Shown in pieces: positions 1-64,000 of a DNA stretch of 64,000 bases. The first letter of the stretch is position 1. Each line of letters begins with the position of its first letter. The DNA is from a virus: positions 1 to 64,000 of the IMG/VR virus record IMGVR_UViG_3300042464_001105; one strand, written 5' to 3'. Both the position numbers and the translations under genes were made by a program. The notes under the pieces are model-generated. The model did not search any database. It was not told where the DNA came from and saw nothing but the letters and a program-made list of their open reading frames with translations.

Positions 1-3000
1 CAGTAAACGTACCATTGTTTTGGAAGGTGCCATTGTTCATATCGAGCGTTCCGCCCGTCCAATTCGCCGCACCATTGTTCTCGAGAATCCGATTCAAATT
101 CCTGCTATTGCCGCTGCCGCTGCTCAAGTTCAACGTCCCGCCCGCTGGGACAATCGTCTTCCCCGTTCCGCTCATCGTTCCGCCGGTCCAGTTCAACACG
201 CCCGTTATCGTCACATCACCAGCCCCGGATAGCGTCCCTAACAAGTTTAGATTGCTTACAGTCGATGCCGCACTAAACGTAGAGGTACCGTTTCCGTTCA
301 GGTTGCTTATGGTCGTTGCCACAGAAAACGTGACGGTTCCACTTATTACTAATGTTCCCGTAGTAGCCATAGCCAGAGGTGCATTGATCGAATAGGTGCC
401 AGTAAGAATAACCGATGCTGAGGCTGCAATTGAAATCAAGCCTCCACTATGCGTCCCGCCCCATAAATTGAGCGTACCGGCTTGGACATCCACGTTGCCG
501 GTGTTGTTGAACCTTACGATTGTGCTACTGCTGCCTGAGCCTGAGAATGGGAACTGCACAGTGCCAGTACCTTGCTTGATAAATGTCCCGTTATTTTCAA
601 AGGCATTCGTTACACCAGAACTAGAGCTTTGCAAAGTAGTTGCCGAGTTAGCAGTAAACGTTCCATTGTTTTGGAAGGTGCCGTTGTTCATTCCGAGCGA
701 TCCTTCCGTCCAATTCGCCGCACCGTTGTTCTCGAGGATCCGACTCAAAGTCTTGCTATTAACGCTGCTCAAGTTCAATGTTCCGCCCGCTGCGACAATC
801 GTCTTCCCTGTTCCGCTCATCGTTCCGCCGGTCCAGTTCAACACACCCGTTATCGTCACATCACCAGCGCCGGATAGCGTCCCTGACAAGTTTAGATTGC
901 TAACAGTTGATGCCGCACTAAACGTAGCGGTTCCGCCTATGTTAAGATTGCTGATGGTCGATGCCACAGAGAATGTTACGGCTCCGTTTACTACCAATGT
1001 TCCCGTAGTAGCCATAGCGAGAGGTGCACTGATTGAATAGGCGTTAAGGTTAACAGTTGCCGAGGCTGCAATTGAAATCAGGCCTCCACTGTGTGTCCCG
1101 CCAATCAACGAGAGCGTTCCGGCTTGGACATCCACGTTGCCTGTGTTGTTAAACGCTACCGTTGTGCTGATGAATTGGAACTGCATAGTGCCAGCACCTT
1201 GCTTGATGAACGTACCAGCGTTTACAAAGGCATTCGTTCCACCAGAACCTTGGCACTGAAGTGTAGTGGCTGAGTTCGCGGTGAAGGTTCCATTGTTTTG
1301 GAAGGTGCCGTTGTTCATTCCGAGCGATCCTTCCGTCCAATTCGCCGCACCGTTGTTCTCGAGGATCCGACTCAAAGTCTTGCTATTAACGCTGCTCAAG
1401 TTCAATGTTCCGCCCGCTGCGACAATCGTCTTCCCTGTTCCGCTCATCGTTCCGCCGGTCCAGTTCAACACACCCGTTATCGTCACATCACCAGCGCCGG
1501 ATAGCGTCCCTGACAAGTTTAGATTGCTAACAGTTGATGCCGCACTAAACGTAGCGGTTCCGCCTATGTTAAGATTGCTGATGGTCGATGCCACAGAGAA
1601 TGTTACGGCTCCGTTTACTACCAATGTTCCCGTAGTAGCCATAGCGAGAGGTGCACTGATTGAATAGGCGTTAAGGTTAACAGTTGCCGAGGCTGCAATT
1701 GAAATCAGGCCTCCACTGTGTGTCCCGCCAATCAACGAGAGCGTTCCGGCTTGGACATCCACGTTGCCTGTGTTGTTAAACGCTACCGTTGTGCTGATGA
1801 ATTGGAACTGCATAGTGCCAGCACCTTGCTTGATGAACGTACCAGCGTTTACAAAGGCATTCGTTCCACCAGAACCTTGGCACTGAAGTGTAGTGGCTGA
1901 GTTCGCGGTGAAGGTTCCATTGTTTTGGAAGGTGCCGTTGTTCATTCCGAGCGATCCTTCCGTCCAATTCGCCGCACCGTTGTTCTCGAGGATCCGATTC
2001 AAAGTCTTGCCAACGCCGCTCAAGTTCAATGTCCCACCAGCTGAGACGATCGACTTGCCGGTTCCCGACATGGTTCCACCAATCCAGTTCAATGGCCCAT
2101 TGATCGTCACATCGCCAGAACCAGATAGGTTGCCGCCGGATAGTGTAAAGGAACTGTTGAGTGTTGCATTTGATTCAATGGATAACGTTCCGCCGGACAG
2201 TGTTATTGGTTTATTAGATAGGAGCGAGTTAATTTGCACATTTCCGGAGCGGATTGTGACTGTGGAACTGCCTAACATGTCGATCAACACATCGTCTGTA
2301 GGACCAGGAACTTGGCCACTATTCCAATTCGTCGCAACATCCCAAAATCCGCCAGCGGGGTTTATGAAGGACGCGGTAAACGGTCTCAACTCAAAGCGAT
2401 TTACAAGGTCGATTGTGCCGAGTTTATTGCCAGCGCGATCCGTTAGGCCCGATGTCTTTGTGGTGAAAGTATATGTGCCAATCGCAAGAGGATTGTAAGT
2501 TAGTTGGATCTGCGAACTGTTGTTTCGCAGTTGGACGTTCACGGGTGCAAATGACAAACCTGCTGAATCTACGAGAGTGAAATTCGAAGGGATAAGCGTT
2601 GCAGGATCCATTCCTTCGCTAAACGACAGCTCAATTGTTCGGAAGTTCTTTCCTTTTATGCTGCCATCCGTTGGATTGATAGCAAACAACGTTGGCGTTG
2701 TAGTATCACGAACAAGGCTCAGGGCAACTACGGGGCTGGTGGTTACGTTTCCGCCAGTATCGGTTGCTCGCACTTGAACGATTGCGGTCGATTTGGTTTC
2801 CGAAATCAGCGGCATCGTTGCGGATAGGTTGTAGGGGAAGCTGAGAGTGCTTTGTACTACCGTACCGTCGACTAGCAGTTCGACATTTCGTACCTGAACA
2901 TCGTCATTGATGTCGGCTTTGATCGAAAGACTGCTTCCCTCGACGACTTGAATACCAGCGGTGATGGGATCCGAATCCATTTTACTAGTGTCGATGCTCG

Positions 3001-6000
3001 CGGTCGGTGCAATTCGCTTACTGTCGAACGACTGGTAATTGATTATTTGCAAATCAGCAGAGCCGCCGGCAACATAGGCTATGCCACCTGCTACAGTCAC
3101 CGAATTGGGTGAAGCGTCTAATGGAAAAGAGGTTACAAACTGGTTGGTCTTGGATGGATCGCGAACATCGAAAACGCTTAGAGATGGAGTTGCCCCTCGG
3201 AAATTTCCTCCGACAGCGACAATGCCAAGTCCTGAACCATTGGCCACAATGTAAGGGTTAGGACTTGCCGAACTCCCCGAGGATGCTGACCCAGCGATCA
3301 ATCTCAAGTTGGTTGGGTCGGAAACATCCGCAGTTGCATATCCCCCAGTTTGGGAACTGAACGCGGACACATAGGCAACACCATTGCCAACAAACAAACT
3401 GCCCCCGCCTTGTGGCATCGTAAGAAATCCCTTCGCGACCATGTTTGGGCCTGAGATGTCGATCGCACGAAGAACACGGGCTACGTCCATAGTAAATAGC
3501 GTTGATCCTTCGCGAGCCAGGCCGGTTATGCTGTTTGAACTTAGACTAAGTACTTGCAACAGCGATCCCGTCTGCATTTCATAGGATTGAAGCCAACCGT
3601 CGACCGCGACGTAAACCACACCATCTTTGACTTCCAATTGTCCCGCGTTGATTGGGACAGTCATTCGATTCGTAGGTTTCGTCGGGTCGGCAACGTCCAG
3701 AATCGACATTCCTCCAGTCCCTGAGGCTACAACAGCAAGACGGGCTGGTGCATCAATTGCAACGTCAACTGAATCACCTGGAAGGTCAATTTGTCCCAAC
3801 AACGTGGGCTTGTTAAACTGAGACACATCGACTAACGCAAGCCCGTAGCTGCCAGTGGCAATATATGCGGTCTGCTTTCCGTTGTTGTCAATGTCCCCTT
3901 GAACAACAATCTGTTTTGCTTCGCCCTGTAGCGGCAGGCTTGCGAGAATACCTGTAGCGACGGCCTTTCCAGATAGTGGATCGAGTCCTTGGGCTATTTC
4001 GGAACTATCACTCACTCCATCATTGTCCGTATCCGCAAGGACGGGATCTGTTCCGATTGCGAATTCTCCCAAGTCCGGAATTCCGTCTCGGTCACTGTCG
4101 GTTCCTGCAAAAACATCTAAATAATATGGCCCGATATTTGTTGGCGAGCCAGCTGTCGACGAATTACCGTCATATTGCGCTGATCGATTTGTCGCGGCGT
4201 TGTACAGGACAACACTAAAGTTTGTCTTTGGTGGAAGAAATGCAGAGAAGCGACCGACATCGGAAGTCATTCCACTTATCTCAACTCCGGAGCCCGTGGT
4301 AATTCGGAAATGAACACGTGGATCGTTTCCGAAACCTTGACCAATGGGAACGAAATTGGTCGAGCTTGCTAGAAATGTGCCACTTGATGCAGCGGAGCTT
4401 GGGGGCTGAATATTGACATGAAAATGCCCATTGTGACCCTTACTAAATCGAACAGAAAGTCCCGTTACCGGCCAATGCTTCGACCAAGTTCGAGGATCAT
4501 TGTAGTATATGGTGCCAACACTTGCCCCTGATTTGGTGGTAACGCTGGAAAATAATTCTATTTGCGAGCGAATTTTTGCTATGTCATAATTCTTTATCTC
4601 AGGGTTGTCGACGATGAACTTGACAATTCGATCAAGAATTGTTTCATTGTCGTACGTCAAATCATGCGTAAGCGCATTTGCAGGTGCTGATGAGTCGGTT
4701 TCGGAGAATTCGGCAAATCCAACTGTGTTGCCTATCATCGTGATAACATGTCGATCTCCGCGTTTGTCCTCCGTGATTCCGGCTGCGACATAGCGTTTTC
4801 CTCCTATCGTATGTGTACGGTAGAACGGGATAGCGATCGCGCGGTCTTCCCATTTCGTTTCCTTTGGTGGCGTATCGAAGTCAATATCAATTCCTGTATA
4901 ATGGCCTTCATGCCCTCTTTGCCCTCCGGGTTTTTCGGAAAGATCATCTACAAGAAGACTCGGTCCTTTATTATTGGCTCCGGCTGACTTGAGAACTTCA
5001 AGCGCCCAACTTGTGCCCCAATCATGTTCGACTTTGGAAACTTCAATATTCGTCCATCCAGGCCCCGATTTTGCATTCTTCAACCAGCTAGGTGCATTGG
5101 CGCTGTTGATCCATGAAAGGTCGATAGTTGCGGATGGATTGAAGACTCCTCTTTTCCCACTTACCGCCGCATTGAACAACCCGATAGCAGACCGTGAACC
5201 ATTACCTAGTATCCCATCAACTGCTATTGTTCTTCCACTCGCTTCAAAAAATCCTAAGTACTTAAGTCTCTGTTGAACTCGAAATGCATCCAGTACTGTC
5301 AAATTGGATGTAACCGCATCCTTCTCGTTTGTTTTGGCGTACGAGTCACGGACATTTATAATCACCTTAACGTTGGCATTGGCTTCACCGCCGTCCTTCA
5401 ATACATGTCTCGCCAACAGATGTAATTCCAATGCTCCAGGATTCTGTGGTACGAAGTATACTGTCGCGGAGTCACGAAGTCCGGATTCCCAATCCGGAAT
5501 TTTGGCGATCGTTCCCCCAATTGCTTTAGTGAAAGAGTACTTCTTCAAAAAACTCAGATTTGCAAGAGAGATCGAGATAACATCACCGAGATTACCCGTG
5601 CGATGTTCCACCCATTCGAGCGTATCACTGTCTTTGTCGTCGGGGGTACCGTCTCCGTCGTCGTCATCATCATTATCGTCTGGCTTTTGGTCATTGTCAT
5701 CATCTGGATCCTTATCATTCGGAATGCCGTCCCCATCCGTATCGTCATCGTCATCCTTATCGCCATCTCCGTCTTTATCTTTATCGCCCTTTTTCCAACC
5801 TTCGTCTCCCGATCGCTTACCCTCTCCTGTGGAACCAGGCGGAGTGAGTCCATGCCAACCGGGTTTCGTTATCCCACTCCCAGCATCCGTTGTTGCTGAT
5901 AAGCCATCAACGCTAACCGTTGATGTACCTTCGATTACTAGCCTCCCTGTTGTATGATCGAAACTAAGATAATTGAGCTTGGTACCTGGCGCTGCCCCGA

Positions 6001-9000
6001 AAACGTTTGGAAAGGTCATCTGGAGCGGCGTATTGAATATTGCTGCTCCTGGGGCTTGGATGGTGATGTCGAATGTGTGTTGCATTAAGCCTGGAGGGAG
6101 CATGTCTCGCACTAATTCGGGCGGTACAGTGCTGATGCCAATTTGGGCGTTAGTTTGCGGTTGCCCGTCTTCCCCTAGAATAGAATTGGGGACTACTTCT
6201 AATTTCAGATTCGAGCGTTGCTCATTGGTTAAATTCGGTGACGATGTACTGTCGACGCCGATGGTCGTTGTTGTCGAGTTGCTGATCGGCTGAAGCATGC
6301 TGTTTTGCAGCCGAGGTAAGTAGACTTCGGTGCGATCGGAATTGGCGACTCGCTCTTCGCGCGTGCCCATCGTTCCCATCACCGTATTGACACTCCCTAC
6401 AATCAATTCCAGATCCATGACCATCTCGGGCCAGAATACGCCCGAAGGTACGTTAGTCGCAGTGCGGCCATCGATGGCTAGCTTGATCGTCCCAGAAGGG
6501 ACAGTGGTGAGTTCGAAGTAGCCGTTTGCATCTGTCGTAACCGATTGCGATTCGCGGCCGAGGATGAAGACTTTGGCTCCCGCGATCGGGCTCAAAAAGA
6601 CGTCATCATTGGTATGCAAGATGCCGTCATTACCAGCCAAGATGTCGTCGCGAGTCATCGCCTTTAAATCGACGCCTGGATCGACGACTCGACCTTGGAT
6701 CGATGTATTCGGCAATGAAGATAGGCTGACCGTGGTGAAGTTGTACGAAAAATCCCCACCAGCTTCGCCATTACCGTCGGCGTCGAGTAGAGAGTCATCG
6801 ACGCCCCTTATCGCATCGCCATCAATATGGACCGTGATGGTGGATGATCCGGGCATCGGACTAGTGAAAAAGAGCCATGCGAACGTGCCGTCTTGGGAGG
6901 GAACAATCGTTGCTGGTAGCTTGGCCCCAGTCGTATCGGTAGCGTAGAAGCTTAGTGGTGTGAGGGTGCTTTTGTCGACTGGTCGCGAAAAGTGGACTTG
7001 GGGCCGGAATGTGCTGCCGATGTCGCTCGAGCCACTGGATGGCGTTTGGTCCGTAATAGTGAGAGGGATAAGGTGGCTGATAGTAAACGTGCGATTAACG
7101 GTAGTTACGAGGCCAGCGGCATCGCGGGCTATAAGCGTTATTGTGTGCGATCCGGGCTGGACCTTGGATAGATCGATTGGAGTGCTAAAGCCACCATCGG
7201 TTGAAGAGAATCTGATAGGGACGCGAGCTCCAGTGCCGATCTGGTAAGTCAGCGAAACGAGATTTGAGCCGGTACCTGAGGCCGTGCCTTCCAAAAATTG
7301 ACCAGCGGTGATAGTTGCTCCTTCGGCTGGGCTAGTGATGCTGGCCGTTGGAACGAGGGTGTCGAGCGTGAAGGTGAAATCGAAGTTGGACGATTGCAGT
7401 CCAGCATGGTCGATCGCAGTAAATCGAATGGTGTGCGTGCCGTTGGATGAACTGTCGAGCGGTAACGACGGTGTAAACGTGAACCGACCACTGGCATTCA
7501 GGCTAAGCGGTTGGCTAATGCCCTCGTTTACTTGTACGGATGCACCGGCGACACCCGATAGATTGTCGATCACCCACCCTTCGATGATTGGATTGGTCGA
7601 CGTTGTGATGTTGTTAGTTGGCGAGAGGAACACAATCGATGGCGCGATAAGATCGTCAGTTAGAGAAAACCGCTCGATAACTTTGTCGGCAACTGATCGA
7701 CCAAGTGACTGCCCATCTTGATTGGAGAATTCGTAGTGAATACCACCATAAATACGGCTGCGTCCAGCTTCCGCGGCAGCTTGAGAGAAACTGATATAGC
7801 TTCGTGTGACGTTTGCTAATCCCTGCGATGTCGTTGTGAAGGCGTAATTGTCTCCGAAGTAGTTTGCGAGCACCCTAGCGGCAGTGGCACTGTAGGTACT
7901 ATGCCCAGAAACGTATTCCGGATGGGGGGGAGTGATCAACAATGGTGTCCAGTTCAAATCAACTGAAGTCGCCGCATTTGAATCGGTGTCGGCTTCGCGA
8001 ATGGCAGTTATCGGTCGCCAAAATTCCTTGCTGTACTTTGTTTTCCACGCGGCAATACTGGAGTCACTTAACGCGATGTTGAGAGTGGCAAAGAGACGGG
8101 CATTCTCTCCGAGGCTTAGATTCTTGTCGGTTGCAATTTGATTTGCTATCTGATTCCAGTGGCCTGGAGGAGTAACCGTCCCTGAGCCATCAGCCCAGAA
8201 TCGAGCTTGTTGCGTTTGGTCAGCGGTTCGTGAAGCGCTAGTTGCTGAGCCGAGGGATTTGACTTCGTTGAAGGCGGTCGACCATTGATCGGAGGTTAGC
8301 GAGGGAGGACCGCTTGGGATGATCGCGTCGATATCGCTAACGCCAAATGGTGTTAGTTCTCCCCATTGCGGCAGTTGAGCTTGATCGTACATAGGGGCAG
8401 TTTGCTGCCAATGGCCGACTGAGTTACTTGGAGTGTAGTCAACGAATCGGTCCCAGCCGTCTTGCTTTCGGAGCGTGATAATAGCGTCAGCGACCAAGGT
8501 TCCAAATGCAATTCCATTTTCTTTGGTGATGGCGTCGAGGATGTTGTTAAGGACGTTGGTTTGTACTATTTCAAGCGATTGCTGCTGTGCCGGAAAAAGA
8601 TACTTCAGAACTTGATAGGCGGCAGAGGAAATGGCCGCTTCGATTGATAGGTTAGCAGGGGCTGAAAGCGATACAAGGTAGCTGGGCGTTTTCTCGATGG
8701 CGTTGAGAGTGTCGAGCATTGCGATACTCATCATGGTCATACCGCGGGTTGCGATAGGTGGTGGTGTCGCATCGCGTTGGATGGCATTGAGTATTGCTTG
8801 ATTCCAAATTAGAACCGGATCGGAAGTTGCGACTTCGTTGACACGGGTAAAACTCTGGCTGCCACTGTTGGTATTGCCAGCAAGATCGGAGACGCTTAGC
8901 TGCAAGTTGTTGGTGCCAACATCGAGACTCACGCTCGGAATCGTAAAGGTACCGTTACCAGTTGTGCGGAATGAGTCAGTGGAGCTATTGAGAGCGATGA

Positions 9001-10084
9001 AGGAATTTGCTTCAGTGGTTCCCAGTAGCGTGACTCGTGAGTTGCGGGTGATTTTATCCCCAATGACACCCGTATCCGAAGACAGTGATAAATCAATACT
9101 TGGAATGCTGGGAACGGTCGTATCGATCATTATCGAACGTGTCTCCAACAATGTGTTACCAGCAATATCAGTCACAGATGCGCTAAGTTGGTGAAGCCCT
9201 TCGGCTAAAGTCGAGGTCGCTTGTGAGAAGGAGCCAGTAGTAATCCCATCAAAAAGAATTGTGTCGCCAACTGTAACTCTGAGCGAAGAATTTGAGTCGG
9301 TTCTGATCTCAACTCTTGGCTTCGTGACACTAGTAATACCGTCGTTTGAGCTTCGCCCCGTATCGTCGCTGGGATCAATTCTTAAAACGCGAAGTGACGG
9401 GGGCATGGTATCGTACGTAAACTCAAGACGTTGATATCCAATACGTCCATCGTCTGACTGGACGAAGACCGTAGCAAAATGGCTTTCATCCGAAACGGGT
9501 TCTTCGGACGAGGCATCGAAAACAAAGGCATTGGATGCCGCGAGTGTAAGAGGCACAACCGATCCTCGATCGAGCCGAGCCTTTATCGTTGCACCTACCC
9601 CCGAACTTAGGTTGACCGAACCATTCAAGACTGGATTGTTCGTAATTTTGTCGATTGCGGAGGCGCCAGAATCAATAGCGAGTGAGAGGCTGGTGGCCAA
9701 TCCGGCCGGATTAGCATTCAAGTGATTAACTACAGATAGCACGTCAAGTGAAGAAAGCGTGAAGTCACCGTCGACATCCAGATAGTTGTTACCCCCAACA
9801 GGTTGCGTGAAGTCGATTTTTGCCCCACCGCCATTCTGGCGATTAATTTCGTTTATTGGAGCCAAGGCATCCAATGGCGACACTGTTCCATCGAAATCGA
9901 CGTCGAGATTCCACAAAGGGTTTTGCCAGTCGGACGCGAGTACCACACGCCCTTCAAGGAGCTCGAAAAACGACCTCCTTGCTACCTTTTTCCGCCAAGT
10001 ACGCAGGCGTTTGGCTGGAAGCGAACGTTTCGAAGCACCTGAAAACAGTTTAGGGAACCATTTGGCGAAAGATCGGAAATGCAT
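1..10084 (-). CDS. Giant multidomain secreted surface protein (3' end outside window)
   Basis: The frame is open from ATG 10084 to the window edge (3361 codons); an in-frame TAG lies just upstream of the ATG. Residues 39-51 carry the planctomycete export motif (FELLEGRVVLAS), and two dockerin/EF-hand-like stretches follow (58-83, 102-124). After Ig-like domains comes a vanadium haloperoxidase/PAP2-type domain (about 410-800) with all three signatures: KX6RP near 681, SGHS near 726, SRX5H near 773. Ig-like and CnaB-like domains follow, then an Asp-rich stretch (about 1430-1480), a peptidoglycan-binding-like segment, and a LAS-type metallopeptidase-like domain (about 1675-1895; GHYTGID and GHFHV supply the H-x4-D and H-x-H ligands). 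Then come TSP3-like repeats, LVIVD-type propeller repeats and, from about residue 2560, Asn/Gly/Thr beta-strand repeats. Probably cell-surface or secreted. Domain calls are by motif; enzymatic activity is inferred. No stop or frameshift was seen. Confidence 0.85.
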   Translation of the reverse strand, partial: MHFRSFAKWFPKLFSGASKRSLPAKRLRTWRKKVARRSFFELLEGRVVLASDWQNPLWNLDVDFDGTVSPLDALAPINEINRQNGGGAKIDFTQPVGGNNYLDVDGDFTLSSLDVLSVVNHLNANPAGLATSLSLAIDSGASAIDKITNNPVLNGSVNLSSGVGATIKARLDRGSVVPLTLAASNAFVFDASSEEPVSDESHFATVFVQSDDGRIGYQRLEFTYDTMPPSLRVLRIDPSDDTGRSSNDGITSVTKPRVEIRTDSNSSLRVTVGDTILFDGITTGSFSQATSTLAEGLHQLSASVTDIAGNTLLETRSIMIDTTVPSIPSIDLSLSSDTGVIGDKITRNSRVTLLGTTEANSFIALNSSTDSFRTTGNGTFTIPSVSLDVGTNNLQLSVSDLAGNTNSGSQSFTRVNEVATSDPVLIWNQAILNAIQRDATPPPIATRGMTMMSIAMLDTLNAIEKTPSYLVSLSAPANLSIEAAISSAAYQVLKYLFPAQQQSLEIVQTNVLNNILDAITKENGIAFGTLVADAIITLRKQDGWDRFVDYTPSNSVGHWQQTAPMYDQAQLPQWGELTPFGVSDIDAIIPSGPPSLTSDQWSTAFNEVKSLGSATSASRTADQTQQARFWADGSGTVTPPGHWNQIANQIATDKNLSLGENARLFATLNIALSDSSIAAWKTKYSKEFWRPITAIREADTDSNAATSVDLNWTPLLITPPHPEYVSGHSTYSATAARVLANYFGDNYAFTTTSQGLANVTRSYISFSQAAAEAGRSRIYGGIHYEFSNQDGQSLGRSVADKVIERFSLTDDLIAPSIVFLSPTNNITTSTNPIIEGWVIDNLSGVAGASVQVNEGISQPLSLNASGRFTFTPSLPLDSSSNGTHTIRFTAIDHAGLQSSNFDFTFTLDTLVPTASITSPAEGATITAGQFLEGTASGTGSNLVSLTYQIGTGARVPIRFSSTDGGFSTPIDLSKVQPGSHTITLIARDAAGLVTTVNRTFTISHLIPLTITDQTPSSGSSDIGSTFRPQVHFSRPVDKSTLTPLSFYATDTTGAKLPATIVPSQDGTFAWLFFTSPMPGSSTITVHIDGDAIRGVDDSLLDADGNGEAGGDFSYNFTTVSLSSLPNTSIQGRVVDPGVDLKAMTRDDILAGNDGILHTNDDVFLSPIAGAKVFILGRESQSVTTDANGYFELTTVPSGTIKLAIDGRTATNVPSGVFWPEMVMDLELIVGSVNTVMGTMGTREERVANSDRTEVYLPRLQNSMLQPISNSTTTTIGVDSTSSPNLTNEQRSNLKLEVVPNSILGEDGQPQTNAQIGISTVPPELVRDMLPPGLMQHTFDITIQAPGAAIFNTPLQMTFPNVFGAAPGTKLNYLSFDHTTGRLVIEGTSTVSVDGLSATTDAGSGITKPGWHGLTPPGSTGEGKRSGDEGWKKGDKDKDGDGDKDDDDDTDGDGIPNDKDPDDDNDQKPDDNDDDDDGDGTPDDKDSDTLEWVEHRTGNLGDVISISLANLSFLKKYSFTKAIGGTIAKIPDWESGLRDSATVYFVPQNPGALELHLLARHVLKDGGEANANVKVIINVRDSYAKTNEKDAVTSNLTVLDAFRVQQRLKYLGFFEASGRTIAVDGILGNGSRSAIGLFNAAVSGKRGVFNPSATIDLSWINSANAPSWLKNAKSGPGWTNIEVSKVEHDWGTSWALEVLKSAGANNKGPSLLVDDLSEKPGGQRGHEGHYTGIDIDFDTPPKETKWEDRAIAIPFYRTHTIGGKRYVAAGITEDKRGDRHVITMIGNTVGFAEFSETDSSAPANALTHDLTYDNETILDRIVKFIVDNPEIKNYDIAKIRSQIELFSSVTTKSGASVGTIYYNDPRTWSKHWPVTGLSVRFSKGHNGHFHVNIQPPSSAASSGTFLASSTNFVPIGQGFGNDPRVHFRITTGSGVEISGMTSDVGRFSAFLPPKTNFSVVLYNAATNRSAQYDGNSSTAGSPTNIGPYYLDVFAGTDSDRDGIPDLGEFAIGTDPVLADTDNDGVSDSSEIAQGLDPLSGKAVATGILASLPLQGEAKQIVVQGDIDNNGKQTAYIATGSYGLALVDVSQFNKPTLLGQIDLPGDSVDVAIDAPARLAVVASGTGGMSILDVADPTKPTNRMTVPINAGQLEVKDGVVYVAVDGWLQSYEMQTGSLLQVLSLSSNSITGLAREGSTLFTMDVARVLRAIDISGPNMVAKGFLTMPQGGGSLFVGNGVAYVSAFSSQTGGYATADVSDPTNLRLIAGSASSGSSASPNPYIVANGSGLGIVAVGGNFRGATPSLSVFDVRDPSKTNQFVTSFPLDASPNSVTVAGGIAYVAGGSADLQIINYQSFDSKRIAPTASIDTSKMDSDPITAGIQVVEGSSLSIKADINDDVQVRNVELLVDGTVVQSTLSFPYNLSATMPLISETKSTAIVQVRATDTGGNVTTSPVVALSLVRDTTTPTLFAINPTDGSIKGKNFRTIELSFSEGMDPATLIPSNFTLVDSAGLSFAPVNVQLRNNSSQIQLTYNPLAIGTYTFTTKTSGLTDRAGNKLGTIDLVNRFELRPFTASFINPAGGFWDVATNWNSGQVPGPTDDVLIDMLGSSTVTIRSGNVQINSLLSNKPITLSGGTLSIESNATLNSSFTLSGGNLSGSGDVTINGPLNWIGGTMSGTGKSIVSAGGTLNLSGVGKTLNRILENNGAANWTEGSLGMNNGTFQNNGTFTANSATTLQCQGSGGTNAFVNAGTFIKQGAGTMQFQFISTTVAFNNTGNVDVQAGTLSLIGGTHSGGLISIAASATVNLNAYSISAPLAMATTGTLVVNGAVTFSVASTISNLNIGGTATFSAASTVSNLNLSGTLSGAGDVTITGVLNWTGGTMSGTGKTIVAAGGTLNLSSVNSKTLSRILENNGAANWTEGSLGMNNGTFQNNGTFTANSATTLQCQGSGGTNAFVNAGTFIKQGAGTMQFQFISTTVAFNNTGNVDVQAGTLSLIGGTHSGGLISIAASATVNLNAYSISAPLAMATTGTLVVNGAVTFSVASTISNLNIGGTATFSAASTVSNLNLSGTLSGAGDVTITGVLNWTGGTMSGTGKTIVAAGGTLNLSSVNSKTLSRILENNGAANWTEGSLGMNNGTFQNNGTFTANSATTLQSSSSGVTNAFENNGTFIKQGTGTVQFPFSGSGSSSTIVRFNNTGNVDVQAGTLNLWGGTHSGGLISIAASASVILTGTYSINAPLAMATTGTLVISGTVTFSVATTISNLNGNGTSTFSAASTVSNLNLLGTLSGAGDVTITGVLNWTGGTMSGTGKTIVPAGGTLNLSSGSGNSRNLNRILENNGAANWTGGTLDMNNGTFQNNGTFT
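661..1914. repeat. Two tandem 627-bp repeats inside the giant gene
   Basis: Bases 661-1287 and 1288-1914 appear identical wherever I compared them (209 codons per unit). A third, partial copy starts at 1915 and diverges after about 90 bp. A more divergent unit of similar length lies at about 15-660. The repeat length is a multiple of three, so the minus-strand frame is kept. Identity at silent positions points to a recent duplication or gene conversion; an assembly artefact is possible but the flanking copies differ. Confidence 0.85.
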
Positions 10085-10275
10085 AGTTCTATTGCTCTAC
10101 CTGCCCCCGATGATTCGCTTGAGCGTTAGGTTGCGGCCACTTAAAGCCAACCTATTGTCAAAACGGCGAAATCATTCGCTCCCTCCTATGGTTAGAAGGA
10201 TGTCAATCGGTTCCAGACTGTTCGGATAGGGAAGCACATTGGTTTGCAATTACTACTTTGCAATCAAATCGGATG

Positions 10276-10302
10276 GATCCATGGGCTCCCCATGATCATG
10301 GG
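10276..10302. repeat. Nested palindrome in intergenic DNA
   Basis: Bases 10289-10302 form a perfect 14-bp palindrome (CCCATGA/TCATGGG). The right part can pair instead with the preceding GATCCATGGG at 10276-10285, giving two alternative hairpins. A short GC-rich inverted repeat (GGGCC...GGCCC) follows at about 10320-10335. No T-run follows, so it is not an obvious Rho-independent terminator. Function unknown. Confidence 0.5.
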
Positions 10303-10594
10303 ACAAAAGTGAAATCGAGGGCCGGCGGGCCCCCCTTCAACCCTCCTAGGCGGATTTGCCATCAAAACCGAATGCAAAATTCTTAGATTTGCTAAAGTTT
10401 CTCCGACGCTTAAAAATTTGGACCTGCAAAATGGGTTCTCAGGCGATCGAATTCGGCCGGGAACGCGAAGGAACCAGGAGGCAAAGCCAGCAGCTATGTA
10501 GTACCTTTCCCGAACGAAAAAAAAGTTGCATGTCGGCAATGGCTTTATCGCAAAAGACCTTGGGTCGCGCCAAACCACGTCTACGTGACCCTGC

Positions 10595-10850
10595 CCGACC
10601 GAAGCATAATTTTCGTCCGCGGAAAAGAAATGACCGCGAGAATTCCAGTGTTGAACCTTATCCACGTCCACCAGCCGCACATAAGCTTCATGAACTAGGC
10701 TGTGGCTTGCCGCGTATGCTCCGGACATTCGCTGGCCATTCGAGCTGCGGCCAGTCGGCGGAGCTCTTCATAGACGAGCGGTGGCAGCTTCTCTGCTGCT
10801 GTAGGATCAACGGATTCGATTTGCGAAAGAATATGCTTGACTTCTGACAT
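10595..10850 (-). pseudogene. Decayed ECF-type sigma factor gene
   Basis: Reading leftward from ATG 10850, the N-terminus MSEVKHILSQIE...PLVYEELRRLAA is that of the ECF-like sigma factors common in planctomycetes (TIGR02999-like). After about 50 codons the family sequence jumps to another frame, resuming as LVHEAYVRLVDVD and WNSRGHFF. Past that point (about 10600) the homology is lost and no region-4 helix-turn-helix follows. So the gene has a frameshift and a 3' truncation and cannot make a working sigma factor. It is most likely host DNA, near the left edge of the phage-like region. Confidence 0.75.
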
Positions 10851-11328
10851 AGGCGTGCCGTATTTGGAGGGATGTTCAAATGAAGCGGGAATGCCCAAAC
10901 CGCTCGATTGTAGCAACTCGAGCACTTCATTGCGTCAGAATTCTGGCCGCTGGATGTCCAGTGTCCATAGTTGGAAACGATTGAAAAGAGTTTCATTGCG
11001 TCTGCGAAGTTGCCCATCTCCAAGGCTGTATTTCGGGGTCGTGGAACTCAGAGCAGTTGCATCGACTTCGGCTTCGAACAGTCGGAGTTTTTTCGAATTC
11101 AATCCTCACCGGTCACCCAAACGTCACCCAAACCGGAGCGACTTAGATTCTGTGCGATCCTGATTTTTGACCTTATCGATTTTTCCGGTTTTCCGGCCTG
11201 GGGTGACCACAGTTGTCAACTCTTCGCCGTCTGATAGATCGCCAAAAGGAAAAATAGCTAGCACTCGCTGGCGGCAGTTCTGACTTCATGGACGGACACA
11301 ATGAGCCGCATTTTGTATCAGGAATATC
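10851..11328. other. Intergenic stretch with no supported gene
   Basis: Reading frames here are short and have no recognisable products. An 11-bp unit, GTCACCCAAAC, is directly repeated at about 11109-11131. The right part probably holds the promoter of the gene at 11329, but no convincing -35/-10 pair stands out. Confidence 0.4.
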
Positions 11329-12570
11329 ATGCCAAGTTTTCATCTTCCTCATTTCAATGACATCGCAATTCTGCGATCGATCGAACCTAATCGCTTCCGA
11401 ATATTTCTGATGCGATTCGACACTTATCTACGCAACCAAGGATTTACCATCCCCGAGTTTGCGGTTTTTACAGATTCTGATTTGCAGTGTCTGATCGGTA
11501 TTTTTAACGCACACGACGGCTCAACTCCGGCCGACATGATCGAGGCGCTGTTCCACATAAGCGAAGTTGCCAACGACCAGGGAATGGAAGCCCTGTTGTT
11601 GGTCGTTTCCAAAACTGGCCTTGAGTTGCCTGAAGGCGATCTCACACCGGCCGACCTCGCTCTGCTGATCTGGTTGATCGATCCGGACCTGCTGCGCCGC
11701 ACGAACTGTGAACGCATTGTGGTGCGGTTTCAGTCGTTCTATTGCTTCATGAATAGCACGCTCGAAGCCCCGTTGTTCGAATTGCCGGGCGACTCCGTTC
11801 TAAAGAGGATTGAAGAACGGACCAACCAGTTCAACCGCAATCGACGGCGTTGCGGTGGCGCGGCGGTCTGGATGTACGAGTTCGGCAACGAGATTGCTTT
11901 CCTTATTCGTTTCGGTGGTTCGCTCAAGCGGGATGAAGTCATGGACAACGATATGTGCCGGCCCGACATTCGTCGCCCTGTAGACTATGACTTGGTTGTC
12001 TATAACATCGAGACAGGTGAGTTGCGCATTCGAGCCGACCTGGTCAGCGAACGTCGATTTTATTGTCGCTTGTTCAGCGAGCAACTGTTTGCAGATCCTG
12101 AATTCTTTGAGCATGGAGAGACATTCAATCTCGATGTTATCTATCGGCTTGGCGAAGACGTTCAATCGCCCGGGATGGTTTTCGGCATCAAGAAAGTTAC
12201 TTTGGTTGAAATTCAGGAGGTCCTGCTAGGTGAAAAGACGCTCCATATCACGTTTAAAAGCGAGGCGATCTTTGAAGCTTTGCGTGAGCACAACAAGCGA
12301 TTGGTTCCGAACGGACGGCTACTGAGTGCCAAGTTTAGGATAGTCCTCGAGGACGTCGGCGAAGTGATAGCGACGGTCTGCTCTGGCAACAAGATTCGAT
12401 TAAGTCGCCAAGTAGGAATCGCTGCAATCGATCGTTGGATGATTCATCACGGTATCCGAGTTCCGCAAAATGAAACCCTCAGAATGCAGGCAGCTTCGCC
12501 TCTGGCAAACCATCTCGCGAATCCCAAGCCTCAAGGCACCGATGTTTCTGTGGCGAGCAGAACTGGCTGA
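11329..12570 (+). CDS. Hypothetical protein, 413 aa
   Basis: I do not recognise this protein. ATG 11329 follows AGGAATATC, an adequate ribosome-binding site. The sequence is soluble, mixed alpha/beta and acidic, with no signal peptide or membrane segment. The first third is leucine-rich and helical; the middle (about 190-310) looks like strands alternating with charged turns. No catalytic motif stands out. Its 3' end overlaps the next gene by 29 bp in another frame, which indicates translational coupling, so the two products probably work together. It lies between a decayed host gene and a phage-like sigma gene, so it may be the left end of the phage element or a host accessory pair. Confidence 0.75.
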   Translation: MPSFHLPHFNDIAILRSIEPNRFRIFLMRFDTYLRNQGFTIPEFAVFTDSDLQCLIGIFNAHDGSTPADMIEALFHISEVANDQGMEALLLVVSKTGLELPEGDLTPADLALLIWLIDPDLLRRTNCERIVVRFQSFYCFMNSTLEAPLFELPGDSVLKRIEERTNQFNRNRRRCGGAAVWMYEFGNEIAFLIRFGGSLKRDEVMDNDMCRPDIRRPVDYDLVVYNIETGELRIRADLVSERRFYCRLFSEQLFADPEFFEHGETFNLDVIYRLGEDVQSPGMVFGIKKVTLVEIQEVLLGEKTLHITFKSEAIFEALREHNKRLVPNGRLLSAKFRIVLEDVGEVIATVCSGNKIRLSRQVGIAAIDRWMIHHGIRVPQNETLRMQAASPLANHLANPKPQGTDVSVASRTG

Positions 12571-13672
12571 AGACTGGGCGGATGGTCAGAAGCTTCTGAC
12601 GGCGACTCCTGAGCTGGCGGCATGGACGCTAGCCAGCGATGGTGTCACACCCTGCGATGTAATCGAGCACCGCGATGGCACGTTGGTGGGAATCAATCGC
12701 GTCGTCGGTGAGTCGTTCGAGGTAACTCGCGATACACAAATCGTCTGCAAGTTGAATCTGCGATCACTTGCGACGCGGATCGTGGAAGCTCTCCAAGGTC
12801 GGATCGACTACAGCTTGAACTTACCAGATGCCAATTTGCATCGCATTGGCCGGCTGCCACCACGGCTTGCTTCAGCGGCAGTCCACTTGTGTGTTCGCAG
12901 TGATGCCGAATCGCTTCTTGCGGCATCGTCTTCGCTCGCTAGCTCCTCGCAACTCGTAATCCTCGTTTCAACACTACTACATACAAACATCGATGTTGAC
13001 GCGATCGCAGTTCGCTTTAAGACCATCGTGGTTGCGCTCGATGAGCTAATCGTGGAGCGAGATGGGCGGTGGCATTGTCAGCCCCACATGCTTGACGAGC
13101 TGCGCAATCGGCTGGGCATTGGAGATACAGCTGATGTCAATTCGTTTCGGCTGGAGGGTGAAAACTACCAGATCCGCTTCTCTGGTCAACAATTTTCGCT
13201 GTCGAACTCAGTGGGCCTCTGGTATCTGCGTGAACTGTTAACTCATCCCAACCAGGTGTTTGATCCGGTTGAGCTTGAGTCAGCACGCACAGGAGTTCGC
13301 GGCCGCTCCTCGAATAGCTCAACCGGTGAATCCTTCGATGCCGAGGCAAAGCGAGAGTATGCACGAAAGCTCAGCGAAATCGATGAAGAGTTAGAGGAAG
13401 CCACTCAATTCAACGATCTAGCAAGTATGGAGCGATTGCAGTCGGATAGGGAAAAACTGATCGACCACATCTCGAAAGCGACAGGCAAAGGGGGCAAAGC
13501 ACGCGTCTCAACCGACGCATCGCGAGCGCGGAAGAACATCCGTCAGCAGGTCAATCGCGACATTGACCGTATCAGTAAATCATCTACCGAGCTGGCGGAG
13601 CATCTACGAACTGCGTTTCAGGGCGAGTCGCTGAGCTACAGGCCAACTCAAGACCCAGGCTGGCAATTCTAG
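12542..13672 (+). CDS. Winged-helix/coiled-coil regulator-like protein
   Basis: About 376 aa from ATG 12542; the frame also extends up to 12470, but starting there would lengthen the overlap with the upstream gene. The first 200 residues are unrecognised. The C-terminal half matches a module I know from the ends of actinobacterial and planctomycete regulator or ATPase proteins: a winged-helix-like segment (FRLEGENYQIRFSGQ ... GLWYLRELLTHP), a charged coiled coil (EIDEELEEATQFNDLASMER) and a basic helical tail ending in a YRP motif. In other proteins this module follows signalling or ATPase domains; here the partner seems to be the overlapping upstream gene. DNA binding is inferred. An inter-operon gap follows before the sigma gene. 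Confidence 0.7.
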   Translation: MFLWRAELAEDWADGQKLLTATPELAAWTLASDGVTPCDVIEHRDGTLVGINRVVGESFEVTRDTQIVCKLNLRSLATRIVEALQGRIDYSLNLPDANLHRIGRLPPRLASAAVHLCVRSDAESLLAASSSLASSSQLVILVSTLLHTNIDVDAIAVRFKTIVVALDELIVERDGRWHCQPHMLDELRNRLGIGDTADVNSFRLEGENYQIRFSGQQFSLSNSVGLWYLRELLTHPNQVFDPVELESARTGVRGRSSNSSTGESFDAEAKREYARKLSEIDEELEEATQFNDLASMERLQSDREKLIDHISKATGKGGKARVSTDASRARKNIRQQVNRDIDRISKSSTELAEHLRTAFQGESLSYRPTQDPGWQF

Positions 13673-13859
13673 AAAAATCTTCTCGGCTCACGCTTTGAGC
13701 CAACGACTCATGTTTTGAGTCGCCGTGACTCCGGCTGACGGATGCGACTAAGTCCGAGATAAGCCAGCCCGTGTTGTCTCTGCGAATGAACCGATTCGCA
13801 GCACGGTTCTGCTGGTGATTTTCTTGGAACAAGTCGTCCTCCCAGCCGGAGGAAGAACT

Positions 13860-14549
13860 TTGATCACACTGGAGATTCGTCAGAAAATACTCAGCCATGC
13901 TACCAAGTTGGCTGGCAAGGTCGTGTGTCGCCTCGAGCACCGCTCGGACCTCTCAAGCATGGAGCCCGAGGATATCGAGCAAGAGTTGCTGGCTTATGTT
14001 CTCGAGCATATGGACCGCTTTAATCCCGGCCGGGGCAGCATCGAGGCATTCACGACACGGCTGATGCAAAACGCAGTCGCCAAGCTGATCCGCGAGTCGA
14101 ACAAGGTGAGCTGCAATCCGCCAGAGGGTGTCGAACTGCAGTCGCTCTCCAAAACCGTAGAAGGTCCCCATCGAAAAAGCGAATCGCTGACCAAAGGGAT
14201 CGCGACTTCCGACAACGACCGCCGCCGGCAAACCGTCTCTCGGGACCCTCTTCAAGACCTCGATCTGGCTGACGCGATCGAACACCAGATTCGAACTTTG
14301 CCAGGGGTTTATCGGAAATTTGCTCGACTGCTGCAAACCTGCAACCAAGCCGAGAGTGGTTTTCGACTTGGTTGGTCTCGTCGACGAATTTCTGAAGCAA
14401 TGGGCGTAATTCGCCAGCATTTTGCGGGAGTCGAATGGGGTGAAATTGATTTTTTTCGGGACGAGGTCCGGCCAAATTGCATAGCTAGTACTGGAGAGGA
14501 TGACTTTTCGATTCACGACCACGACATCAACACGGAGAAGCCCCTGTGA
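13860..14549 (+). CDS. Sigma-70-like RNA polymerase sigma factor (phage-type)
   Basis: The best start is TTG 13860, four bases after a strong GGAGGAAG; the frame extends to 13815 but without such a site. The product is about 229 aa. Residues 30-85 look like sigma region 2: an acidic helix (MEPEDIEQELLAYVLE), then a segment with FNPGRGSIEAFTTRLMQNAVAKLIRE. The C-terminal third has a region-4-like helix-turn-helix (FRLGWSRRRISEAMGVIRQHF). The middle is long and polar. The gene heads the phage early operon and overlaps the next gene by 4 bp (GTGA). It could direct host polymerase to phage promoters; candidate targets are the repeated elements at 14458 and 32504. Confidence 0.8.
   Translation: MITLEIRQKILSHATKLAGKVVCRLEHRSDLSSMEPEDIEQELLAYVLEHMDRFNPGRGSIEAFTTRLMQNAVAKLIRESNKVSCNPPEGVELQSLSKTVEGPHRKSESLTKGIATSDNDRRRQTVSRDPLQDLDLADAIEHQIRTLPGVYRKFARLLQTCNQAESGFRLGWSRRRISEAMGVIRQHFAGVEWGEIDFFRDEVRPNCIASTGEDDFSIHDHDINTEKPL
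14458..14500 (+). promoter_or_regulatory. Repeated control element, copy 1
   Basis: This ~43-bp stretch closely matches 32504-32548. The shared core is CAAATTGCATAG, one variable base, then TAGTACTGGA; GGGACG upstream is also shared. It lies in the 3' end of the sigma gene and ends about 45 bp before the start codon at 14546. The other copy ends about 37 bp before the first gene after the terminase. Same orientation and same distance to a gene start argue for a promoter or an RNA leader, not chance. Confidence 0.6.
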
Positions 14550-14779
14550 ACTCACCCGATATCGAGACCCGCGTAAACACCTCACTCGCAGTTGGACGGT
14601 ACTTGCGTGCGTTCACTCGCTACGAAGCAGCGAGTAAGGAATTCAACGAAGCATGTTCAGCACTACGCAACCAGTTGGTCGAACCAAGCCGCTTCATCAC
14701 CAAGATCGACTTCAAGCACTACTTGGTCACCTCAGACCTGGAACGCAACTTTGAAGTCGAAGAAATCGAGCTGATCTAG
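14546..14779 (+). CDS. Small hypothetical protein, 77 aa
   Basis: Starts at GTG 14546, overlapping the sigma gene stop by 4 bp, so it is probably translationally coupled. The protein is helical and charged, with no cysteines, signal or membrane segment, and ends in an acidic tail (VEEIELI). It is the first gene after control element copy 1 and leads the nuclease/recombination operon. Function unknown. Confidence 0.7.
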   Translation: MNSPDIETRVNTSLAVGRYLRAFTRYEAASKEFNEACSALRNQLVEPSRFITKIDFKHYLVTSDLERNFEVEEIELI

Positions 14780-14829
14780 CTGCTCAAGTTCGAACTGCGA
14801 CCTCTTCATTGCCTTATGAAAGTGACACC

Positions 14830-15057
14830 GTGAATAAGCCATTACTACCAACCGAAGCCGGCTACCGTCGCTGCCTTAAGTGCAACGAAAGCTTCCATTC
14901 AAAGGGAGCTGGTAATCGGATCTGCAAGGACTGCCGAAGGATCAACGCTGCTCTCGGACCAATCTCTGAGGCCCAATTGGCGGCTCAGAGAGGCGTCAAG
15001 CGGATGAATGGAATCCCGCTCGAAGACCCCAATAGCTACGAGTCGAGCTTTTCCTGA
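14830..15057 (+). CDS. Small zinc-ribbon protein
   Basis: About 75 aa from GTG 14830; a TTG at 14809 is the alternative and neither has a strong ribosome-binding site. Two CxxC pairs (CLKCNESF and CKDCRR) spaced about 15 residues apart make one zinc ribbon in the N-terminal half. The rest is polar and has no known motif. Small zinc-ribbon proteins of this layout are common next to phage recombination genes. A nucleic-acid-binding or adaptor role is inferred. Confidence 0.65.
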   Translation: MNKPLLPTEAGYRRCLKCNESFHSKGAGNRICKDCRRINAALGPISEAQLAAQRGVKRMNGIPLEDPNSYESSFS

Positions 15058-15091
15058 TCCACCAACAACCAATCATTTGATCAAAGCACCC

Positions 15092-16138
15092 ATGTCCCAA
15101 GTCATCACCCAAACTGAAGCGAATGACAAGACGCTGCTGACCTATTCAGCGCTCAACACATTTCGCAATTGTCCCCGAAAGTACAAGAACCGCTATCTCG
15201 ACAACCTGCGGCCGCGTGAGCGTGCCGAAGCGTTGTCTTTTGGCAACGTAATCCACAGTGTCATTGAATTATGGTATCGCTCCGTCCGAGATCCGAATCG
15301 CTTGGAATTGGTTTTGAATCATCTAGACCAACAATTCCCAGATCGAAACGTTGACGACTTACAAAAGTCACTTTGGCATCTGGCTCGGGCCATGTTCACA
15401 GGGTATGCCAACCGCTATGCGACCGAAGACTTCGACATCATTGAGATTGAGAAGGAGTTTGTCGGTGAGATTCGTAATCCCGATACCGGACGCCAAAGCC
15501 AAACGTTTCGAATTGCGGGCAAGGTCGATGGAATCGTCCAGTGCCATGATGGAATGTATCTGCTCGAGCATAAGACTGCAGCAAACGTCGACGCCAATTA
15601 TCTCGACAAGCTGTGGACCGATACGCAGATTGCCCTCTATAGCCATTACCTGCGTGAGCTTGGCTATCCAATCGTCGGCGTCATTTACAACGTTCTTTTG
15701 AAATCACGTCTCAAACAAGGACGTGGTGAAACGCAAGCTGAGTACGAGGTTCGGCTTTCGGAACTAGCCGCGAAGAACAAGAGTGGCAAGTCCACAGCGA
15801 AGCGGCAGTTGCCCGAGTCGGACGAAGATTTTCAAGCACGACTAGCGGAATGGTACTCGCGACCCGATGCCTTCCATCGCGAGTTCATTTACTTGTCTGA
15901 AGATCGACTCGCCATGCTTCAAGACGAAGTTTGGGAGATCACCCAACAGTATCTCGATGCCAAGCGCCGAGGCAAGTGGCTACTAAATACGTCGAATTGC
16001 TTCTCGTACCAGAGGCCATGTGAGTACCTCAGCTTCTGCCAAAGCGGCTTCAATCCCAACGTTGCAGACAACCTCTATGAGATTGCACTGCCACACGAAG
16101 AACTCTCCCCTGTTGATTCTTACGCACCCTCGTTTTGA
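15092..16138 (+). CDS. PD-(D/E)XK nuclease with Fe-S cysteines (Cas4/RecB-like)
   Basis: Starts at ATG 15092 (348 aa). The N-terminus LTYSALNTFRNCPRKY is the usual opening of the Cas4/AddB-type PD-(D/E)XK family and supplies the first cysteine (C27). GNVIHSVIE follows, then the catalytic pair GKVDGI and LLEHKTA (D...ExK). Three cysteines near the C-terminus (NCFSYQRPCEYLSFC) complete a probable 4Fe-4S cluster. Such enzymes resect DNA ends. Its position directly upstream of a RecA-like ATPase and a DUF669-like protein indicates a phage recombination module. Confidence 0.85.
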   Translation: MSQVITQTEANDKTLLTYSALNTFRNCPRKYKNRYLDNLRPRERAEALSFGNVIHSVIELWYRSVRDPNRLELVLNHLDQQFPDRNVDDLQKSLWHLARAMFTGYANRYATEDFDIIEIEKEFVGEIRNPDTGRQSQTFRIAGKVDGIVQCHDGMYLLEHKTAANVDANYLDKLWTDTQIALYSHYLRELGYPIVGVIYNVLLKSRLKQGRGETQAEYEVRLSELAAKNKSGKSTAKRQLPESDEDFQARLAEWYSRPDAFHREFIYLSEDRLAMLQDEVWEITQQYLDAKRRGKWLLNTSNCFSYQRPCEYLSFCQSGFNPNVADNLYEIALPHEELSPVDSYAPSF

Positions 16139-16145
16139 AAGGTAA

Positions 16146-16937
16146 TTGAACAAGATGACATTAACCCTACCAACGGAAAGAACCAAGAACGTGACCGAAC
16201 TTGGGAAGCAGACAATCTTAATCTACTCGGCACCCAAGTTAGGCAAAAGTAGTTGGTCTGCCAGGTTTCCTGAGGCGATTTTCTTCGAATGCGAGCCAGG
16301 CCTAAATCACCTCGAGGTATTCAAGGTCCCTACCTACAAGTGGGAGGACTTCCTCGATGCTTGCAAGCTCATTGCCAAAGGGGACCACCCGTTCAATACG
16401 ATCGTTATCGATACCGTCGACAACGCTTTCAAAATGTGCAGCGAGCATGTTTGTGGCAAGCATGGGATCGATTATGAAGGGGACCTCGGCCATGGAAAAG
16501 GCTGGGCTTTGGTCAAAAACGAGTGGCACCGGGTGTTAACTCGACTGGCAAGCCTTCCCTACGGTTTGATTCTCATCTCCCACGCTCAGGACAAGACTAT
16601 CGAGACGCGGACCGGTGAATACACCAAGACCCAACCGAGTCTTCCGGATCGTGCCCGAAACGTTGTTTTGGGACTAGTCGACATCATCCTCTTCGGTGAT
16701 TCGATTCCAAAGAAAGATACCGCAGGCAATGTGACTATTGAACGTGTGCTGCGCACCAAACCGCATCCAACCTACGAAGCGGGCGATCGCACTGGCCGCT
16801 TACCTGACATTCTACCTCTTGATTACGACGCCTTTGTAAAGGCATTCAATTCACCCGTTCGAGGCCAGCAAACCGGCAATGGCAGCGAAGCGAATTGTTC
16901 TTTGCCGGCAAGTACCCCTATTGGAAAGGTCAAGTAA
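16146..16937 (+). CDS. RecA-like phage ATPase (AAA_24 / Sak4-like)
   Basis: About 263 aa from TTG 16146, or 260 from ATG 16155; AAAGG at 16138 fits either. Walker A is SAPKLGKSS near residue 30 and Walker B is TIVIDT near 82. These and the overall size fit the AAA_24 phage nucleotide-binding family, which includes Sak4-type single-strand annealing/recombination proteins. The C-terminal 30 residues are polar and probably disordered. It overlaps the next start (TAATG), and the nuclease upstream is its likely partner in recombination. Confidence 0.85.
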   Translation: MNKMTLTLPTERTKNVTELGKQTILIYSAPKLGKSSWSARFPEAIFFECEPGLNHLEVFKVPTYKWEDFLDACKLIAKGDHPFNTIVIDTVDNAFKMCSEHVCGKHGIDYEGDLGHGKGWALVKNEWHRVLTRLASLPYGLILISHAQDKTIETRTGEYTKTQPSLPDRARNVVLGLVDIILFGDSIPKKDTAGNVTIERVLRTKPHPTYEAGDRTGRLPDILPLDYDAFVKAFNSPVRGQQTGNGSEANCSLPASTPIGKVK

Positions 16938-17392
16938 TGAGCGAATACGAAAGTTATGAATGCGACAGCGTCGATCTCACATCCTTTGACGATGAGTTCG
17001 CATCAGTGGAGGCTCCAAGCCAGGAGGATGTCCCCGATGGCAAGTATCAAGTCCGCATCGACTCGGTGCGACTCGAGCACAGCCAGAAAGGCGATCCGAT
17101 GATCAAGTGGGGTTTGGTAATTCTATCGGGATCCCACGCGGGCCGTCGAATCTTCAAAAATTCCGTGATTACCGCAGCATCATTGCCGTTTGTCAAAGGA
17201 GATCTGAAGACTCTGGGCTTGGTACTAACGAAGTTCAGCGAGTTGGCTGGACGCCTCGAGGAGTTGCTGGATGTGACTCTGGAGCTAACCAAGCGCACCA
17301 AGGGTGAGTACTCCAACGTGTATTTCAATCGTCGGATCCAAATTGCGATTACTACGACGAGTCATCGTGTGGATACCGGCCTTCCGTTCTAG
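16937..17392 (+). CDS. DUF669-like phage ssDNA-binding candidate
   Basis: Starts at ATG 16937, one base into the preceding stop codon (151 aa). The body (VPDGKYQVRIDSV ... IKWGLVIL ... GRRIFKNSVI) has the look of DUF669-type phage proteins, which follow Sak4/AAA_24 ATPases and are thought to act as single-stranded DNA-binding partners. The N-terminal 35 residues are acidic. No acidic SSB-type C-terminal tip is present. The assignment rests on layout plus partial pattern match. Confidence 0.7.
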   Translation: MSEYESYECDSVDLTSFDDEFASVEAPSQEDVPDGKYQVRIDSVRLEHSQKGDPMIKWGLVILSGSHAGRRIFKNSVITAASLPFVKGDLKTLGLVLTKFSELAGRLEELLDVTLELTKRTKGEYSNVYFNRRIQIAITTTSHRVDTGLPF

Positions 17393-17491
17393 CGAATGAG
17401 GTTGACTTAGAATTCTTGCGTTTCAATTGATGCAGGGGTGCGACCCGAACGACGGGGAGAACAAGTCGTGACCGCCGGAGAGTCGGCATAC

Positions 17492-17554
17492 GGATCGGCG
17501 GCGTGGTGGGACACGCAAGTTGAGCAAAGGCAGGTTCGAATCCTGCTCGATCCT
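17492..17554 (+). ncRNA. tRNA-like element lacking an anticodon arm
   Basis: A 7-bp acceptor stem (GGATCGG at 17492 with TCGATCC at 17547, one G-U pair) encloses a D-arm-like hairpin (GCGT/ACGC with an 8-nt loop, 17501-17516) and a textbook T arm (GCAGG, TTCGAAT, CCTGC, 17530-17546). Only 13 nt lie between D and T arms, against about 23 in a normal tRNA, and they do not fold into an anticodon stem. It therefore cannot be a standard tRNA. It sits 34 bp upstream of the next start codon, so it may be a regulatory tRNA mimic, a processing signal or a tRNA relic. Confidence 0.5.
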
Positions 17555-17587
17555 TTTCAGCAAGGTCTAGATTTGGAGGTATCAAGT

Positions 17588-18388
17588 TTGGAGATCAACG
17601 CAACCATTATCGCTAAAGGAGCCCCAAATCGCTGTTCAGACGGAAGCACAACGATGTGTGCGATAGGTGTATCAGAAGAACTCGGATTGATTCGATTGTA
17701 TCCCCTCAGCGTATCTGATGATCGCTTGCTAAAGGTTTGGTCAAAGGTACGCGTAAGATCGCAGAAGGACAATCGAAATGAATCATGGAAAGTCATGGAA
17801 TCACACTTCGAAGGATTGATTGAATCGCGAAACGAGAAGATAGATTTACTCGATGCATGCATACTGCGTTCTGGTACAGTTGATCCGATCGATTATCAAA
17901 ACAAACATCGACGTAGCATTTGCGTCGTGAAAGTCGAAGGTCGGCTTGGCGGCTCCATCGAAGCGAGGCCCGACTACGAACATCACCTTCAATCTTCAGT
18001 TAACGATTCCTGGGTATTGCCACAAAACGCTTTTCCGTTTAAGCCGTACTTGCACTGGACGAGCGCTCAAGGCGCCCAGCACAAGACTCACTTAGTCGGT
18101 CAAGAAGTGTATTACGCATTGCATAAAAACGCGAACTCACCGTTCCGCATTTTTGAAAACATGTCGATTGGTAATCCTGATTTTGTGCATTGGATCGTTC
18201 TAGGAAACATGAAGGACCGGCGTAACGTGTGGGTCGCGGCACATTTACACAGACTAAAAGCCACCATGCAACCAACATTGCCATTCACGGTGGATGATCG
18301 CAAGAGTGACGCTTGGCCATACCTGTCCCAAGAGAAATGCAACTCTCAGAAATCCGGTCGACAGATGCAATTCAACTTCTGCACTTAA
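17588..18388 (+). CDS. Conserved phage hypothetical protein, 266 aa
   Basis: The start is TTG 17588, seven bases after GGAGGT; the frame runs further upstream, but through the tRNA-like element and without a ribosome site. The N-terminal half (TTMCAIGVSEELGLIRLYPL ... WSKVRVR ... NESWKV) fits a phage/host family whose members share a 'CxxG...G..IRLYP' pattern; I know no biochemical role for it. There is no signal, membrane segment or zinc site. It lies between the recombination genes and a ParB-like gene in the same direction. Function unknown. Confidence 0.7.
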   Translation: MEINATIIAKGAPNRCSDGSTTMCAIGVSEELGLIRLYPLSVSDDRLLKVWSKVRVRSQKDNRNESWKVMESHFEGLIESRNEKIDLLDACILRSGTVDPIDYQNKHRRSICVVKVEGRLGGSIEARPDYEHHLQSSVNDSWVLPQNAFPFKPYLHWTSAQGAQHKTHLVGQEVYYALHKNANSPFRIFENMSIGNPDFVHWIVLGNMKDRRNVWVAAHLHRLKATMQPTLPFTVDDRKSDAWPYLSQEKCNSQKSGRQMQFNFCT

Positions 18389-18397
18389 GGAGAGAAA

Positions 18398-19378
18398 GTG
18401 GTTATGGAATTTCACGAGGCTGCATGTATCTTCCCCATGATGACGGACGAGCAGATTGAATCGCTTGCAAAGGACATCGAAACCAACGGTTTGATTGTTC
18501 CGATTTCTGTAATGGATGGAAGGATACTCGACGGGCGAAACCGCTGGATAGCGTGTTCAAAGATATCCAAGACACCAAAGACGGTGAACGTCAATCCGTC
18601 AGATCCAATTGCATATGTGCTAAGCATGAACCGGGAAAGGCGGCATCTTGATGATGGGCAAGCGGCGATGGCCGGTGCTCGCGGAAAGGAATTGTATGAA
18701 CGACAAGCGAAAGAACGACAGGGAAAAAGAAACGACTTAACTTCTGGGCCAATTGTCCCACAAGTAAAGCAAAGTCAACAGGTACATAGAGCCCGCGATA
18801 AGGCCGGTGAAGCTGTAGGCGTTAGCGGCAAGCAGGTCGATCGAGCCACTAAAGTGCTAACTCATGGATCAAGGGCCCTCATTGAAGCCTGTGACAAAGG
18901 CGAAGTAGCCGTTTCTGCCGCGGCTAAGTTGGCGGTTCTGCCCAAGGCAGTTCAATCCGAGGTCATTAAGCAAGCTCGAGACGACGGCAGGGATATCGGC
19001 AAGGCTGTCGCTCAAGCCGCAAAGCATGCGGTCGCACGATCCGATGAAGTATGGACCGAAAGCGAATTAGAAAGAAAAGAGCTGGTTATGAAAGGCGTGT
19101 CGGTAGTTGCGAACAAGCGTACTGATGGACGGTTGATTCGTTGGGCATGCGAGAATCGTTGTTATGTGCCGATAGATCGAGGCACGCAATGGGGAAATCC
19201 ATTCATCGTCGACGAGGATGGCGACAGAGATCGTGTATGCGATTCCTTCGATGTGTTTTTTGAACTCAAACCTAGCCTGCAAAACAAAATCCACTCACTC
19301 AAAGGCAAAGTACTTGGTTGTTGGTGTTACCCTTGCCGATGCCACGGCGATCGATTGTGCGGAGAAGCGAACAAGTAG
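18398..19378 (+). CDS. ParB-like domain protein with C-terminal DUF4326
   Basis: Starts at GTG 18398, five bases after GGAG; ATG 18404 is the alternative. Residues 5-95 are a ParB/Spo0J-type nuclease-like domain (MTDEQIESLAKDIETNGL, DGRNRW, SMNRERRHLDDGQ). A helical middle follows with a helix-turn-helix-like segment (AGEAVGVSGKQVDRATKVL). The last 75 residues match DUF4326: CYVPIDRGTQWGNPF ... GKVLGCWCYPCRCHGDRL. The domain mix suggests a DNA-binding regulator or nuclease-related protein of the early operon. DUF4326 has no firm function; its conserved Cys/His end could bind metal. Confidence 0.8.
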   Translation: MVMEFHEAACIFPMMTDEQIESLAKDIETNGLIVPISVMDGRILDGRNRWIACSKISKTPKTVNVNPSDPIAYVLSMNRERRHLDDGQAAMAGARGKELYERQAKERQGKRNDLTSGPIVPQVKQSQQVHRARDKAGEAVGVSGKQVDRATKVLTHGSRALIEACDKGEVAVSAAAKLAVLPKAVQSEVIKQARDDGRDIGKAVAQAAKHAVARSDEVWTESELERKELVMKGVSVVANKRTDGRLIRWACENRCYVPIDRGTQWGNPFIVDEDGDRDRVCDSFDVFFELKPSLQNKIHSLKGKVLGCWCYPCRCHGDRLCGEANK

Positions 19379-19397
19379 AAAACCGGAGCAAGGAAGC

Positions 19398-19790
19398 ATG
19401 TTCAAATTGGAATTGGAATATCCGCCAACCATCAACCACCAGTTCAGTTTCCGCCAAGGGCGCCCAGTGCTTTCCAAGGATGCGCGAGCCTATCGGCAAA
19501 CCGTTCGCCGTCAACTCATGCTGGCAAAGGTCAAACCGATGATGGGCAAGATTGCCGTGCAGATTGAGCTATTTCCACCGGATGCTCGACGGCGAGATTG
19601 TGACAACGTGCAGAAGCCAATTCTGGATGCGTTGCAGCAAGCCGGTGCATTTTGGGACGACTCGCAGGTTGTTTGGTTGCTGACGATCAAATCAGAACCA
19701 GTTTCCGGCGGCAAGGCAATTGTGACGATCAGTGAAATTGAAGAAGTTCGACAACCATTTATGTTTTCATATCAGGAGTCGCTTGCGTGA
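19398..19790 (+). CDS. rusA: RusA-family Holliday junction resolvase
   Basis: Starts at ATG 19398, after AAGGA. The frame opens earlier (19218), but that part overlaps the ParB gene and is not needed. The 130-aa product has the RusA layout: N-terminal PPTINHQF, then the metal-binding signature RRDCDNVQKPILDAL followed by FWDDSQV, which carries the conserved aspartates. RusA enzymes resolve four-way junctions during phage recombination and before packaging. The stop overlaps the primase start by 4 bp. Confidence 0.88.
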   Translation: MFKLELEYPPTINHQFSFRQGRPVLSKDARAYRQTVRRQLMLAKVKPMMGKIAVQIELFPPDARRRDCDNVQKPILDALQQAGAFWDDSQVVWLLTIKSEPVSGGKAIVTISEIEEVRQPFMFSYQESLA

Positions 19791-22132
19791 ATCAACTAGC
19801 AACTGCTACTCCAGCGTGCCTCCGTGAATGTTCACAGTGGGTTGCTTGGAAGTATATCCAACGCGACGGGAAGAATACGAAAGCCCCAATTAATCCCGCC
19901 ACCGGAAGCTTGGCGTCTTCGACAGATCCGTCGGATTGGGGCTCATTCATGCAAGCGACAGAAGCGTGCCGGCTAGACTCGAAATTAGCGGGCGTTGGCT
20001 TCGTTTTCACAGCGGATGATCCGTACTGCGGCGTCGATCTGGATAACTGCATTGATGCCGAAAACGGCAAGCTAAAAAGCTGGGCGGCCGGTCTTCTGAG
20101 CCAACTCGACAGTTATGCCGAGACAAGTCCATCCGGCACGGGCGTGAAAGTATTCATCAAAGCCAACAAGCCAGGACGCCGTTGTCGCAAAGCGTATCAA
20201 GATGGCGAAATCGAAATCTACGATCGCAACCGCTTTTTCACAGTGACTGGAGACCGTCTCCAGGAATACCCAAGCGATATCAAATTCCGCCAGCAGTCGC
20301 TCGACTTGGTTTATGCTTTCGTCTTTGGTGACGACGAACCGGGGGCCGCGATTGCTGCCAACGGCAGACCGTCACCACCGAGCGACGACAGTTCTATAGT
20401 CGCTTTAAGTGATATTGAGATCATCGAACTCGCTAGCAAGAAACCAAAGACTGGGGATAAGTTCCGATCGTTATGGGAAGGTCATTGGAACGACCATTAC
20501 AACTCGGCCAGCGAAGCCGACTCGTCGGTCGTATTTACTTTGGCTTATTACACTAAAGATGCGGCACAGATTGATCGTATTTTTCGACAATCGAAGTTGA
20601 TGCGATCCAAGTGGGATCAGTTGCACGGTAGCGAGACTTACGGTGGAACCACGATCGCGAAGGCACTCAGTAAGGTCACCAAGCAATACACACCGAAGAA
20701 AAAGCGACCTGGTTCGCAGCGAAGCCAGCCACCAGCGAATCTCGGCTTTCCAAAGTCTGCCATTGACTGGGACTTCAAAAGCGATCAGACCGAAAACGCC
20801 ATGGCCGTTGAGTACATCGACGGCAATCAAGCCAAACTACGATACGTTCCGTCTTGGAAAAAATGGCTCGCCTGGGATGGGAAACGATGGAAAGTCGACG
20901 TAGATACGGGCCGAACGACACGATTGGCTAGGAGGCTCGTCCGTAACTACTGGGATCGACTTCAGCATGTTCAGTCTGAGAAGCAACAGAAGGAATGGGC
21001 CGACTTCTGTCGCTGGGCCAATCGCAAGACTACGATCGAGAACGTTGTTTCACTCGCTCGATGTGATGCGAGAACGACGATCGAACACGAGCTACTCAAT
21101 CAGAATACATACTTTCTAAATTTGCAGAACGGGACTCTCGACATGTCCACATGGGAGTTTCGTGACCATCGACAAACGGACTCCATTACTCAGATCGCCA
21201 ATGTTGCTTTCGATCCTAAGGCCAATTGTCCAAAGTGGCGTGCGTTCATCGATTTGATCTTTGGCAGCGATGATGAAGCTAAGCGATACATCCAGGCACT
21301 ACTCGGTTATTCTTGCTCTGGCGACGTAGGAGAGCATATCCTGCCGATCTGCTACGGATCCGGTGCCAACGGGAAATCGACCCTGTGGAATGCAATCGTC
21401 GAGTTGCTTGGCGACTATGCGATGCTCGCACCTAGCAAGCTTCTTCTGGGCACAACAAACGAACACGACACCGTCATCGCATCGCTTTACCAGCGGCGTT
21501 TGGTCGCGATCAGTGAGCCCGATGAAGGTTCAAAGCTGCGAGAGGCCCGGGTCAAGGAACTGACTGGTGACGAGCAGATCACAGCGAGGCGGATGCGTGA
21601 GGATTATTGGAGCTTTCGGCGGACGCATAAGTTTTGGTTGAGTACGAACCATCTGCCGCAGATCAACGGTACCGATGAAGGCATCTGGCGTCGCATCAAG
21701 CTGATTCCGTTCCGAGTTGATCTCAGGAAGGTTACGGAGCCCATCCCTGACTACCACAAACTGCTGGTCGGCGAGGAAGGACCAGGCATCCTCAACTGGC
21801 TCCTAGATGGCTTCAAAGACTGGCGCGCTCACGGGTTCATTGAGCCTAAATCGGTCATCAACGAGACCCAATCGTATCGCGGTAGTTCCGACGAACTCGG
21901 TCGCTTCATAACGGACTGCTGCGATGTCTCTCTCGAGCTCGTAGTCGCCTCGTCAGAGCTATTTGATGCCTACCGAGTTTGGGGTGGCGACATGAGCCAA
22001 GTGCGTTTTTCGAAGCAGATGCAGACCCGTTTTGCGCACTCAAAACGCACCTTCGGAAGGTACCGAAACAAGCAGGTGTTTGAGGGCATTTCTTTGTCAG
22101 AAAGTGATGAAATTGCGCAACTCAATGACTAA
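19787..22132 (+). CDS. Primase-helicase (prim-pol-like domain plus SF3 helicase)
   Basis: 781 aa from GTG 19787, overlapping the rusA stop. The N-terminal domain has GVGFVFTADDPYCGVDLDNC and TSPSGTGVKVFIKA, features of the phage primase-polymerase type. A D5-like linker domain follows (about 330-480), then a superfamily 3 helicase: Walker A GSGANGKSTLW near 525, Walker B VAISEPDE near 570, and motif C FWLSTNHLP near 620. The C-terminal end resembles a D5_N/winged-helix tail. It is the replication initiator or fork helicase of the phage and the last gene of the early operon. Confidence 0.9.
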   Translation: MNQLATATPACLRECSQWVAWKYIQRDGKNTKAPINPATGSLASSTDPSDWGSFMQATEACRLDSKLAGVGFVFTADDPYCGVDLDNCIDAENGKLKSWAAGLLSQLDSYAETSPSGTGVKVFIKANKPGRRCRKAYQDGEIEIYDRNRFFTVTGDRLQEYPSDIKFRQQSLDLVYAFVFGDDEPGAAIAANGRPSPPSDDSSIVALSDIEIIELASKKPKTGDKFRSLWEGHWNDHYNSASEADSSVVFTLAYYTKDAAQIDRIFRQSKLMRSKWDQLHGSETYGGTTIAKALSKVTKQYTPKKKRPGSQRSQPPANLGFPKSAIDWDFKSDQTENAMAVEYIDGNQAKLRYVPSWKKWLAWDGKRWKVDVDTGRTTRLARRLVRNYWDRLQHVQSEKQQKEWADFCRWANRKTTIENVVSLARCDARTTIEHELLNQNTYFLNLQNGTLDMSTWEFRDHRQTDSITQIANVAFDPKANCPKWRAFIDLIFGSDDEAKRYIQALLGYSCSGDVGEHILPICYGSGANGKSTLWNAIVELLGDYAMLAPSKLLLGTTNEHDTVIASLYQRRLVAISEPDEGSKLREARVKELTGDEQITARRMREDYWSFRRTHKFWLSTNHLPQINGTDEGIWRRIKLIPFRVDLRKVTEPIPDYHKLLVGEEGPGILNWLLDGFKDWRAHGFIEPKSVINETQSYRGSSDELGRFITDCCDVSLELVVASSELFDAYRVWGGDMSQVRFSKQMQTRFAHSKRTFGRYRNKQVFEGISLSESDEIAQLND

Positions 22133-22661
22133 CGAAAAACCTTCAAAAACATTGGGATTTTGCAGATTGCGCCGGCTTGTGGTGGGTCACGTCATTATCT
22201 TCCATATGCGTGCGCGCATGGAAAATAACAAAAGTACTCAACGCACCTGGCGCACTGGGCTCAAAAGCGACCTTCTGACGGTCGATGTTTCGAGCGCGGT
22301 TCGCTCCCCGATTGAGTCGCTTCGAACTCGCGGATGTAGCCCATCGATCGACGCTGGACTTCGCTTCCGAACTTCGCGACTCCAACCTGCGTTCGAGTCT
22401 CGCACCACGTTACGCACTGACGCGAGATCTCTACCAAGTCGCCCAACGGAGCCGCCCATCGCGCCCATCGCGTCAGTGGGCCAACTGTGGCCCCACGGTG
22501 CGTCTGCCAGTATGGCACCCGCGATCCCCCCAGTGGATGGGTCCTCCCCCAAAAATCAACGCGTCATTGGGCTGCGGGAAGAGCCGCGTTATTAACCTCA
22601 GTTTGTTTTATTTCGCCGAATGAACTAGCGGAGCCTTAATCGAATGCACAATTCAAATAAA
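22133..22661. other. Intergenic gap with no supported gene
   Basis: About 530 bp between the primase-helicase and a leftward membrane gene. Frames on both strands are short, arginine/serine-rich and unlike known proteins, as expected of shadow frames. An imperfect hairpin lies at about 22201-22222 (TCCAT...ATGGA with a GCG/CGC inner stem), without a T-run. The region could hold the early operon terminator or a replication origin, but nothing decides this. Confidence 0.4.
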
Positions 22662-23183
22662 TTAACCCGCGCTAGCTGCAATCAAAATCGCCATTCCGTA
22701 CCAAATCGAGATCCCCATTGCCGAGATTATCGCATTGGTGAGGCTTGGTTTGATTGGGTGAGCGGCGGCCAGAGCCGCAGCACATGCGATGTATGGAATG
22801 GTGAAAAACAAAAGTTCCGACCAGCTTTCATAGCCAATGAATCCAAAGGGCGTTCCAAGAATCCAAAGCATTGTTTTTGCTCTAGCTCCAAAAAGCAATC
22901 CCCAGCTTACGAAGAGAACCGCTGGCAGTACAAGCAGAGTTATCAAAACAGTTCCTCGCCACGGAAGCACATAGATGTACAAGACATGCGCAGCGACGCC
23001 CGAGGCAATCGCAATCGTCCAAATCACGACAATCGCGAGCGGCTCACGTCGAAAGTCGGAGAGCAGGTAAAGCCACAAGGCAAACACCGCAGTCAATGCG
23101 AACAAGCTCCGAAGGCTAATGGGACGGCCCTTGAGATTCCGCTTTTGGCTACTTGCTGTTTCGCATTCGATGTTTTCAAGCAT
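22662..23183 (-). CDS. Small integral membrane protein
   Basis: Starts at ATG 23183 (173 aa); a GTG two codons earlier is possible. About 25 charged N-terminal residues precede ISLRSLFALTAVFALWLYLL, a type of first membrane helix often seen in planctomycete proteins. Four or five further hydrophobic helices follow. There are no enzyme motifs. It is transcribed leftward between two rightward phage genes, so it has its own promoter and could be an accessory gene such as a superinfection factor, or a host gene. Function unknown. Confidence 0.65.
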   Translation of the reverse strand: MLENIECETASSQKRNLKGRPISLRSLFALTAVFALWLYLLSDFRREPLAIVVIWTIAIASGVAAHVLYIYVLPWRGTVLITLLVLPAVLFVSWGLLFGARAKTMLWILGTPFGFIGYESWSELLFFTIPYIACAAALAAAHPIKPSLTNAIISAMGISIWYGMAILIAASAG

Positions 23184-23324
23184 AGTCACATCTTATTGCT
23201 CGCGAGGCTGCCGGGCTAACTGAAACACGAACTCAACTAAAACAATCTAACGAATTCTTGTCCAACGTAACCATCCAACCACCACAACCATTCCGTCTCA
23301 ATGAAATTCCAGGAGGGAAGTATT

Positions 23325-24728
23325 ATGAAAATCGAAATGTGGTCGATCGACCAGGTCAAGCCGTACGAAAACAATCCTCGCATTAATGATGATGCGGTCG
23401 CTTCAGTCGCCGCATCCATTCGAGAGTTTGGATTCCAGCAACCTTTGGTAGTTGATTCTGCCGGCGTCATCATCGTCGGCCATACGCGTTTGAAGGCGGC
23501 GATCAAACTCGGTCTCGATCGGGTCCCGATCCTGGTAGCCACCAACCTCACGCCGGAACAGGTCCGAGCCTATCGCATTGCCGACAACAAGACAGCCGAG
23601 CTTGCCGAATGGAATTATGACTTGCTGCCGATCGAATTGTCGGCATTGCAGGAAGCCAACTACGATCTCTGCCTGCTGGGGTTCAGTGCCGATGAGTTGG
23701 CAAAGTTGATGGACACCGGCGTCAACGAGGGGCTCACCGATCCAGATGATGTTCCCTTGCCACCCGACGATGCGATCACACAACCAGGCGATCTTTGGAT
23801 TCTTGGAAATCATCGGTTGCTTTGTGGTGACTCTTCAAATCCAGAACATCTTGATCGACTGCTCGCAGGCAAGCCTATCCATCTTGTGAACACGGACCCG
23901 CCGTACAACGTCAAGGTTGAACCGCGAAGCAAGAACGCAATCGCAGCCGGCTTGAGTTCGTTTACCAACGATGCCGCGTCGTCGAAGCTGAAGAACGACC
24001 AGGGCATGGCAGCGTTCACGCATGCGATCAATCAGAAGAACAAGTCCAAGACCGGCGCGGCGGCAACGGCGACCGCAAACGCACCTCGGCAAAAGATGCG
24101 AGCCAAGGATCGCCCGCTTGCGAATGACTTCGTTTCCGATGATGAGTTCGATCGATTGCTCGACGCATGGTTCGGAAACATTGCACGTGTGCTGGTCCCC
24201 GGGGGCTGCTTCTACATCTGGGGTGGTTACGCCAACTGCGGCAACTATCCCCCGTTCCTGAAGAAGCATGGATTGTACTTCAGCCAAGCGATCATCTGGA
24301 ACAAGATGCATCCGGTTTTGACACGTAAAGATTTTATGGGCGCTCACGAGTGGGCGTTCTATGGATGGAACGAAGGTGCCGGCCACAAGTACTATGGGCC
24401 GAACAACGAAACCGATTTGTGGAATGTTAAGAAGATCCCGCCACAACAACTTGAGCATCTGACTGGCAAGCCTGCCGAGCTCGCGGTTCGATCAATTCAG
24501 TACTCGTCGCTTCCTGGCCACAACGTACTCGACCTCTTCGGTGGCAGCGGCTCAACCTTGATTGGCGCTGAGCAGACTGGACGCAATGCGTTCTTAATGG
24601 AACTCGATTGTCCATACGCAGACGTAATCGTTGATCGGTACCAAAGGTTCACCGGCAAGCAAGCGATTCTCGAGCGAACGGGTGAGTCACCGATTCCGAT
24701 GAAGCCACGTGAAGCGAACATGCGATAG
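23325..24728 (+). CDS. ParB-domain / DNA methyltransferase fusion
   Basis: Starts at ATG 23325 after GGAGGG (467 aa). Residues 1-130 are a ParB-like domain (VKPYENNPRINDDAV, GHTRLKAAIKLG, RIADNKTAE). The rest is an amino-methyltransferase of beta-class order: catalytic DPPY near residue 190, then the SAM-binding LFGGSGSTLIGAE near 402. Such fusions are common in phages and methylate adenine-N6 or cytosine-N4; the target site cannot be read from the sequence. No restriction partner lies next to it, so it is probably an orphan methylase protecting or regulating phage DNA. About 60 low-complexity residues (Ala/Thr/Lys-rich) lie between motif IV and the target-recognition region. Confidence 0.9.
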   Translation: MKIEMWSIDQVKPYENNPRINDDAVASVAASIREFGFQQPLVVDSAGVIIVGHTRLKAAIKLGLDRVPILVATNLTPEQVRAYRIADNKTAELAEWNYDLLPIELSALQEANYDLCLLGFSADELAKLMDTGVNEGLTDPDDVPLPPDDAITQPGDLWILGNHRLLCGDSSNPEHLDRLLAGKPIHLVNTDPPYNVKVEPRSKNAIAAGLSSFTNDAASSKLKNDQGMAAFTHAINQKNKSKTGAAATATANAPRQKMRAKDRPLANDFVSDDEFDRLLDAWFGNIARVLVPGGCFYIWGGYANCGNYPPFLKKHGLYFSQAIIWNKMHPVLTRKDFMGAHEWAFYGWNEGAGHKYYGPNNETDLWNVKKIPPQQLEHLTGKPAELAVRSIQYSSLPGHNVLDLFGGSGSTLIGAEQTGRNAFLMELDCPYADVIVDRYQRFTGKQAILERTGESPIPMKPREANMR

Positions 24729-24738
24729 GAGGTCGCGT

Positions 24739-25056
24739 TCAAAGTTTATGACAATGCCAAGCTTGATCCTCGAAAACATAAACGTACTCAGTACCACAGT
24801 TCCTTGCGAACTCGTGGAGGGCAGCGCGCGTTGGCATGGCGACCGCGTTATTGCCAGCGGTAAATCGCTCCGGACTACCGTCGTTAGCGAGCGATCGAAT
24901 ATCGCCGCCAGCAACAAGCGTCCGTACCGAATCAATAGCGATGTAGTTTTGTTCGAGAATCTTGCCGGCATGGTCTGGGTAACCATCGAAGTGCAGATAG
25001 ATCGCCGCATACCGACCATCGTCTTGCTTGCAAGCGATCGTGGCTCGTGTAGACAT
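24739..25056 (-). CDS. Conserved small phage protein, 105 aa
   Basis: Starts at ATG 25056 after AAGGA. The opening MSTRATIACKQDDGRYAAIY followed by HFDGYPDHAG belongs to a small family seen in many phages and mobile elements ('YxHxDGYP' proteins). It contains conserved histidine and tyrosine residues but no known catalytic set. It is the last gene of the leftward accessory cluster and runs tail to tail with the methyltransferase. Function unknown. Confidence 0.8.
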   Translation of the reverse strand: MSTRATIACKQDDGRYAAIYLHFDGYPDHAGKILEQNYIAIDSVRTLVAGGDIRSLANDGSPERFTAGNNAVAMPTRAALHEFARNCGTEYVYVFEDQAWHCHKL

Positions 25057-25068
25057 GTTTTGTGTTCC

Positions 25069-25293
25069 TTACTTCGATGGTTCGTGATGGTTGGGTTCGA
25101 CGATAGAGACGCAATCGTCAGGCATCGTCAACATGAGGGTTCGACCGTTGTCCCAATCAACATCGATCTGCGTCCAGTCGCGATGATCGTAAACGGCGAC
25201 AACGGTTCCGAGCGATCCAACGGGAATCGGATCGGGATCCTGCAGCATCGACACCAAACGGATGCGATCGCCTTGCTTCAATCGTGTTTTCAT
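25069..25293 (-). CDS. DUF4314 small protein
   Basis: 74 aa. The pattern GDRIRLVSMLQDPDPIPVGSLGTV, then VDWDNGRTL and a closing DDCVSIV, fits DUF4314, a small SH3/KOW-like barrel found in phage accessory regions. It may bind nucleic acid or protein; no role is established. Upstream (25338-25373) is a copy of the element shared by this cluster. It lies 12 bp from the next gene and is probably cotranscribed with it. Confidence 0.8.
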   Translation of the reverse strand: MKTRLKQGDRIRLVSMLQDPDPIPVGSLGTVVAVYDHRDWTQIDVDWDNGRTLMLTMPDDCVSIVEPNHHEPSK

Positions 25294-25337
25294 AGTTGTT
25301 GGTTCCTTACTGTGAGCGAAGCAAAAAAATACGAACC

Positions 25338-25373
25338 GTCACAATCAGCCAGCAAGTCAAGAAAACATCAAGC
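25338..25373 (-). promoter_or_regulatory. Accessory-cluster element, most divergent copy
   Basis: Read leftward it has GCTTGATGT, then a spacer, then GGCTGATTGTGACG, ending 44 bp before the start at 25293. It keeps the GCTTGATGT and TGTG parts seen upstream of other cluster genes, but not the CATG-N3-CATG core. Treat it as a weak member of the family. Confidence 0.4.
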
Positions 25374-25542
25374 CGACATCCAAGCTTGTTTTCTAGATTT
25401 CTTGCAAATATGTGGATCCGCCGGAGAAGCTCAGGGTTGCGTTGTGTCGCGTTGCATTTCAGGTTGGGTTTGTGCCCGTATCCACGAGGAAAAGCCCACA
25501 CGTTGCAAACGTTGGGCGATTGGTGTGGGATCCAGCGAAGTA

Positions 25543-25962
25543 TTAATCTCGACTCGGAACCAACACGCATGCTCCGTCACCAGTGATTGGGTACTCCTTC
25601 AGTTCGCTTGTCCTTGCGAACAACTGGTCGCTTCGACGTATCACGTAGTCAACGTATGCGAAGCACTCGGTATCATCAATCCGCCTGAGTTGGTACCGAA
25701 CTCCCGGTTCAGGAACAGCGATCTGTTCGACGTACAGGTCCGAGATGGTCTTCACTTCGTCAATGTAAGGGCCGGCTGGTCGCAAAATGCCCAGCGTGCT
25801 GCGAAACGAAATGCGTTGGCCTGTTGCTTGGTTGGTGGCGATGATATGTGTGGTCTCGCCAGCCTTCGACGGCTGAAAGATCGATTCGACCTTGACGATG
25901 ATCGTCTTACCACAATGGCAAGCGACATACCGCTCGCCAATCCGGATGTCTTTGGCTCGCAT
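25543..25962 (-). CDS. Hypothetical accessory protein, 139 aa
   Basis: Starts at ATG 25962, three bases after the upstream gene's stop. The N-terminal half (IRIGERYVACHCGK ... ATNQATGQRISF) resembles the N-terminus of the upstream neighbour (TIGGKYYANVSCNR ... ATNLATGKKVLI), so the two probably share a small barrel domain with a Cys pair and arose by duplication. The C-terminal part is different, with no known motif. Probably cotranscribed with the HARE-HTH gene. Function unknown. Confidence 0.7.
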   Translation of the reverse strand: MRAKDIRIGERYVACHCGKTIIVKVESIFQPSKAGETTHIIATNQATGQRISFRSTLGILRPAGPYIDEVKTISDLYVEQIAVPEPGVRYQLRRIDDTECFAYVDYVIRRSDQLFARTSELKEYPITGDGACVLVPSRD

Positions 25963-25965
25963 GAT

Positions 25966-26544
25966 CTAGCCCCGTACCGTAAAGCGGCCGCGTTCTGTTT
26001 TGACAAACTTGCTGTCGTCGCCCTTGGCCAGGTCGCGAAGGATCGCGCTATACAAGGTCGCGTGCGGAGTCTTGCCCCCAGGACTCGACCAGTAACCCTT
26101 GGCTTCCATCGCGGTAACCAACTCTTGAGCATTCATCGGTTCGGAGGATTCGCCAAGGACCTTCAAAGCCGCCGTGACGCAACTCAATCGCTTCTCGCTG
26201 GCGTCGGCGCTTTCCGTCGCTGTTGCTGCAGTCTTTGCCTTACGAAGCTTCTTTGGAACCGCCCCTACTGTGGATGCTGCTTCTCCAATCGTCTCGACCG
26301 TAGCCGGTTCGTTCTCAACAATCGTGACGTTACCTTCTGTGGTTACCTTCGCGCCTCCGCGCCGCATGCCGACTTCACCCTGCAAGCGCTGAGCGCTCTT
26401 GATCAGGACCTTCTTACCGGTCGCGAGGTTGGTGGCATCCCAGCCACCGCGCGGCTTCTCGGCGTCGATCTGGATCTCACATCGATTGCAAGAAACGTTT
26501 GCATAGTACTTGCCGCCGATCGTAACTTCTGCCTTCTTCATCAT
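25966..26544 (-). CDS. HARE-HTH domain protein
   Basis: Starts at ATG 26544 after GGGAGAAAG (192 aa). Residues 1-55 form the barrel-like domain shared with the next gene, including CNRC. An Ala/Thr-rich linker follows (about 60-115). The C-terminal 75 residues match the HARE-HTH (HB1/ASXL) winged helix: SCVTAALKVLGESSEPMNAQELVTAMEAKGYW ... TLYSAILRDL. HARE-HTH modules bind DNA and are often attached to restriction enzymes, methylases or chromatin proteins. Here it may sense modified DNA or act as a cluster regulator; that is inference. Confidence 0.75.
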   Translation of the reverse strand: MMKKAEVTIGGKYYANVSCNRCEIQIDAEKPRGGWDATNLATGKKVLIKSAQRLQGEVGMRRGGAKVTTEGNVTIVENEPATVETIGEAASTVGAVPKKLRKAKTAATATESADASEKRLSCVTAALKVLGESSEPMNAQELVTAMEAKGYWSSPGGKTPHATLYSAILRDLAKGDDSKFVKTERGRFTVRG

Positions 26545-26634
26545 TCTTTCTCCCAATTCGTATTCGTGGTTGGCTGCCATCGTCAGGTCGATCGAACCAC
26601 CGATCAACTACGCGATTCCGTTCCGCGTTTCGGC

Positions 26635-26970
26635 TTATTTGGAAAAGACCAAGTCGGCCAATCCGGTAGAAAGAAAATCCACAATCACCTGAATCTCTGT
26701 ATTAGCCGCAGGTACATCCAATCCGCGGTCAAAGCTAAAAAGTGTTTTGTGGTCGGCGATTCGTTCGATCCAAAGTTTCGAGATCTTGCTCTTGCCCAAT
26801 TCGTAGTCTTCGCTTTTTGCGTGCTCGGCGAAAACCAAAGCGTTGAACTTGTATTGCTCGTTGACCGTTCCAATCACCCAGGTACCGCCACCCGTGGTGC
26901 GTCGATCGATCTTGGTGATCGTCAGGTCGAGGTCTATGTCGTTTTCCCCGTTGTTGTTTGTCTTTGTCAT
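26635..26970 (-). CDS. Hypothetical accessory protein, 111 aa
   Basis: The start is ATG 26970 after CGGAGACG; the in-frame ATG at 27003 lies next to the shared promoter-like element and is less likely. The protein is soluble and beta-rich, with TGGGTWVIGTVNEQYKFNALVF resembling a single-domain sheet. No cysteines, signal or membrane segment. The element copy at 27011-27053 ends 41 bp upstream. Function unknown. Confidence 0.7.
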   Translation of the reverse strand: MTKTNNNGENDIDLDLTITKIDRRTTGGGTWVIGTVNEQYKFNALVFAEHAKSEDYELGKSKISKLWIERIADHKTLFSFDRGLDVPAANTEIQVIVDFLSTGLADLVFSK

Positions 26971-27010
26971 CTTTGCGTCTCCGTTTTGAAAAGCTGTGAA
27001 CATCGTTTTG

Positions 27011-27053
27011 CGTCAACACACAGTTCGCATGCGCTTCGCATTACATCAAGCGC
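27011..27053 (-). promoter_or_regulatory. Accessory-cluster element, copy D
   Basis: Read leftward: GCTTGATGT, spacer, GCGAAGCGCATG, then CTGTGTGTTGACGC. The GCATG and TGTGTGTT parts match the other copies. It lies about 41 bp upstream of the start codon at 26970. Confidence 0.5.
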
Positions 27054-27105
27054 TGTTGGAAAAGATTCAGATAATTCTTTTCCACAGCGCCGCGGTTCGT
27101 CGCGA

Positions 27106-27378
27106 TCAGAAATCTCGACACGTCTCCCAAGCTCGTTTGCTGCCGTAGCAGATCTGCCCACCTTCGACGATGTAGACCGTGTTGTCATCGGCAACGTCTT
27201 GGGCATCGTCTTCGTCCGCATCTTCGTCGCTTGCTTCGTTCATGTCGCGGCCGCTGGTCACGCCGAAGATACGGTTCTCGAAAGGCCAATTCTGCTGAGT
27301 CATCAACCGTATTTTGGCGTCGCCTCCGAACTCTTCGCGGTAGTCGTTGAGGATTTCGATCAAGGTGTCGAGGTTCAT
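27106..27378 (-). CDS. Acidic hypothetical protein, 90 aa
   Basis: Starts at ATG 27378 after CGGAGATAAG. The N-terminal half (LDTLIEILNDYREEFGGDAKIRLM ... ENRIFGV) resembles a family of small phage proteins with a helix and strand pattern; the centre is very acidic (DEDADEDDAQD). Such acidic proteins can act as DNA mimics, but nothing proves that here. It has its own upstream element (27418-27442). Confidence 0.7.
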   Translation of the reverse strand: MNLDTLIEILNDYREEFGGDAKIRLMTQQNWPFENRIFGVTSGRDMNEASDEDADEDDAQDVADDNTVYIVEGGQICYGSKRAWETCRDF

Positions 27379-27417
27379 GTTCTTATCTCCGTTGGGGTGA
27401 ATGAAAAGTCGTTTTCC

Positions 27418-27442
27418 GATAACACACATGAGCCATGCGGTT
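27418..27442 (-). promoter_or_regulatory. Accessory-cluster element, copy A
   Basis: This 25-mer is identical to 27904-27928. Read leftward its core is CGCATG, GCT, CATGTGTG, then TTATC. The CATG-N3-CATG centre has dyad symmetry (CGCATG against CATGTG). It ends 39 bp before the start at 27378. Confidence 0.65.
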
Positions 27443-27663
27443 TGAACCGAAGCAACTCAAATCCAGAAGGTTTTCCCAGTCTTTTGGAATGTTTTTTTGA
27501 ATGCCCAACGGTGCACAACGTTGGCGCATGTCGCGTCGTTTTCGAAGTCGCATTGTTGGGCGTGGCGAGCCAGCAGGATGCGACGGTGGGCGAGTGTGTC
27601 GACCAAGCGAGAAAACGCCGCGCATCCGTACGCGGCGTTCTAGGGATATTGCTTGTGCGCTGT

Positions 27664-27861
27664 TTAAAGGATCGAACCGAGTCGGCTCTTCTTCATCGCT
27701 TCGAGTGCTTCGCAGGCGTAAAGGTGTTCGACGAGCAAAGGGCATGCGGACTCTTGTTGTGCTGCGTCGGCGATCTCGAGGGCGTCTGCCAAGGTTCGCA
27801 ATCCCTCGATCTCTCGAAGAGCGGCGTCGGTTGCTTTGTGTTCGTTGCTGTTCTTGGCCAT
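27664..27861 (-). CDS. Small helical protein, 65 aa
   Basis: Starts at ATG 27861 after CGGAGACAG. A charged N-terminus is followed by a helical, Ala/Glu/Leu-rich body (LREIEGLRTLADALEIADAAQQ) with two cysteines. There is no known motif. It has its own control element 42 bp upstream and belongs to the leftward phage accessory cluster. Function unknown. Confidence 0.65.
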   Translation of the reverse strand: MAKNSNEHKATDAALREIEGLRTLADALEIADAAQQESACPLLVEHLYACEALEAMKKSRLGSIL

Positions 27862-27903
27862 GGTTCTGTCTCCGTTGTGGGAAAGGGTTTGAATCGTTTA
27901 TGC

Positions 27904-27945
27904 GATAACACACATGAGCCATGCGGTTCAAAACACATCAAGCGC
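27904..27945 (-). promoter_or_regulatory. Accessory-cluster element, copy B
   Basis: Bases 27904-27928 are identical to copy A over 25 bp. Further upstream, read leftward, the GCGCTTGATGT segment is shared with copy D. It ends 42 bp before the start at 27861. Confidence 0.65.
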
Positions 27946-28155
27946 AGTATGCGAGTAAATGGAAAAGATTCTGCAGCTTTCTTCCGGTGCCGACACAAAG
28001 CACAAAACGCGACGTGTGGCGTTCAAAAAAAGCTTGGGTCGCCATTAGTTACTTACCCCAAGGATGCGACTGCTGGCGGACGTTACGATCGAGAATGCCA
28101 GAACAACGAACTACGTCGAGCGATTCTGCTCGGCGTAGTTCGTGGATCTCGTTTC

Positions 28156-29016
28156 TTAGGCAGCCGTGTCGTATTTCTTGGCCAAGTCCAAAAGTTTCGT
28201 TTTGATCGTCTTCCAATCTGGGGTTTGGTCCCCGTTGGTGATCTCGCCGAAGGTCTTCTTTCGAAGGTCGCCCTTGTACCAACCCTTGGTCCATCCGAGC
28301 CGGTAGAACAGTCGGTTCAATTCCGTTTCGCCGAGGCCGGCATCGGGGCGATCCCAGCAGCTCTTGGTTCCTTCTTTCTTGGCGTAATCCCAATCGGGGC
28401 ATCGTTTGGAGTTGAGGGCGAGTTCGACCAAACCCAAAACCATCATCAGGTATCCAATCACCTTGGTTTTGTTCAGCGTGCCGGCGAAAGCTCTGAACTC
28501 GATTCGGTTCTTGCCTTGTCGAAGGTGGGTCAAATTCAAAAGATGGTAGCGGTCCGATTCGCATTGGCTCTTCGCGGTGTCTTTGTCGCCGTAGTGTTTG
28601 ATCTTCTTGGTGTATACCGCGTGTTCGCGTCGTCGCGATCCGGTCGAGGCGAAGATCGCTCGTTCGTGGTTGCCGACCAAGGAAATCAATCTTGCCAGGG
28701 CGGCGGCGTCTCCGTTGAAGGTCAGGGTTATGTGAAGTCCGCAGCTTGCGTTGACCCGTGCGTCGCGAGTATTTATCGCGTCGATCGCGTTCTCAACCTC
28801 TTTCATTCCTGCGTATCCGACAAGTTTTGGGCTTACAAACTCGCAGCCTTTGCGGCTCATGTTTTCCGGTTTGATACTCGCGTCGCGTTCTGCTTTCCAT
28901 CCGGTTGGAAGCCAGGGTACTTGGTAACCGCCGTGGTAGGGGCCGATCGGTGTATTGTCGGTACCGGGGAGGGTGGTTTCGAATTCAATTCCGAAGGTGA
29001 TCTCGTTTGCGTTCAT
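28156..29016 (-). CDS. Amidoligase-family enzyme
   Basis: Starts at ATG 29016 after AAGGAAC; the frame continues upstream to 29307, but through the promoter region (286 aa from 29016). ITFGIEFETTLPG at the N-terminus, NASCGLHITLTF near residue 95 and a later RIEFRAFAGTLN are the hallmarks of the putative amidoligase family (PF12224, glutamine-synthetase/GCS-like fold): acidic metal ligands in GIEFE, the CGLH segment, and the ExR pair. These enzymes are predicted to join amino groups to carboxylates with ATP. The substrate is unknown. It is the first and largest gene of the leftward cluster. Confidence 0.85.
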   Translation of the reverse strand: MNANEITFGIEFETTLPGTDNTPIGPYHGGYQVPWLPTGWKAERDASIKPENMSRKGCEFVSPKLVGYAGMKEVENAIDAINTRDARVNASCGLHITLTFNGDAAALARLISLVGNHERAIFASTGSRRREHAVYTKKIKHYGDKDTAKSQCESDRYHLLNLTHLRQGKNRIEFRAFAGTLNKTKVIGYLMMVLGLVELALNSKRCPDWDYAKKEGTKSCWDRPDAGLGETELNRLFYRLGWTKGWYKGDLRKKTFGEITNGDQTPDWKTIKTKLLDLAKKYDTAA

Positions 29017-29070
29017 CGTTCTGTTCCTTTGTGGTTCAAGGTGTGTTTTGCGTCGCGCTTTCCGCGTCGC

Positions 29071-29111
29071 GATGACACAATGGAGCCATGCGTTTCGAGG
29101 ATCATCCAGCC
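29071..29111 (-). promoter_or_regulatory. Accessory-cluster element, copy C
   Basis: Read leftward: GGCTGGATGAT, then ACGCATGGCTCCATTGTG, then TCATCGC. It keeps the GCATGGCTC and TGTG parts of copies A and B and lies 54 bp upstream of the amidoligase start, the farthest spacing in the set. Confidence 0.5.
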
Positions 29112-29290
29112 GCTTCCTGCATGTTTTTTCAGTAATTGTGCATGTTTTCTGAGAGGCAACCGGTGCCCCAACATTACGCCACGGTGGCGTCCAAACATGC
29201 ATCGCATAACAAGGCGAACATGCAAACAAAACGCGACTGTGGCGAACGTGTCGCAACCAGTGGCAATTCAACGGATCATGGAGGAATGGG

Positions 29291-29497
29291 ATGAGTGAAG
29301 GCAACAACCAGGTCGACCCAACGCGACTTTCGATCGAGCAGGCAGGAAAGCTACTTTCAGCTGCTTATCGAGAGCGAATAGAGGTCGCAAAGATTCAGGA
29401 AGACATCGACGCCGGCGCACCGACCAATGCCGACGGAACGATCAACCTCGTGCACTACAGCGCATGGCAAGCAGAGGAGATGGGACATGGCGAATAG
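29291..29497 (+). CDS. Small hypothetical protein, 68 aa
   Basis: ATG 29291 follows GGAGGAATGGG, a strong ribosome site. The protein is helical and charged, without a known motif (LSIEQAGKLLSAAYRERIEVAKIQEDIDAG). It is rightward, divergent from the amidoligase, and is followed by the leftward PIN gene 10 bp after its stop. Function unknown. Confidence 0.65.
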   Translation: MSEGNNQVDPTRLSIEQAGKLLSAAYRERIEVAKIQEDIDAGAPTNADGTINLVHYSAWQAEEMGHGE

Positions 29498-29507
29498 AAT
29501 CGCGACG

Positions 29508-29945
29508 CTAAGAGATTGGAAGAGTCCAGTCTTGGACAGTCAATCCAGGAATTCGCTCATAATCAACTGTATTTCGTGTTATGACAGTCATGTGCTGACT
29601 GATCGCAATCGATGCAATCCGCAGATCCATGGTTGCGACTCGAATTCTATTACGCTTAAAGTCCTCGAATACCTCGGATGCCGCGAGGTTGAACGGAAGA
29701 ACCTGCGAGCAAGAGAAGTCCTTCAAAACTTGTTCGAGTCGAGCATACCCAGTGACAATCTTTTGAGGGCTATTCGACTGTTTAACATACTTTGTCCAAC
29801 CTGCAACAATCTCGTGAAAAGAGACGATGGTTGTGTACACGTTCGAATCACTAACTACTGCAATTCTTTTGAGAACGTTAGTGCAGTCTTCGCCCCTGTG
29901 GCCTTGCAAGATGCCAAGGTGATCCGTGTAGAGAATAAACATCAA
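29508..29945 (-). CDS. PIN-domain ribonuclease (VapC-like toxin)
   Basis: 145 aa. ILYTDHLGIL at the N-terminus supplies the first acidic residue of a PIN domain; SFHEIVAGW gives the conserved E near 65; the C-terminus has VATMDLRIASIAISQHMTVITRNTVDYERI, the usual D...T.N..DF-type ending. PIN toxins cleave RNA and are neutralised by a partner antitoxin. The 104-aa frame upstream ends 3 bp before this gene, a typical antitoxin-toxin order. The pair runs against the surrounding rightward phage genes, so it is an independent moron. Confidence 0.85.
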   Translation of the reverse strand: MMFILYTDHLGILQGHRGEDCTNVLKRIAVVSDSNVYTTIVSFHEIVAGWTKYVKQSNSPQKIVTGYARLEQVLKDFSCSQVLPFNLAASEVFEDFKRNRIRVATMDLRIASIAISQHMTVITRNTVDYERIPGLTVQDWTLPIS

Positions 29946-29947
29946 CC

Positions 29948-30154
29948 TTACTCGTCATTCAGAATATCGGTTTGCCGCTCTTCACGCCCCAACCGGAGAA
30001 TCTCTGCAAAATCGGGGTCATCTTTGAACGAACCTTCGATTTTGGCGATCCACCCTGGTTTCTTCGCAGCGAGATCGATTTTGCTTGATTGCGAAAGCTT
30101 AAGAAGAGTTACTTCCTTTTCCAATTGCTCAAGTCGTTCTTCAACCGTGGCCAT
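29948..30154 (-). CDS. Probable antitoxin of the PIN toxin
   Basis: The best start is ATG 30154, six bases after GGAG; the frame opens at 30262. The 68-aa product begins with a leucine-heptad helix (VEERLEQLEKEVTLLKL), then WIAKIEGSFKDDPDFAEILRLGRE, a tail type seen in small antitoxins paired with PIN toxins. No DNA-binding fold is obvious, so the coiled coil may give dimerisation. It lies 3 bp upstream of the toxin. Confidence 0.75.
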   Translation of the reverse strand: MATVEERLEQLEKEVTLLKLSQSSKIDLAAKKPGWIAKIEGSFKDDPDFAEILRLGREERQTDILNDE

Positions 30155-30231
30155 ATACATCTCCAAGGAATCCAACAAGACACGACGTTCTATTGTACCT
30201 TGTAGTTCATCCAAAGGGAAAGGCCGAAAAG

Positions 30232-32499
30232 ATGCGATCTGATCCAAGGAAACTAAAGCCAAGCGAGCTATGCCGACTGCTCAATTCAACACCGCTGGGT
30301 GAGGTGATCAGCGAGCGACAACTGTATCGGCATCGTCAGCGCGCCGGCGCACGCATTGGTGATAACAAGACCGTTGATTTGCTTCGCTATTGTGCTTGGA
30401 TGCATCGCGTACGACACACGCCTCGGGCGACAAGCGGTGTTGATCCATACGATGCGATGAAAGAGCGAGCGCGTGCACGCAATGCAGCACTGGCACTCGC
30501 TGGTCGCGACATTGGTGAACTGCCGGAGGTCGACAACGTTGATCGCAAAGATCGCGCAGCGCGTGACTTCCGCTATTTCTGTGAAACGTATTTCCCATTG
30601 ACGTTTCATCTTGCGTGGTCGCCGGACCACATCAAGGTCATGGATAAGATTGAGCAAGCCGTTGTCCATGGGGGATTGTTTGCGCTAGCGATGGCGCGGG
30701 GTAGTGGGAAAAGTTCGATCGCCGAGGTTGCCTGCATCTGGGCAGTTCTATATGGGCATCGCAACTTCGTTTGTTTGATCGGCAGCGATGAAGGCCATGC
30801 GTGTGACATGCTCGACTCGATCAAAACAGAACTCGACAGCAACGAGTTGCTCTTGGCCGATTTCCCCGAAGTTATCTTTCCTATTCAAGCCCTCGATGGG
30901 ATATCGAATCGAGCTAATGGGCAGCTTTATAAAGGCAAGCGAACGCAGATCGGATGGACCGCAAAGGAGGTAGTGCTACCAACGATTGATGGCAGCAGTG
31001 CCAGCGGTGCGATTATCAAAGTGGCTGGCCTGACCGGTCGTATCCGAGGTATGAAGTTCAAACGCCCTGATGGCAGAACGGTGCGTCCAAGTTTAGTCGT
31101 GCTCGATGACCCCCAGACCGACGAGAGTGCTCGTTCGCTATCGCAATGCGCGAATCGCGAAAGCATTCTCGCCGGCGCAGTCCTTGGCTTAGCAGGACCG
31201 GGCAAAAAGATCTCTGGCATCATGCCCTGTACCGTCATTCGCCCGAGCGACATGGCCGACAATATCCTCGATCGCAATCGCCATCCCGAATGGAATGGCG
31301 AACGAACCAAGATGGTTTATGCGTTCCCTAAGAATGAAACGCTGTGGGAGCGCTATGCCGAGATCCGTGCCGAAGGAATGCGTAACGGCGATGGTGGCGA
31401 ATCGGCCACCGAGTTCTATCGTCAGAACCAAGCCGCGATGGATGAGGGTGCTGTTGTCGCTTGGCAAGAGCGATTCAACTACGACGAACTCTCCGCGATC
31501 CAGCACGCAATGAATCTCAAGTTGCAGGACGAGGCCGCATTCTTTGCCGAGTATCAAAATCAGCCTCTGCCGGCGGAAACGATTGTCGATGGGATGCTCA
31601 AGCCCGAGGAGGTCGCAAGCAAGGTTAATCGTATGGATCGCGGGTTATTATCGATTGGAGCAAACCAACTCACCGCCTTCATCGACGTTCAGCAGAAGCT
31701 TTTATTTTATGCGGTCACCGCCTGGGAGGATAATTTCACGGGCTACATTGTCGACTATGGCTGTTACCCCGATCAACAGCGTCCCTACTTCACGCTGCGC
31801 GAGGCTCGCCAGACGCTGAGCTCCGAAGCGACTGGAACCGGACTCGAGGGTTCGATCTATGCCGGCCTCGAATCGCTGACATCGAAATTGCTCGATCGTG
31901 AGTGGCAGCGCGACGATGGTGCAGCGATGCGCATCGGTCGCTGTTTGATCGACGCTAACTGGGGCCAATCGACGGATGTCGTCTACCAGTTCTGCCGGCA
32001 GTCCAAGCACGCCGCTGTGATCATGCCCAGCCACGGTCGGTTCGTCGGCGCTTCAAGTTTGCCGTTCAGCGAGTATCGTCGCCGACCAGGTGATCGCGTA
32101 GGACTCAACTGGCGCATCCCAAACGTTAGCGGGAAGCGGGCGATTCGCCACGTGGTATACGACACCAATTGGTGGAAGTCGTTTGTCAACGCTCGCCTTC
32201 GAGTGAACATGGGAGATCGTGGTTGTCTATCGCTCTTCGGTAGCAACTCCGAAACGCATCGCATGCTCGCCGAGCATCTAACTTCGGAGTACTTCATCAA
32301 GACCGAGGCTCGCGGCCGAAGCGTTGACGAATGGAAGCAGCGACCTGAGCAGCCAGACAACCACTGGTTCGACTGTTTGGTTGGCTCAGCGGTTGCGGCT
32401 TCGATGCAAGGAGCAATTTTATTTGGAACCGAAGCAACACTCGATATTTCCCGAAAACGCATGAGTTTTAAAGAGCTTCAGCAGACCCGACGCAAATAA
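30232..32499 (+). CDS. Terminase large subunit
   Basis: Starts at ATG 30232 (755 aa) after an AAAGGG/AAAGG purine run. The N-terminal 45 residues look like a helix-turn-helix (LKPSELCRLLNSTPLGEVISERQLYRH), a type usually found in small subunits. Walker A is ARGSGKSS near 158 and Walker B LVVLDDPQ near 289. The nuclease half has acidic residues at AFIDVQQ (about 483), LIDANWG (about 572) and HWFDC (about 711). The size and pattern suit the GpA-like class. It cuts and pumps DNA into the prohead. No separate small subunit was found. It heads the morphogenesis operon. Confidence 0.9.
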   Translation: MRSDPRKLKPSELCRLLNSTPLGEVISERQLYRHRQRAGARIGDNKTVDLLRYCAWMHRVRHTPRATSGVDPYDAMKERARARNAALALAGRDIGELPEVDNVDRKDRAARDFRYFCETYFPLTFHLAWSPDHIKVMDKIEQAVVHGGLFALAMARGSGKSSIAEVACIWAVLYGHRNFVCLIGSDEGHACDMLDSIKTELDSNELLLADFPEVIFPIQALDGISNRANGQLYKGKRTQIGWTAKEVVLPTIDGSSASGAIIKVAGLTGRIRGMKFKRPDGRTVRPSLVVLDDPQTDESARSLSQCANRESILAGAVLGLAGPGKKISGIMPCTVIRPSDMADNILDRNRHPEWNGERTKMVYAFPKNETLWERYAEIRAEGMRNGDGGESATEFYRQNQAAMDEGAVVAWQERFNYDELSAIQHAMNLKLQDEAAFFAEYQNQPLPAETIVDGMLKPEEVASKVNRMDRGLLSIGANQLTAFIDVQQKLLFYAVTAWEDNFTGYIVDYGCYPDQQRPYFTLREARQTLSSEATGTGLEGSIYAGLESLTSKLLDREWQRDDGAAMRIGRCLIDANWGQSTDVVYQFCRQSKHAAVIMPSHGRFVGASSLPFSEYRRRPGDRVGLNWRIPNVSGKRAIRHVVYDTNWWKSFVNARLRVNMGDRGCLSLFGSNSETHRMLAEHLTSEYFIKTEARGRSVDEWKQRPEQPDNHWFDCLVGSAVAASMQGAILFGTEATLDISRKRMSFKELQQTRRK

Positions 32500-32503
32500 T
32501 TTT

Positions 32504-32548
32504 TGGGACGTCGTTCGGACAAATTGCATAGTTAGTACTGGAAGAGGC
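32504..32548 (+). promoter_or_regulatory. Repeated control element, copy 2
   Basis: Matches 14458-14500 with the core CAAATTGCATAG, one variable base, and TAGTACTGGA. It sits in the gap between the terminase and the next gene and ends about 37 bp before its start. This is the expected place for a late promoter recognised by the phage sigma factor. Confidence 0.6.
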
Positions 32549-32584
32549 AATCGAGTTTCTTTTTCACTCGAAGAGGGTTTCCAG

Positions 32585-32782
32585 ATGTTAGATAACTTGC
32601 AAGACGCGATTCGCGACAATGCCAAGGCACCCGCCAAGGCGTCAGGTGATGCTGGCAGTGTTGAGCAACATAACCTCAAGGATCAAATTGAAGCGGACAA
32701 ATACCTCGCCTCCAAGCGAGCGACCCAAACTAAGAATCGTGGATTGCGATTTAACAAGATCGTGCCACCTGGCGCGGACTAA
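32585..32782 (+). CDS. Small protein between terminase and portal
   Basis: 65 aa, highly charged and alanine-rich, no cysteines, no membrane segment. ATG 32585 follows AAGAGGG. Small proteins at this place are often head-tail joining (gpW-like) or scaffold-type factors, but the sequence shows no clear match, so this is position only. First gene after control element copy 2. Confidence 0.6.
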   Translation: MLDNLQDAIRDNAKAPAKASGDAGSVEQHNLKDQIEADKYLASKRATQTKNRGLRFNKIVPPGAD

Positions 32783-32837
32783 CTAAGCATCTTCGGAAAT
32801 AGGCTGTCGGAACAGCGACACTCAAGGAAAGACACGG

Positions 32838-34331
32838 ATGTTCCCATACTTGTCAGGGATCTTTAGCAAAAGACCTCGTCGGACAGTCCGTCCGTCGCGG
32901 GGTGGAAGCTTGTTCCGACAGCCTTTCTCATTCAAACCGCGTGTTGATGCTCGTTATGACGCAGCGGTTACCAACGATGACAATCGAAGACATTGGTCGG
33001 CCGCTGATGGTTTGTCTGCAAAAACTGCGAACGGGGCCAGCATCCGCCGGACCTTACGCAACCGAGCACGTTATGAAATTGCCAACAACAGCTACGCACG
33101 TGGCATTTCGCTGACGTTGGCCAATGACATTGTGGGTACCGGTCCTCGTCTACAAATGCTTACCGATGATCCCATTGCCAATCGCACCATCGAAATGGAG
33201 TTCAGTCGCTGGTCCAATGCGGTCGGTCTCGCTGAGAAACTAAGAACGATGAAGTTGGCCTGCTGTGGCGATGGGGAAGCCTTCGGCATTATGACCAGCA
33301 ACCCAAGCGTCCAAACACCGGTTCAATTGGACTTGATGCTTGTCGAAGCAGACCAAGTGACCACTCCATTCGGTGTGAATGGTTTGTCCAACTACATCGA
33401 TGGTATTCAATTCGACTCCTTCGGGAATCCTGTCTATTACCACGTACTCAAGTCGCATCCAGGTGACACCGGATCTGCGTGGGGTGAATTCGATATCGTT
33501 GCAACCAGTGCGATGTTGCATTTGTTTCGTGTGGATCGGCCTGGCCAAGTACGTGGCATCCCAGAGATCACACCGGCGCTTCCGTTGTTCGCACAACTTC
33601 GGCGATTCACGCTCGCGGTGATTTCTGCCGCCGAAACCGCAGCTGACTTTGCTGGGATTTTGTACACCGACTCCCCCGCAAATGGTGAAGCCGATGCAGC
33701 CGAACCATTTGAACCGATCGAACTAGAGAAGCGAACTCTGGTAACGATGCCTGGCGGATGGAAGATGAGCCAAATTCACGCCGAGCAGCCAACGACCTCG
33801 TATGCGGAATTCAAACATGAAATCCTCAATGAGATCGCGCGCTGCCTCAACATGCCGTTCAATGTCGCAGCTGGGAATTCTTCGGGCTACAATTATGCGA
33901 GTGGGCGACTCGATCACCAAACCTACTTCAAATCCATCCGTGTCGATCAGTCGAATATGGCACGTGTGGTGCTCGATCGCATTCTATCAGCGTGGCTCAG
34001 CGAAGCCATTCTCATTGAAGGCTTACTGCCTCAATCTGTTCGAACAACAGACTTCGACGCCTCGCATCAATGGTTCTTCGATGGACATGAGCATGTCGAT
34101 CCATTGAAAGAGGCAAACGCCCAAGCAACACGTCTTTCCAATCATACCACGACTCTGGCATACGAGTATGCGCGACAAGGTCGTGATTGGGAAGATGCCC
34201 TCTTTCAACGAGCCAAGGAATTGGCATTGATGTCTGAGCTTGGCCTTGCATTACCTGGCGCACCGGTGCCTGTACTTACCCCCGATGTCAACGAGGAGTC
34301 TCTCAGTGACCCAGCTGCTAACGATGAATAG
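32838..34331 (+). CDS. Portal protein (lambda family)
   Basis: 497 aa from ATG 32838. The N-terminal region (RRTLRNRARYEIANNSYARG, then NDIVGTGPRLQ) and the body (VEADQVTTPFG, IDGIQFDSFGNPVYYHV, FRVDRPGQVRGIPEITPAL) match lambda-family portal proteins. The long C-terminal helix region (EILNEIARCLNMPFNVAAG) is also typical. Twelve copies form the ring for DNA entry at the capsid vertex. The following gene overlaps its 3' end. Confidence 0.92.
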   Translation: MFPYLSGIFSKRPRRTVRPSRGGSLFRQPFSFKPRVDARYDAAVTNDDNRRHWSAADGLSAKTANGASIRRTLRNRARYEIANNSYARGISLTLANDIVGTGPRLQMLTDDPIANRTIEMEFSRWSNAVGLAEKLRTMKLACCGDGEAFGIMTSNPSVQTPVQLDLMLVEADQVTTPFGVNGLSNYIDGIQFDSFGNPVYYHVLKSHPGDTGSAWGEFDIVATSAMLHLFRVDRPGQVRGIPEITPALPLFAQLRRFTLAVISAAETAADFAGILYTDSPANGEADAAEPFEPIELEKRTLVTMPGGWKMSQIHAEQPTTSYAEFKHEILNEIARCLNMPFNVAAGNSSGYNYASGRLDHQTYFKSIRVDQSNMARVVLDRILSAWLSEAILIEGLLPQSVRTTDFDASHQWFFDGHEHVDPLKEANAQATRLSNHTTTLAYEYARQGRDWEDALFQRAKELALMSELGLALPGAPVPVLTPDVNEESLSDPAANDE

Positions 34332-36429
34332 TCCACTACCAACCGAGCTCAATATCCTAGCGCAGTCGGAGGACAAGCTTCTCAATCTGCAAGCCTGCTC
34401 GGTTGAATTCGAAGCTGCACCTGCGGACGGCAATGAAACCACCCTTCGTCGCTTTAGCATGACCGCGTACACGGGTGGCCCGATGCTGTTGAACGGCTGG
34501 AGATATCCGGTGGTTGTCGATTTGCAGGGGATGCAGATGGGCAAACAGCGACGGCCGATTTTACTGGACCACATGCGAGACGTCGATTTCGTAGTGGGAC
34601 AGACGGATTCTATCGCGGTGATGAACAACTCGCTCATTGTGGCCGGTCAAGTCATGGGCGATTCTCCCAAGGCACGGCAAGTCATTTCTCTCAACGACAA
34701 GGGGTTTGCTTGGCAAGCCTCCATCGGCGCTCGTGCAGACCAAGTGGAATTTGTGGCCGAGGGCAAGTCCACAATGGTCAATGGCCAGGAAGTCAGTGGT
34801 CCCATCAATGTGGCACGACGATCCATGCTAGGCGAGGTTAGCTTTGTTGTGCTGGGTGCAGATGATAATACGAGCGCACAAATCGCAGCCTCTCAAGATG
34901 CGACCAATATCTCGTCCACCAACGATTCACCCTTGGAAACGCCAACCGCTATCGACGCTTGGCTGGGAGTCCATGGATTTGATACTGAAACCTTAACCGC
35001 AGCCCAAACCGATGCGCTGAAGCAAATGTTCGCGGTCGCTCACAGCAAGATTGAATCCAACCCACCTGGAGATAGCCAACCTACGAGCGAGCCTGCGCAT
35101 TCCGCTACCGATGCCGTGACTGCGCTACGTGCCTCAATGGCTTCAGAACTCAAACGCATCGCCACCATCCGAACGATTTGCAAGGAGCGGGACACAGCGA
35201 TCGAAGCTCGTGCGATCGCCGAGGGATGGGATACCACTCGAACGGAGTTAGAAATCTTGCGAACACAACGCCCACAGGCACCAGCCATCCAATCCATCGA
35301 CCGTTCAATCAGCGGTGAAATCCTTGAGGCTGCTTGCATGATTGCTTCACGTCACGGCGACGTTGAAACTCTGTACGAACCTAAGACGCTCGATGCAGCA
35401 AACCGTCGCTTCCGGGGCGGGATCACACTTCAAGAACTTATCCTCGAAGCCGCGTGGGCCAACGGATACACCGGTCGCAACTTCCGTGACTCGCGGGAAG
35501 TACTCCGGTTTGCATTCGCGCCGTCGATTCAAGCGGGACTCTCCACGATTGAAGTCTCTGGGATCCTATCCAATGTTGCTAACAAGTTTCTACTCGAGGG
35601 GTTCTTTTCGGTCGAACGCGTGTGGCGCAACATCTGCGCCGTACGAACTGTCAACGATTTTAAGACCATCAGTAGCTATCGACTGATTGGCAAGGATCAG
35701 TACGAACTGGTCGCGCCCGGTGGTGAGATCTCTAGCGGAACGCTTGGTGAAGAAAAGTATACCAACAAGGCCGACACGTACGGCCTCATGCTAGCCATCG
35801 ATCGCAGGGATTTTATCAATGATGATCTTGGTGCTATTACGACCGTGCCTCGGAAACTTGGTCGCGGATCGGGGCTCAAGATCAATGACATCTTCTGGAC
35901 AACGTTCCTCAACAATGCTGCATTCTTCGCAGCCGGTAACAGAAACTATATCCTCGGAGCCAATACGAATCTGGGCATCGATGGATTAACGCTTGGCGAA
36001 ACGACATTCATGGACCAAGTAGATGCCGACGGCAAGCCAGTTGGAATCATGCCTCAGATCCTGCTTGTACCAACGGCCATTTCGACCACAGCTGCGCAGC
36101 TCTACAAGTCCTTGGAAATGCGCGACAACACGGCCAATTCCAAGACAACCACGAGCAACCCTCACCAAGGCAAGTATCGGGTTGAAGTAAGCCGCTACTT
36201 GGGCAATGCAACATATGCGGGCGCATCGGGCAGAGCTTGGTACCTGCTCGCGGATCCGAACGACCTGCCTGTGATCGAAGTCGCTTTCCTCAACGGCCAA
36301 GAGTCTCCCACGATTGAAACTGCCGAAGCGGATTTCAACATTCTGGGTGTCAAGATGCGCGGCTATCACGACTTTGGTGTGGCGCTCCAGGATCCGCGCG
36401 GCGGATTGAAGTCCAAGGGCGAAGCGTAG
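34306..36429 (+). CDS. Prohead protease-major capsid protein fusion
   Basis: The best start is GTG 34306, eight bases after GAGGAG within the portal gene; ATG 34324 is the alternative. The product is about 707 aa. Residues 20-190 resemble a caudoviral prohead protease: LLDHMR holds the likely catalytic His, QASIGA the Ser, then GEVSFVVLGA. A helical scaffold-like linker follows (about 215-320). The C-terminal 380 residues are a major capsid domain of Mu-gpT/HK97 type (GILSNVANKFLLEGF, RDFINDDLGAI, NGQESPTIETAEADFNILGVKMRGYHDFG). Protease, scaffold and capsid in one polyprotein imply self-cleavage during maturation. Confidence 0.85.
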   Translation: MTQLLTMNSPLPTELNILAQSEDKLLNLQACSVEFEAAPADGNETTLRRFSMTAYTGGPMLLNGWRYPVVVDLQGMQMGKQRRPILLDHMRDVDFVVGQTDSIAVMNNSLIVAGQVMGDSPKARQVISLNDKGFAWQASIGARADQVEFVAEGKSTMVNGQEVSGPINVARRSMLGEVSFVVLGADDNTSAQIAASQDATNISSTNDSPLETPTAIDAWLGVHGFDTETLTAAQTDALKQMFAVAHSKIESNPPGDSQPTSEPAHSATDAVTALRASMASELKRIATIRTICKERDTAIEARAIAEGWDTTRTELEILRTQRPQAPAIQSIDRSISGEILEAACMIASRHGDVETLYEPKTLDAANRRFRGGITLQELILEAAWANGYTGRNFRDSREVLRFAFAPSIQAGLSTIEVSGILSNVANKFLLEGFFSVERVWRNICAVRTVNDFKTISSYRLIGKDQYELVAPGGEISSGTLGEEKYTNKADTYGLMLAIDRRDFINDDLGAITTVPRKLGRGSGLKINDIFWTTFLNNAAFFAAGNRNYILGANTNLGIDGLTLGETTFMDQVDADGKPVGIMPQILLVPTAISTTAAQLYKSLEMRDNTANSKTTTSNPHQGKYRVEVSRYLGNATYAGASGRAWYLLADPNDLPVIEVAFLNGQESPTIETAEADFNILGVKMRGYHDFGVALQDPRGGLKSKGEA

Positions 36430-36490
36430 TCGCGATTTAGCCGCGCTCAATTCAAGAAACATCATTACTCGAAAAGAGGACTCATAACCG

Positions 36491-36838
36491 ATGGCATACG
36501 AATATCTCAGGCATGGCGACGCGATCGATTACGCAAACGGAGGTACAGCCATTGCTGCGGGCGAAGTAGTGGTTGCCAACAGCAAACCGCTGGGCATCGC
36601 TATTCGGCCTATTGCAGCCAACGAAACCGCTGGGATTTGTCGAAAGCAAGGCGCCATCTTTCACTGTGACAAAGCGAGTGCAACAACCTTTGCGGTCGGG
36701 GACGATGTTAATTTTGTGACGGCAACGAAGCTTGCCACCAATGCTGTCGTCGGTGCTGGCATTATTGCACTTGGCCGATGTGTCGAGGCTGCTGGTAACG
36801 GGCCTACCAAGGTCAAGGTTGCTATCAACTTTAACTAG
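36491..36838 (+). CDS. DUF2190-type capsid decoration protein
   Basis: 115 aa from ATG 36491. The pattern GDAIDYANGGTAIAAGEVVVAN ... LGIAIRPIAANETAG ... GAIFHCDKAS ... FAVGDDVNFV fits DUF2190, a small beta fold found directly after major capsid genes and thought to decorate or stabilise heads. Position and sequence agree. Confidence 0.85.
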   Translation: MAYEYLRHGDAIDYANGGTAIAAGEVVVANSKPLGIAIRPIAANETAGICRKQGAIFHCDKASATTFAVGDDVNFVTATKLATNAVVGAGIIALGRCVEAAGNGPTKVKVAINFN

Positions 36839-36867
36839 TCAATCCGTCAATGGAGTAGGGAATAGAC

Positions 36868-37488
36868 ATGGTTCGAGTGGCGAACGAGAAAGAATGGTTG
36901 GTGATAGTGCTCTTGTGGATGAGCATGTTTTTCACCGGCTGTGAAGAGCAGCAATGGAGAGAGCTGGCACGTCCCTCTGTGGAAGTTCCTGCTGCGAACG
37001 TGCCACTGGCTCTGCGCCAAAAGAACTGGCCCGACGCGCGCGGATCCGGGTCGTGTGTTATCGCCTCGACCTGTTCAGCACTTCAGTGGCACAACAAGCC
37101 GGAACTGGCTGAACGCTTTCGTAAGTCCTATTCAGGCGGGCAAACGGAGACCAGCATTAAACAAAAATGGGCTGCCAACGGAATCAAGTTCATTGCTCCT
37201 GAAAGAGATGATGAATATGGCGATCCCGACTTTTTGGAGTGGGCCAGTCGGACGCGCCGAGCAGCAATCATTTGGTACTTTCCCAATCATTGCGTGACGT
37301 TTTGTGGGTTCTCCCTTTGGCAAGGTCGCGAGGTCGCCTGGTTGCTCGACAACAATCGCAAGGAGCGATTCATTCCCATTCCAAAACAACAGTTTCTGAC
37401 GGAGTGGCGCGGCTATGGAGGCTTCTGTGCAATCCCACTCTTAACGCCAGCCCCGAATCTACCCTTCCAAGCTTACGAGGTGAACTAA
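36868..37488 (+). CDS. Lipoprotein with papain-like (C39-like) peptidase signature
   Basis: 206 aa. A signal peptide with a hydrophobic run (LVIVLLWMSMFF) ends in lipobox FTGC (C25), so it is predicted to be a membrane-anchored lipoprotein. The body has GSGSCVIAS (C63), NHCVTFCGF (H141) and AWLLDNN (D161/N162), the Cys-His-Asp/Asn order of papain-like C39-type peptidases. It is unusual inside a structural operon. Possible roles are lysis, processing of host surface proteins or exclusion. It overlaps the next gene by one base (TAATG). Confidence 0.7.
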   Translation: MVRVANEKEWLVIVLLWMSMFFTGCEEQQWRELARPSVEVPAANVPLALRQKNWPDARGSGSCVIASTCSALQWHNKPELAERFRKSYSGGQTETSIKQKWAANGIKFIAPERDDEYGDPDFLEWASRTRRAAIIWYFPNHCVTFCGFSLWQGREVAWLLDNNRKERFIPIPKQQFLTEWRGYGGFCAIPLLTPAPNLPFQAYEVN

Positions 37489-38213
37489 TGTCCAGAGCAA
37501 TTGTTGTATCGGTCTCCGTTGGAACGGGCCTGTTCATTGGGTGCTTGGTCTTGATGCTCTGCGTAGCGATTGGTGCCACGCTTTGCATCGATAGCACAGA
37601 GCCTACGATGGCACCGGCCATCTTCAAGCCAAATTCGGGAGCGATCGGAGACACTGAAAGAGCTATCAACGATTTGAAATATGGTCCCGTCAATCTGGAT
37701 GCAGCAAAAGAAATCAAAAATGGCTTGTTTGCAAGGATTCGCGACACTCGGCAATCGAGGATCTGTAACCCAGTCCCACAGCAAGCATGCGTTCCTGTTC
37801 AAGACACAAGGGTGATAGAGCCTCAGCCGTATGTGATCCAAGCAACTGGTATCGAATCGCCATCAGACCCTTTGAAGGAATATCCCGCGATCAATCCGCT
37901 CGAGCCCCAGAGCGGAGATTGTCCAACCTGTCCCCCCTCTGTGGAAATTGAAAAGCTCTTTCGGAAGAAAGTCTCTCCCCGATCGGAGAACAAGACAGGG
38001 GCATTCATTTGTTCGCGTTGCAGGAAGTCGCATGTGGGTGAGGAGTGGCATACGGATTGGGCTGCGGACGGTACGCCCATCACCTTCCTCTGCGAAGGCT
38101 GCTATTCACGCATGAGCTCACAGCAGCGGATTGAAGCGTACAAGGCCTACGCTTCACGTCAAACGACGAAGAATGGTCGTGCTGCACTCTTACACCAGGA
38201 AATCGGCGAATAA
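37488..38213 (+). CDS. Membrane-anchored protein with zinc-finger end
   Basis: 241 aa. One N-terminal membrane helix (about 5-32), then a polar, proline-rich region with several cysteines, and a C-terminal module FICSRCRKSH ... FLCEGCYSR, two CxxC pairs that probably bind zinc. Start and stop overlap the neighbours by one base each (TAATG), so it is translated together with the lipoprotein and the next membrane protein. Function unknown. Confidence 0.7.
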   Translation: MSRAIVVSVSVGTGLFIGCLVLMLCVAIGATLCIDSTEPTMAPAIFKPNSGAIGDTERAINDLKYGPVNLDAAKEIKNGLFARIRDTRQSRICNPVPQQACVPVQDTRVIEPQPYVIQATGIESPSDPLKEYPAINPLEPQSGDCPTCPPSVEIEKLFRKKVSPRSENKTGAFICSRCRKSHVGEEWHTDWAADGTPITFLCEGCYSRMSSQQRIEAYKAYASRQTTKNGRAALLHQEIGE

Positions 38214-38887
38214 TGAAAACTCCATTATCGATACTCATCGCACTCTGTGGATGTGCTTCGCTCGCTGCGGCTGCCGATCTTCCGGCCAATGACGCTGGCA
38301 AAAATCAGCTCATTGTTGTTGGCCAACCAGGTGAAGCGCCCGCGAAATGGTTCAATGAAGTCACGGAGCTGGTTCAAGTAAAGAATGCGGTATCTTTCAC
38401 GCTGTTCACTCCGACTTCCAAGCTCTTTCGAGAACGATATCAGTCTACGCTTGGTACTGACTTTCCAATCGTTGCGTATCTTCGGTCGGATGGTGGGGTC
38501 GTGTATTTTGCGGACCGCAACACATTACCATCCAATGGCGCCAATTTGTTTCAAGAAATGAAGGCGGCAGCATTTCTCGCCAAGAATGCTCGGCCATCGA
38601 CGCGACTCCCTGTGGAAATGGAAGTGCCAAGTGTACTCCAAGCCGATTGCCTGGATGGAAATTGCTATCCCGACCAAACTGCAGAGCAAGAACCACGCTT
38701 CCCTCGGCTGAATCCGTTCAAGCAACCGGCGAACAATCCACTCGACAACATAGTAACTGGCTGGTTTAGCGACTCGATTTCGTCCGGTATTTGGCTGGTG
38801 TTCTCGGTCATCGCACTTGGCTTCGTGCTGTTCTTCTTTGTGTTGTTGGTCGGTGCAATGCTTCTCGTCCGCAATCTTTGGAGGTAG
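38213..38887 (+). CDS. Exported protein with C-terminal membrane helix
   Basis: 224 aa. Signal peptide MKTPLSILIALCGCASLAAA, followed by an extracytoplasmic domain (about 22-175) with a thioredoxin-like feel (NQLIVVGQPGEAPAKWFNE, FTPTSKLFRERY) but no CxxC pair, then a strong membrane helix (about 190-218) and a short basic tail. Third member of the overlapping membrane cassette in the head genes. Function unknown. Confidence 0.7.
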   Translation: MKTPLSILIALCGCASLAAAADLPANDAGKNQLIVVGQPGEAPAKWFNEVTELVQVKNAVSFTLFTPTSKLFRERYQSTLGTDFPIVAYLRSDGGVVYFADRNTLPSNGANLFQEMKAAAFLAKNARPSTRLPVEMEVPSVLQADCLDGNCYPDQTAEQEPRFPRLNPFKQPANNPLDNIVTGWFSDSISSGIWLVFSVIALGFVLFFFVLLVGAMLLVRNLWR

Positions 38888-38956
38888 AGATATTCAGCCT
38901 CTTGATTGGTCTATTGGTCTCCTCACCCTCCTACTCAAACTACTTAGGTAAATCAC

Positions 38957-39217
38957 ATGGGAACAAGCTTTATTAGCACTCTATTCGTGGGAATCACCGT
39001 ATTGGTCGTATTGATGATTCTCCTGTTGGTTCTGTTGTTTGTCGGAGTCGGCGCGTACCGATTGATCTCTGCCAAAAGAGAGCGTTCGACAATCGACTTA
39101 TCCGATGGGCTAGACGAATCGGAGATTCAAATCATCCGCAACGCACTACTGAAGAAGCAGACGGCGGACAAGGAAGCGGCAGTTAAAGCCAAGGTTGCCG
39201 AAGTCGTCAAGTCGTAG
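38957..39217 (+). CDS. Small single-pass membrane protein, 86 aa
   Basis: An N-terminal membrane helix (about 8-34) is followed by a charged cytoplasmic-type tail with a coiled-coil tendency (LLKKQTADKEAAVKAKVAEV). The size and topology would suit a holin or spanin-like factor, but there is no diagnostic feature. Last of the four-gene membrane cassette. Confidence 0.65.
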   Translation: MGTSFISTLFVGITVLVVLMILLLVLLFVGVGAYRLISAKRERSTIDLSDGLDESEIQIIRNALLKKQTADKEAAVKAKVAEVVKS

Positions 39218-39229
39218 AGGGTGTTGCAA

Positions 39230-39616
39230 ATGACAAATATGCTCGAGCAAGGCAGCCAATGGCTGAGCGATCAGATCGACCAGTACGCTGCGTCAAGCGT
39301 TCTGTATCGACGTGGCTCGCTGACGGTCCCAGTTCAAGCGGGCAAGGGACGAACGACGTTCGAGCTAACCGATACGAGCGGAATTCTCATTTCTATCGAG
39401 TCGAGGGACTTTTTGATTTCGGCTGCCAACCTTTTGCTTGACGATACCCCAGCCCTGCCGGAAGTCGGAGATCGCATTATTGAAACAATCGGCGGAGAAC
39501 TGCACGCATTCGAGGTCAGTAATTTCGGCGTCGAGCAACCGTATCGATTCTGCGATCCGTACCGACACAAGCTGCGAATTCACACACGCTATATCGGAGT
39601 GATTGTCAGCTTATGA
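39230..39616 (+). CDS. Head-tail connector/joining protein
   Basis: ATG 39230 (128 aa); GTG 39221 is an alternative. The C-terminal half (PEVGDRIIETIGGELHAFEVS ... YRFCDPYRHKLRIHTRY) matches the pattern of phage head-tail joining proteins that end in 'DPxxxxLRIHT'. It follows the capsid genes and overlaps the fibre gene by 4 bp (ATGA). Likely a neck stopper or adaptor ring. Confidence 0.75.
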   Translation: MTNMLEQGSQWLSDQIDQYAASSVLYRRGSLTVPVQAGKGRTTFELTDTSGILISIESRDFLISAANLLLDDTPALPEVGDRIIETIGGELHAFEVSNFGVEQPYRFCDPYRHKLRIHTRYIGVIVSL

Positions 39617-42615
39617 GCGCTCCCGTGATTCCAGGCGTGCCAATAGATGGTCTTAAACCAGCGGATTTGCTGTGGGCAAGCATCCTTAGCAAGCCTCTGC
39701 TTTTTCCACCGAGTCCGCATTCCCATGGTAGTGCCGATCTACCTGTAACCGTAGCTCGCATCGATCTGTCGAACACGTTTACTCAGAACCAGCTGTTTCA
39801 TGGCAACGCAGAAGTAGCCGGATTGCTAAGTGTCAAAGGCACAGACTACACCACCAGAGCAACTATTAACGGCAACACTGGTGCTTTTGAAATCAATGCA
39901 GGCGATTACCAAGTCAAACTTCATGGAGACGCCAACGGTCCAATCCTCCAAAGTTTTGCATCAAAGCCCCTACAAATCAACCCACTCGGAAACGACACTG
40001 TATTCCCGTCTTGGTATTGGATTCGAGATTCCTACAATCGAATCATGTTTGCTGGGGGTTCATCTACTTATTTAGCTGGACAAGGTACTTACCCTGTTAT
40101 TCACCGAAATGCTTCTGGGCAAGATGTGTTTCGAAACCAAGACAACGGAGACCAACTACTTCGTGGTAGTCTTTTGATTAGCTCTGGCACCAGTGATCCT
40201 AGTGGTTCCACAGCAACTCCCGCAAAAGCTTTTGTAGATTTCCGAAGTGGGGGTTGGACTTATTCGGCTGGTAGAATTGAAGGAAGAACGTACGCTGCAA
40301 ACCTCATTTATGGCGATCTGGTTCTGTCGGCCAATCCTTCCATATTGATTACAGACGGTAGTAACCTTTCAAACGACTTAGCGATTCGTGGAAATACTGG
40401 CAATGTTGAACTTAGCCGTGCTACTCGTCTCACGTTCCTAGGTCCAAATTCTGGTTATCGCACTGCAATTGAAAACAATTGGGACTCTGGTAGAGCTTTT
40501 GCGATTACGGCAGGTGGATACGATGTAATCAAATGCTCCTCAGATGTGTACAACTCGTTGACCATAGGACATTCGGGAACACAAAACGTAAACTTTCCAG
40601 GAGTTAGTACGACCTTTGCCGGTACTGGGGCGTTTAATGGGCTGATAGCCCATTCCATGCCTGGAGGTTCGATCTCTTCTCCATCTCGTTCTAGGCTGGA
40701 TTTCTGGAGCGGTAACTACTCGTATCGTACTGGAGCGATCTATACCGAAAGCTACGCAAACGACAGTCTAGCCACAAATATGTTCTTGTGTGCTAACCCC
40801 AACCTTCTCAACCCACCTACGCCTAATATCACGATTGCAGGGGCAACGGGTAACGTAACGTTTTCAAACGGGGCAACGTTTTCCGGTACTGTAAGACTTC
40901 CAACCGGAACGTGGCACACGAGTACAGAGTCTACACCAAAACAACGGCTTTTCTTTAGCGTAGATGCAACCAGTTACTATCAAGGACATGGATCATTTCC
41001 ACACATATTTAGAAATGGTGCAGGTACTGATCGTTTAACCATCCGAGACAGCGGTACTACGCTTATAGACGGACCAATGTTTGTTGGTTCTGGGACTGGT
41101 AGCGATGGAAGACGACTGATATCCCCGAACTATGATGGGTCAGCAAATGGACATTTCGCATCTGGCTTAGTAGCTGAACGAGGATCTATAGCTATTGGGC
41201 TTGCCTGGGGCATGTATCAAGATAACACAACCAGTTGGTTGTCTGGATGGGACTATGGTGCTTTATCTAGAACTGCCTTGTTGAACGACTTCGCAGGATT
41301 ACGGTACATAACTACAGACGCAACCACTGCTGCCCCAGGATCGGTACTACCTTCGCAACCAACAACAAAGTTTAGCGTATCACCAACAGGTGCACTTACG
41401 ACTACTGGTCCTGCGGTGTTTGGCGGAACCATGGCCTGCCAGTATGGCATGACCATAACCGAACTCGGCACCTCCACAATGCAATGGTTGCTTTATAAGA
41501 ATGCGGGCGTAGGACAACCACTGTATATCCGAGATATGGTCAACAGTCATAACCATGTGATCATCTACCCTGGAGCTACATCATACGCCTCCACTGTTGG
41601 TTTTGAATCTCATGTCGTTGTGAATCAAGGCTTACAAGTAGCTTCAAACGCTTCCCACATTGGTTTTGATGCGGGACCCAATAACTATCTTGGAGGAATC
41701 ACGTACTTTAGACCGTCAATAGGCGGAGCTATTACTGCATCGATAGACGGAACGACAGGAATTGCTGCATTTGGAGGACAAGCCATAGCTGACAGTCTGG
41801 CAGTTACTACCTCAGCTAGGATAGGAGCTGGAGCACTCGGCGGATTGTTGTACTTCGGCAATGGAAGTAATTGGATCTTTCAGGACTCCAATAGTTTCCA
41901 CATCGATAGCAATGGTGGAGGAGTTCAATTTCGCAATGCCTTAACGGCACTCCCATATTTTCGTGTTACCGCAGCAGGGCACGTAACTACCTGGGGAGCT
42001 ATAGACTCAACGGGTAGCGTCAACTCGAATCGCTCACTCAGCCTGGGTAACGATAACCTTGGTGCAGAAACCATCACCTTTGTAGGAGTAATTCCCGCCT
42101 ATCGTACGGTCATCGAAAACAACTGGAACTCGGATCGATCGTTTGCAATCACCAATGGTGGGTACGATGTCTTTAAGTGTTCCAATGGTGGCTACACTAG
42201 CATCACTATCGGAAGTGATATTACGCAAAGTACGATCATCAAGGGTAATCCTCAAGCAGTCGGATTCACTGCTATTGAACCCGGCAAAGGTGCAGCAGCA
42301 ATAGCAGCAGGTGGGTTCTCCGGTACAGGATTCTTTGCTTGGTTTAAGCCTGGCGGTACTAGGCAAGGCTATGTTGGATTTGATTCTGGTGAAAACATCG
42401 GATTCGTCAATGAGCGAAGTGGTGGCATATTCACCTTCAATGCCGCGGTAAATGTTGCCAGTTATGTGACTTCCAGTTTTCAATCCTTGTCTGCCGATCC
42501 GACGACCCTAGACCTCACCGCAGGTCAATCACGACTCGTGAAAAACACGACATCAGGTTTATTACGTTTGTGGGCCAATGATGGTGGCACCATAAAATCT
42601 GTGACACTTACTTAA
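39613..42615 (+). CDS. Tail-fibre-like virion protein, 1000 aa
   Basis: A short N-terminal anchor (VPIDGLKPADLLWASIL, then HSHGSADLP) is followed by about 900 residues of Gly/Ser/Thr/Asn-rich beta sequence typical of trimeric fibres. Internal repeats occur: YRTAIENNWDSGRAFAITAGGYDV recurs near residue 830 as YRTVIENNWNSDRSFAITNGGYDV. It ends in a conserved-looking QSRLVKNTTSGLLRLWANDGG segment. Codon use is more A/T-rich than in the flanking genes, suggesting separate acquisition. Probably a receptor-binding or side fibre. Confidence 0.75.
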   Translation: MSAPVIPGVPIDGLKPADLLWASILSKPLLFPPSPHSHGSADLPVTVARIDLSNTFTQNQLFHGNAEVAGLLSVKGTDYTTRATINGNTGAFEINAGDYQVKLHGDANGPILQSFASKPLQINPLGNDTVFPSWYWIRDSYNRIMFAGGSSTYLAGQGTYPVIHRNASGQDVFRNQDNGDQLLRGSLLISSGTSDPSGSTATPAKAFVDFRSGGWTYSAGRIEGRTYAANLIYGDLVLSANPSILITDGSNLSNDLAIRGNTGNVELSRATRLTFLGPNSGYRTAIENNWDSGRAFAITAGGYDVIKCSSDVYNSLTIGHSGTQNVNFPGVSTTFAGTGAFNGLIAHSMPGGSISSPSRSRLDFWSGNYSYRTGAIYTESYANDSLATNMFLCANPNLLNPPTPNITIAGATGNVTFSNGATFSGTVRLPTGTWHTSTESTPKQRLFFSVDATSYYQGHGSFPHIFRNGAGTDRLTIRDSGTTLIDGPMFVGSGTGSDGRRLISPNYDGSANGHFASGLVAERGSIAIGLAWGMYQDNTTSWLSGWDYGALSRTALLNDFAGLRYITTDATTAAPGSVLPSQPTTKFSVSPTGALTTTGPAVFGGTMACQYGMTITELGTSTMQWLLYKNAGVGQPLYIRDMVNSHNHVIIYPGATSYASTVGFESHVVVNQGLQVASNASHIGFDAGPNNYLGGITYFRPSIGGAITASIDGTTGIAAFGGQAIADSLAVTTSARIGAGALGGLLYFGNGSNWIFQDSNSFHIDSNGGGVQFRNALTALPYFRVTAAGHVTTWGAIDSTGSVNSNRSLSLGNDNLGAETITFVGVIPAYRTVIENNWNSDRSFAITNGGYDVFKCSNGGYTSITIGSDITQSTIIKGNPQAVGFTAIEPGKGAAAIAAGGFSGTGFFAWFKPGGTRQGYVGFDSGENIGFVNERSGGIFTFNAAVNVASYVTSSFQSLSADPTTLDLTAGQSRLVKNTTSGLLRLWANDGGTIKSVTLT

Positions 42616-42629
42616 CAGCAGGATAATCC

Positions 42630-43553
42630 ATGCCAGAACTACGATCCGCTTTGCCATACGTCTCTCACTTGCGAGTTACCAAACGACCTACTCGTGATTG
42701 GGTTCCAAGTGGATATCAAAACAGAGAAGGGCAAGATCTGTACCAGCAAGTAACTGATTTGCCAGGGATTGAGTGCGAAATCACTCCGTACGTGGGATCG
42801 GTGAAAGGTCCAGCAAGCCAATTCAAGTTCCCGAGCAAAGCATTCTTCGAGAAGGCTCTTGCTGATTTGGATGCGAAACCAACGAAGACTGAGCAAGACA
42901 CCCTGGCAATCACGAATATCGAAGCCACGATTGCTAGAACCGATATCGTGTGGGCGGAAACAATCTTGCTGGCTGGTTCGTTACCAACTCTTGACTCTCT
43001 TTGGGAAGGTGTCTTCTCGGATGCACTCGATGAGTTCCCAACCTGGAAGGAACCGGAAACAGCCGTTGGCGGTATTCCGTTGTTCGTGAAGGAGATGCAA
43101 TGGGATGCTCGAATGCCGTTCGAATCCTCCAAATCGATCTTGCTCAAAGTGGGTCTCTACGACAACGACCAAGAGCACGGTAATCCCCAACTATACACGC
43201 TCAATTTCGAAGACTCCACAACCAAAGCGCAACGGGAATCCTACACTACCCAAATCCAACGACGTATCGACCAACTATCGGACGAGATTGAAGCGATCAA
43301 GGAGGAGCAAAGTACCGCCAGGATTCAAAAAGTACAAGAACTCGGTCGATTCCAATTAGAAAAGTCTCAGCGAGATGCAATTGAAAACGGATTGATGACC
43401 GACTTGCTTGCGAATGTTTCTGTTCAGCAATCGCTACCAGCTCTATTGCTATCGATCATCGGCACCCTAAAGGCCCAACACTGGCCCGACTTGGACATGA
43501 AGGTCGTACAGGAACGTTTGCTCCTTTCGCTGGCGGACATCGCCACCGCTTAG
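42630..43553 (+). CDS. Coiled-coil virion-associated protein, 307 aa
   Basis: An N-terminal beta-rich part (about 1-60) is followed by a helical region; residues 190-250 form a strong coiled coil (QIQRRIDQLSDEIEAIKEEQ). No known catalytic motif. Placed directly after the fibre, it may be a fibre attachment or chaperone-like protein. I do not recognise the family. Confidence 0.65.
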   Translation: MPELRSALPYVSHLRVTKRPTRDWVPSGYQNREGQDLYQQVTDLPGIECEITPYVGSVKGPASQFKFPSKAFFEKALADLDAKPTKTEQDTLAITNIEATIARTDIVWAETILLAGSLPTLDSLWEGVFSDALDEFPTWKEPETAVGGIPLFVKEMQWDARMPFESSKSILLKVGLYDNDQEHGNPQLYTLNFEDSTTKAQRESYTTQIQRRIDQLSDEIEAIKEEQSTARIQKVQELGRFQLEKSQRDAIENGLMTDLLANVSVQQSLPALLLSIIGTLKAQHWPDLDMKVVQERLLLSLADIATA

Positions 43554-43618
43554 GTGCATTCTTTTGACACTATGGATTGTTGTTTGTTTACCCGTTCTAT
43601 ATGGAAAGAGAGCCCAAA

Positions 43619-44104
43619 ATGGCTAACGAAAAAGTGTTTGAAACAGGCATGGATGAGAGCTTTAAGCAAGCGTCGACCGCTCAGGTTGGGTACACGGCCG
43701 AGAACGAAAGGCTCTTGTATGCCAATTTAAAGCGTACCTACGACGAGTATCAACAGGAGTCTCTCGAGTCGATCAAGCGGAATCGATCCATCGTTGACAA
43801 ATTGCTCAGCGATGCACAGCAATATGACAACCAGCGGCAAGCAATCGCAAACCAGTCTCTTCAGAATGCTGTTGAAACTGCGAACATGGTTGCCAAGAAT
43901 GCGATTGTGAATATCGACGCGCTCCAAAAGCAGCACACTTCCCACCGGGACGTCGCAACTGACAACCTCTGGAATCCAGTGCAGCAAGGGGCTGGGGATG
44001 CGGTCACCATGCGCTCGGTAACCCTCGATGATGTATCGCTCAAGTCGCTCGGGGCATCCATTGCGGCGGCTGTGGCAGCTGCGATCAATCCTCCCAAGGC
44101 TTAG
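43619..44104 (+). CDS. Helical virion-associated protein, 161 aa
   Basis: Start chosen at ATG 43619 after AAAGAGAG; the frame opens at 43577. The product is mostly helical (NERLLYANLKRTYDEYQQES ... QQYDNQRQAIANQSLQNAVE), ending in an alanine-rich amphipathic tail (LGASIAAAVAAAINPPKA). It could be an internal virion or scaffold protein. Function unknown. Confidence 0.65.
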   Translation: MANEKVFETGMDESFKQASTAQVGYTAENERLLYANLKRTYDEYQQESLESIKRNRSIVDKLLSDAQQYDNQRQAIANQSLQNAVETANMVAKNAIVNIDALQKQHTSHRDVATDNLWNPVQQGAGDAVTMRSVTLDDVSLKSLGASIAAAVAAAINPPKA

Positions 44105-44137
44105 ATCTCACTTTGTGAGCATTCGTAGGTAGAGATT

Positions 44138-44953
44138 ATGATTCCAGTCAGCACAACACGCCCCCCCGGTTTAACGCTCTATGCGTTTCCAGAGGGGTTT
44201 TCGTTAGCTGACTGGACGTCCTATCGCGTGTTACTCAGCGAACTACCTGCTCCAAATTCAGGTTATTATACCGCCGATATTGACGAATCCCTTGCCTCCC
44301 TGTGGAGATTGTTCGAGGGAGCGGCTCAGCCCGTTTCCTGGGGAGAGGCGATAGAGTACTTTCCCCTCAATACAAGCAATGGTGGCTCGGGGGCTTATAT
44401 CGTCACGGTGGAAGTCACTTCGGACAGTCTGCCTGTTCGTGGAGCCATTGTGACGATCGAGCAGGATGGGCTCACCGTTCTGCATGTTGTTACCAAGTCG
44501 CTGGGAGTGGCAGCAGTAGCGCTAGATCCAGGTGACTACACAGTGACGATTGTGGCGACCGGATTCACATCCATTGTGGATTCGCCGTTTACGGTTGCTG
44601 AGGACATGACTCTTGCCCGGAGCCTGACCTTGGCACCGTTGGATCCGCCAACAGCCGCCGATACGTGCCGTGTGAGTTTGCAAGCAACACGCGGTGCAAC
44701 TGGCGAAAGAGTCCGAGTTGTCATCACCACCAGTTCTGTGGGGCGGGACCAAGACCTCGCGTTTCTCAATACAGCTTTCGACGGCGAGACCGACGACAAT
44801 GGCATCCTGTTGGTAGACCTGCCATGGTCGAGCAGCGCTGGGGTGGGCGCTTATCGATTCAGGCTGATCGATCTAGTATCCGGCAAAATCCTGCATGATC
44901 GAACGTGCACGGTTCCCGACGAGGAGAACGCTATCTATGAGGACCTCGTATGA
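44138..44953 (+). CDS. Virion protein with carboxypeptidase-regulatory-like (Ig) domain
   Basis: 271 aa. The central part (YIVTVEVTSDSLPVRGAIVT ... AVALDPGDYTVTIVATGF) has the CarboxypepD_reg/CnaB-like beta sandwich pattern often fused to phage surface proteins, where it may bind sugars weakly. A second sandwich-like region follows (DTCRVSLQATRGATGERVRV). It lies just before the tail-terminator genes and overlaps the next start by 4 bp. Confidence 0.7.
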   Translation: MIPVSTTRPPGLTLYAFPEGFSLADWTSYRVLLSELPAPNSGYYTADIDESLASLWRLFEGAAQPVSWGEAIEYFPLNTSNGGSGAYIVTVEVTSDSLPVRGAIVTIEQDGLTVLHVVTKSLGVAAVALDPGDYTVTIVATGFTSIVDSPFTVAEDMTLARSLTLAPLDPPTAADTCRVSLQATRGATGERVRVVITTSSVGRDQDLAFLNTAFDGETDDNGILLVDLPWSSSAGVGAYRFRLIDLVSGKILHDRTCTVPDEENAIYEDLV

Positions 44954-45390
44954 CCGTCCCATTGATACTCCAGCTTTGTGACAAGATCGTAACGCTGCTC
45001 AACAACGGTTCGAGGAGCGGCACCTATGGCATGCGTTTCGAGGCCGTACGCTACTTTCAGCCACGATTCACACTGCCGGAACTGGAGGAAGGAGTAAAAG
45101 TCTGCGTCGTGCCAGCGGAAGTCGAACGGAGCAACTTGAGCCGATCGGTCAATCAACAGAATTCGACCATCCAAATCGGGGTACTTTCTAGGGTAGTTTC
45201 GACCTTGGCTGGGATCGATCCGTTTGTGGCGTTGGTTGATTCGATGGCTTTAAACCTTGACGGTGCGCAGCTGGACAACGTTTCCACAGTCGTCGAAGCC
45301 AAGATTGCTCCGATCTTTGACCAGCAATTGCTACGAGATAACAAGCAATTCACATCGATCCTCTCGATCATCGTGAGGTCATTTCTATGA
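44950..45390 (+). CDS. Probable tail terminator protein
   Basis: 146 aa from ATG 44950. A helix-first, sheet-rich fold with VCVVPAEVERSNLSR and a STIQIGVLSRV strand pattern, and DPFVALVDSMALNLDG, resembles gpU/DUF3168-like tail terminators. Its place before a tail-completion-like gene and the tube gene supports this. The match is by position and general pattern, not by a firm motif. Confidence 0.55.
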   Translation: MTVPLILQLCDKIVTLLNNGSRSGTYGMRFEAVRYFQPRFTLPELEEGVKVCVVPAEVERSNLSRSVNQQNSTIQIGVLSRVVSTLAGIDPFVALVDSMALNLDGAQLDNVSTVVEAKIAPIFDQQLLRDNKQFTSILSIIVRSFL

Positions 45391-46010
45391 TCACCATGAA
45401 ACCAGCCAAGGCGAAGGATTTCTTCTTCGACCGAGTCCTTGTCACGCAATACATGGATCGAAAGACAGCCTCGGCTCTTGCCAAAGGGGGCGGACTCATT
45501 CGCCGCATCGCACAAAACAGCATGCGATCTCGAAAGAAGGCATCCGCACCTGGCACGCCTCCCTCTAGGCACAGGCCACGCGGTCAGGGTCTTACCTACA
45601 TCCTGTATGTCTTCGATCCTCGAACCAAGTCGGTTGTCATCGGTCCAGTTCTATTCACAAAAACGGTGAATGCAGACGGAACAACGGCGCCGGAAGCCAA
45701 CGAATTCGGGGGACGCGTCAAACGTCGAGCCGAGAGAGCACAAGGGCACGTGTTTTCCATTGGGGAACGTGGTCCGATTCGGGAGATAAGCCAACCTTCC
45801 CCCAGATCGAAGCGCTTCGCAAGACCGATTCTGGTCTCTGCCAAGCAGGTCGAACGGGCACAACGGATCCACGATGAGTATGTGTTGTTCCGGATCGCGG
45901 CCACGGGCGGCGTTGCCAATTATCCCAAGCGAGCTTTTATGGGACCAGCTCTCGAAGTAGCCAAGCCGAAATTGCCCGAACTGTGGGCATCCGCGGTCCA
46001 GTCACACTAA
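45387..46010 (+). CDS. Probable tail completion protein (HK97 gp10/gpZ-like)
   Basis: 207 aa, ATG 45387 overlapping the previous stop. Very basic, with an N-terminal helix (KTASALAKGGGLIRRIAQNSMR) and ending in FMGPALEVAKPKLPELWAS, which resembles the 'RPFMxPAL' end of HK97 gp10-type tail completion proteins. It sits right before the tail tube gene, where such proteins are found. Confidence 0.65.
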   Translation: MITMKPAKAKDFFFDRVLVTQYMDRKTASALAKGGGLIRRIAQNSMRSRKKASAPGTPPSRHRPRGQGLTYILYVFDPRTKSVVIGPVLFTKTVNADGTTAPEANEFGGRVKRRAERAQGHVFSIGERGPIREISQPSPRSKRFARPILVSAKQVERAQRIHDEYVLFRIAATGGVANYPKRAFMGPALEVAKPKLPELWASAVQSH

Positions 46011-46046
46011 AACCGGTCGACAAAAAAAGGAGTTTATAAAGAGATC

Positions 46047-46505
46047 ATGGTAAGACTCGGACTCAAAGCCAAGCTCTATCGCAATACGGGCTCCTATGGA
46101 TCCCCCGTGTGGAATGAGGTCAAGAATGTCAAAGACCTAACGCTCACAATCGAAAAGGGTGAAGCGGATGTGAGTACTCGAGGCAACGATGGCTGGCGAG
46201 CGCTCATCGGTACACTCAAATCCGCTTCGATCGAGTTTCAAATGGTTTGGGACACGGCCGATGATGATCACACTGCCTTTCACACCGCTTTCTTCGCCGA
46301 TAGTCCCGTCGAGTTCGCAATCATGGATGGAAAAATGGTCGCTGATTCGGGCGGTGAAGCTAGCCAAGGACTACGCGCCACTTGCAGCATCTTCAATTTC
46401 AGCCGAAACGAAGAGCTTGAAAACGCCATCATGACCGACGTTTCCATCAAACCCACCTATGCCATCAATGCTCCCTCTTGGATCACCGGAACGGTAGGAC
46501 TCTAA
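46047..46505 (+). CDS. Major tail tube protein
   Basis: 152 aa. GLKAKLYRNTGSYGSP followed by EVKNVKDLTLTIEKGEADVSTRGNDGW is the standard opening of siphoviral tube proteins, and the later AIMDGKMV ... GLRATCSIFNFSRNEELENA fits the two-sheet fold. It polymerises around the tape measure into the tail tube. Its position before the frameshifted chaperones is canonical. Confidence 0.85.
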   Translation: MVRLGLKAKLYRNTGSYGSPVWNEVKNVKDLTLTIEKGEADVSTRGNDGWRALIGTLKSASIEFQMVWDTADDDHTAFHTAFFADSPVEFAIMDGKMVADSGGEASQGLRATCSIFNFSRNEELENAIMTDVSIKPTYAINAPSWITGTVGL

Positions 46506-46509
46506 CATC

Positions 46510-46959
46510 ATGCCAAATTTTACGGATGCATTGGGCCGAACGTGGCCATTGAGCGTATCCTACGCCACCTGCAAAAAGATTCAATCGCAATGCGATATCA
46601 ACCTACTCGATGTCGCGCAGATCGATCAAACGATTGGTCGTATGCGTCTCGACAATCTTCTGGTGGGGGACATTGTCCTCTGTTTATGCAGTGCCGAATG
46701 TACCGCTCGCGGAATTAGCCTCGACAACTTTCAGGACGCTCTCGATGGTGAGGCGCTCGACAGTGCGAGCAGTGCGTTGCTGGAGGGACTTGCGTATTTT
46801 TTCCGGAGAGGTCAGAAGGGAAAGCTTCTGACCGAAATGATCAGCAAGCTAAAGCAGATGGAGCTGACCGCAACCAATCAGGCTCTGGCAGACATCGAGC
46901 GCGAGACGAATGGGAAGTCTGGCGATTCGGCTACGGTCTTGCAGGAATCCTCCACGTAG
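46510..46959 (+). CDS. Tail assembly chaperone, short form (gpG-like)
   Basis: 149 aa. Its N-terminal part (GRTWPLSVSYATCKKIQSQCDINL) is typical of the short chaperone of siphophages. The frame contains the lambda-type slippery heptamer at 46818, from which ribosomes can enter the -1 frame and make the long form ending at 47207. Both forms would hold the tape measure until the tube assembles around it. Confidence 0.85.
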   Translation: MPNFTDALGRTWPLSVSYATCKKIQSQCDINLLDVAQIDQTIGRMRLDNLLVGDIVLCLCSAECTARGISLDNFQDALDGEALDSASSALLEGLAYFFRRGQKGKLLTEMISKLKQMELTATNQALADIERETNGKSGDSATVLQESST

Positions 46960-47207
46960 ATCCCGGCCCTTTCACATTGCGTGAATTGGTTTGGATGGTC
47001 GAGGAACAGCAAGATAACTGGTGGGACCATACGGCATCCATCCTGGCGATCATTGCCGAGGTCAATCGGGACAAGAAGAAGAATCCAACCCCCTTCACGG
47101 CATCAAAATTTCATCCTCGGAAAGCGAAATTAAAGCAACAAACAATTGAGCAAGTCGATTTAAGAATACTCAAGTCGATTTTTGTGGAGAGGAGGCCACT
47201 GCAGTAA
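46510..47207 (+). CDS. Tail assembly chaperone, -1 frameshift fusion (gpGT-like)
   Basis: Slipping at 46818-46824 joins 105 codons of the 0 frame to a -1 frame with no stop until 47207, giving about 232 aa. The -1 extension reads FGYGLAGILHVDPGPFTLRELVWMV and then WWDHTASILAIIAEVNRDKKK, the classic C-terminal half of long tail chaperones. The C-terminal half has no start codon of its own with a ribosome site; its first possible start, a TTG at 46977, lies inside the conserved domain. Frameshifting is therefore strongly indicated. Confidence 0.85.
46818..46824 (+). promoter_or_regulatory. Programmed -1 frameshift site GGGAAAG
   Basis: The heptamer is read G GGA AAG in the 0 frame, exactly the X XXY YYZ arrangement, and is the same slippery sequence as in phage lambda G/T. 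After slippage the -1 frame runs open into the conserved chaperone domain. Confidence 0.85.
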
Positions 47208-47209
47208 TC

Positions 47210-49288
47210 ATGTCCGCAACCAATGTGAGAGCAGGACGAGCGTACGTTGAGATCGCTGCTGATTCGTCACGGTTGGGTCGCGATCTGCGCGCGGCTCAAA
47301 CTCAGATACGCGGCTTTGGGGATTCGGTTCGAAACATTGGATTGCAACTGGGAACGTTGTTTTCGGGCGCAGCGCTTAGCGGTGGGATTTTGAATTCGGC
47401 CAGGTCGTTCGCAGATGCTGGATCGGCACTGGACGATCTTTCACAGCGTTCGGGCGCATCGGTAGAATCGCTGGGGGCATTGTCGTTGGCTGCCAAGCTG
47501 TCCGATACCAGCATGGAGACCTTAGGGAAAGCATTTGCAAAGATGCAACTCCTTATAGTGAAGGCGTCCAAGGGGAATGATGAGGCTGTTGATGCGATCC
47601 AGTCCCTTGGTCTCAATCTGCGAAGTCTCGCGCGCATGTCACCCGACAAGCAATTTGAAGCCTTTGCAGGTGCCATTGCGAAACTCCAAGATCCGGCGTT
47701 GCGGGCCAACGCTGCCGTTTCCGTGTTTAGCAAAAGTGGTCTTGAGTTACTTCCTATGCTCATGGAGGGAAAGGATGGCTTGAGGGATTTGGCCAAAGAG
47801 GCTCGCGACCTTGGATTGGTGATGTCAGGGAAGGATGCGGCATCGGCTGCCGTGTTCGGCGACACACTTGATAAACTACGCATGTCCCTGACAGCCGTTT
47901 ATAACAAAATCGGTGCGGCGCTGGCTCCCATGCTCAATCGTATCACCAGCATTTTTGTTAGTGTGTCCGCGGCCGTTACCAAATGGCTCGACAAGAATCG
48001 TGGGATCATCGCTTTGGTAGCACCCATTGTGGCTGCTCTTGGTTCGGCCGGGGCTTCGGCCATTGGTTTGGGGTTAGCATTCAAGATTGCAGCGATTGCG
48101 GTAGGACCAGCGTTACTTGCGGCCCTTATCGCTGTGAAGACCGCGATTGTAACTGTCGCAGGTGTGCTGGCTGCAGTTGCGATTCCGGCGTTAGCGGTGG
48201 CTGCTGCAATCGGCGGACTGACGGCTACGATATACGCATTGGGGATAACTTGGACCGATGTGGCGACAACGATTGCCAACGTGTGGTCGAGTGCCATGTC
48301 CTTCATTGGCAATTCTCTCAGCCCTGTGGGAACTTTTATTGCCAACTGGGTTAGTAAAATAGTCAATGGCTTCGCATGGATGTATGACGGCGCTACCCAG
48401 TATTTCGGTGCCATTGGCAAAGCGCTCGCCGATGGCAACCTCGAGGGCGCTGGCCAAGTCGCCATGACCGGACTCACACGTGCCTTCCGTGGAGGATTCA
48501 ACGTACTCTACGGCTACTACCTCGCCTTCATCGAGGGTTGGAAGTCCTCGTGGGATATGTGGACAACAGGTCTTGCGGATGGTTTTGTGGTCGCCTGGAC
48601 AAGTATCGAATCGACTTTCACAGACACCATTTCGTACCTTGGTCAAATGTGGACTCTGTTTACTACCGGTTTAACGATCGCTTGGAATTCTTCTATCGGG
48701 TTCATCCAAAAAGCTTGGATCCGGCTCAAGGCGATGTTTGATAAGGATATCAATGTTACGGCCGAGACCAATGCTATCGAACAGCGAACATTGGATGCGA
48801 ATGGGAATGCCTTTGCGAGTGGTGAGTCTGCCATCGTAGCTCGTGAGAAACAACGACGAGACCGTCAGTCGCAGATCCAAGTGGAGCGCGCGACCATGAT
48901 CGGCACTCTAGAATCGGACCGCCAGCGAAGACAAACCGATCATGCTAAAGCGACCGACAGCCTCATGGGCCAAGCGAACGCGGAGTTCGACACTGCCAAG
49001 CAGAGGTACGAAGCGTCTATCAAGGCAGTTCAGGAATTCAGACCAGATTTCAAAGCACGCAAGAACAAGTTCGGTTTCGATCCCGAAAGTCTTTTAACCG
49101 ATACATACAGTCCAGAAAAGAGCCTCACGGAAGCGAGAACGCGCATCGAATCGAAAGGGACATTTAGCGCCTTTGGTGCACGTGGACTGCAATCCGACTC
49201 GGTAGAAAAATCATCGGCTGAGACGGCCAAGAATACAGCCGCCATGTTGCAGTGGATGAAACAAAACCCCGGAGTCCGATTCATATGA
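47210..49288 (+). CDS. Tail tape measure protein
   Basis: 692 aa from ATG 47210. The N-terminus (AGRAYVEIAADSSRLGRDLRAAQTQIRGF) and the following domain with LSQRSGASVESLGALSLAAKL are typical of tape measure proteins. The centre has a large hydrophobic block (about 265-350) able to insert into the host membrane; the C-terminal third is helical and charged. The length predicts a tail of roughly 100 nm, using the usual 0.15 nm per residue. Its stop overlaps the next start. Confidence 0.9.
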   Translation: MSATNVRAGRAYVEIAADSSRLGRDLRAAQTQIRGFGDSVRNIGLQLGTLFSGAALSGGILNSARSFADAGSALDDLSQRSGASVESLGALSLAAKLSDTSMETLGKAFAKMQLLIVKASKGNDEAVDAIQSLGLNLRSLARMSPDKQFEAFAGAIAKLQDPALRANAAVSVFSKSGLELLPMLMEGKDGLRDLAKEARDLGLVMSGKDAASAAVFGDTLDKLRMSLTAVYNKIGAALAPMLNRITSIFVSVSAAVTKWLDKNRGIIALVAPIVAALGSAGASAIGLGLAFKIAAIAVGPALLAALIAVKTAIVTVAGVLAAVAIPALAVAAAIGGLTATIYALGITWTDVATTIANVWSSAMSFIGNSLSPVGTFIANWVSKIVNGFAWMYDGATQYFGAIGKALADGNLEGAGQVAMTGLTRAFRGGFNVLYGYYLAFIEGWKSSWDMWTTGLADGFVVAWTSIESTFTDTISYLGQMWTLFTTGLTIAWNSSIGFIQKAWIRLKAMFDKDINVTAETNAIEQRTLDANGNAFASGESAIVAREKQRRDRQSQIQVERATMIGTLESDRQRRQTDHAKATDSLMGQANAEFDTAKQRYEASIKAVQEFRPDFKARKNKFGFDPESLLTDTYSPEKSLTEARTRIESKGTFSAFGARGLQSDSVEKSSAETAKNTAAMLQWMKQNPGVRFI

Positions 49289-50112
49289 CGATTCCCAAAG
49301 AGTCACCTCTATGGCCAGGATTGTCGGGACCCGGTGACGACGAGATAGTCTGTGTCGAGCGCTTCGACTCACGGCCTGTGAATAACAGCCGGGACCCATC
49401 GATAACGCTCCACTTCAGCCTGTGGCGAAGCGACGATGAATCGAGAATTGCCGGTAAGCTTGAGGATACTGCGCCAGCTTTGTTCGACGGCCTGGATGCG
49501 GACAGTTACACTCTCGATCCACAGGGTGGCGGTGTGTGGCTGGCACATGTGAATTACAAAATTCGCAATCAATCGGCCGAATCCTTCGACACGACGGGCG
49601 GGACAGTGCATGTCACACAGAGTTTTGGGACCAATCGCTTTGGAACGTTGGCTCCTGATTTCCAAGGGGCAATTGGAGTTAGCGATGACAGGGTTGATGG
49701 TGTGGATATTACGATCCCTGCTTACAAATTCTCGGAAACTCACTTCATTCCGAGAATCTTTGTTAACGCATCGTACAGAAACACGCTCTTTCAAATGACT
49801 GGAAAGGTCAACAACGCAACGTTTAAGAGTTTTGCTGCGGGGGAGGTGCTGTTCCTTGGCTCCACGGGGCAGCGCCGTGGGCGCGAGGATTTTGAAATCA
49901 ATTACAACTTCGCTGCCAGTCCGAACATTGCGTCGATTGTGTTTACGCCGAGCATCACCGTGCTCAACAAACAGGGTTGGGATTACATGTGGTTGTACTA
50001 CGATGACCAAGTCGATTCTGTCGCGCATCGTATCGTTCGTCGACCTCGAGGCGCTTACGTGGAAAGAGTCTACGAACGAGCTGACTTTAGCTTGTTGGGG
50101 TTGGGTGCATAA
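49285..50112 (+). CDS. Tail-tip protein, 275 aa
   Basis: Starts at ATG 49285, overlapping the tape measure stop. The protein is beta-rich with no signal or enzyme motif (VCVERFDSRP, THFIPRIFVNASYRNTLFQMTGKVNN, GEVLFLGSTGQRRGREDFEINYNF). In siphophages the gene after the tape measure normally encodes the distal tail protein, and the size fits, but the sequence gives no firm family match. Confidence 0.65.
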   Translation: MTIPKESPLWPGLSGPGDDEIVCVERFDSRPVNNSRDPSITLHFSLWRSDDESRIAGKLEDTAPALFDGLDADSYTLDPQGGGVWLAHVNYKIRNQSAESFDTTGGTVHVTQSFGTNRFGTLAPDFQGAIGVSDDRVDGVDITIPAYKFSETHFIPRIFVNASYRNTLFQMTGKVNNATFKSFAAGEVLFLGSTGQRRGREDFEINYNFAASPNIASIVFTPSITVLNKQGWDYMWLYYDDQVDSVAHRIVRRPRGAYVERVYERADFSLLGLGA

Positions 50113-50990
50113 TGCCACAGCGCGGAGATCCACTTGCAATTAGCGCCCGCGACTGGACGGACATGCAACGCGTGGTCGACAAGTTTCGCAACGGGGGCGT
50201 ATTGTTTCAAGCGGAGGCAATGCAAAGCACCTATCGTAGCCCCGCAATTGTGAAGGTGCTTAACGCTACAGCAGGTCCGCTCGAGCACTGTGGAATCGTA
50301 GGTCTCGGGGAACCCGTGATTCTACCAACCGACAACGAAATGGAATTCGTTCGAAACATCGCGTTTCGGATCGTACCGCCATTGCCTGGTTGCTGGGGTG
50401 TCCTACAGTCGCCGGTTGCGGCCGGTGAGATTACAACCGCCATCGTTGCGGGAGTTGCAGCCTGCAAAATCAACGTCGCTGCTGAGATAGACCTGAATCG
50501 ATTCGCGGATGCGGTTGATCCCGATTTCACAGAGCTGAGGGTAAGTGATTCGACTGGTAACGCTCAAATCCTATGGCGTGCAGGGGGCACTGGGAGCCAA
50601 TGGGCGATCGTCCGGATTGGCAACACAGCATGTGGTGAGAGGCTCGAGAAATTCGTCATGCTGAGTGATTGGTCAGACGATGGTCTTGCGGTTGCTCGTT
50701 TTACGTTAATGGAAGCGGCAGCATCGGACATGGTAGGGATTGTGGAAGATCCGTTAGGGATATTCGCGGACCAAATCGGACTTGGAAACTCTGGACTCGC
50801 CACAAGAACGTGTAGCGGACGACATTTTGTGATTCAAGCCGCATGTGAACAAAACGAAGTTGCTCCAAGTGCTCCGCTTGGAAGCTGCGCCTACAGCGAT
50901 CCGACAGGCAATCCTGCATGTTCAATGACGACGGAAGCAGATTGCGCGGCAATTCCTGGCGTATGGACTTTGGGAGGAACGTGTTCATGA
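50112..50990 (+). CDS. Tail-tip protein, 292 aa
   Basis: Starts at ATG 50112, overlapping the previous stop by one base. It opens with GDPLAISARDWTDMQRVVDKF, then beta-rich sequence. The C-terminal part has at least seven cysteines (ATRTCSGRHFVIQAACEQ ... GSCAYSDPTGNPACSMTTEADCAAIPG), suggesting disulfide-bonded or metal-bound extracellular knobs. Probably on the outside of the tail tip. No family recognised. Confidence 0.65.
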   Translation: MPQRGDPLAISARDWTDMQRVVDKFRNGGVLFQAEAMQSTYRSPAIVKVLNATAGPLEHCGIVGLGEPVILPTDNEMEFVRNIAFRIVPPLPGCWGVLQSPVAAGEITTAIVAGVAACKINVAAEIDLNRFADAVDPDFTELRVSDSTGNAQILWRAGGTGSQWAIVRIGNTACGERLEKFVMLSDWSDDGLAVARFTLMEAAASDMVGIVEDPLGIFADQIGLGNSGLATRTCSGRHFVIQAACEQNEVAPSAPLGSCAYSDPTGNPACSMTTEADCAAIPGVWTLGGTCS

Positions 50991-51793
50991 CCGGTCATCC
51001 TTGCTGCTGCGTTGAGACAAGTTCCTCTAGCTCATCGGTGTCTAGTTCATCATCCAGCTCGAATCCAAGTTCGTCAAGTAGCTCATCCACACCTAGCTCA
51101 TCATCTAGCAATCCATCGTCGAGTAATCCGTCGTCAAGTAACCCATCATCGAGTAACCCATCATCGAGTAACTCATCATCGAGTAACTCATCATCGAGTA
51201 ACTCATCATCGAGTAATCCTTCCTCAAGCAGCCCATCATCCAGTAACCCTTCATCCAGCAACCCATCGTCTAGTAATCCTTCGTCTAGTAATCCTTCGTC
51301 TAGTAACCCTTCATCGAGTAACACATCATCGAGTAACCCTTCATCCAGTAATCCTTCATCCAGCAACCCGTCATCTAGCAACCCTAGCTCTAGCAATCCA
51401 TCGTCCAGTAATCCGTCCTCTAGCAATCCTTCGTCTAGTTCTAGTTCTAGTTCTAGTTCTAGTTGGTGCCCCAACCTGTATATTGCTGTATTCCAAGAAG
51501 CTCCTAGTGGGTTATGTTCAAACCCTACTCCTCCTGCCGTGCTAATAGCTACAGCTTATGGATGTTTCGAACGACAAGACCATTCTTTCTGGGCCATATG
51601 TGCAGACACCCCACCAAGTGATTGTTATTTCGGTAATACCGATTTCGCTAACTATATTTGGTATCAAAATAAGACAGCTAGAGAATTAGCAGACGATAAA
51701 GGTTTAACTGCCTGTTTTGAGTATGTGAATGGGTACTCAGATGCAAACCCGCACCCTGACTGTTGCCCCGATGGAGAAGGTCCACCACCATGA
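50987..51793 (+). CDS. Ser-rich (NPSSS)n repeat virion protein
   Basis: 268 aa from ATG 50987, overlapping the previous stop by 4 bp. After MTGHPCCCVE comes about 150 residues almost wholly of Ser, Asn and Pro, mainly repeated NPSSS units, then a Cys-rich C-terminal domain of about 110 residues (WCPNLYIAVFQEAP ... CFERQDHSFWAICADTPPSDCYF). The repeat would be an extended stalk holding a folded head. Two glycosyltransferase genes lie within 1.2 kb downstream, so the serines are candidate O-glycosylation sites. Confidence 0.75.
   Translation: MTGHPCCCVETSSSSSSVSSSSSSSNPSSSSSSSTPSSSSSNPSSSNPSSSNPSSSNPSSSNSSSSNSSSSNSSSSNPSSSSPSSSNPSSSNPSSSNPSSSNPSSSNPSSSNTSSSNPSSSNPSSSNPSSSNPSSSNPSSSNPSSSNPSSSSSSSSSSSWCPNLYIAVFQEAPSGLCSNPTPPAVLIATAYGCFERQDHSFWAICADTPPSDCYFGNTDFANYIWYQNKTARELADDKGLTACFEYVNGYSDANPHPDCCPDGEGPPP
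51016..51460 (+). repeat. 15-bp tandem repeats coding NPSSS
   Basis: Units of 15 bp such as AGTAACCCATCATCG and AGTAATCCTTCGTCT run through the stalk-coding region, with frequent serine-codon changes (TCA, TCG, TCC, AGT, AGC). Codon shuffling with a constant protein repeat shows selection for the amino acids. The array is likely to vary in length between relatives. Confidence 0.85.
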
Positions 51794-52191
51794 AAGTTAG
51801 AAAGAGCTTATTGGTAGAAGCAGCCAAGGATAGACCGCAGGGATACTTAGAAGATGTTTATTCTCATGTTGAATCAGAAGACATGGAGTTTGTCTACATC
51901 AGTAACGATAACTACATGCTTCTGAAAAACAAATACACTGTTGAGCATGGTTTGCCAGGCACGGAACTAAAGAAGCTGATTTCCTGGTTCTATTCTCCTG
52001 ACAAGAAGAAGTGTAAATGCGCGACACGAATCAAGAAGATGAACGCATGGGGGCCAGATAAATGCGAACAGAGAATGGATACGATAGTTCGATGGCTGAA
52101 ACACTCGGCAAGAATCCACAAGGTTCCCTTCTTCGAACCAGCAGTGAAGCTGCTCATCAAAAAAGCAATAAAGAACTCACGGTCGCAGTGA
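51790..52191 (+). CDS. Small cysteine-containing protein, 133 aa
   Basis: Starts at ATG 51790, overlapping the Ser-rich gene's stop. Basic and helical; KKKCKCATRIKKMNAWGPDKCEQ gives three clustered cysteines, which could bind zinc or an Fe-S centre. The C-terminal WLKHSARIHKVPFFEPAVKLLIKKAI is amphipathic. It overlaps the first glycosyltransferase gene by nearly 100 bp. I do not recognise the family. Confidence 0.65.
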   Translation: MKVRKSLLVEAAKDRPQGYLEDVYSHVESEDMEFVYISNDNYMLLKNKYTVEHGLPGTELKKLISWFYSPDKKKCKCATRIKKMNAWGPDKCEQRMDTIVRWLKHSARIHKVPFFEPAVKLLIKKAIKNSRSQ

Positions 52192-52901
52192 CAACCGCCC
52201 CCCGCAAAGACTGCACACTTGCCTACTGTCTCGCATCCATCGAATCCTGCGGCTGGACGCCAATAGTCTTTGCGGAGCCGGGAGCGACTGAGACGGACTA
52301 TCAAACGATTCAAAACGCAACGAAGCTTGGAATTTGGCACAATTGGCTTCGTTCCTGCCGCTGGTGTCTTGAGCACTCGAGCACTGACTACATCATGACC
52401 GTTCAAGATGATTCGCTATTTCATCCGGATAGTAAAACGTTCGTGGATGCAATGTCCTGGCCGTCCAACTGTGGGTTCGTATCACTCTACACACCCAAGC
52501 ATTACTCGATTCAAAAGTCTGGTCAGTTGCGCCCGACCGGCATCAATCGCATTGTTACCAACAGCCTATGGGGCGCGTGCGCTCTGCTTTGGAATCGTTC
52601 CGTTCTATCGCAGGTTCTCGAAACACCCGCATGTAAATACTGGCTCGGTGCCAAGCCAAAGTCAGGTGCAAAGTCAGTCATCGAGAATCGTAGGCTCCAT
52701 CCTCACTTGATCGCCAATAGCGATACCGCGATCGGCAAGGCCGTCAATCGACTTGGCCTTGCGATGTACTTTGTGGATCCGTCACCCGTCCATCATGTGG
52801 CGAGGTATTCAACAATTTCACACGGCGACAACACTGGTCGTCGCAATTGTTATCGATGCGCTGACTTTGAAAAACCACTTTGGGATCAGGTCTACCAGTG
52901 A
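52095..52901 (+). CDS. Glycosyltransferase-like protein (GT-A type)
   Basis: About 268 aa from ATG 52095, a start inside the previous gene; the frame opens at 52062. LTVAVTTAPRKDCTLAYCLASI is the opening strand-helix of a GT-A fold, and YIMTVQDDSLFHP contains the DxD-like metal/nucleotide-sugar motif. The later NSLWGACALLWNRSVL and DTAIGKAVNRLGLAMYFVDP resemble the acceptor half. It likely transfers a sugar to a virion or host surface target; the adjacent Ser-rich protein is the obvious candidate. Confidence 0.75.
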   Translation, partial: AETLGKNPQGSLLRTSSEAAHQKSNKELTVAVTTAPRKDCTLAYCLASIESCGWTPIVFAEPGATETDYQTIQNATKLGIWHNWLRSCRWCLEHSSTDYIMTVQDDSLFHPDSKTFVDAMSWPSNCGFVSLYTPKHYSIQKSGQLRPTGINRIVTNSLWGACALLWNRSVLSQVLETPACKYWLGAKPKSGAKSVIENRRLHPHLIANSDTAIGKAVNRLGLAMYFVDPSPVHHVARYSTISHGDNTGRRNCYRCADFEKPLWDQVYQ

Positions 52902-53560
52902 AATTCATCACTTCCCTCAGTCGTCACCGCATCGAGCGCCAACAGTATTGCCTCAAGACTTGGCAACAGTACGGCGAGATAACAGCCGTACAATCAGCCG
53001 CTGACATTGAAGAGCTGACACCCCATTTTCCAGATGTCCATTTCATTGAGACTGATAAAACTGGTAACGAGATCTATCGTCTACCCAACCGCGTACGCAT
53101 CAAAGCGATGATTGACCAAGGCCCTGGCCTATTGATCAACAGTGACATCAAGATAGACTCCAGTCACGAGAACTTCCAAGCAGACTGGGAAACGGAAAGA
53201 GGGCAATTTAACGTTGGCATTCGTTACGACTTCGACGGACCTGGACAGCCAAAGATGATGAACCTATATGGAATCGATGCGTTCCTGATCACAGAGGAGG
53301 TGATGGACCTGATTCCCGATGTGGGGTTTGTAATCGGAGTATCCGTCTGGGACTATTGGATAGTATGGCACATGATGACGGAGCGATTTCGAATCAAGGC
53401 GAAGACAAGGCCTGGCCTACTACACTTGCGTCACCCTCAGAACTGGGGCGAGCGGGACACCGAAATAGGCCTCTCGATCATGCGATCCGTGTACGGTCTC
53501 AACGAGCCCAAGAAGATCCTGGACTCTGTTATTCCAATTGCAACCAATCGAAAGCGTTAG
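52898..53560 (+). CDS. Second glycosyltransferase-like protein
   Basis: 220 aa from GTG 52898, overlapping the previous stop by 4 bp (GTGA). MKFITSLSRHRIERQQYCLKTW opens like a GT-A family member, and GLLINSDIKID carries a D-x-K/D-type site where the DxD motif is expected. GVSVWDYWIVWHM resembles the acceptor-side helix. It would follow the first enzyme in building a glycan of two or more sugars. Activity is inferred from motif and context. Confidence 0.65.
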   Translation: MKFITSLSRHRIERQQYCLKTWQQYGEITAVQSAADIEELTPHFPDVHFIETDKTGNEIYRLPNRVRIKAMIDQGPGLLINSDIKIDSSHENFQADWETERGQFNVGIRYDFDGPGQPKMMNLYGIDAFLITEEVMDLIPDVGFVIGVSVWDYWIVWHMMTERFRIKAKTRPGLLHLRHPQNWGERDTEIGLSIMRSVYGLNEPKKILDSVIPIATNRKR

Positions 53561-53716
53561 AAATGGCAATGTCTACGATAAAGAGCGAAGGCCGGCACTG
53601 AATTTGCGTCACTTAAATCGGGAATGATGTGACCAAACGTGTCCCGAGTCCATGCCAGGATTGTAATTGGGTCTGAATCAATGTTTTCTATCGCTCGCTC
53701 GCAGGGAATTGTCAAA

Positions 53717-54226
53717 ATGCTTACCCGCTGTTTGTTCGTATTATGTCTGATTATTTCGATTGGTTTTAGTGACAACTTTCGAGCTCAATCTGACGACAAT
53801 CGAAGCAAACAACAATGGCCCATTATTCAGTGGTACTCCGGCATCGGTAGCCAAATTGGTGATCGAACCACCTTCCGTGATGCATCCGGTCGGACGCAAG
53901 GCTCGGCAACACAATCAGGCGGTAAAACCACATTCCGCGATAGTTCTGGTCGAACGGTTGGATCAGCTGATACCTCAGGAAGCCGAATAACGATCCGCGA
54001 CGCCAGCGGCAGAACGATTGAGACTGCGAGTACGAACCGTGATCGTACGACATTTCGATCATCGAGTAACAGCAGCTTAGGCTCAGCAAGTCAGTCTCGC
54101 AATCAAACGACATTTCGCGATGCAAGTGGACGGTCGACTGGATCTGCGAGCAACCATAGTAATCGAACAACATTCAGAGATAGTTCTGGGCGGTCGACGG
54201 GATCAGCGAGTAATAGTCGGCGATAG
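53717..54226 (+). CDS. Secreted protein with TTFRDASGR repeats
   Basis: 169 aa from ATG 53717. A signal peptide (MLTRCLFVLCLIISIG) is followed by six repeats of about 20-22 residues with the pattern TTFRD(A/S)SGR(S/T)xGSA. Repeats of this kind occur in short proteins at the ends of prophages and in bacterial secreted proteins; no role is established to my knowledge. It is the last gene of the rightward phage block. Confidence 0.75.
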   Translation: MLTRCLFVLCLIISIGFSDNFRAQSDDNRSKQQWPIIQWYSGIGSQIGDRTTFRDASGRTQGSATQSGGKTTFRDSSGRTVGSADTSGSRITIRDASGRTIETASTNRDRTTFRSSSNSSLGSASQSRNQTTFRDASGRSTGSASNHSNRTTFRDSSGRSTGSASNSRR

Positions 54227-54540
54227 TTGCGATCGATCACGTTTCCAAACTCTGGCCAGTATGTTAGGCGCGAGGGAATGTTCTCTATCTAGACAAGGGC
54301 AAGGGCAACCGCAGCGATTGCCTCTCGCCGTTTGATCCTGCTGACCCTGCGTTTGGGCCCGAAGGCTTCGTTGGTTACTTTTCAATCCAAGGATTCATCG
54401 CCCGAGAGCAGTTTATTCTCGATTTACCCTACCGCAGTGACCTAAGTTGTCACAGGCTCAACTGATAATGAATGTGTTGGGACGCGGCAGACCAACGATT
54501 CCCGCACTGCCGCAGCAATCGAACTCAAGGAAGACTCAAA
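54227..54540. other. Intergenic gap at the probable right end of the phage block
   Basis: No supported gene. It contains the leader of csrA, with AAGGAAG just before its start. I compared it with the left end (about 11.1-11.3 kb) and found no attachment-type direct repeat. Confidence 0.4.
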
Positions 54541-54750
54541 ATGCTAGTTCTAAGTCGCAAAGTTGGTGATAAGCTAGTTATCGACGGCAACATCACTGTC
54601 GAAGTCGTCAAGATCTCTGGCAACCGAATTTCGCTTGGCATTGTTGCTCCCTCTAATGTCAAAATCCTCCGTGGTGAGTTAACCGAGCAGCAAGCCAAGG
54701 CGCAAATTGTGGAGCTGGTTGTTGAAGATGGATTGTTGGTGGCTTGCTAG
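54541..54750 (+). CDS. csrA: Carbon storage regulator CsrA
   Basis: ATG 54541 follows AAGGAAG (69 aa). The sequence has the full CsrA pattern: MLVLSRKVGDKLVI, VKISGNRISLGI, APSNVKILRGEL. CsrA dimers bind GGA-containing hairpins near ribosome sites and repress or stabilise mRNAs. Arg44 of the RNA-binding face corresponds to R in ILRGEL. It may be a host gene beside the prophage or a phage-carried regulator; it has its own ribosome site and lies on the same strand as the phage genes. Confidence 0.93.
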   Translation: MLVLSRKVGDKLVIDGNITVEVVKISGNRISLGIVAPSNVKILRGELTEQQAKAQIVELVVEDGLLVAC

Positions 54751-54774
54751 ACTCATAAGTAGTTTGTGTCGAGG

Positions 54775-54960
54775 CTATCCACGACCACCTTCGCAGCAAG
54801 TCTCGCAAATCCTGTGACACTTGGAGCATTGCAGCTTCGCGCGGATGTCAATCAGCGATCCGCCGCACACAGGGCAAGCGGGCTGGCATTGTTTCTCTGA
54901 TTGCGCCACTTTCACGACTGGATTGGTTTGGCCAGCGTTATTCTGGTTCTCGACTTTCAT
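54775..54960 (-). CDS. Small zinc-ribbon protein
   Basis: 61 aa, leftward. CPVCGGSL then CSKCHRICETCCEGGRG give three CxxC-type pairs, enough for one or two zinc sites; the N-terminal third is polar. I recall similar proteins from planctomycetes, and the coding strand is opposite to csrA. Probably a host gene. Role unknown; nucleic-acid or protein binding is likely. Confidence 0.75.
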   Translation of the reverse strand: MKVENQNNAGQTNPVVKVAQSEKQCQPACPVCGGSLIDIRAKLQCSKCHRICETCCEGGRG

Positions 54961-54963
54961 ATG

Positions 54964-55252
54964 CTTCGTTTTCTACCTTACTGTATTGACCTGCCCTAGA
55001 ACAAAAGAGCCGTACATCGGATCAGCGACTGGGGCCGATGGATTCCATGGAAGATGGCTCCAATATTTCGCGAACCATCACGGTGGTAACAAGGGATTGA
55101 AATCACGCGAGCCAAGTGACTACCAGGTCTCAATACTTGAGATTGCGGGGTCAGCTCAAACGCACGATGAAATCTTGGCAATGGAAGGGCGATGGTAACG
55201 AAAGCTCCAGAGTCGAGAAATGGGACTTAATCGGAACCTTGCTAAGAAGTAG
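54964..55252 (+). pseudogene. GIY-YIG nuclease remnant with premature stop
   Basis: The frame reads FVFYLTVLTCPRTKEPYIGSAT, the GIY and YIG core, then FHGRWLQYFANHHGG and QVSILEIAGS ... ILAMEGRW. A TAA at 55196-55198 replaces what looks like a lysine codon; the same frame continues RKLQSREMGLNRNLAKK to a stop at 55250. So one nonsense change interrupts an otherwise intact C-terminus. The N-terminal domain usual in this family is missing, and the frame upstream runs antisense to the zinc-ribbon gene. Unless the stop is read through, the product is inactive. Confidence 0.7.
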
Positions 55253-55371
55253 ACTAAGTGAAATAAATATGATGCTGATGAATCCTTGCTATCTCAATTG
55301 AAGGACATTCGTACCTTGATTGGCAAAACATCTGTAGATTACCCGGCTTTCGGCAGTGCGGACTGAATGAC

Positions 55372-57552
55372 CTACTCGTCATCATCGTCTTCATCGCCCT
55401 CGTCTTCATCCGTTTCAGCTGCTATGGACTCGAGGTATTCAACACGAACATCCCGAAGTGATTTCTTGCCCTGCTTTTCTACTAGAAAGAACCACCAGCC
55501 ATTCGTGGCAACACCTGTGAGTGCTTTTGCTGCTTCAGAAGCAGTTGCACAAACGGTCCCGTCAATATCGACTCGTCCGTCCCCAAGCAAGGTGGCTGCT
55601 TTCTGCGAGAACTTCTTTTGCCTTGGAATCAGTGTCATGCCAACTTGAAGGCAGCCTGCGCTTAACAACACACTTAGATCGACGCGATATCGTGGCCTTG
55701 TTTTTTCTGCAGTGAATGCCGATTTGTGACCATCCGGAGTGGGCCAGATTTCTACGATTAGTTTCGCCAGAGAGTCCGAACGACTTCGGATTTTTGAGTC
55801 GTTCCAATCGGCCTCTGCAAACTCTAGGAGTTTACGATTTAGCATAAGGACATCATGTGCCTTTAATCCCTGCATTTTTCCGCTAACTCCGCCCCACGGA
55901 CCGTTCGAAACTTTTGAATTGAGTCGTGAAGTGAGTAAAGTCAAATTGCCAATCGTGTGAATTAGTGCATCGCGTTCGCCTTCGGAGCGTGAGCCTTCAG
56001 GTAACGACCAATGAACTTGCCATTTTCGAGGCATTACATGCTCAATTGCGTATTTTCCGCGAAACACGCGCTCGAAGTTGAAACTAACCTGCGTACCGCA
56101 CCAGCCTCGAAGATGGTCTTCGATTGCTTCGATCACCATTCGAAGTCGACCGCGCCCCAGTCGTCGATACGCTGGCAGGACTCTCAGCTCCTCTCGTACT
56201 TCGTTGTCATCTGGCCAGTAGCGGCTTTCACTCGTTTGGCCCGCGAAAAAGGTTTCAATCGCGTCACCAACTTTGGTTCGATCTTGATTTGACAAATGCC
56301 GAATCAGTTCCGCAACAATCTGGCTGTAGCTCTTGGTTGTAGCTCTGACGAGCATTCGCCTAACCATCCAGCTCTCAATCACACTCAAAGCCTTTAAAAG
56401 TTGCTCTTTCGGGATGGTTGATTTCTCTGGATCCAAAAGATTGAGGACCAAAGGCTTGATGACTTCGCTTTCCAACACACTTGATCGGTACGAAAAAAGC
56501 CCTAATCGGTCAATCATGCCGGTGGGTTGCAATCCATCGAGAATAAACACTCGATATATCGTTGCGGATCGACTGATCTGCTTTAGAAGCTGCTGCATCG
56601 GCAGCCCTGATTCAATTGCGTAACGTTTAAACCGAGTGAATACTTCGCGAGCGACAACCTCCTCTCCAGTTTGTGCGATCAACCAATGATTGAGATAAAT
56701 GGATGATCGCGGATAACGCATTCGACCAACATTGACTTCAGCTTCCCAAAATGCCGACTCAAAATCTTTCCAGTTTTGAACATAAGCTGTCTCCACATCC
56801 GCACCAGAATCCAGCAACCGTTGAAAGACAAAGTTTTTTATCAAGTCGGCAGCGGTCAACTGTGCTCCGCGTGCATTTAGAGTCTCGAATATCTCTTGTG
56901 CATTCTCGTCGACGCCCAAATCGATAACTACCATCTGCAATAGATCGCGGATAACGGTTTCGATTGCCATAGAGCGTGCTGTAATCGACTCCAAACCATC
57001 AGCCTTCAGCCATTGTCGTGCCTGTTCCGCGAAATAACGATGTGCTTGCACCATCCGCTCCTCGCCAAACCCGACAGAATCGTAGTCGACAGGTTCCGTG
57101 GCCGACATCACAGCGTTGAAAGCGGGGCGATCTCGATTGGTTGGCCAAACCTTGAATCGATCCTCCGGCTGTGAACAAAAGGGAGCTGCATTCACGACAA
57201 GCGTTTCAAGTCGCATCGCTGGAGCTGTGGCACCAACCGCAATGAGTTCAGCGTGCAAAGCATCAAACAATAGCTGCAGCGTCGTCAGTCGCTGTTGCCC
57301 ATCGATGATCGTACGTTCCTGCATCGTGCCGACAGAGTTTTGCACCTGTTGCAGTACAACCGCGCCGATAAAGTGCGGCTGATGCGTGGACGTTGGTGCC
57401 TTCAAAACACGCTCTGTTAAGCGAATCACATCATTCCAAAGGGGCTCCCACTGATTCTCTTCGCTCCACACGTAAGGACGCTGAAATAGAGGTACTGTCA
57501 AGCGTTGTGGGTGCATGAAAACCGTTTGAGGCGTACGAACTTGGGTTTCCAA
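55372..57552 (-). CDS. GmrSD/BrxU-like type IV restriction enzyme with RAMA-like end
   Basis: 726 aa from TTG 57552, with GAAGGAG upstream. N-terminal DUF262 (GmrS-like): VPLFQRPYVWSEENQWEPLW and IDGQQRLTTLQ, the NTP-binding motif. Middle DUF1524 (GmrD-like) HNH-type motif: YAIEHVMPRKWQVHW followed by HTIGNLTLL. The last 100 residues (LLSAGCLQVGMTLIPRQKKFS ... ATLLGDGRVDIDG ... GWWFFLVE) look like a RAMA domain, and the end is very acidic. GmrSD enzymes cut phage DNA carrying modified cytosines. Its place beside BREX recalls BrxU, which is paired with BREX in other bacteria. Confidence 0.88.
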   Translation of the reverse strand: METQVRTPQTVFMHPQRLTVPLFQRPYVWSEENQWEPLWNDVIRLTERVLKAPTSTHQPHFIGAVVLQQVQNSVGTMQERTIIDGQQRLTTLQLLFDALHAELIAVGATAPAMRLETLVVNAAPFCSQPEDRFKVWPTNRDRPAFNAVMSATEPVDYDSVGFGEERMVQAHRYFAEQARQWLKADGLESITARSMAIETVIRDLLQMVVIDLGVDENAQEIFETLNARGAQLTAADLIKNFVFQRLLDSGADVETAYVQNWKDFESAFWEAEVNVGRMRYPRSSIYLNHWLIAQTGEEVVAREVFTRFKRYAIESGLPMQQLLKQISRSATIYRVFILDGLQPTGMIDRLGLFSYRSSVLESEVIKPLVLNLLDPEKSTIPKEQLLKALSVIESWMVRRMLVRATTKSYSQIVAELIRHLSNQDRTKVGDAIETFFAGQTSESRYWPDDNEVREELRVLPAYRRLGRGRLRMVIEAIEDHLRGWCGTQVSFNFERVFRGKYAIEHVMPRKWQVHWSLPEGSRSEGERDALIHTIGNLTLLTSRLNSKVSNGPWGGVSGKMQGLKAHDVLMLNRKLLEFAEADWNDSKIRSRSDSLAKLIVEIWPTPDGHKSAFTAEKTRPRYRVDLSVLLSAGCLQVGMTLIPRQKKFSQKAATLLGDGRVDIDGTVCATASEAAKALTGVATNGWWFFLVEKQGKKSLRDVRVEYLESIAAETDEDEGDEDDDDE

Positions 57553-57690
57553 AGCGTGTTAACTCCTTCAAAATTCTTGGAATTTTTGAGCCCAGAGAAC
57601 GCCCCCGAAACGCAAGCCTCTGATAGTCTTTTTGTTGATTCGTTCGAAGAAACGAGCGTTTGGCGCTTGCACGACTCATTGAAAAGCATA

Positions 57691-57711
57691 CCAAACCTTG
57701 GTAAGGTTTGG
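57691..57711. promoter_or_regulatory. Perfect inverted repeat, candidate operator of the BREX operon
   Basis: Arms CCAAACCTT (57691-57699) and AAGGTTTGG (57703-57711) with a GGT spacer. It lies 38 bp before the HTH gene's start, in the divergent gap between the BREX operon and the type IV enzyme. No T-run follows. The most likely reader is the adjacent MerR/excisionase-type regulator or the host polymerase with a repressor. Confidence 0.7.
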
Positions 57712-57749
57712 CTAGTTCGGGTAACCAATTAATTTACCGGGAGACTGCT

Positions 57750-57971
57750 GTGAACAAACTCAAGGACTTCTTACGAATCACTGAGGCTGCCGTTTATCTG
57801 GGCGTGTCACCAAACACGTTACGGAACTGGGAGAACTCCGGCAAAATTATCGCTCACCGTCATCCTGTGAACGGTTACCGGCTATTCAAACAGGAAGAGC
57901 TCGACACTCTTCTAAGTCTTGCAGAGCGTCCAAGCACGGGCGTTCAAGATTCTTATCGAAAACCGCGTTGA
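57750..57971 (+). CDS. MerR/excisionase-type HTH regulator
   Basis: 73 aa from GTG 57750 after GGGAG. FLRITEAAVYLGVSPNTLRNWENSGKI followed by NGYRLFKQEELDTLL is a MerR/HTH_17-type winged helix-turn-helix. There is no effector-binding domain. As the first gene of the BREX operon it likely controls it through the inverted repeat upstream. It differs from BrxR, the WYL-domain regulator known from other BREX loci. brxA follows after 54 bp. Confidence 0.8.
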   Translation: MNKLKDFLRITEAAVYLGVSPNTLRNWENSGKIIAHRHPVNGYRLFKQEELDTLLSLAERPSTGVQDSYRKPR

Positions 57972-58025
57972 TAAAAGGAACAAAAGCCGATAACGCCCCA
58001 AAAACGTCGTTTCGCCGATACTCAC

Positions 58026-58649
58026 ATGGACACGTGCATGAGCAAGACCAAGTTCGCGCTTTCGTTTACCGCGGGAGGACTTCTATACAACGAATCAATC
58101 GTTGTTGCCGAAGCCCTTTTGAGGAACGATCACGACTGGAATACGACACTCATTGAGGTTGAACAAAAGAATCTACTTCAAAGCCGCACGCCTAGTACTG
58201 CGAAACGCAAACTGCATGAGATCTCCCAACGCATGAAGTGCCTAACAGCTGATCAATTGGCACTGTTGGTCAATGGAACGCGGTTGGAACAGAAGCTCAT
58301 TCTGTGGTTAGCATGCTGCCTCAAATATCCGCTTCTCGCTGAATTGGCACGCGATGTGTTACGTGCCAAGTTCCTACAGCTCGACTACGCGATAGATGCG
58401 GTCGATGTTGCGAAGTTCATCGAATCGCAAACCTTGTGGCACGAAGAATTGGAGGAGCTAACCCCATCAACACTAACCAAACTTCAGACAGTCATGCTTC
58501 GAATGCTCAGAGAATCCGAGTTGGTTTCGGACGACGGAATCATTTCATCTCCCTTGGTCTCCGGTCGCTTCATTCAAGTTCTCCAGCGTGACTCATCAAG
58601 CCACCTGCTTTTCTTCCCACTGGTGATTGAGAACGGACGGGTGACTTAA
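58026..58649 (+). CDS. brxA: BrxA (DUF1819 family)
   Basis: 207 aa from ATG 58026; ATG 58038 (MSKTKFALSFTAGG) fits the usual family start and may be the real one. FALSFTAGGLLYNESIVVAEALL and the helical body (STAKRKLHEISQRMKCL, LILWLACCLKYPLLAELARDVL) match BrxA/DUF1819, a DNA-binding helical protein of type 1 BREX. BREX blocks phage replication and methylates host DNA. It is followed one base after its stop by brxB. Confidence 0.9.
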   Translation: MDTCMSKTKFALSFTAGGLLYNESIVVAEALLRNDHDWNTTLIEVEQKNLLQSRTPSTAKRKLHEISQRMKCLTADQLALLVNGTRLEQKLILWLACCLKYPLLAELARDVLRAKFLQLDYAIDAVDVAKFIESQTLWHEELEELTPSTLTKLQTVMLRMLRESELVSDDGIISSPLVSGRFIQVLQRDSSSHLLFFPLVIENGRVT

Positions 58650-58650
58650 T

Positions 58651-59262
58651 ATGCCAAACGATCTACAGAAAGCTCCGATAGCAACTCGCTTCGATCACTT
58701 GCTGAACGTGATCAGTAGCCAACGATTCTTACGCATGGAAGGGATCGGCAAGGAAGTGCCGTTCTTTGTCGTGCCATACTGCCCAACTGAGCATTTGGAA
58801 ATCGAAGCCATTCGCGGCCAGTTGATCAACAAGCTTCGCCACAAAGGCATTCGCATCCTAGAGATCAATCTCTATGACTTGAGTAAGGAGCTCATGGATG
58901 CCGAAGGCGACTGGCAATATTGGATTGAGAATGAGTCGACCATTTCCAAATCAGAGCTCGAAAAGGCCTTTATGAACCTGACCGATTCGGAGACGAAACT
59001 CGCCCCAGCAATTGCTGAGAAGATTCGTGCCACCGAGTTTGACGTGCTGTTCTTGTCTGGCGTAGGCGAAGTGTTTCCGTACATCAGATCGCATACAGTC
59101 TTGAACAACTTACAGAGCGTCGCCAAGTCTCATCCTATGGTGATGTTCTTCCCTGGCGATTACTCACACTCGCTTGAGGAGGGGGCGTCGCTGGATTTAT
59201 TCGGACGGCTCCATGACGACAAGTACTATCGCGCCTTCAACATCTTTGATCGCGAGACATAA
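58651..59262 (+). CDS. brxB: BrxB (DUF1788 family)
   Basis: 203 aa. RFDHLLNVISSQRFLRMEGIGKEVPFFV, then IRILEINLYDLSKELM and DVLFLSGVGEVFPYIRSHTVLNNLQ, closing with VMFFPGDYSHS and LFGRLHDDKYYRAFNIF, match BrxB/DUF1788. Its exact role is unknown, but it is a required BREX component in tested systems. The gene is coupled to brxA and precedes brxC by 62 bp. Confidence 0.92.
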   Translation: MPNDLQKAPIATRFDHLLNVISSQRFLRMEGIGKEVPFFVVPYCPTEHLEIEAIRGQLINKLRHKGIRILEINLYDLSKELMDAEGDWQYWIENESTISKSELEKAFMNLTDSETKLAPAIAEKIRATEFDVLFLSGVGEVFPYIRSHTVLNNLQSVAKSHPMVMFFPGDYSHSLEEGASLDLFGRLHDDKYYRAFNIFDRET

Positions 59263-59324
59263 GTCAGTGATTGCAACTTAGTGACGACTTAAAACCAATT
59301 TCATTTAGCTTTCGACGATACACC

Positions 59325-62300
59325 ATGCAACTCCGCAAAATATTCGAATTTCCGATTGATCGGCCAATCGAGGGCGTCATCAAGGCAGATGATGATGCCA
59401 GCCTACGGACTGAAGTGGAAGAGTATGTCATCACGGATGAACTCGAACTGCGACTAGACGACTTCCTTGACGCATACATCAAGTACGAGAATGCAAACGG
59501 CGTCTGGATCTCGGGCTTTTTCGGCTCCGGCAAATCGCACTTACTCAAGATGGTGGCAATGCTTCTTGCGGGCCGTGATTTTGATGGCATTAACGTTAGC
59601 GAAGTCTTTCAGCGGAAGTGCGAGAAGAAGAATAAGTTGCTGGCAGCTAAGATTGCCAAAGCTGTGGCCATCCCATCGGAAAGCATCCTATTCAACATCG
59701 ACCAGAAGGCCGATGTGATCAGCAAAAAGGACGTCGATGCCTTGCTCGCTGTTTTCGTGAAGGTATTCGATGAAAAGTGCGGCTACTACGGCAAGCAAGG
59801 ATACATCGCCCACTTCGAGCGACAATTGGACGAAGACGGCCTTCTCGACAAGTTCAAACAGGCGTTCGAGAAACACGCCGGCATGACTTGGGATAGTGGC
59901 CGAGAGCGAGTGATCCGTGTTGGTAGCAGTATCGACAAAGCCTACAACGAAGTAACCGGCGAATCGGTCTCGGAGGTGATCAACAAGCACCGTGATGATT
60001 ACAAGCTCTCCATCGAAGACTTTGCCGAACAAGTCAAACGTTACGTTGACCGCAAAGGCAAAGACTTTCGGCTGAACTTCTTCGTCGATGAAGTGGGGCA
60101 ATACATTGCCAAGAACGACAAGCTTTTGGTCAACCTACAGACGATCGCGGAAAGTCTCGCAACCAAATGCCGTGGTCGCGCTTGGATTCTCGTCACAGCA
60201 CAAGAGGAAATGACCACAGTCATCGGCGAGATGTCATCGGAACAAGGCGACGGATTCTCCAAAATCCAAGCTCGCTTCGCCAATCGCATGAAGCTCACCA
60301 GCACCAATGTGGCTGAGGTCATTCAAAAGCGACTGCTTGCCAAGACGGAGGATGGCGTCAAAGCGCTCCTCCCGGTCTATAAAACTGAGTCGGGAAATTT
60401 CCGCACGCTTTTCGACTTTTCCGAGGGGCAAAAGTACCGGAACTTCCAAGACGAAGATCACTTTTGCAATTGCTATCCATTCATCCCTTATCAATTCGAA
60501 TTGTTTCAGCTAGCGATCCGTGGCCTATCGGTCCACAACGCCTTCGAAGGAAAGCACAGCAGCGTTGGTGAGCGATCGATGCTGGGAGTCTTTCAAGAAG
60601 TTGCAATCCAAATCGCAGACAGTACCATCGGCGAGCTCGCAACATTCGATCTGATGTACAAAGGCATCAGCTCGACACTCAAGAGCCATCTCTTGTCTGT
60701 TCGCGCAGCAGAACGCAATCTCGACAATGAACTTGCCGTCCGCTTGCTTAAAGCACTGTTGCTTGTGAAGTACGTTAAGGAGTTCAAGGCATCGGTTCCC
60801 AATCTCTGCGTCCTGATGATCAGCCGATTCGATCAAGATTTGACCCAGCTCCGTAAGGACGTCGAAGAGGCACTCAGCCTACTCGAGAACCAAATCTACA
60901 TTCAGCGCAACGGTGAATACTACGAATTCTTGACCGACGAAGAGAAAGATGTCGAGCAAGAGATCAAGAACACCGAAGTCGACGCAGCGGAAGTCGCCGA
61001 TGAGTTGCACCAAATCATTTTCGACAAGGTGCTAAAGACGAAGAAGCTGCGGTACGATCCTAACAAGCGAGACTTCTCATTCACTCGCAAGCTCGATGAT
61101 AAGATCTATGGGCGAGAGCATGAGCTTGGCGTACATGTCATCAGCCCCTTCCACGAACACTCGGGAAATCCAGAACATGTCCGCATGACTTACATGGGGA
61201 AATCCGAGCTGACGGTATTGTTGCCACCGGACGATCGATTGATTCGCGACATCACGCTGATGAAGCAAACGGCAAAGTATGTCGGCATCAACTATGCCAC
61301 AGCCAAGAAGGCCAACGTCAAGCAGATCATTGGCAATAAGAACGAGAGCAATCGCCTGCTTCAAATGCAGATCGTTGAACTCGTCAAACGCTTGATGGGC
61401 AAAGCTCAGATGTTCGTGGCTGGATCGTTGGTCGAAAGCACCAAGGAAGATCCTAACATGCGGGTCCACGATGGCTTTGAGAAGCTGGTCGAGCAAACCT
61501 ACACCAACCTTCCGATGCTTCGCGGGGTGTCGTTCACGGAAGCTCAGATTGACCAGTGTCTAAATGAGTCAGCAGACGGATTGTTTGGCAACGATGCAGC
61601 CACGATCACGGAACCAGAAACAGAGATGCTTGGTTCGATCAGTCGCAACGTGGCCAAGGGCATTCGTCCCACTATGAAGATGTTGGTTGACGATTTCGAG
61701 AAGCGACCGTTTGGTTGGCCTCTCCCTGCGATCCAGTGCGTGCTGGCCAAACTTGTGGCACGCGGTAAAGTCGAGGTTCGTTGCGATGGTGAATTGCTCG
61801 AGGATGCAGCACTTGCATCTGCCCTGAAGAATACGCAGAAACACGGCAACATGGTGCTCGAGCCGCAAATCGAGTTTGGTGCCGGGGCCGTTCGAAAGTT
61901 GAAGGAATTCTTCTCCCAGTTCTTCGACACGCCGGCCAGATCCAACGAAGCTCGGGCGCTTGCAGAAGAGACCGCAGGGGCATTCCAGAAACTTCACGGC
62001 GAACTGCAGTTGCTCGTCGCACGCAATCGCGAGTATCCGTTCCTTTCAACGCTCTCATCGCATGTCGATGACTTTGCCAAACTGACTCGTAAATCGTTCA
62101 AGCATTTCCTTGCCGAATTCGATGGCGATTCGGAGCGATTGCTCGATCTCAAAGAGCAGATCCTTGATCCGGTACGTCGTTTCATGGCTGGCCCACAAGC
62201 CTCGCTATACGCGGAAGCGAAATCGTTCATCGATCACAATGCTACGAACTTCTCCTACCTGGATGGCGATGAACATACACAACTAAAGAAGTTGCTCGAA

Positions 62301-62828
62301 GACCCTCGCTGTTTTGCCGGAAATGGCATGAAGCAAGTCAAGACACTCCTGGATAGTCTACGCAGCCGGTTGGGAAATTTGGCCACCGAGGCTCGAGCGG
62401 CTGCCGAGCAAGCGGTAACCTCGAAAGTCCAGAGACTCGCTTCGATCGAAGGCTACGACAAGCTATCGGATGCACAGAAGCAGCAAATCGAATCGATAGT
62501 TTATGAGACGATCGAGCAGATCAAGTCCCAACCGTTGATCGCAGTGGTGAAGGAAGCAGCGACTCGCTTTGAGACCAACGGTTACTCCTCAATATTATCT
62601 CGCGTAACACAGTGGACCGCACCCAAGCCCCCACCGGTTCCCGATGGAGCTGGAGACACGACTCCTTCCCCTGCAAAGCCAGCGATTGAGTACGTCGCGC
62701 AAGCCAGTCTAAAAGTCGATTTCGACAAACCATGGCTTGAAACCAAGGAAGATATCGATCAATACCTAGATCATATGCGAGTAGCGATGCTGAAGGTAGT
62801 GAACGAAGGGAATCGGGTACAACTGTGA
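59325..62828 (+). CDS. brxC: BrxC, P-loop ATPase of BREX
   Basis: 1167 aa from ATG 59325; the frame extends to 59271 (TTG), but family members begin with a segment like MQLRKIFEFPIDRPIEGVIKADD. Walker A is GFFGSGKSH near residue 67. The Walker-B-like FFVDEVGQY lies near 255 and VTAQEEM follows. The rest is long and helical. BrxC (formerly pglY-like, DUF6079) is the large ATPase of BREX, thought to work with BrxB and the methyltransferase. Full family length, no frameshift. The stop overlaps the next start by 4 bp. Confidence 0.92.
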   Translation: MQLRKIFEFPIDRPIEGVIKADDDASLRTEVEEYVITDELELRLDDFLDAYIKYENANGVWISGFFGSGKSHLLKMVAMLLAGRDFDGINVSEVFQRKCEKKNKLLAAKIAKAVAIPSESILFNIDQKADVISKKDVDALLAVFVKVFDEKCGYYGKQGYIAHFERQLDEDGLLDKFKQAFEKHAGMTWDSGRERVIRVGSSIDKAYNEVTGESVSEVINKHRDDYKLSIEDFAEQVKRYVDRKGKDFRLNFFVDEVGQYIAKNDKLLVNLQTIAESLATKCRGRAWILVTAQEEMTTVIGEMSSEQGDGFSKIQARFANRMKLTSTNVAEVIQKRLLAKTEDGVKALLPVYKTESGNFRTLFDFSEGQKYRNFQDEDHFCNCYPFIPYQFELFQLAIRGLSVHNAFEGKHSSVGERSMLGVFQEVAIQIADSTIGELATFDLMYKGISSTLKSHLLSVRAAERNLDNELAVRLLKALLLVKYVKEFKASVPNLCVLMISRFDQDLTQLRKDVEEALSLLENQIYIQRNGEYYEFLTDEEKDVEQEIKNTEVDAAEVADELHQIIFDKVLKTKKLRYDPNKRDFSFTRKLDDKIYGREHELGVHVISPFHEHSGNPEHVRMTYMGKSELTVLLPPDDRLIRDITLMKQTAKYVGINYATAKKANVKQIIGNKNESNRLLQMQIVELVKRLMGKAQMFVAGSLVESTKEDPNMRVHDGFEKLVEQTYTNLPMLRGVSFTEAQIDQCLNESADGLFGNDAATITEPETEMLGSISRNVAKGIRPTMKMLVDDFEKRPFGWPLPAIQCVLAKLVARGKVEVRCDGELLEDAALASALKNTQKHGNMVLEPQIEFGAGAVRKLKEFFSQFFDTPARSNEARALAEETAGAFQKLHGELQLLVARNREYPFLSTLSSHVDDFAKLTRKSFKHFLAEFDGDSERLLDLKEQILDPVRRFMAGPQASLYAEAKSFIDHNATNFSYLDGDEHTQLKKLLEDPRCFAGNGMKQVKTLLDSLRSRLGNLATEARAAAEQAVTSKVQRLASIEGYDKLSDAQKQQIESIVYETIEQIKSQPLIAVVKEAATRFETNGYSSILSRVTQWTAPKPPPVPDGAGDTTPSPAKPAIEYVAQASLKVDFDKPWLETKEDIDQYLDHMRVAMLKVVNEGNRVQL

Positions 62829-64000
62829 TCCAAAGTTTACAACTCGAGAACTTTTCGGTGTTCAAGAAGGCATCTATCGAGTTCTCTCCTAAGATCAATG
62901 TGATTGTCGGCGAGAATGGAACTGGAAAAACGCACCTGCTCAAGGCTGCGTACGCGTTGAGCTCGTGGCAATCACTGTTGGATGGCGACAAGAAGTCGAA
63001 AAGCGATCTAAGTAAGTCGTTTACGGAAAAGCTTCTTCGAGTGTTTTTCCCAGGCGAGCAACACCTAAGGGAACTTGTCCATCGGCAGTCTCAAGAGTCA
63101 GCATTACTAGACATTGCATTTGCAGATGGACAGAAAAATAAGTGTAGCTTTAAGCCTCGCGCTAAGAGCGTTTTACTGGAGACACAACAAACGAAGCTGG
63201 CGCCGTGTAATAATCCTATTTTCTTCCCTGCCAAAGAGGTGTTGTCGTTCTTGCCCGGCATCGTCGCCGTTGGTTTGGATAATCTGGCCGTACTGAGCTT
63301 ATTCGATGACTCTTATCTGGATCTTTGCGATGAGCTTCTGCGGCGAGACGTAAAGGTTGATGTCGACCGAGATCCACGCATTGGTACGTTATTGCCGGGA
63401 ATCACGAATGCCATACGTGGTAGGTATGAAATAAAGGAAAGTCACCTCAGATTCATTCCGGGGACCTATCAAGAGACTGCTGGAAAGCGTAGCAGACAAG
63501 TCGCGAAGATCGCCCAAAAAGAGCTTTCGGACGGCGAGTCTCCTTCGTTGCCGCAGGTCGCTGACGATGTTGATACCGTCTTTGTGCCCGTTAAGGACGG
63601 CGAGCAGCCTGGACATATCACGGCAGAAGGCTTCAAAAAGCTTGGTGTTCTTCAGCAGCTTCTAGCCAACGGATCTCTTTCGCCCGGCAATTCAGGAACA
63701 TTGTTTTGGGACGAGCCAGAGTCCAATGTAAATCCCACGCTAATGCGATTGATCGTGGAAGTGATGCTCAATATGTCACGCAACGGCCAACAAATCGTGC
63801 TGGCAACGCATGACTACGTTTTGCTTAAGTGGTTCGACCTCCTGGAAGACGCCAAGCACAACGATGACGTTCGATTTCATGCGCTGTATCGCAATGAAGA
63901 AACTGGCGAAGTTTGTGTTGAAACTGCAAATGAGTATCGACTTCTTAATCAGAACGCGATTTCGGATTCTTTCGCTGAGCTTTACGACGAAGAGGTGCGT
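62825..64000 (+). CDS. ABC/RecF-type ATPase in the BREX operon (3' end outside window)
   Basis: GTG 62825 overlaps the brxC stop, and 392 codons run to the window end. LQLENFSVFKKASIEFSPKINVIVGENGTGKTH is the RecF/SMC-type opening with Walker A; LFWDEPESNVNP is Walker B and LATHDY the H-loop. There is no obvious signature motif before Walker B. Extra AAA_15/21-type ATPases occur in some BREX and other defence loci, sometimes with a nuclease partner (OLD- or Gabija-like TOPRIM at the C-terminus). The C-terminus, which would decide this, is not in the window. Confidence 0.85.
   Translation, partial: MIQSLQLENFSVFKKASIEFSPKINVIVGENGTGKTHLLKAAYALSSWQSLLDGDKKSKSDLSKSFTEKLLRVFFPGEQHLRELVHRQSQESALLDIAFADGQKNKCSFKPRAKSVLLETQQTKLAPCNNPIFFPAKEVLSFLPGIVAVGLDNLAVLSLFDDSYLDLCDELLRRDVKVDVDRDPRIGTLLPGITNAIRGRYEIKESHLRFIPGTYQETAGKRSRQVAKIAQKELSDGESPSLPQVADDVDTVFVPVKDGEQPGHITAEGFKKLGVLQQLLANGSLSPGNSGTLFWDEPESNVNPTLMRLIVEVMLNMSRNGQQIVLATHDYVLLKWFDLLEDAKHNDDVRFHALYRNEETGEVCVETANEYRLLNQNAISDSFAELYDEEVR

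What the first reader, a model, noticed from the sequence alone, without database searches (positions are those of the whole stretch)
1..10084. One giant secreted protein combines haloperoxidase-type and murein-peptidase-type domains
The open frame joins a planctomycete export motif and dockerin-like repeats to a PAP2/vanadium haloperoxidase domain with all three active-site motifs (KX6RP, SGHS, SRX5H) and a LAS-type metallopeptidase-like domain (HxxxxD and HxH), followed by a propeller and fibrous repeats. Two enzyme-type domains inside one giant surface protein is an unusual architecture. The dockerin-like motif at the N-terminal end could allow assembly with cohesin partners.
Basis: partly seen in the sequence, partly recalled or inferred. 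Interest (0 to 1): 0.6.

Follow-up and report, generated by a model that had tools for sequence, protein, structure and literature searches.

The report
Haloperoxidase surface protein with swappable peptidase slot
A giant bacterial surface protein carries a complete vanadium-haloperoxidase domain (the kind that makes reactive halogen) and, further along, a cell-wall-peptidase domain; relatives keep the haloperoxidase but carry quite different peptidases, or none, in that second position, so it looks like a chassis with an exchangeable enzyme slot.

Summary
Window 2-10084 (-) is one open frame of 3361 residues, cut off by the contig end inside C-terminal repeats. Residues 412-812 are a full vanadium-haloperoxidase (VHPO) domain: all catalytic residues are present, and the model (pLDDT 92.5) matches the Zobellia iodoperoxidase at TM 0.84. 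Residues 1598-1895 are a peptidoglycan-binding-like domain plus an M74-like LAS peptidase with all six conserved His/Asp residues. Dockerin is confirmed.

Between these blocks they carry unrelated inserts: metzincin-like, leishmanolysin-like (M8), M15 LAS, helical, carbohydrate-binding-like, or nothing. On the scaffold tree VHPO presence needs one change; slot type needs 11 among 19 proteins, as many as shuffled labels. The LAS cassette recurs in other giant planctomycete proteins, often with lost metal ligands, but here it is intact. Among the genomes searched I saw VHPO plus M74 only here.

The gene is a host gene beside a prophage and a BREX locus. Most likely it is a secreted surface fibre making hypohalous acid and presenting an exchangeable hydrolase. 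Catalysis is inferred, not shown.

The parts
2..10084 (-). open frame of the giant secreted protein (3361 aa, C-terminus cut by the contig end)
9932..10084 (-). N-terminal export region, residues 1-51, ending in the LLEGRVVLAS motif
   Evidence: by eye; same kind of motif in relatives; PF07595 model not hit
9716..9904 (-). type I dockerin, residues 61-123, two canonical Ca loops (DVDFDGTVSPLD, DVDGDFTLSSLD)
   Evidence: Dockerin_1 E=1.3e-8 on the fragment
8855..9697 (-). Ig-like domains including Big_13, residues 130-410
7649..8851 (-). vanadium haloperoxidase domain, residues 412-812; W680, K683, R690, H721, S726, H728, R777, H783
6635..7642 (-). Ig-like domains after the VHPO (Big_13, Big_7), residues 815-1150
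5813..6628 (-). carboxypeptidase-regulatory-like domain plus conserved domain without Pfam match ending in PGWHGLTPPG (1408-1417); left border of the slot
5630..5812 (-). Asp/Gly-rich linker, residues 1425-1485
   Evidence: sequence
5369..5629 (-). N-terminal part of the LAS cassette, residues 1486-1572, shared with L047
   Evidence: alignment 1480-1897 to L047
5090..5293 (-). peptidoglycan-binding-like domain, residues 1598-1665
4400..5089 (-). M74-like LAS metallopeptidase domain, residues 1666-1895; H1725, H1728, D1735, H1884, H1887, H1889
3035..4372 (-). right border of the slot and LVIVD propeller region, residues 1905-2350
2405..3022 (-). Ig-like domains Big_7 and Big_5, residues 2355-2560
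2..2392 (-). fibrous repeats with a 209-aa unit, running into the contig end

Best explanation
This is a secreted, probably cell-surface, giant protein built on a conserved chassis: export motif, dockerin, Ig domains, VHPO, Ig domains, carboxypeptidase-regulatory-like domain, PGWHG domain, SLOT, LVIVD propeller, Ig domains, fibrous repeats. The VHPO is a fixed part of one clade; the slot is refilled by recombination with different cassettes, mostly metallopeptidases. Here the slot holds a peptidoglycan-binding-like domain plus an M74-like LAS peptidase. Most likely mode of action (inferred): the protein stands off the cell on its repeats. The VHPO uses H2O2 to oxidise bromide or iodide to hypohalous acid or a halogenated product near the surface. 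The slot peptidase cleaves peptide cross-links in peptidoglycan of neighbouring or prey cells, or trims the cell's own wall. Shown: domain identity, intact active-site residues, chassis conservation and slot turnover. Inferred: secretion, catalysis, substrates and the co-operation of the two domains.
For: VHPO identity and fold. LAS/M74 identity with all metal and catalytic residues. Chassis: residues ~240-1424 align at 41-51% to relatives in two phyla, and ~1902-2590 at 32-46%. Slot contents: M15_3 E=1e-8 (L122), M8 E=1.3e-9 (L014), metzincin-like HExxHxxGxxH/D in G001, G002, G004/G005, G009 (two copies) and three VHPO-less members, nothing in G006 (63 aa) and G719. Tree: VHPO 1 change; slot type 11 changes against a shuffled mean of 10.4. 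The LAS cassette recurs in other giant planctomycete frames.
Against: No activity is shown. The LAS domain has no usable structure model. Most metzincin assignments rest on the zinc motif and sub-threshold Pfam scores. About 8 of 19 readable slots hold no recognisable peptidase. Homologous LAS cassettes in other giant proteins have often lost ligands, so a binding-only role is possible. Slot types were assigned by me, several contigs end in or near the slot, and eight inner branches of the tree are weak.
Confidence: 0.6

Rival explanations
1. The slot domains are adhesion or wall-anchoring modules, not working peptidases: the PG-binding plus LAS part holds the fibre in the cell's own or a neighbour's peptidoglycan, and only the VHPO works as an enzyme.
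For: A peptidoglycan-binding-like domain precedes the LAS domain; LAS cassettes in other giant proteins have lost metal or catalytic residues (L166-L170); several slots hold carbohydrate-binding-like or helical parts, or nothing.
Against: All six LAS residues are intact in this window; four different metallopeptidase types occupy the same slot, which argues for selection for peptidase activity.
Confidence: 0.25
2. Chance modularity: giant planctomycete surface proteins shuffle domains freely, and the presence of a haloperoxidase and a peptidase in one chain has no joint function.
For: Slot type is as scattered as shuffled labels; LAS cassettes occur in many unrelated giant frames; peptidases fill only 11 of 19 slots.
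Against: The chassis on both sides of the slot is conserved in order across two phyla, and the VHPO stays with full catalytic residues throughout one clade.
Confidence: 0.25
3. The VHPO-fold domain acts as a phosphatase or catalyses halide-free chemistry rather than halide oxidation.
For: VHPOs share the fold with acid phosphatases; NapH3, a homolog that catalyses a rearrangement, also matches.
Against: Best match is a characterised iodoperoxidase over the whole domain (TM 0.84), far ahead of phosphatases (E 2e-21 against 1e-4); all VHPO residues are present.
Confidence: 0.2
4. The gene is phage cargo carried by the virus record.
For: The record is held as a virus and 11-54 kb is a prophage.
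Against: No viral relatives of either enzyme domain; close relatives are bacterial genes; opposite strand to the phage genes; planctomycete export motif; BREX and GmrSD genes on the other flank.
Confidence: 0.04

Closest known systems
Zobellia galactanivorans vanadium iodoperoxidase (PDB 4cit/4usz)
   Same: Whole VHPO domain fold (TM 0.84) and all vanadate-site residues
   Different: Stand-alone enzyme there; here one domain of a giant protein, 27% identical. The residue at the chloroperoxidase F397 position is His here (H721) and Phe in the Zobellia enzyme (alignment)
E. coli MepA (peptidase family M74, PDB 1tzp)
   Same: H, H-x6-D and HxxHxH metal/catalytic signature; profile match E=8e-4, Pfam M74 E=8e-7
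   Different: Free periplasmic enzyme; here preceded by a PG-binding-like domain, with a long insertion between the two motif halves, embedded in a giant chain
Giant planctomycete exoproteins with dockerin, cadherin or Ig repeats (PMC11573180)
   Same: Size class, dockerin, Ig repeats, export motif
   Different: The survey's text does not mention peroxidase or peptidase; here a conserved VHPO chassis with an exchangeable slot
Polymorphic toxin proteins (PMC3482391)
   Same: Conserved carrier with exchangeable effector cassette, peptidases among the cassettes (abstract and general knowledge; paper not read in full)
   Different: There the variable domain is C-terminal; here the variable slot is internal, flanked by conserved blocks on both sides, and no immunity gene was looked for

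Membership tests
Vanadium-dependent haloperoxidase | KX6RP, SGH and RX5H vanadate-binding residues | tested here: met
   K683, R690, S726, H728, R777, H783; the Lys, both Arg and the last His are invariant in 29 sequences and H728 nearly so
Vanadium-dependent haloperoxidase | VHPO helical-bundle fold | tested here: met
   model pLDDT 92.5, 4usz TM 0.84 E=2.4e-21
Vanadium-dependent haloperoxidase | Pfam VCPO/PAP2 curated cut-off | tested here: not met
   PAP2 23.3 of 27.2 bits, VCPO_2nd 23.3 of 27. The cut-off is a threshold of a library model, not a property of the enzymes; filed as VHPO on fold and residues
Vanadium-dependent haloperoxidase | vanadate-dependent halide oxidation | not testable with these tools
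   needs an assay
Peptidase M74 / LAS metallopeptidases | H-x6-D and HxH metal ligands plus catalytic His | tested here: met
   H1728, D1735, H1889 and H1884, H1887
Peptidase M74 / LAS metallopeptidases | Pfam M74 curated cut-off | tested here: inconclusive
   29.3 bits on the fragment (cut-off 25), but 22.4 in the whole protein and only positions 17-86 of 240
Peptidase M74 / LAS metallopeptidases | LAS fold around one metal | tested here: inconclusive
   single-sequence model pLDDT 33, not usable
Type I dockerin | two Ca-binding F-hand loops, Dockerin_1 above cut-off | tested here: met
   35.3 bits, cut-off 22.9; loops at 61-74 and 103-116
Type I dockerin | cohesin partner in the same genome | tested here: inconclusive
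   own genome not held; cohesins in 4 of 11 relative genomes
PF07595 planctomycete extracellular motif | model hit at the N-terminus | tested here: inconclusive
   LLEGRVVLAS by eye, no model hit at E<=0.1

The most novel reading that the evidence does not exclude
A cross-phylum family of haloperoxidase-bearing surface fibres in which an internal slot, bordered by conserved domains, is repeatedly refilled with different hydrolases, mainly peptidases: an internal-cassette analogue of polymorphic effector proteins that couples hypohalous-acid chemistry to proteolysis or murein cleavage.
Probability: 0.35. Interest if true: 0.65.

Novelty: new variant of a known kind. Interest (0 to 1): 0.5.

Why it matters
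Bacterial VHPOs are known mainly as free enzymes. A VHPO fixed into a giant surface chassis with a swappable hydrolase slot would give those enzymes a contact-dependent role (attack, defence or feeding at surfaces) and gives a concrete, testable reason for the size of some giant planctomycete proteins. It also offers ready-made pairs of proteins that share a scaffold but differ in the slot, in one case within one genome (G459), for direct experiments.

Tried and rejected
Viral relatives of the LAS or VHPO domain: none. Genome-contig scan with the LAS domain: none. AlphaFold of the LAS domain without an alignment: unusable; homologous cassettes came from the genome search, which is not on the structure tool's stated list of sources, so I did not hand them in. 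Alignment A1 was too diverse for a collection scan. Phage-cargo reading rejected on context and relatives. Tandem Repeats Finder saw nothing because the repeat period exceeds its limit; the repeat finder resolved it. Literature: three papers hold both 'vanadium-dependent haloperoxidase' and 'planctomycet', each term once; searches for dockerin or metallopeptidase combinations and for LEPR-XLL showed no title describing this architecture; only open-licence papers are held and I read few of them. No tRNA in the window.

Full report
WHAT IS THERE. Window 2-10084 on the minus strand is a single open frame of 3361 residues. It runs off the start of an 88,177-base record held as a virus, so the C-terminal end is unknown; the break lies in repeats with a 627-nt unit, a likely cause of the assembly end. 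Order of parts: export region with LLEGRVVLAS, dockerin 61-123, Ig domains, VHPO 412-812, Ig domains, carboxypeptidase-regulatory-like domain, a conserved domain without Pfam match ending in PGWHGLTPPG (1408-1417), an Asp/Gly-rich linker, a PG-binding-like domain at about 1598-1665, an M74-like LAS domain 1666-1895, LVIVD propeller region, Ig domains, repeats.

VHPO. The domain matches the Zobellia iodoperoxidase at E=3e-34 over 524-811. An alignment of 29 homologs keeps the Lys, both Arg and the last His invariant. The AlphaFold model from that alignment has mean pLDDT 92.5, and Foldseek finds 4usz first (TM 0.84), fungal chloroperoxidase next (TM about 0.8) and acid phosphatases far behind. 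H721 sits where chloroperoxidase has F397 and, from general knowledge, algal bromoperoxidases have His; the Zobellia enzyme has Phe there (alignment). I do not predict the halide from this: relatives vary at this position, and a recent study argues that specificity cannot be traced to one residue (PMC11871015).

LAS DOMAIN. Pfam M74 matches at E=8e-7 on the fragment, but only over the first third of the model. A profile of eight homologous cassettes finds MepA at E=8e-4 and PG-binding domains of other wall enzymes. H1728, D1735 and H1889 (ligands) with H1884 and H1887 are all present. The fold could not be modelled from one sequence. The same cassette, often only in part, occurs in 8 of 392 Planctomycetota genomes and in 23 of 199 genomes of one family, largely in giant frames; the five longer examples aligned from that family survey (L166-L170) all lack one or more ligand or catalytic residues. 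The window's copy is intact.

CHASSIS AND SLOT. Relatives were found through the VHPO and in genome surveys: Planctomycetota, Ramlibacter, Nitrosospira, Accumulibacter, Rhodospirillales. They align to the window over residues ~240-1424, nearly all VHPO-bearing ones at 45-51% identity, and again over ~1902-2590 at 32-46%. The stretch between is not conserved. Window: PG-binding plus M74-like LAS. G459 second copy: M15_3, E=1e-8. G010: leishmanolysin M8, E=1.3e-9. G001, G002, G004/G005 and two copies in G009: metzincin-like HExxHxxG followed by HYDIN/ASH Ig domains. G459 first copy: Gly-rich and beta-rich, unidentified. G504, G012, G878, G756: apparently helical, with no similarity to one another. 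G713: galactose-binding-like, below cut-off. G006: only 63 residues. Four further members (G790, G747, G009 third copy, G719) have the chassis without VHPO; three have a metzincin-like slot and one has none.

TURNOVER TEST. A maximum-likelihood tree of the block left of the slot (24 proteins) separates VHPO-bearing from VHPO-less proteins by one change. Slot type needs 11 changes among 19 proteins; shuffled labels need 10.4 on average. So the slot shows no tendency to follow the scaffold tree, whereas the VHPO does. Limits: the types are my own assignment, the tree has eight weak inner branches, and several contigs end near the slot. Full chassis proteins are uncommon: 2 of 392 Planctomycetota genomes (three copies) and 3 of 300 genomes of the Ramlibacter order.

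CONTEXT. 11.3-54 kb on the plus strand is a prophage (exonuclease, primase, terminase, capsid/protease, tape measure). A GmrSD-type gene and brxA, brxB and brxC follow. The giant gene is therefore most likely host DNA at the flank.

MECHANISM. Shown: domain identities, intact residues, conserved chassis, slot turnover. Inferred: export to the surface, halide oxidation with H2O2, murein cleavage, and a joint role. I put 0.6 on the chassis-with-slot explanation in which both domains are catalytic, and lower values on the anchoring, chance-modularity and phosphatase readings listed as rivals; those are not mutually exclusive, so the confidences do not sum to one.

NOVELTY. Each part is known. The combination and the internal exchangeable slot were not found in the open literature I could search, which is not proof of absence. 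I call it a new variant of a known kind.

Noticed in passing
window 10264-10925 (-): Broken remnant of a planctomycete ECF sigma factor (PF07638, E=3e-6 for part) in two frames just upstream of the giant gene.
   Followed up: partly
window 11329-54226 (+): Prophage with NrS-1-like primase, GpA-type terminase, a fused head-maturation protease and capsid protein (34240-36429), and tape measure; a 1529-aa frame at 24709-29298 and a 1000-aa frame at 39613-42615 have no Pfam or PHROG match.
   Followed up: partly
window 55372-57552 (-) and 58026-64000 (+): GmrSD restriction gene with a C-terminal RAMA domain, followed by a BREX locus (brxA, brxB, brxC) that runs past the window.
   Followed up: partly
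L122:4473-8279 and L122:8096-14524: The chassis gene carrying the M15-type slot (G459) is split into two overlapping frames just after the VHPO region: a frameshift or sequencing error.
   Followed up: no
L166, L167, L168, L169, L170: LAS cassettes in other giant planctomycete proteins with lost metal or catalytic residues: possible non-catalytic LAS domains.
   Followed up: partly
G844:C2, G219:C73, G752:C1: Open frames of 11,600-14,300 aa carrying partial matches to the LAS cassette.
   Followed up: no
G878: The genome of the nearest chassis relative has nine cohesin matches, in frames of up to 11,506 aa.
   Followed up: no
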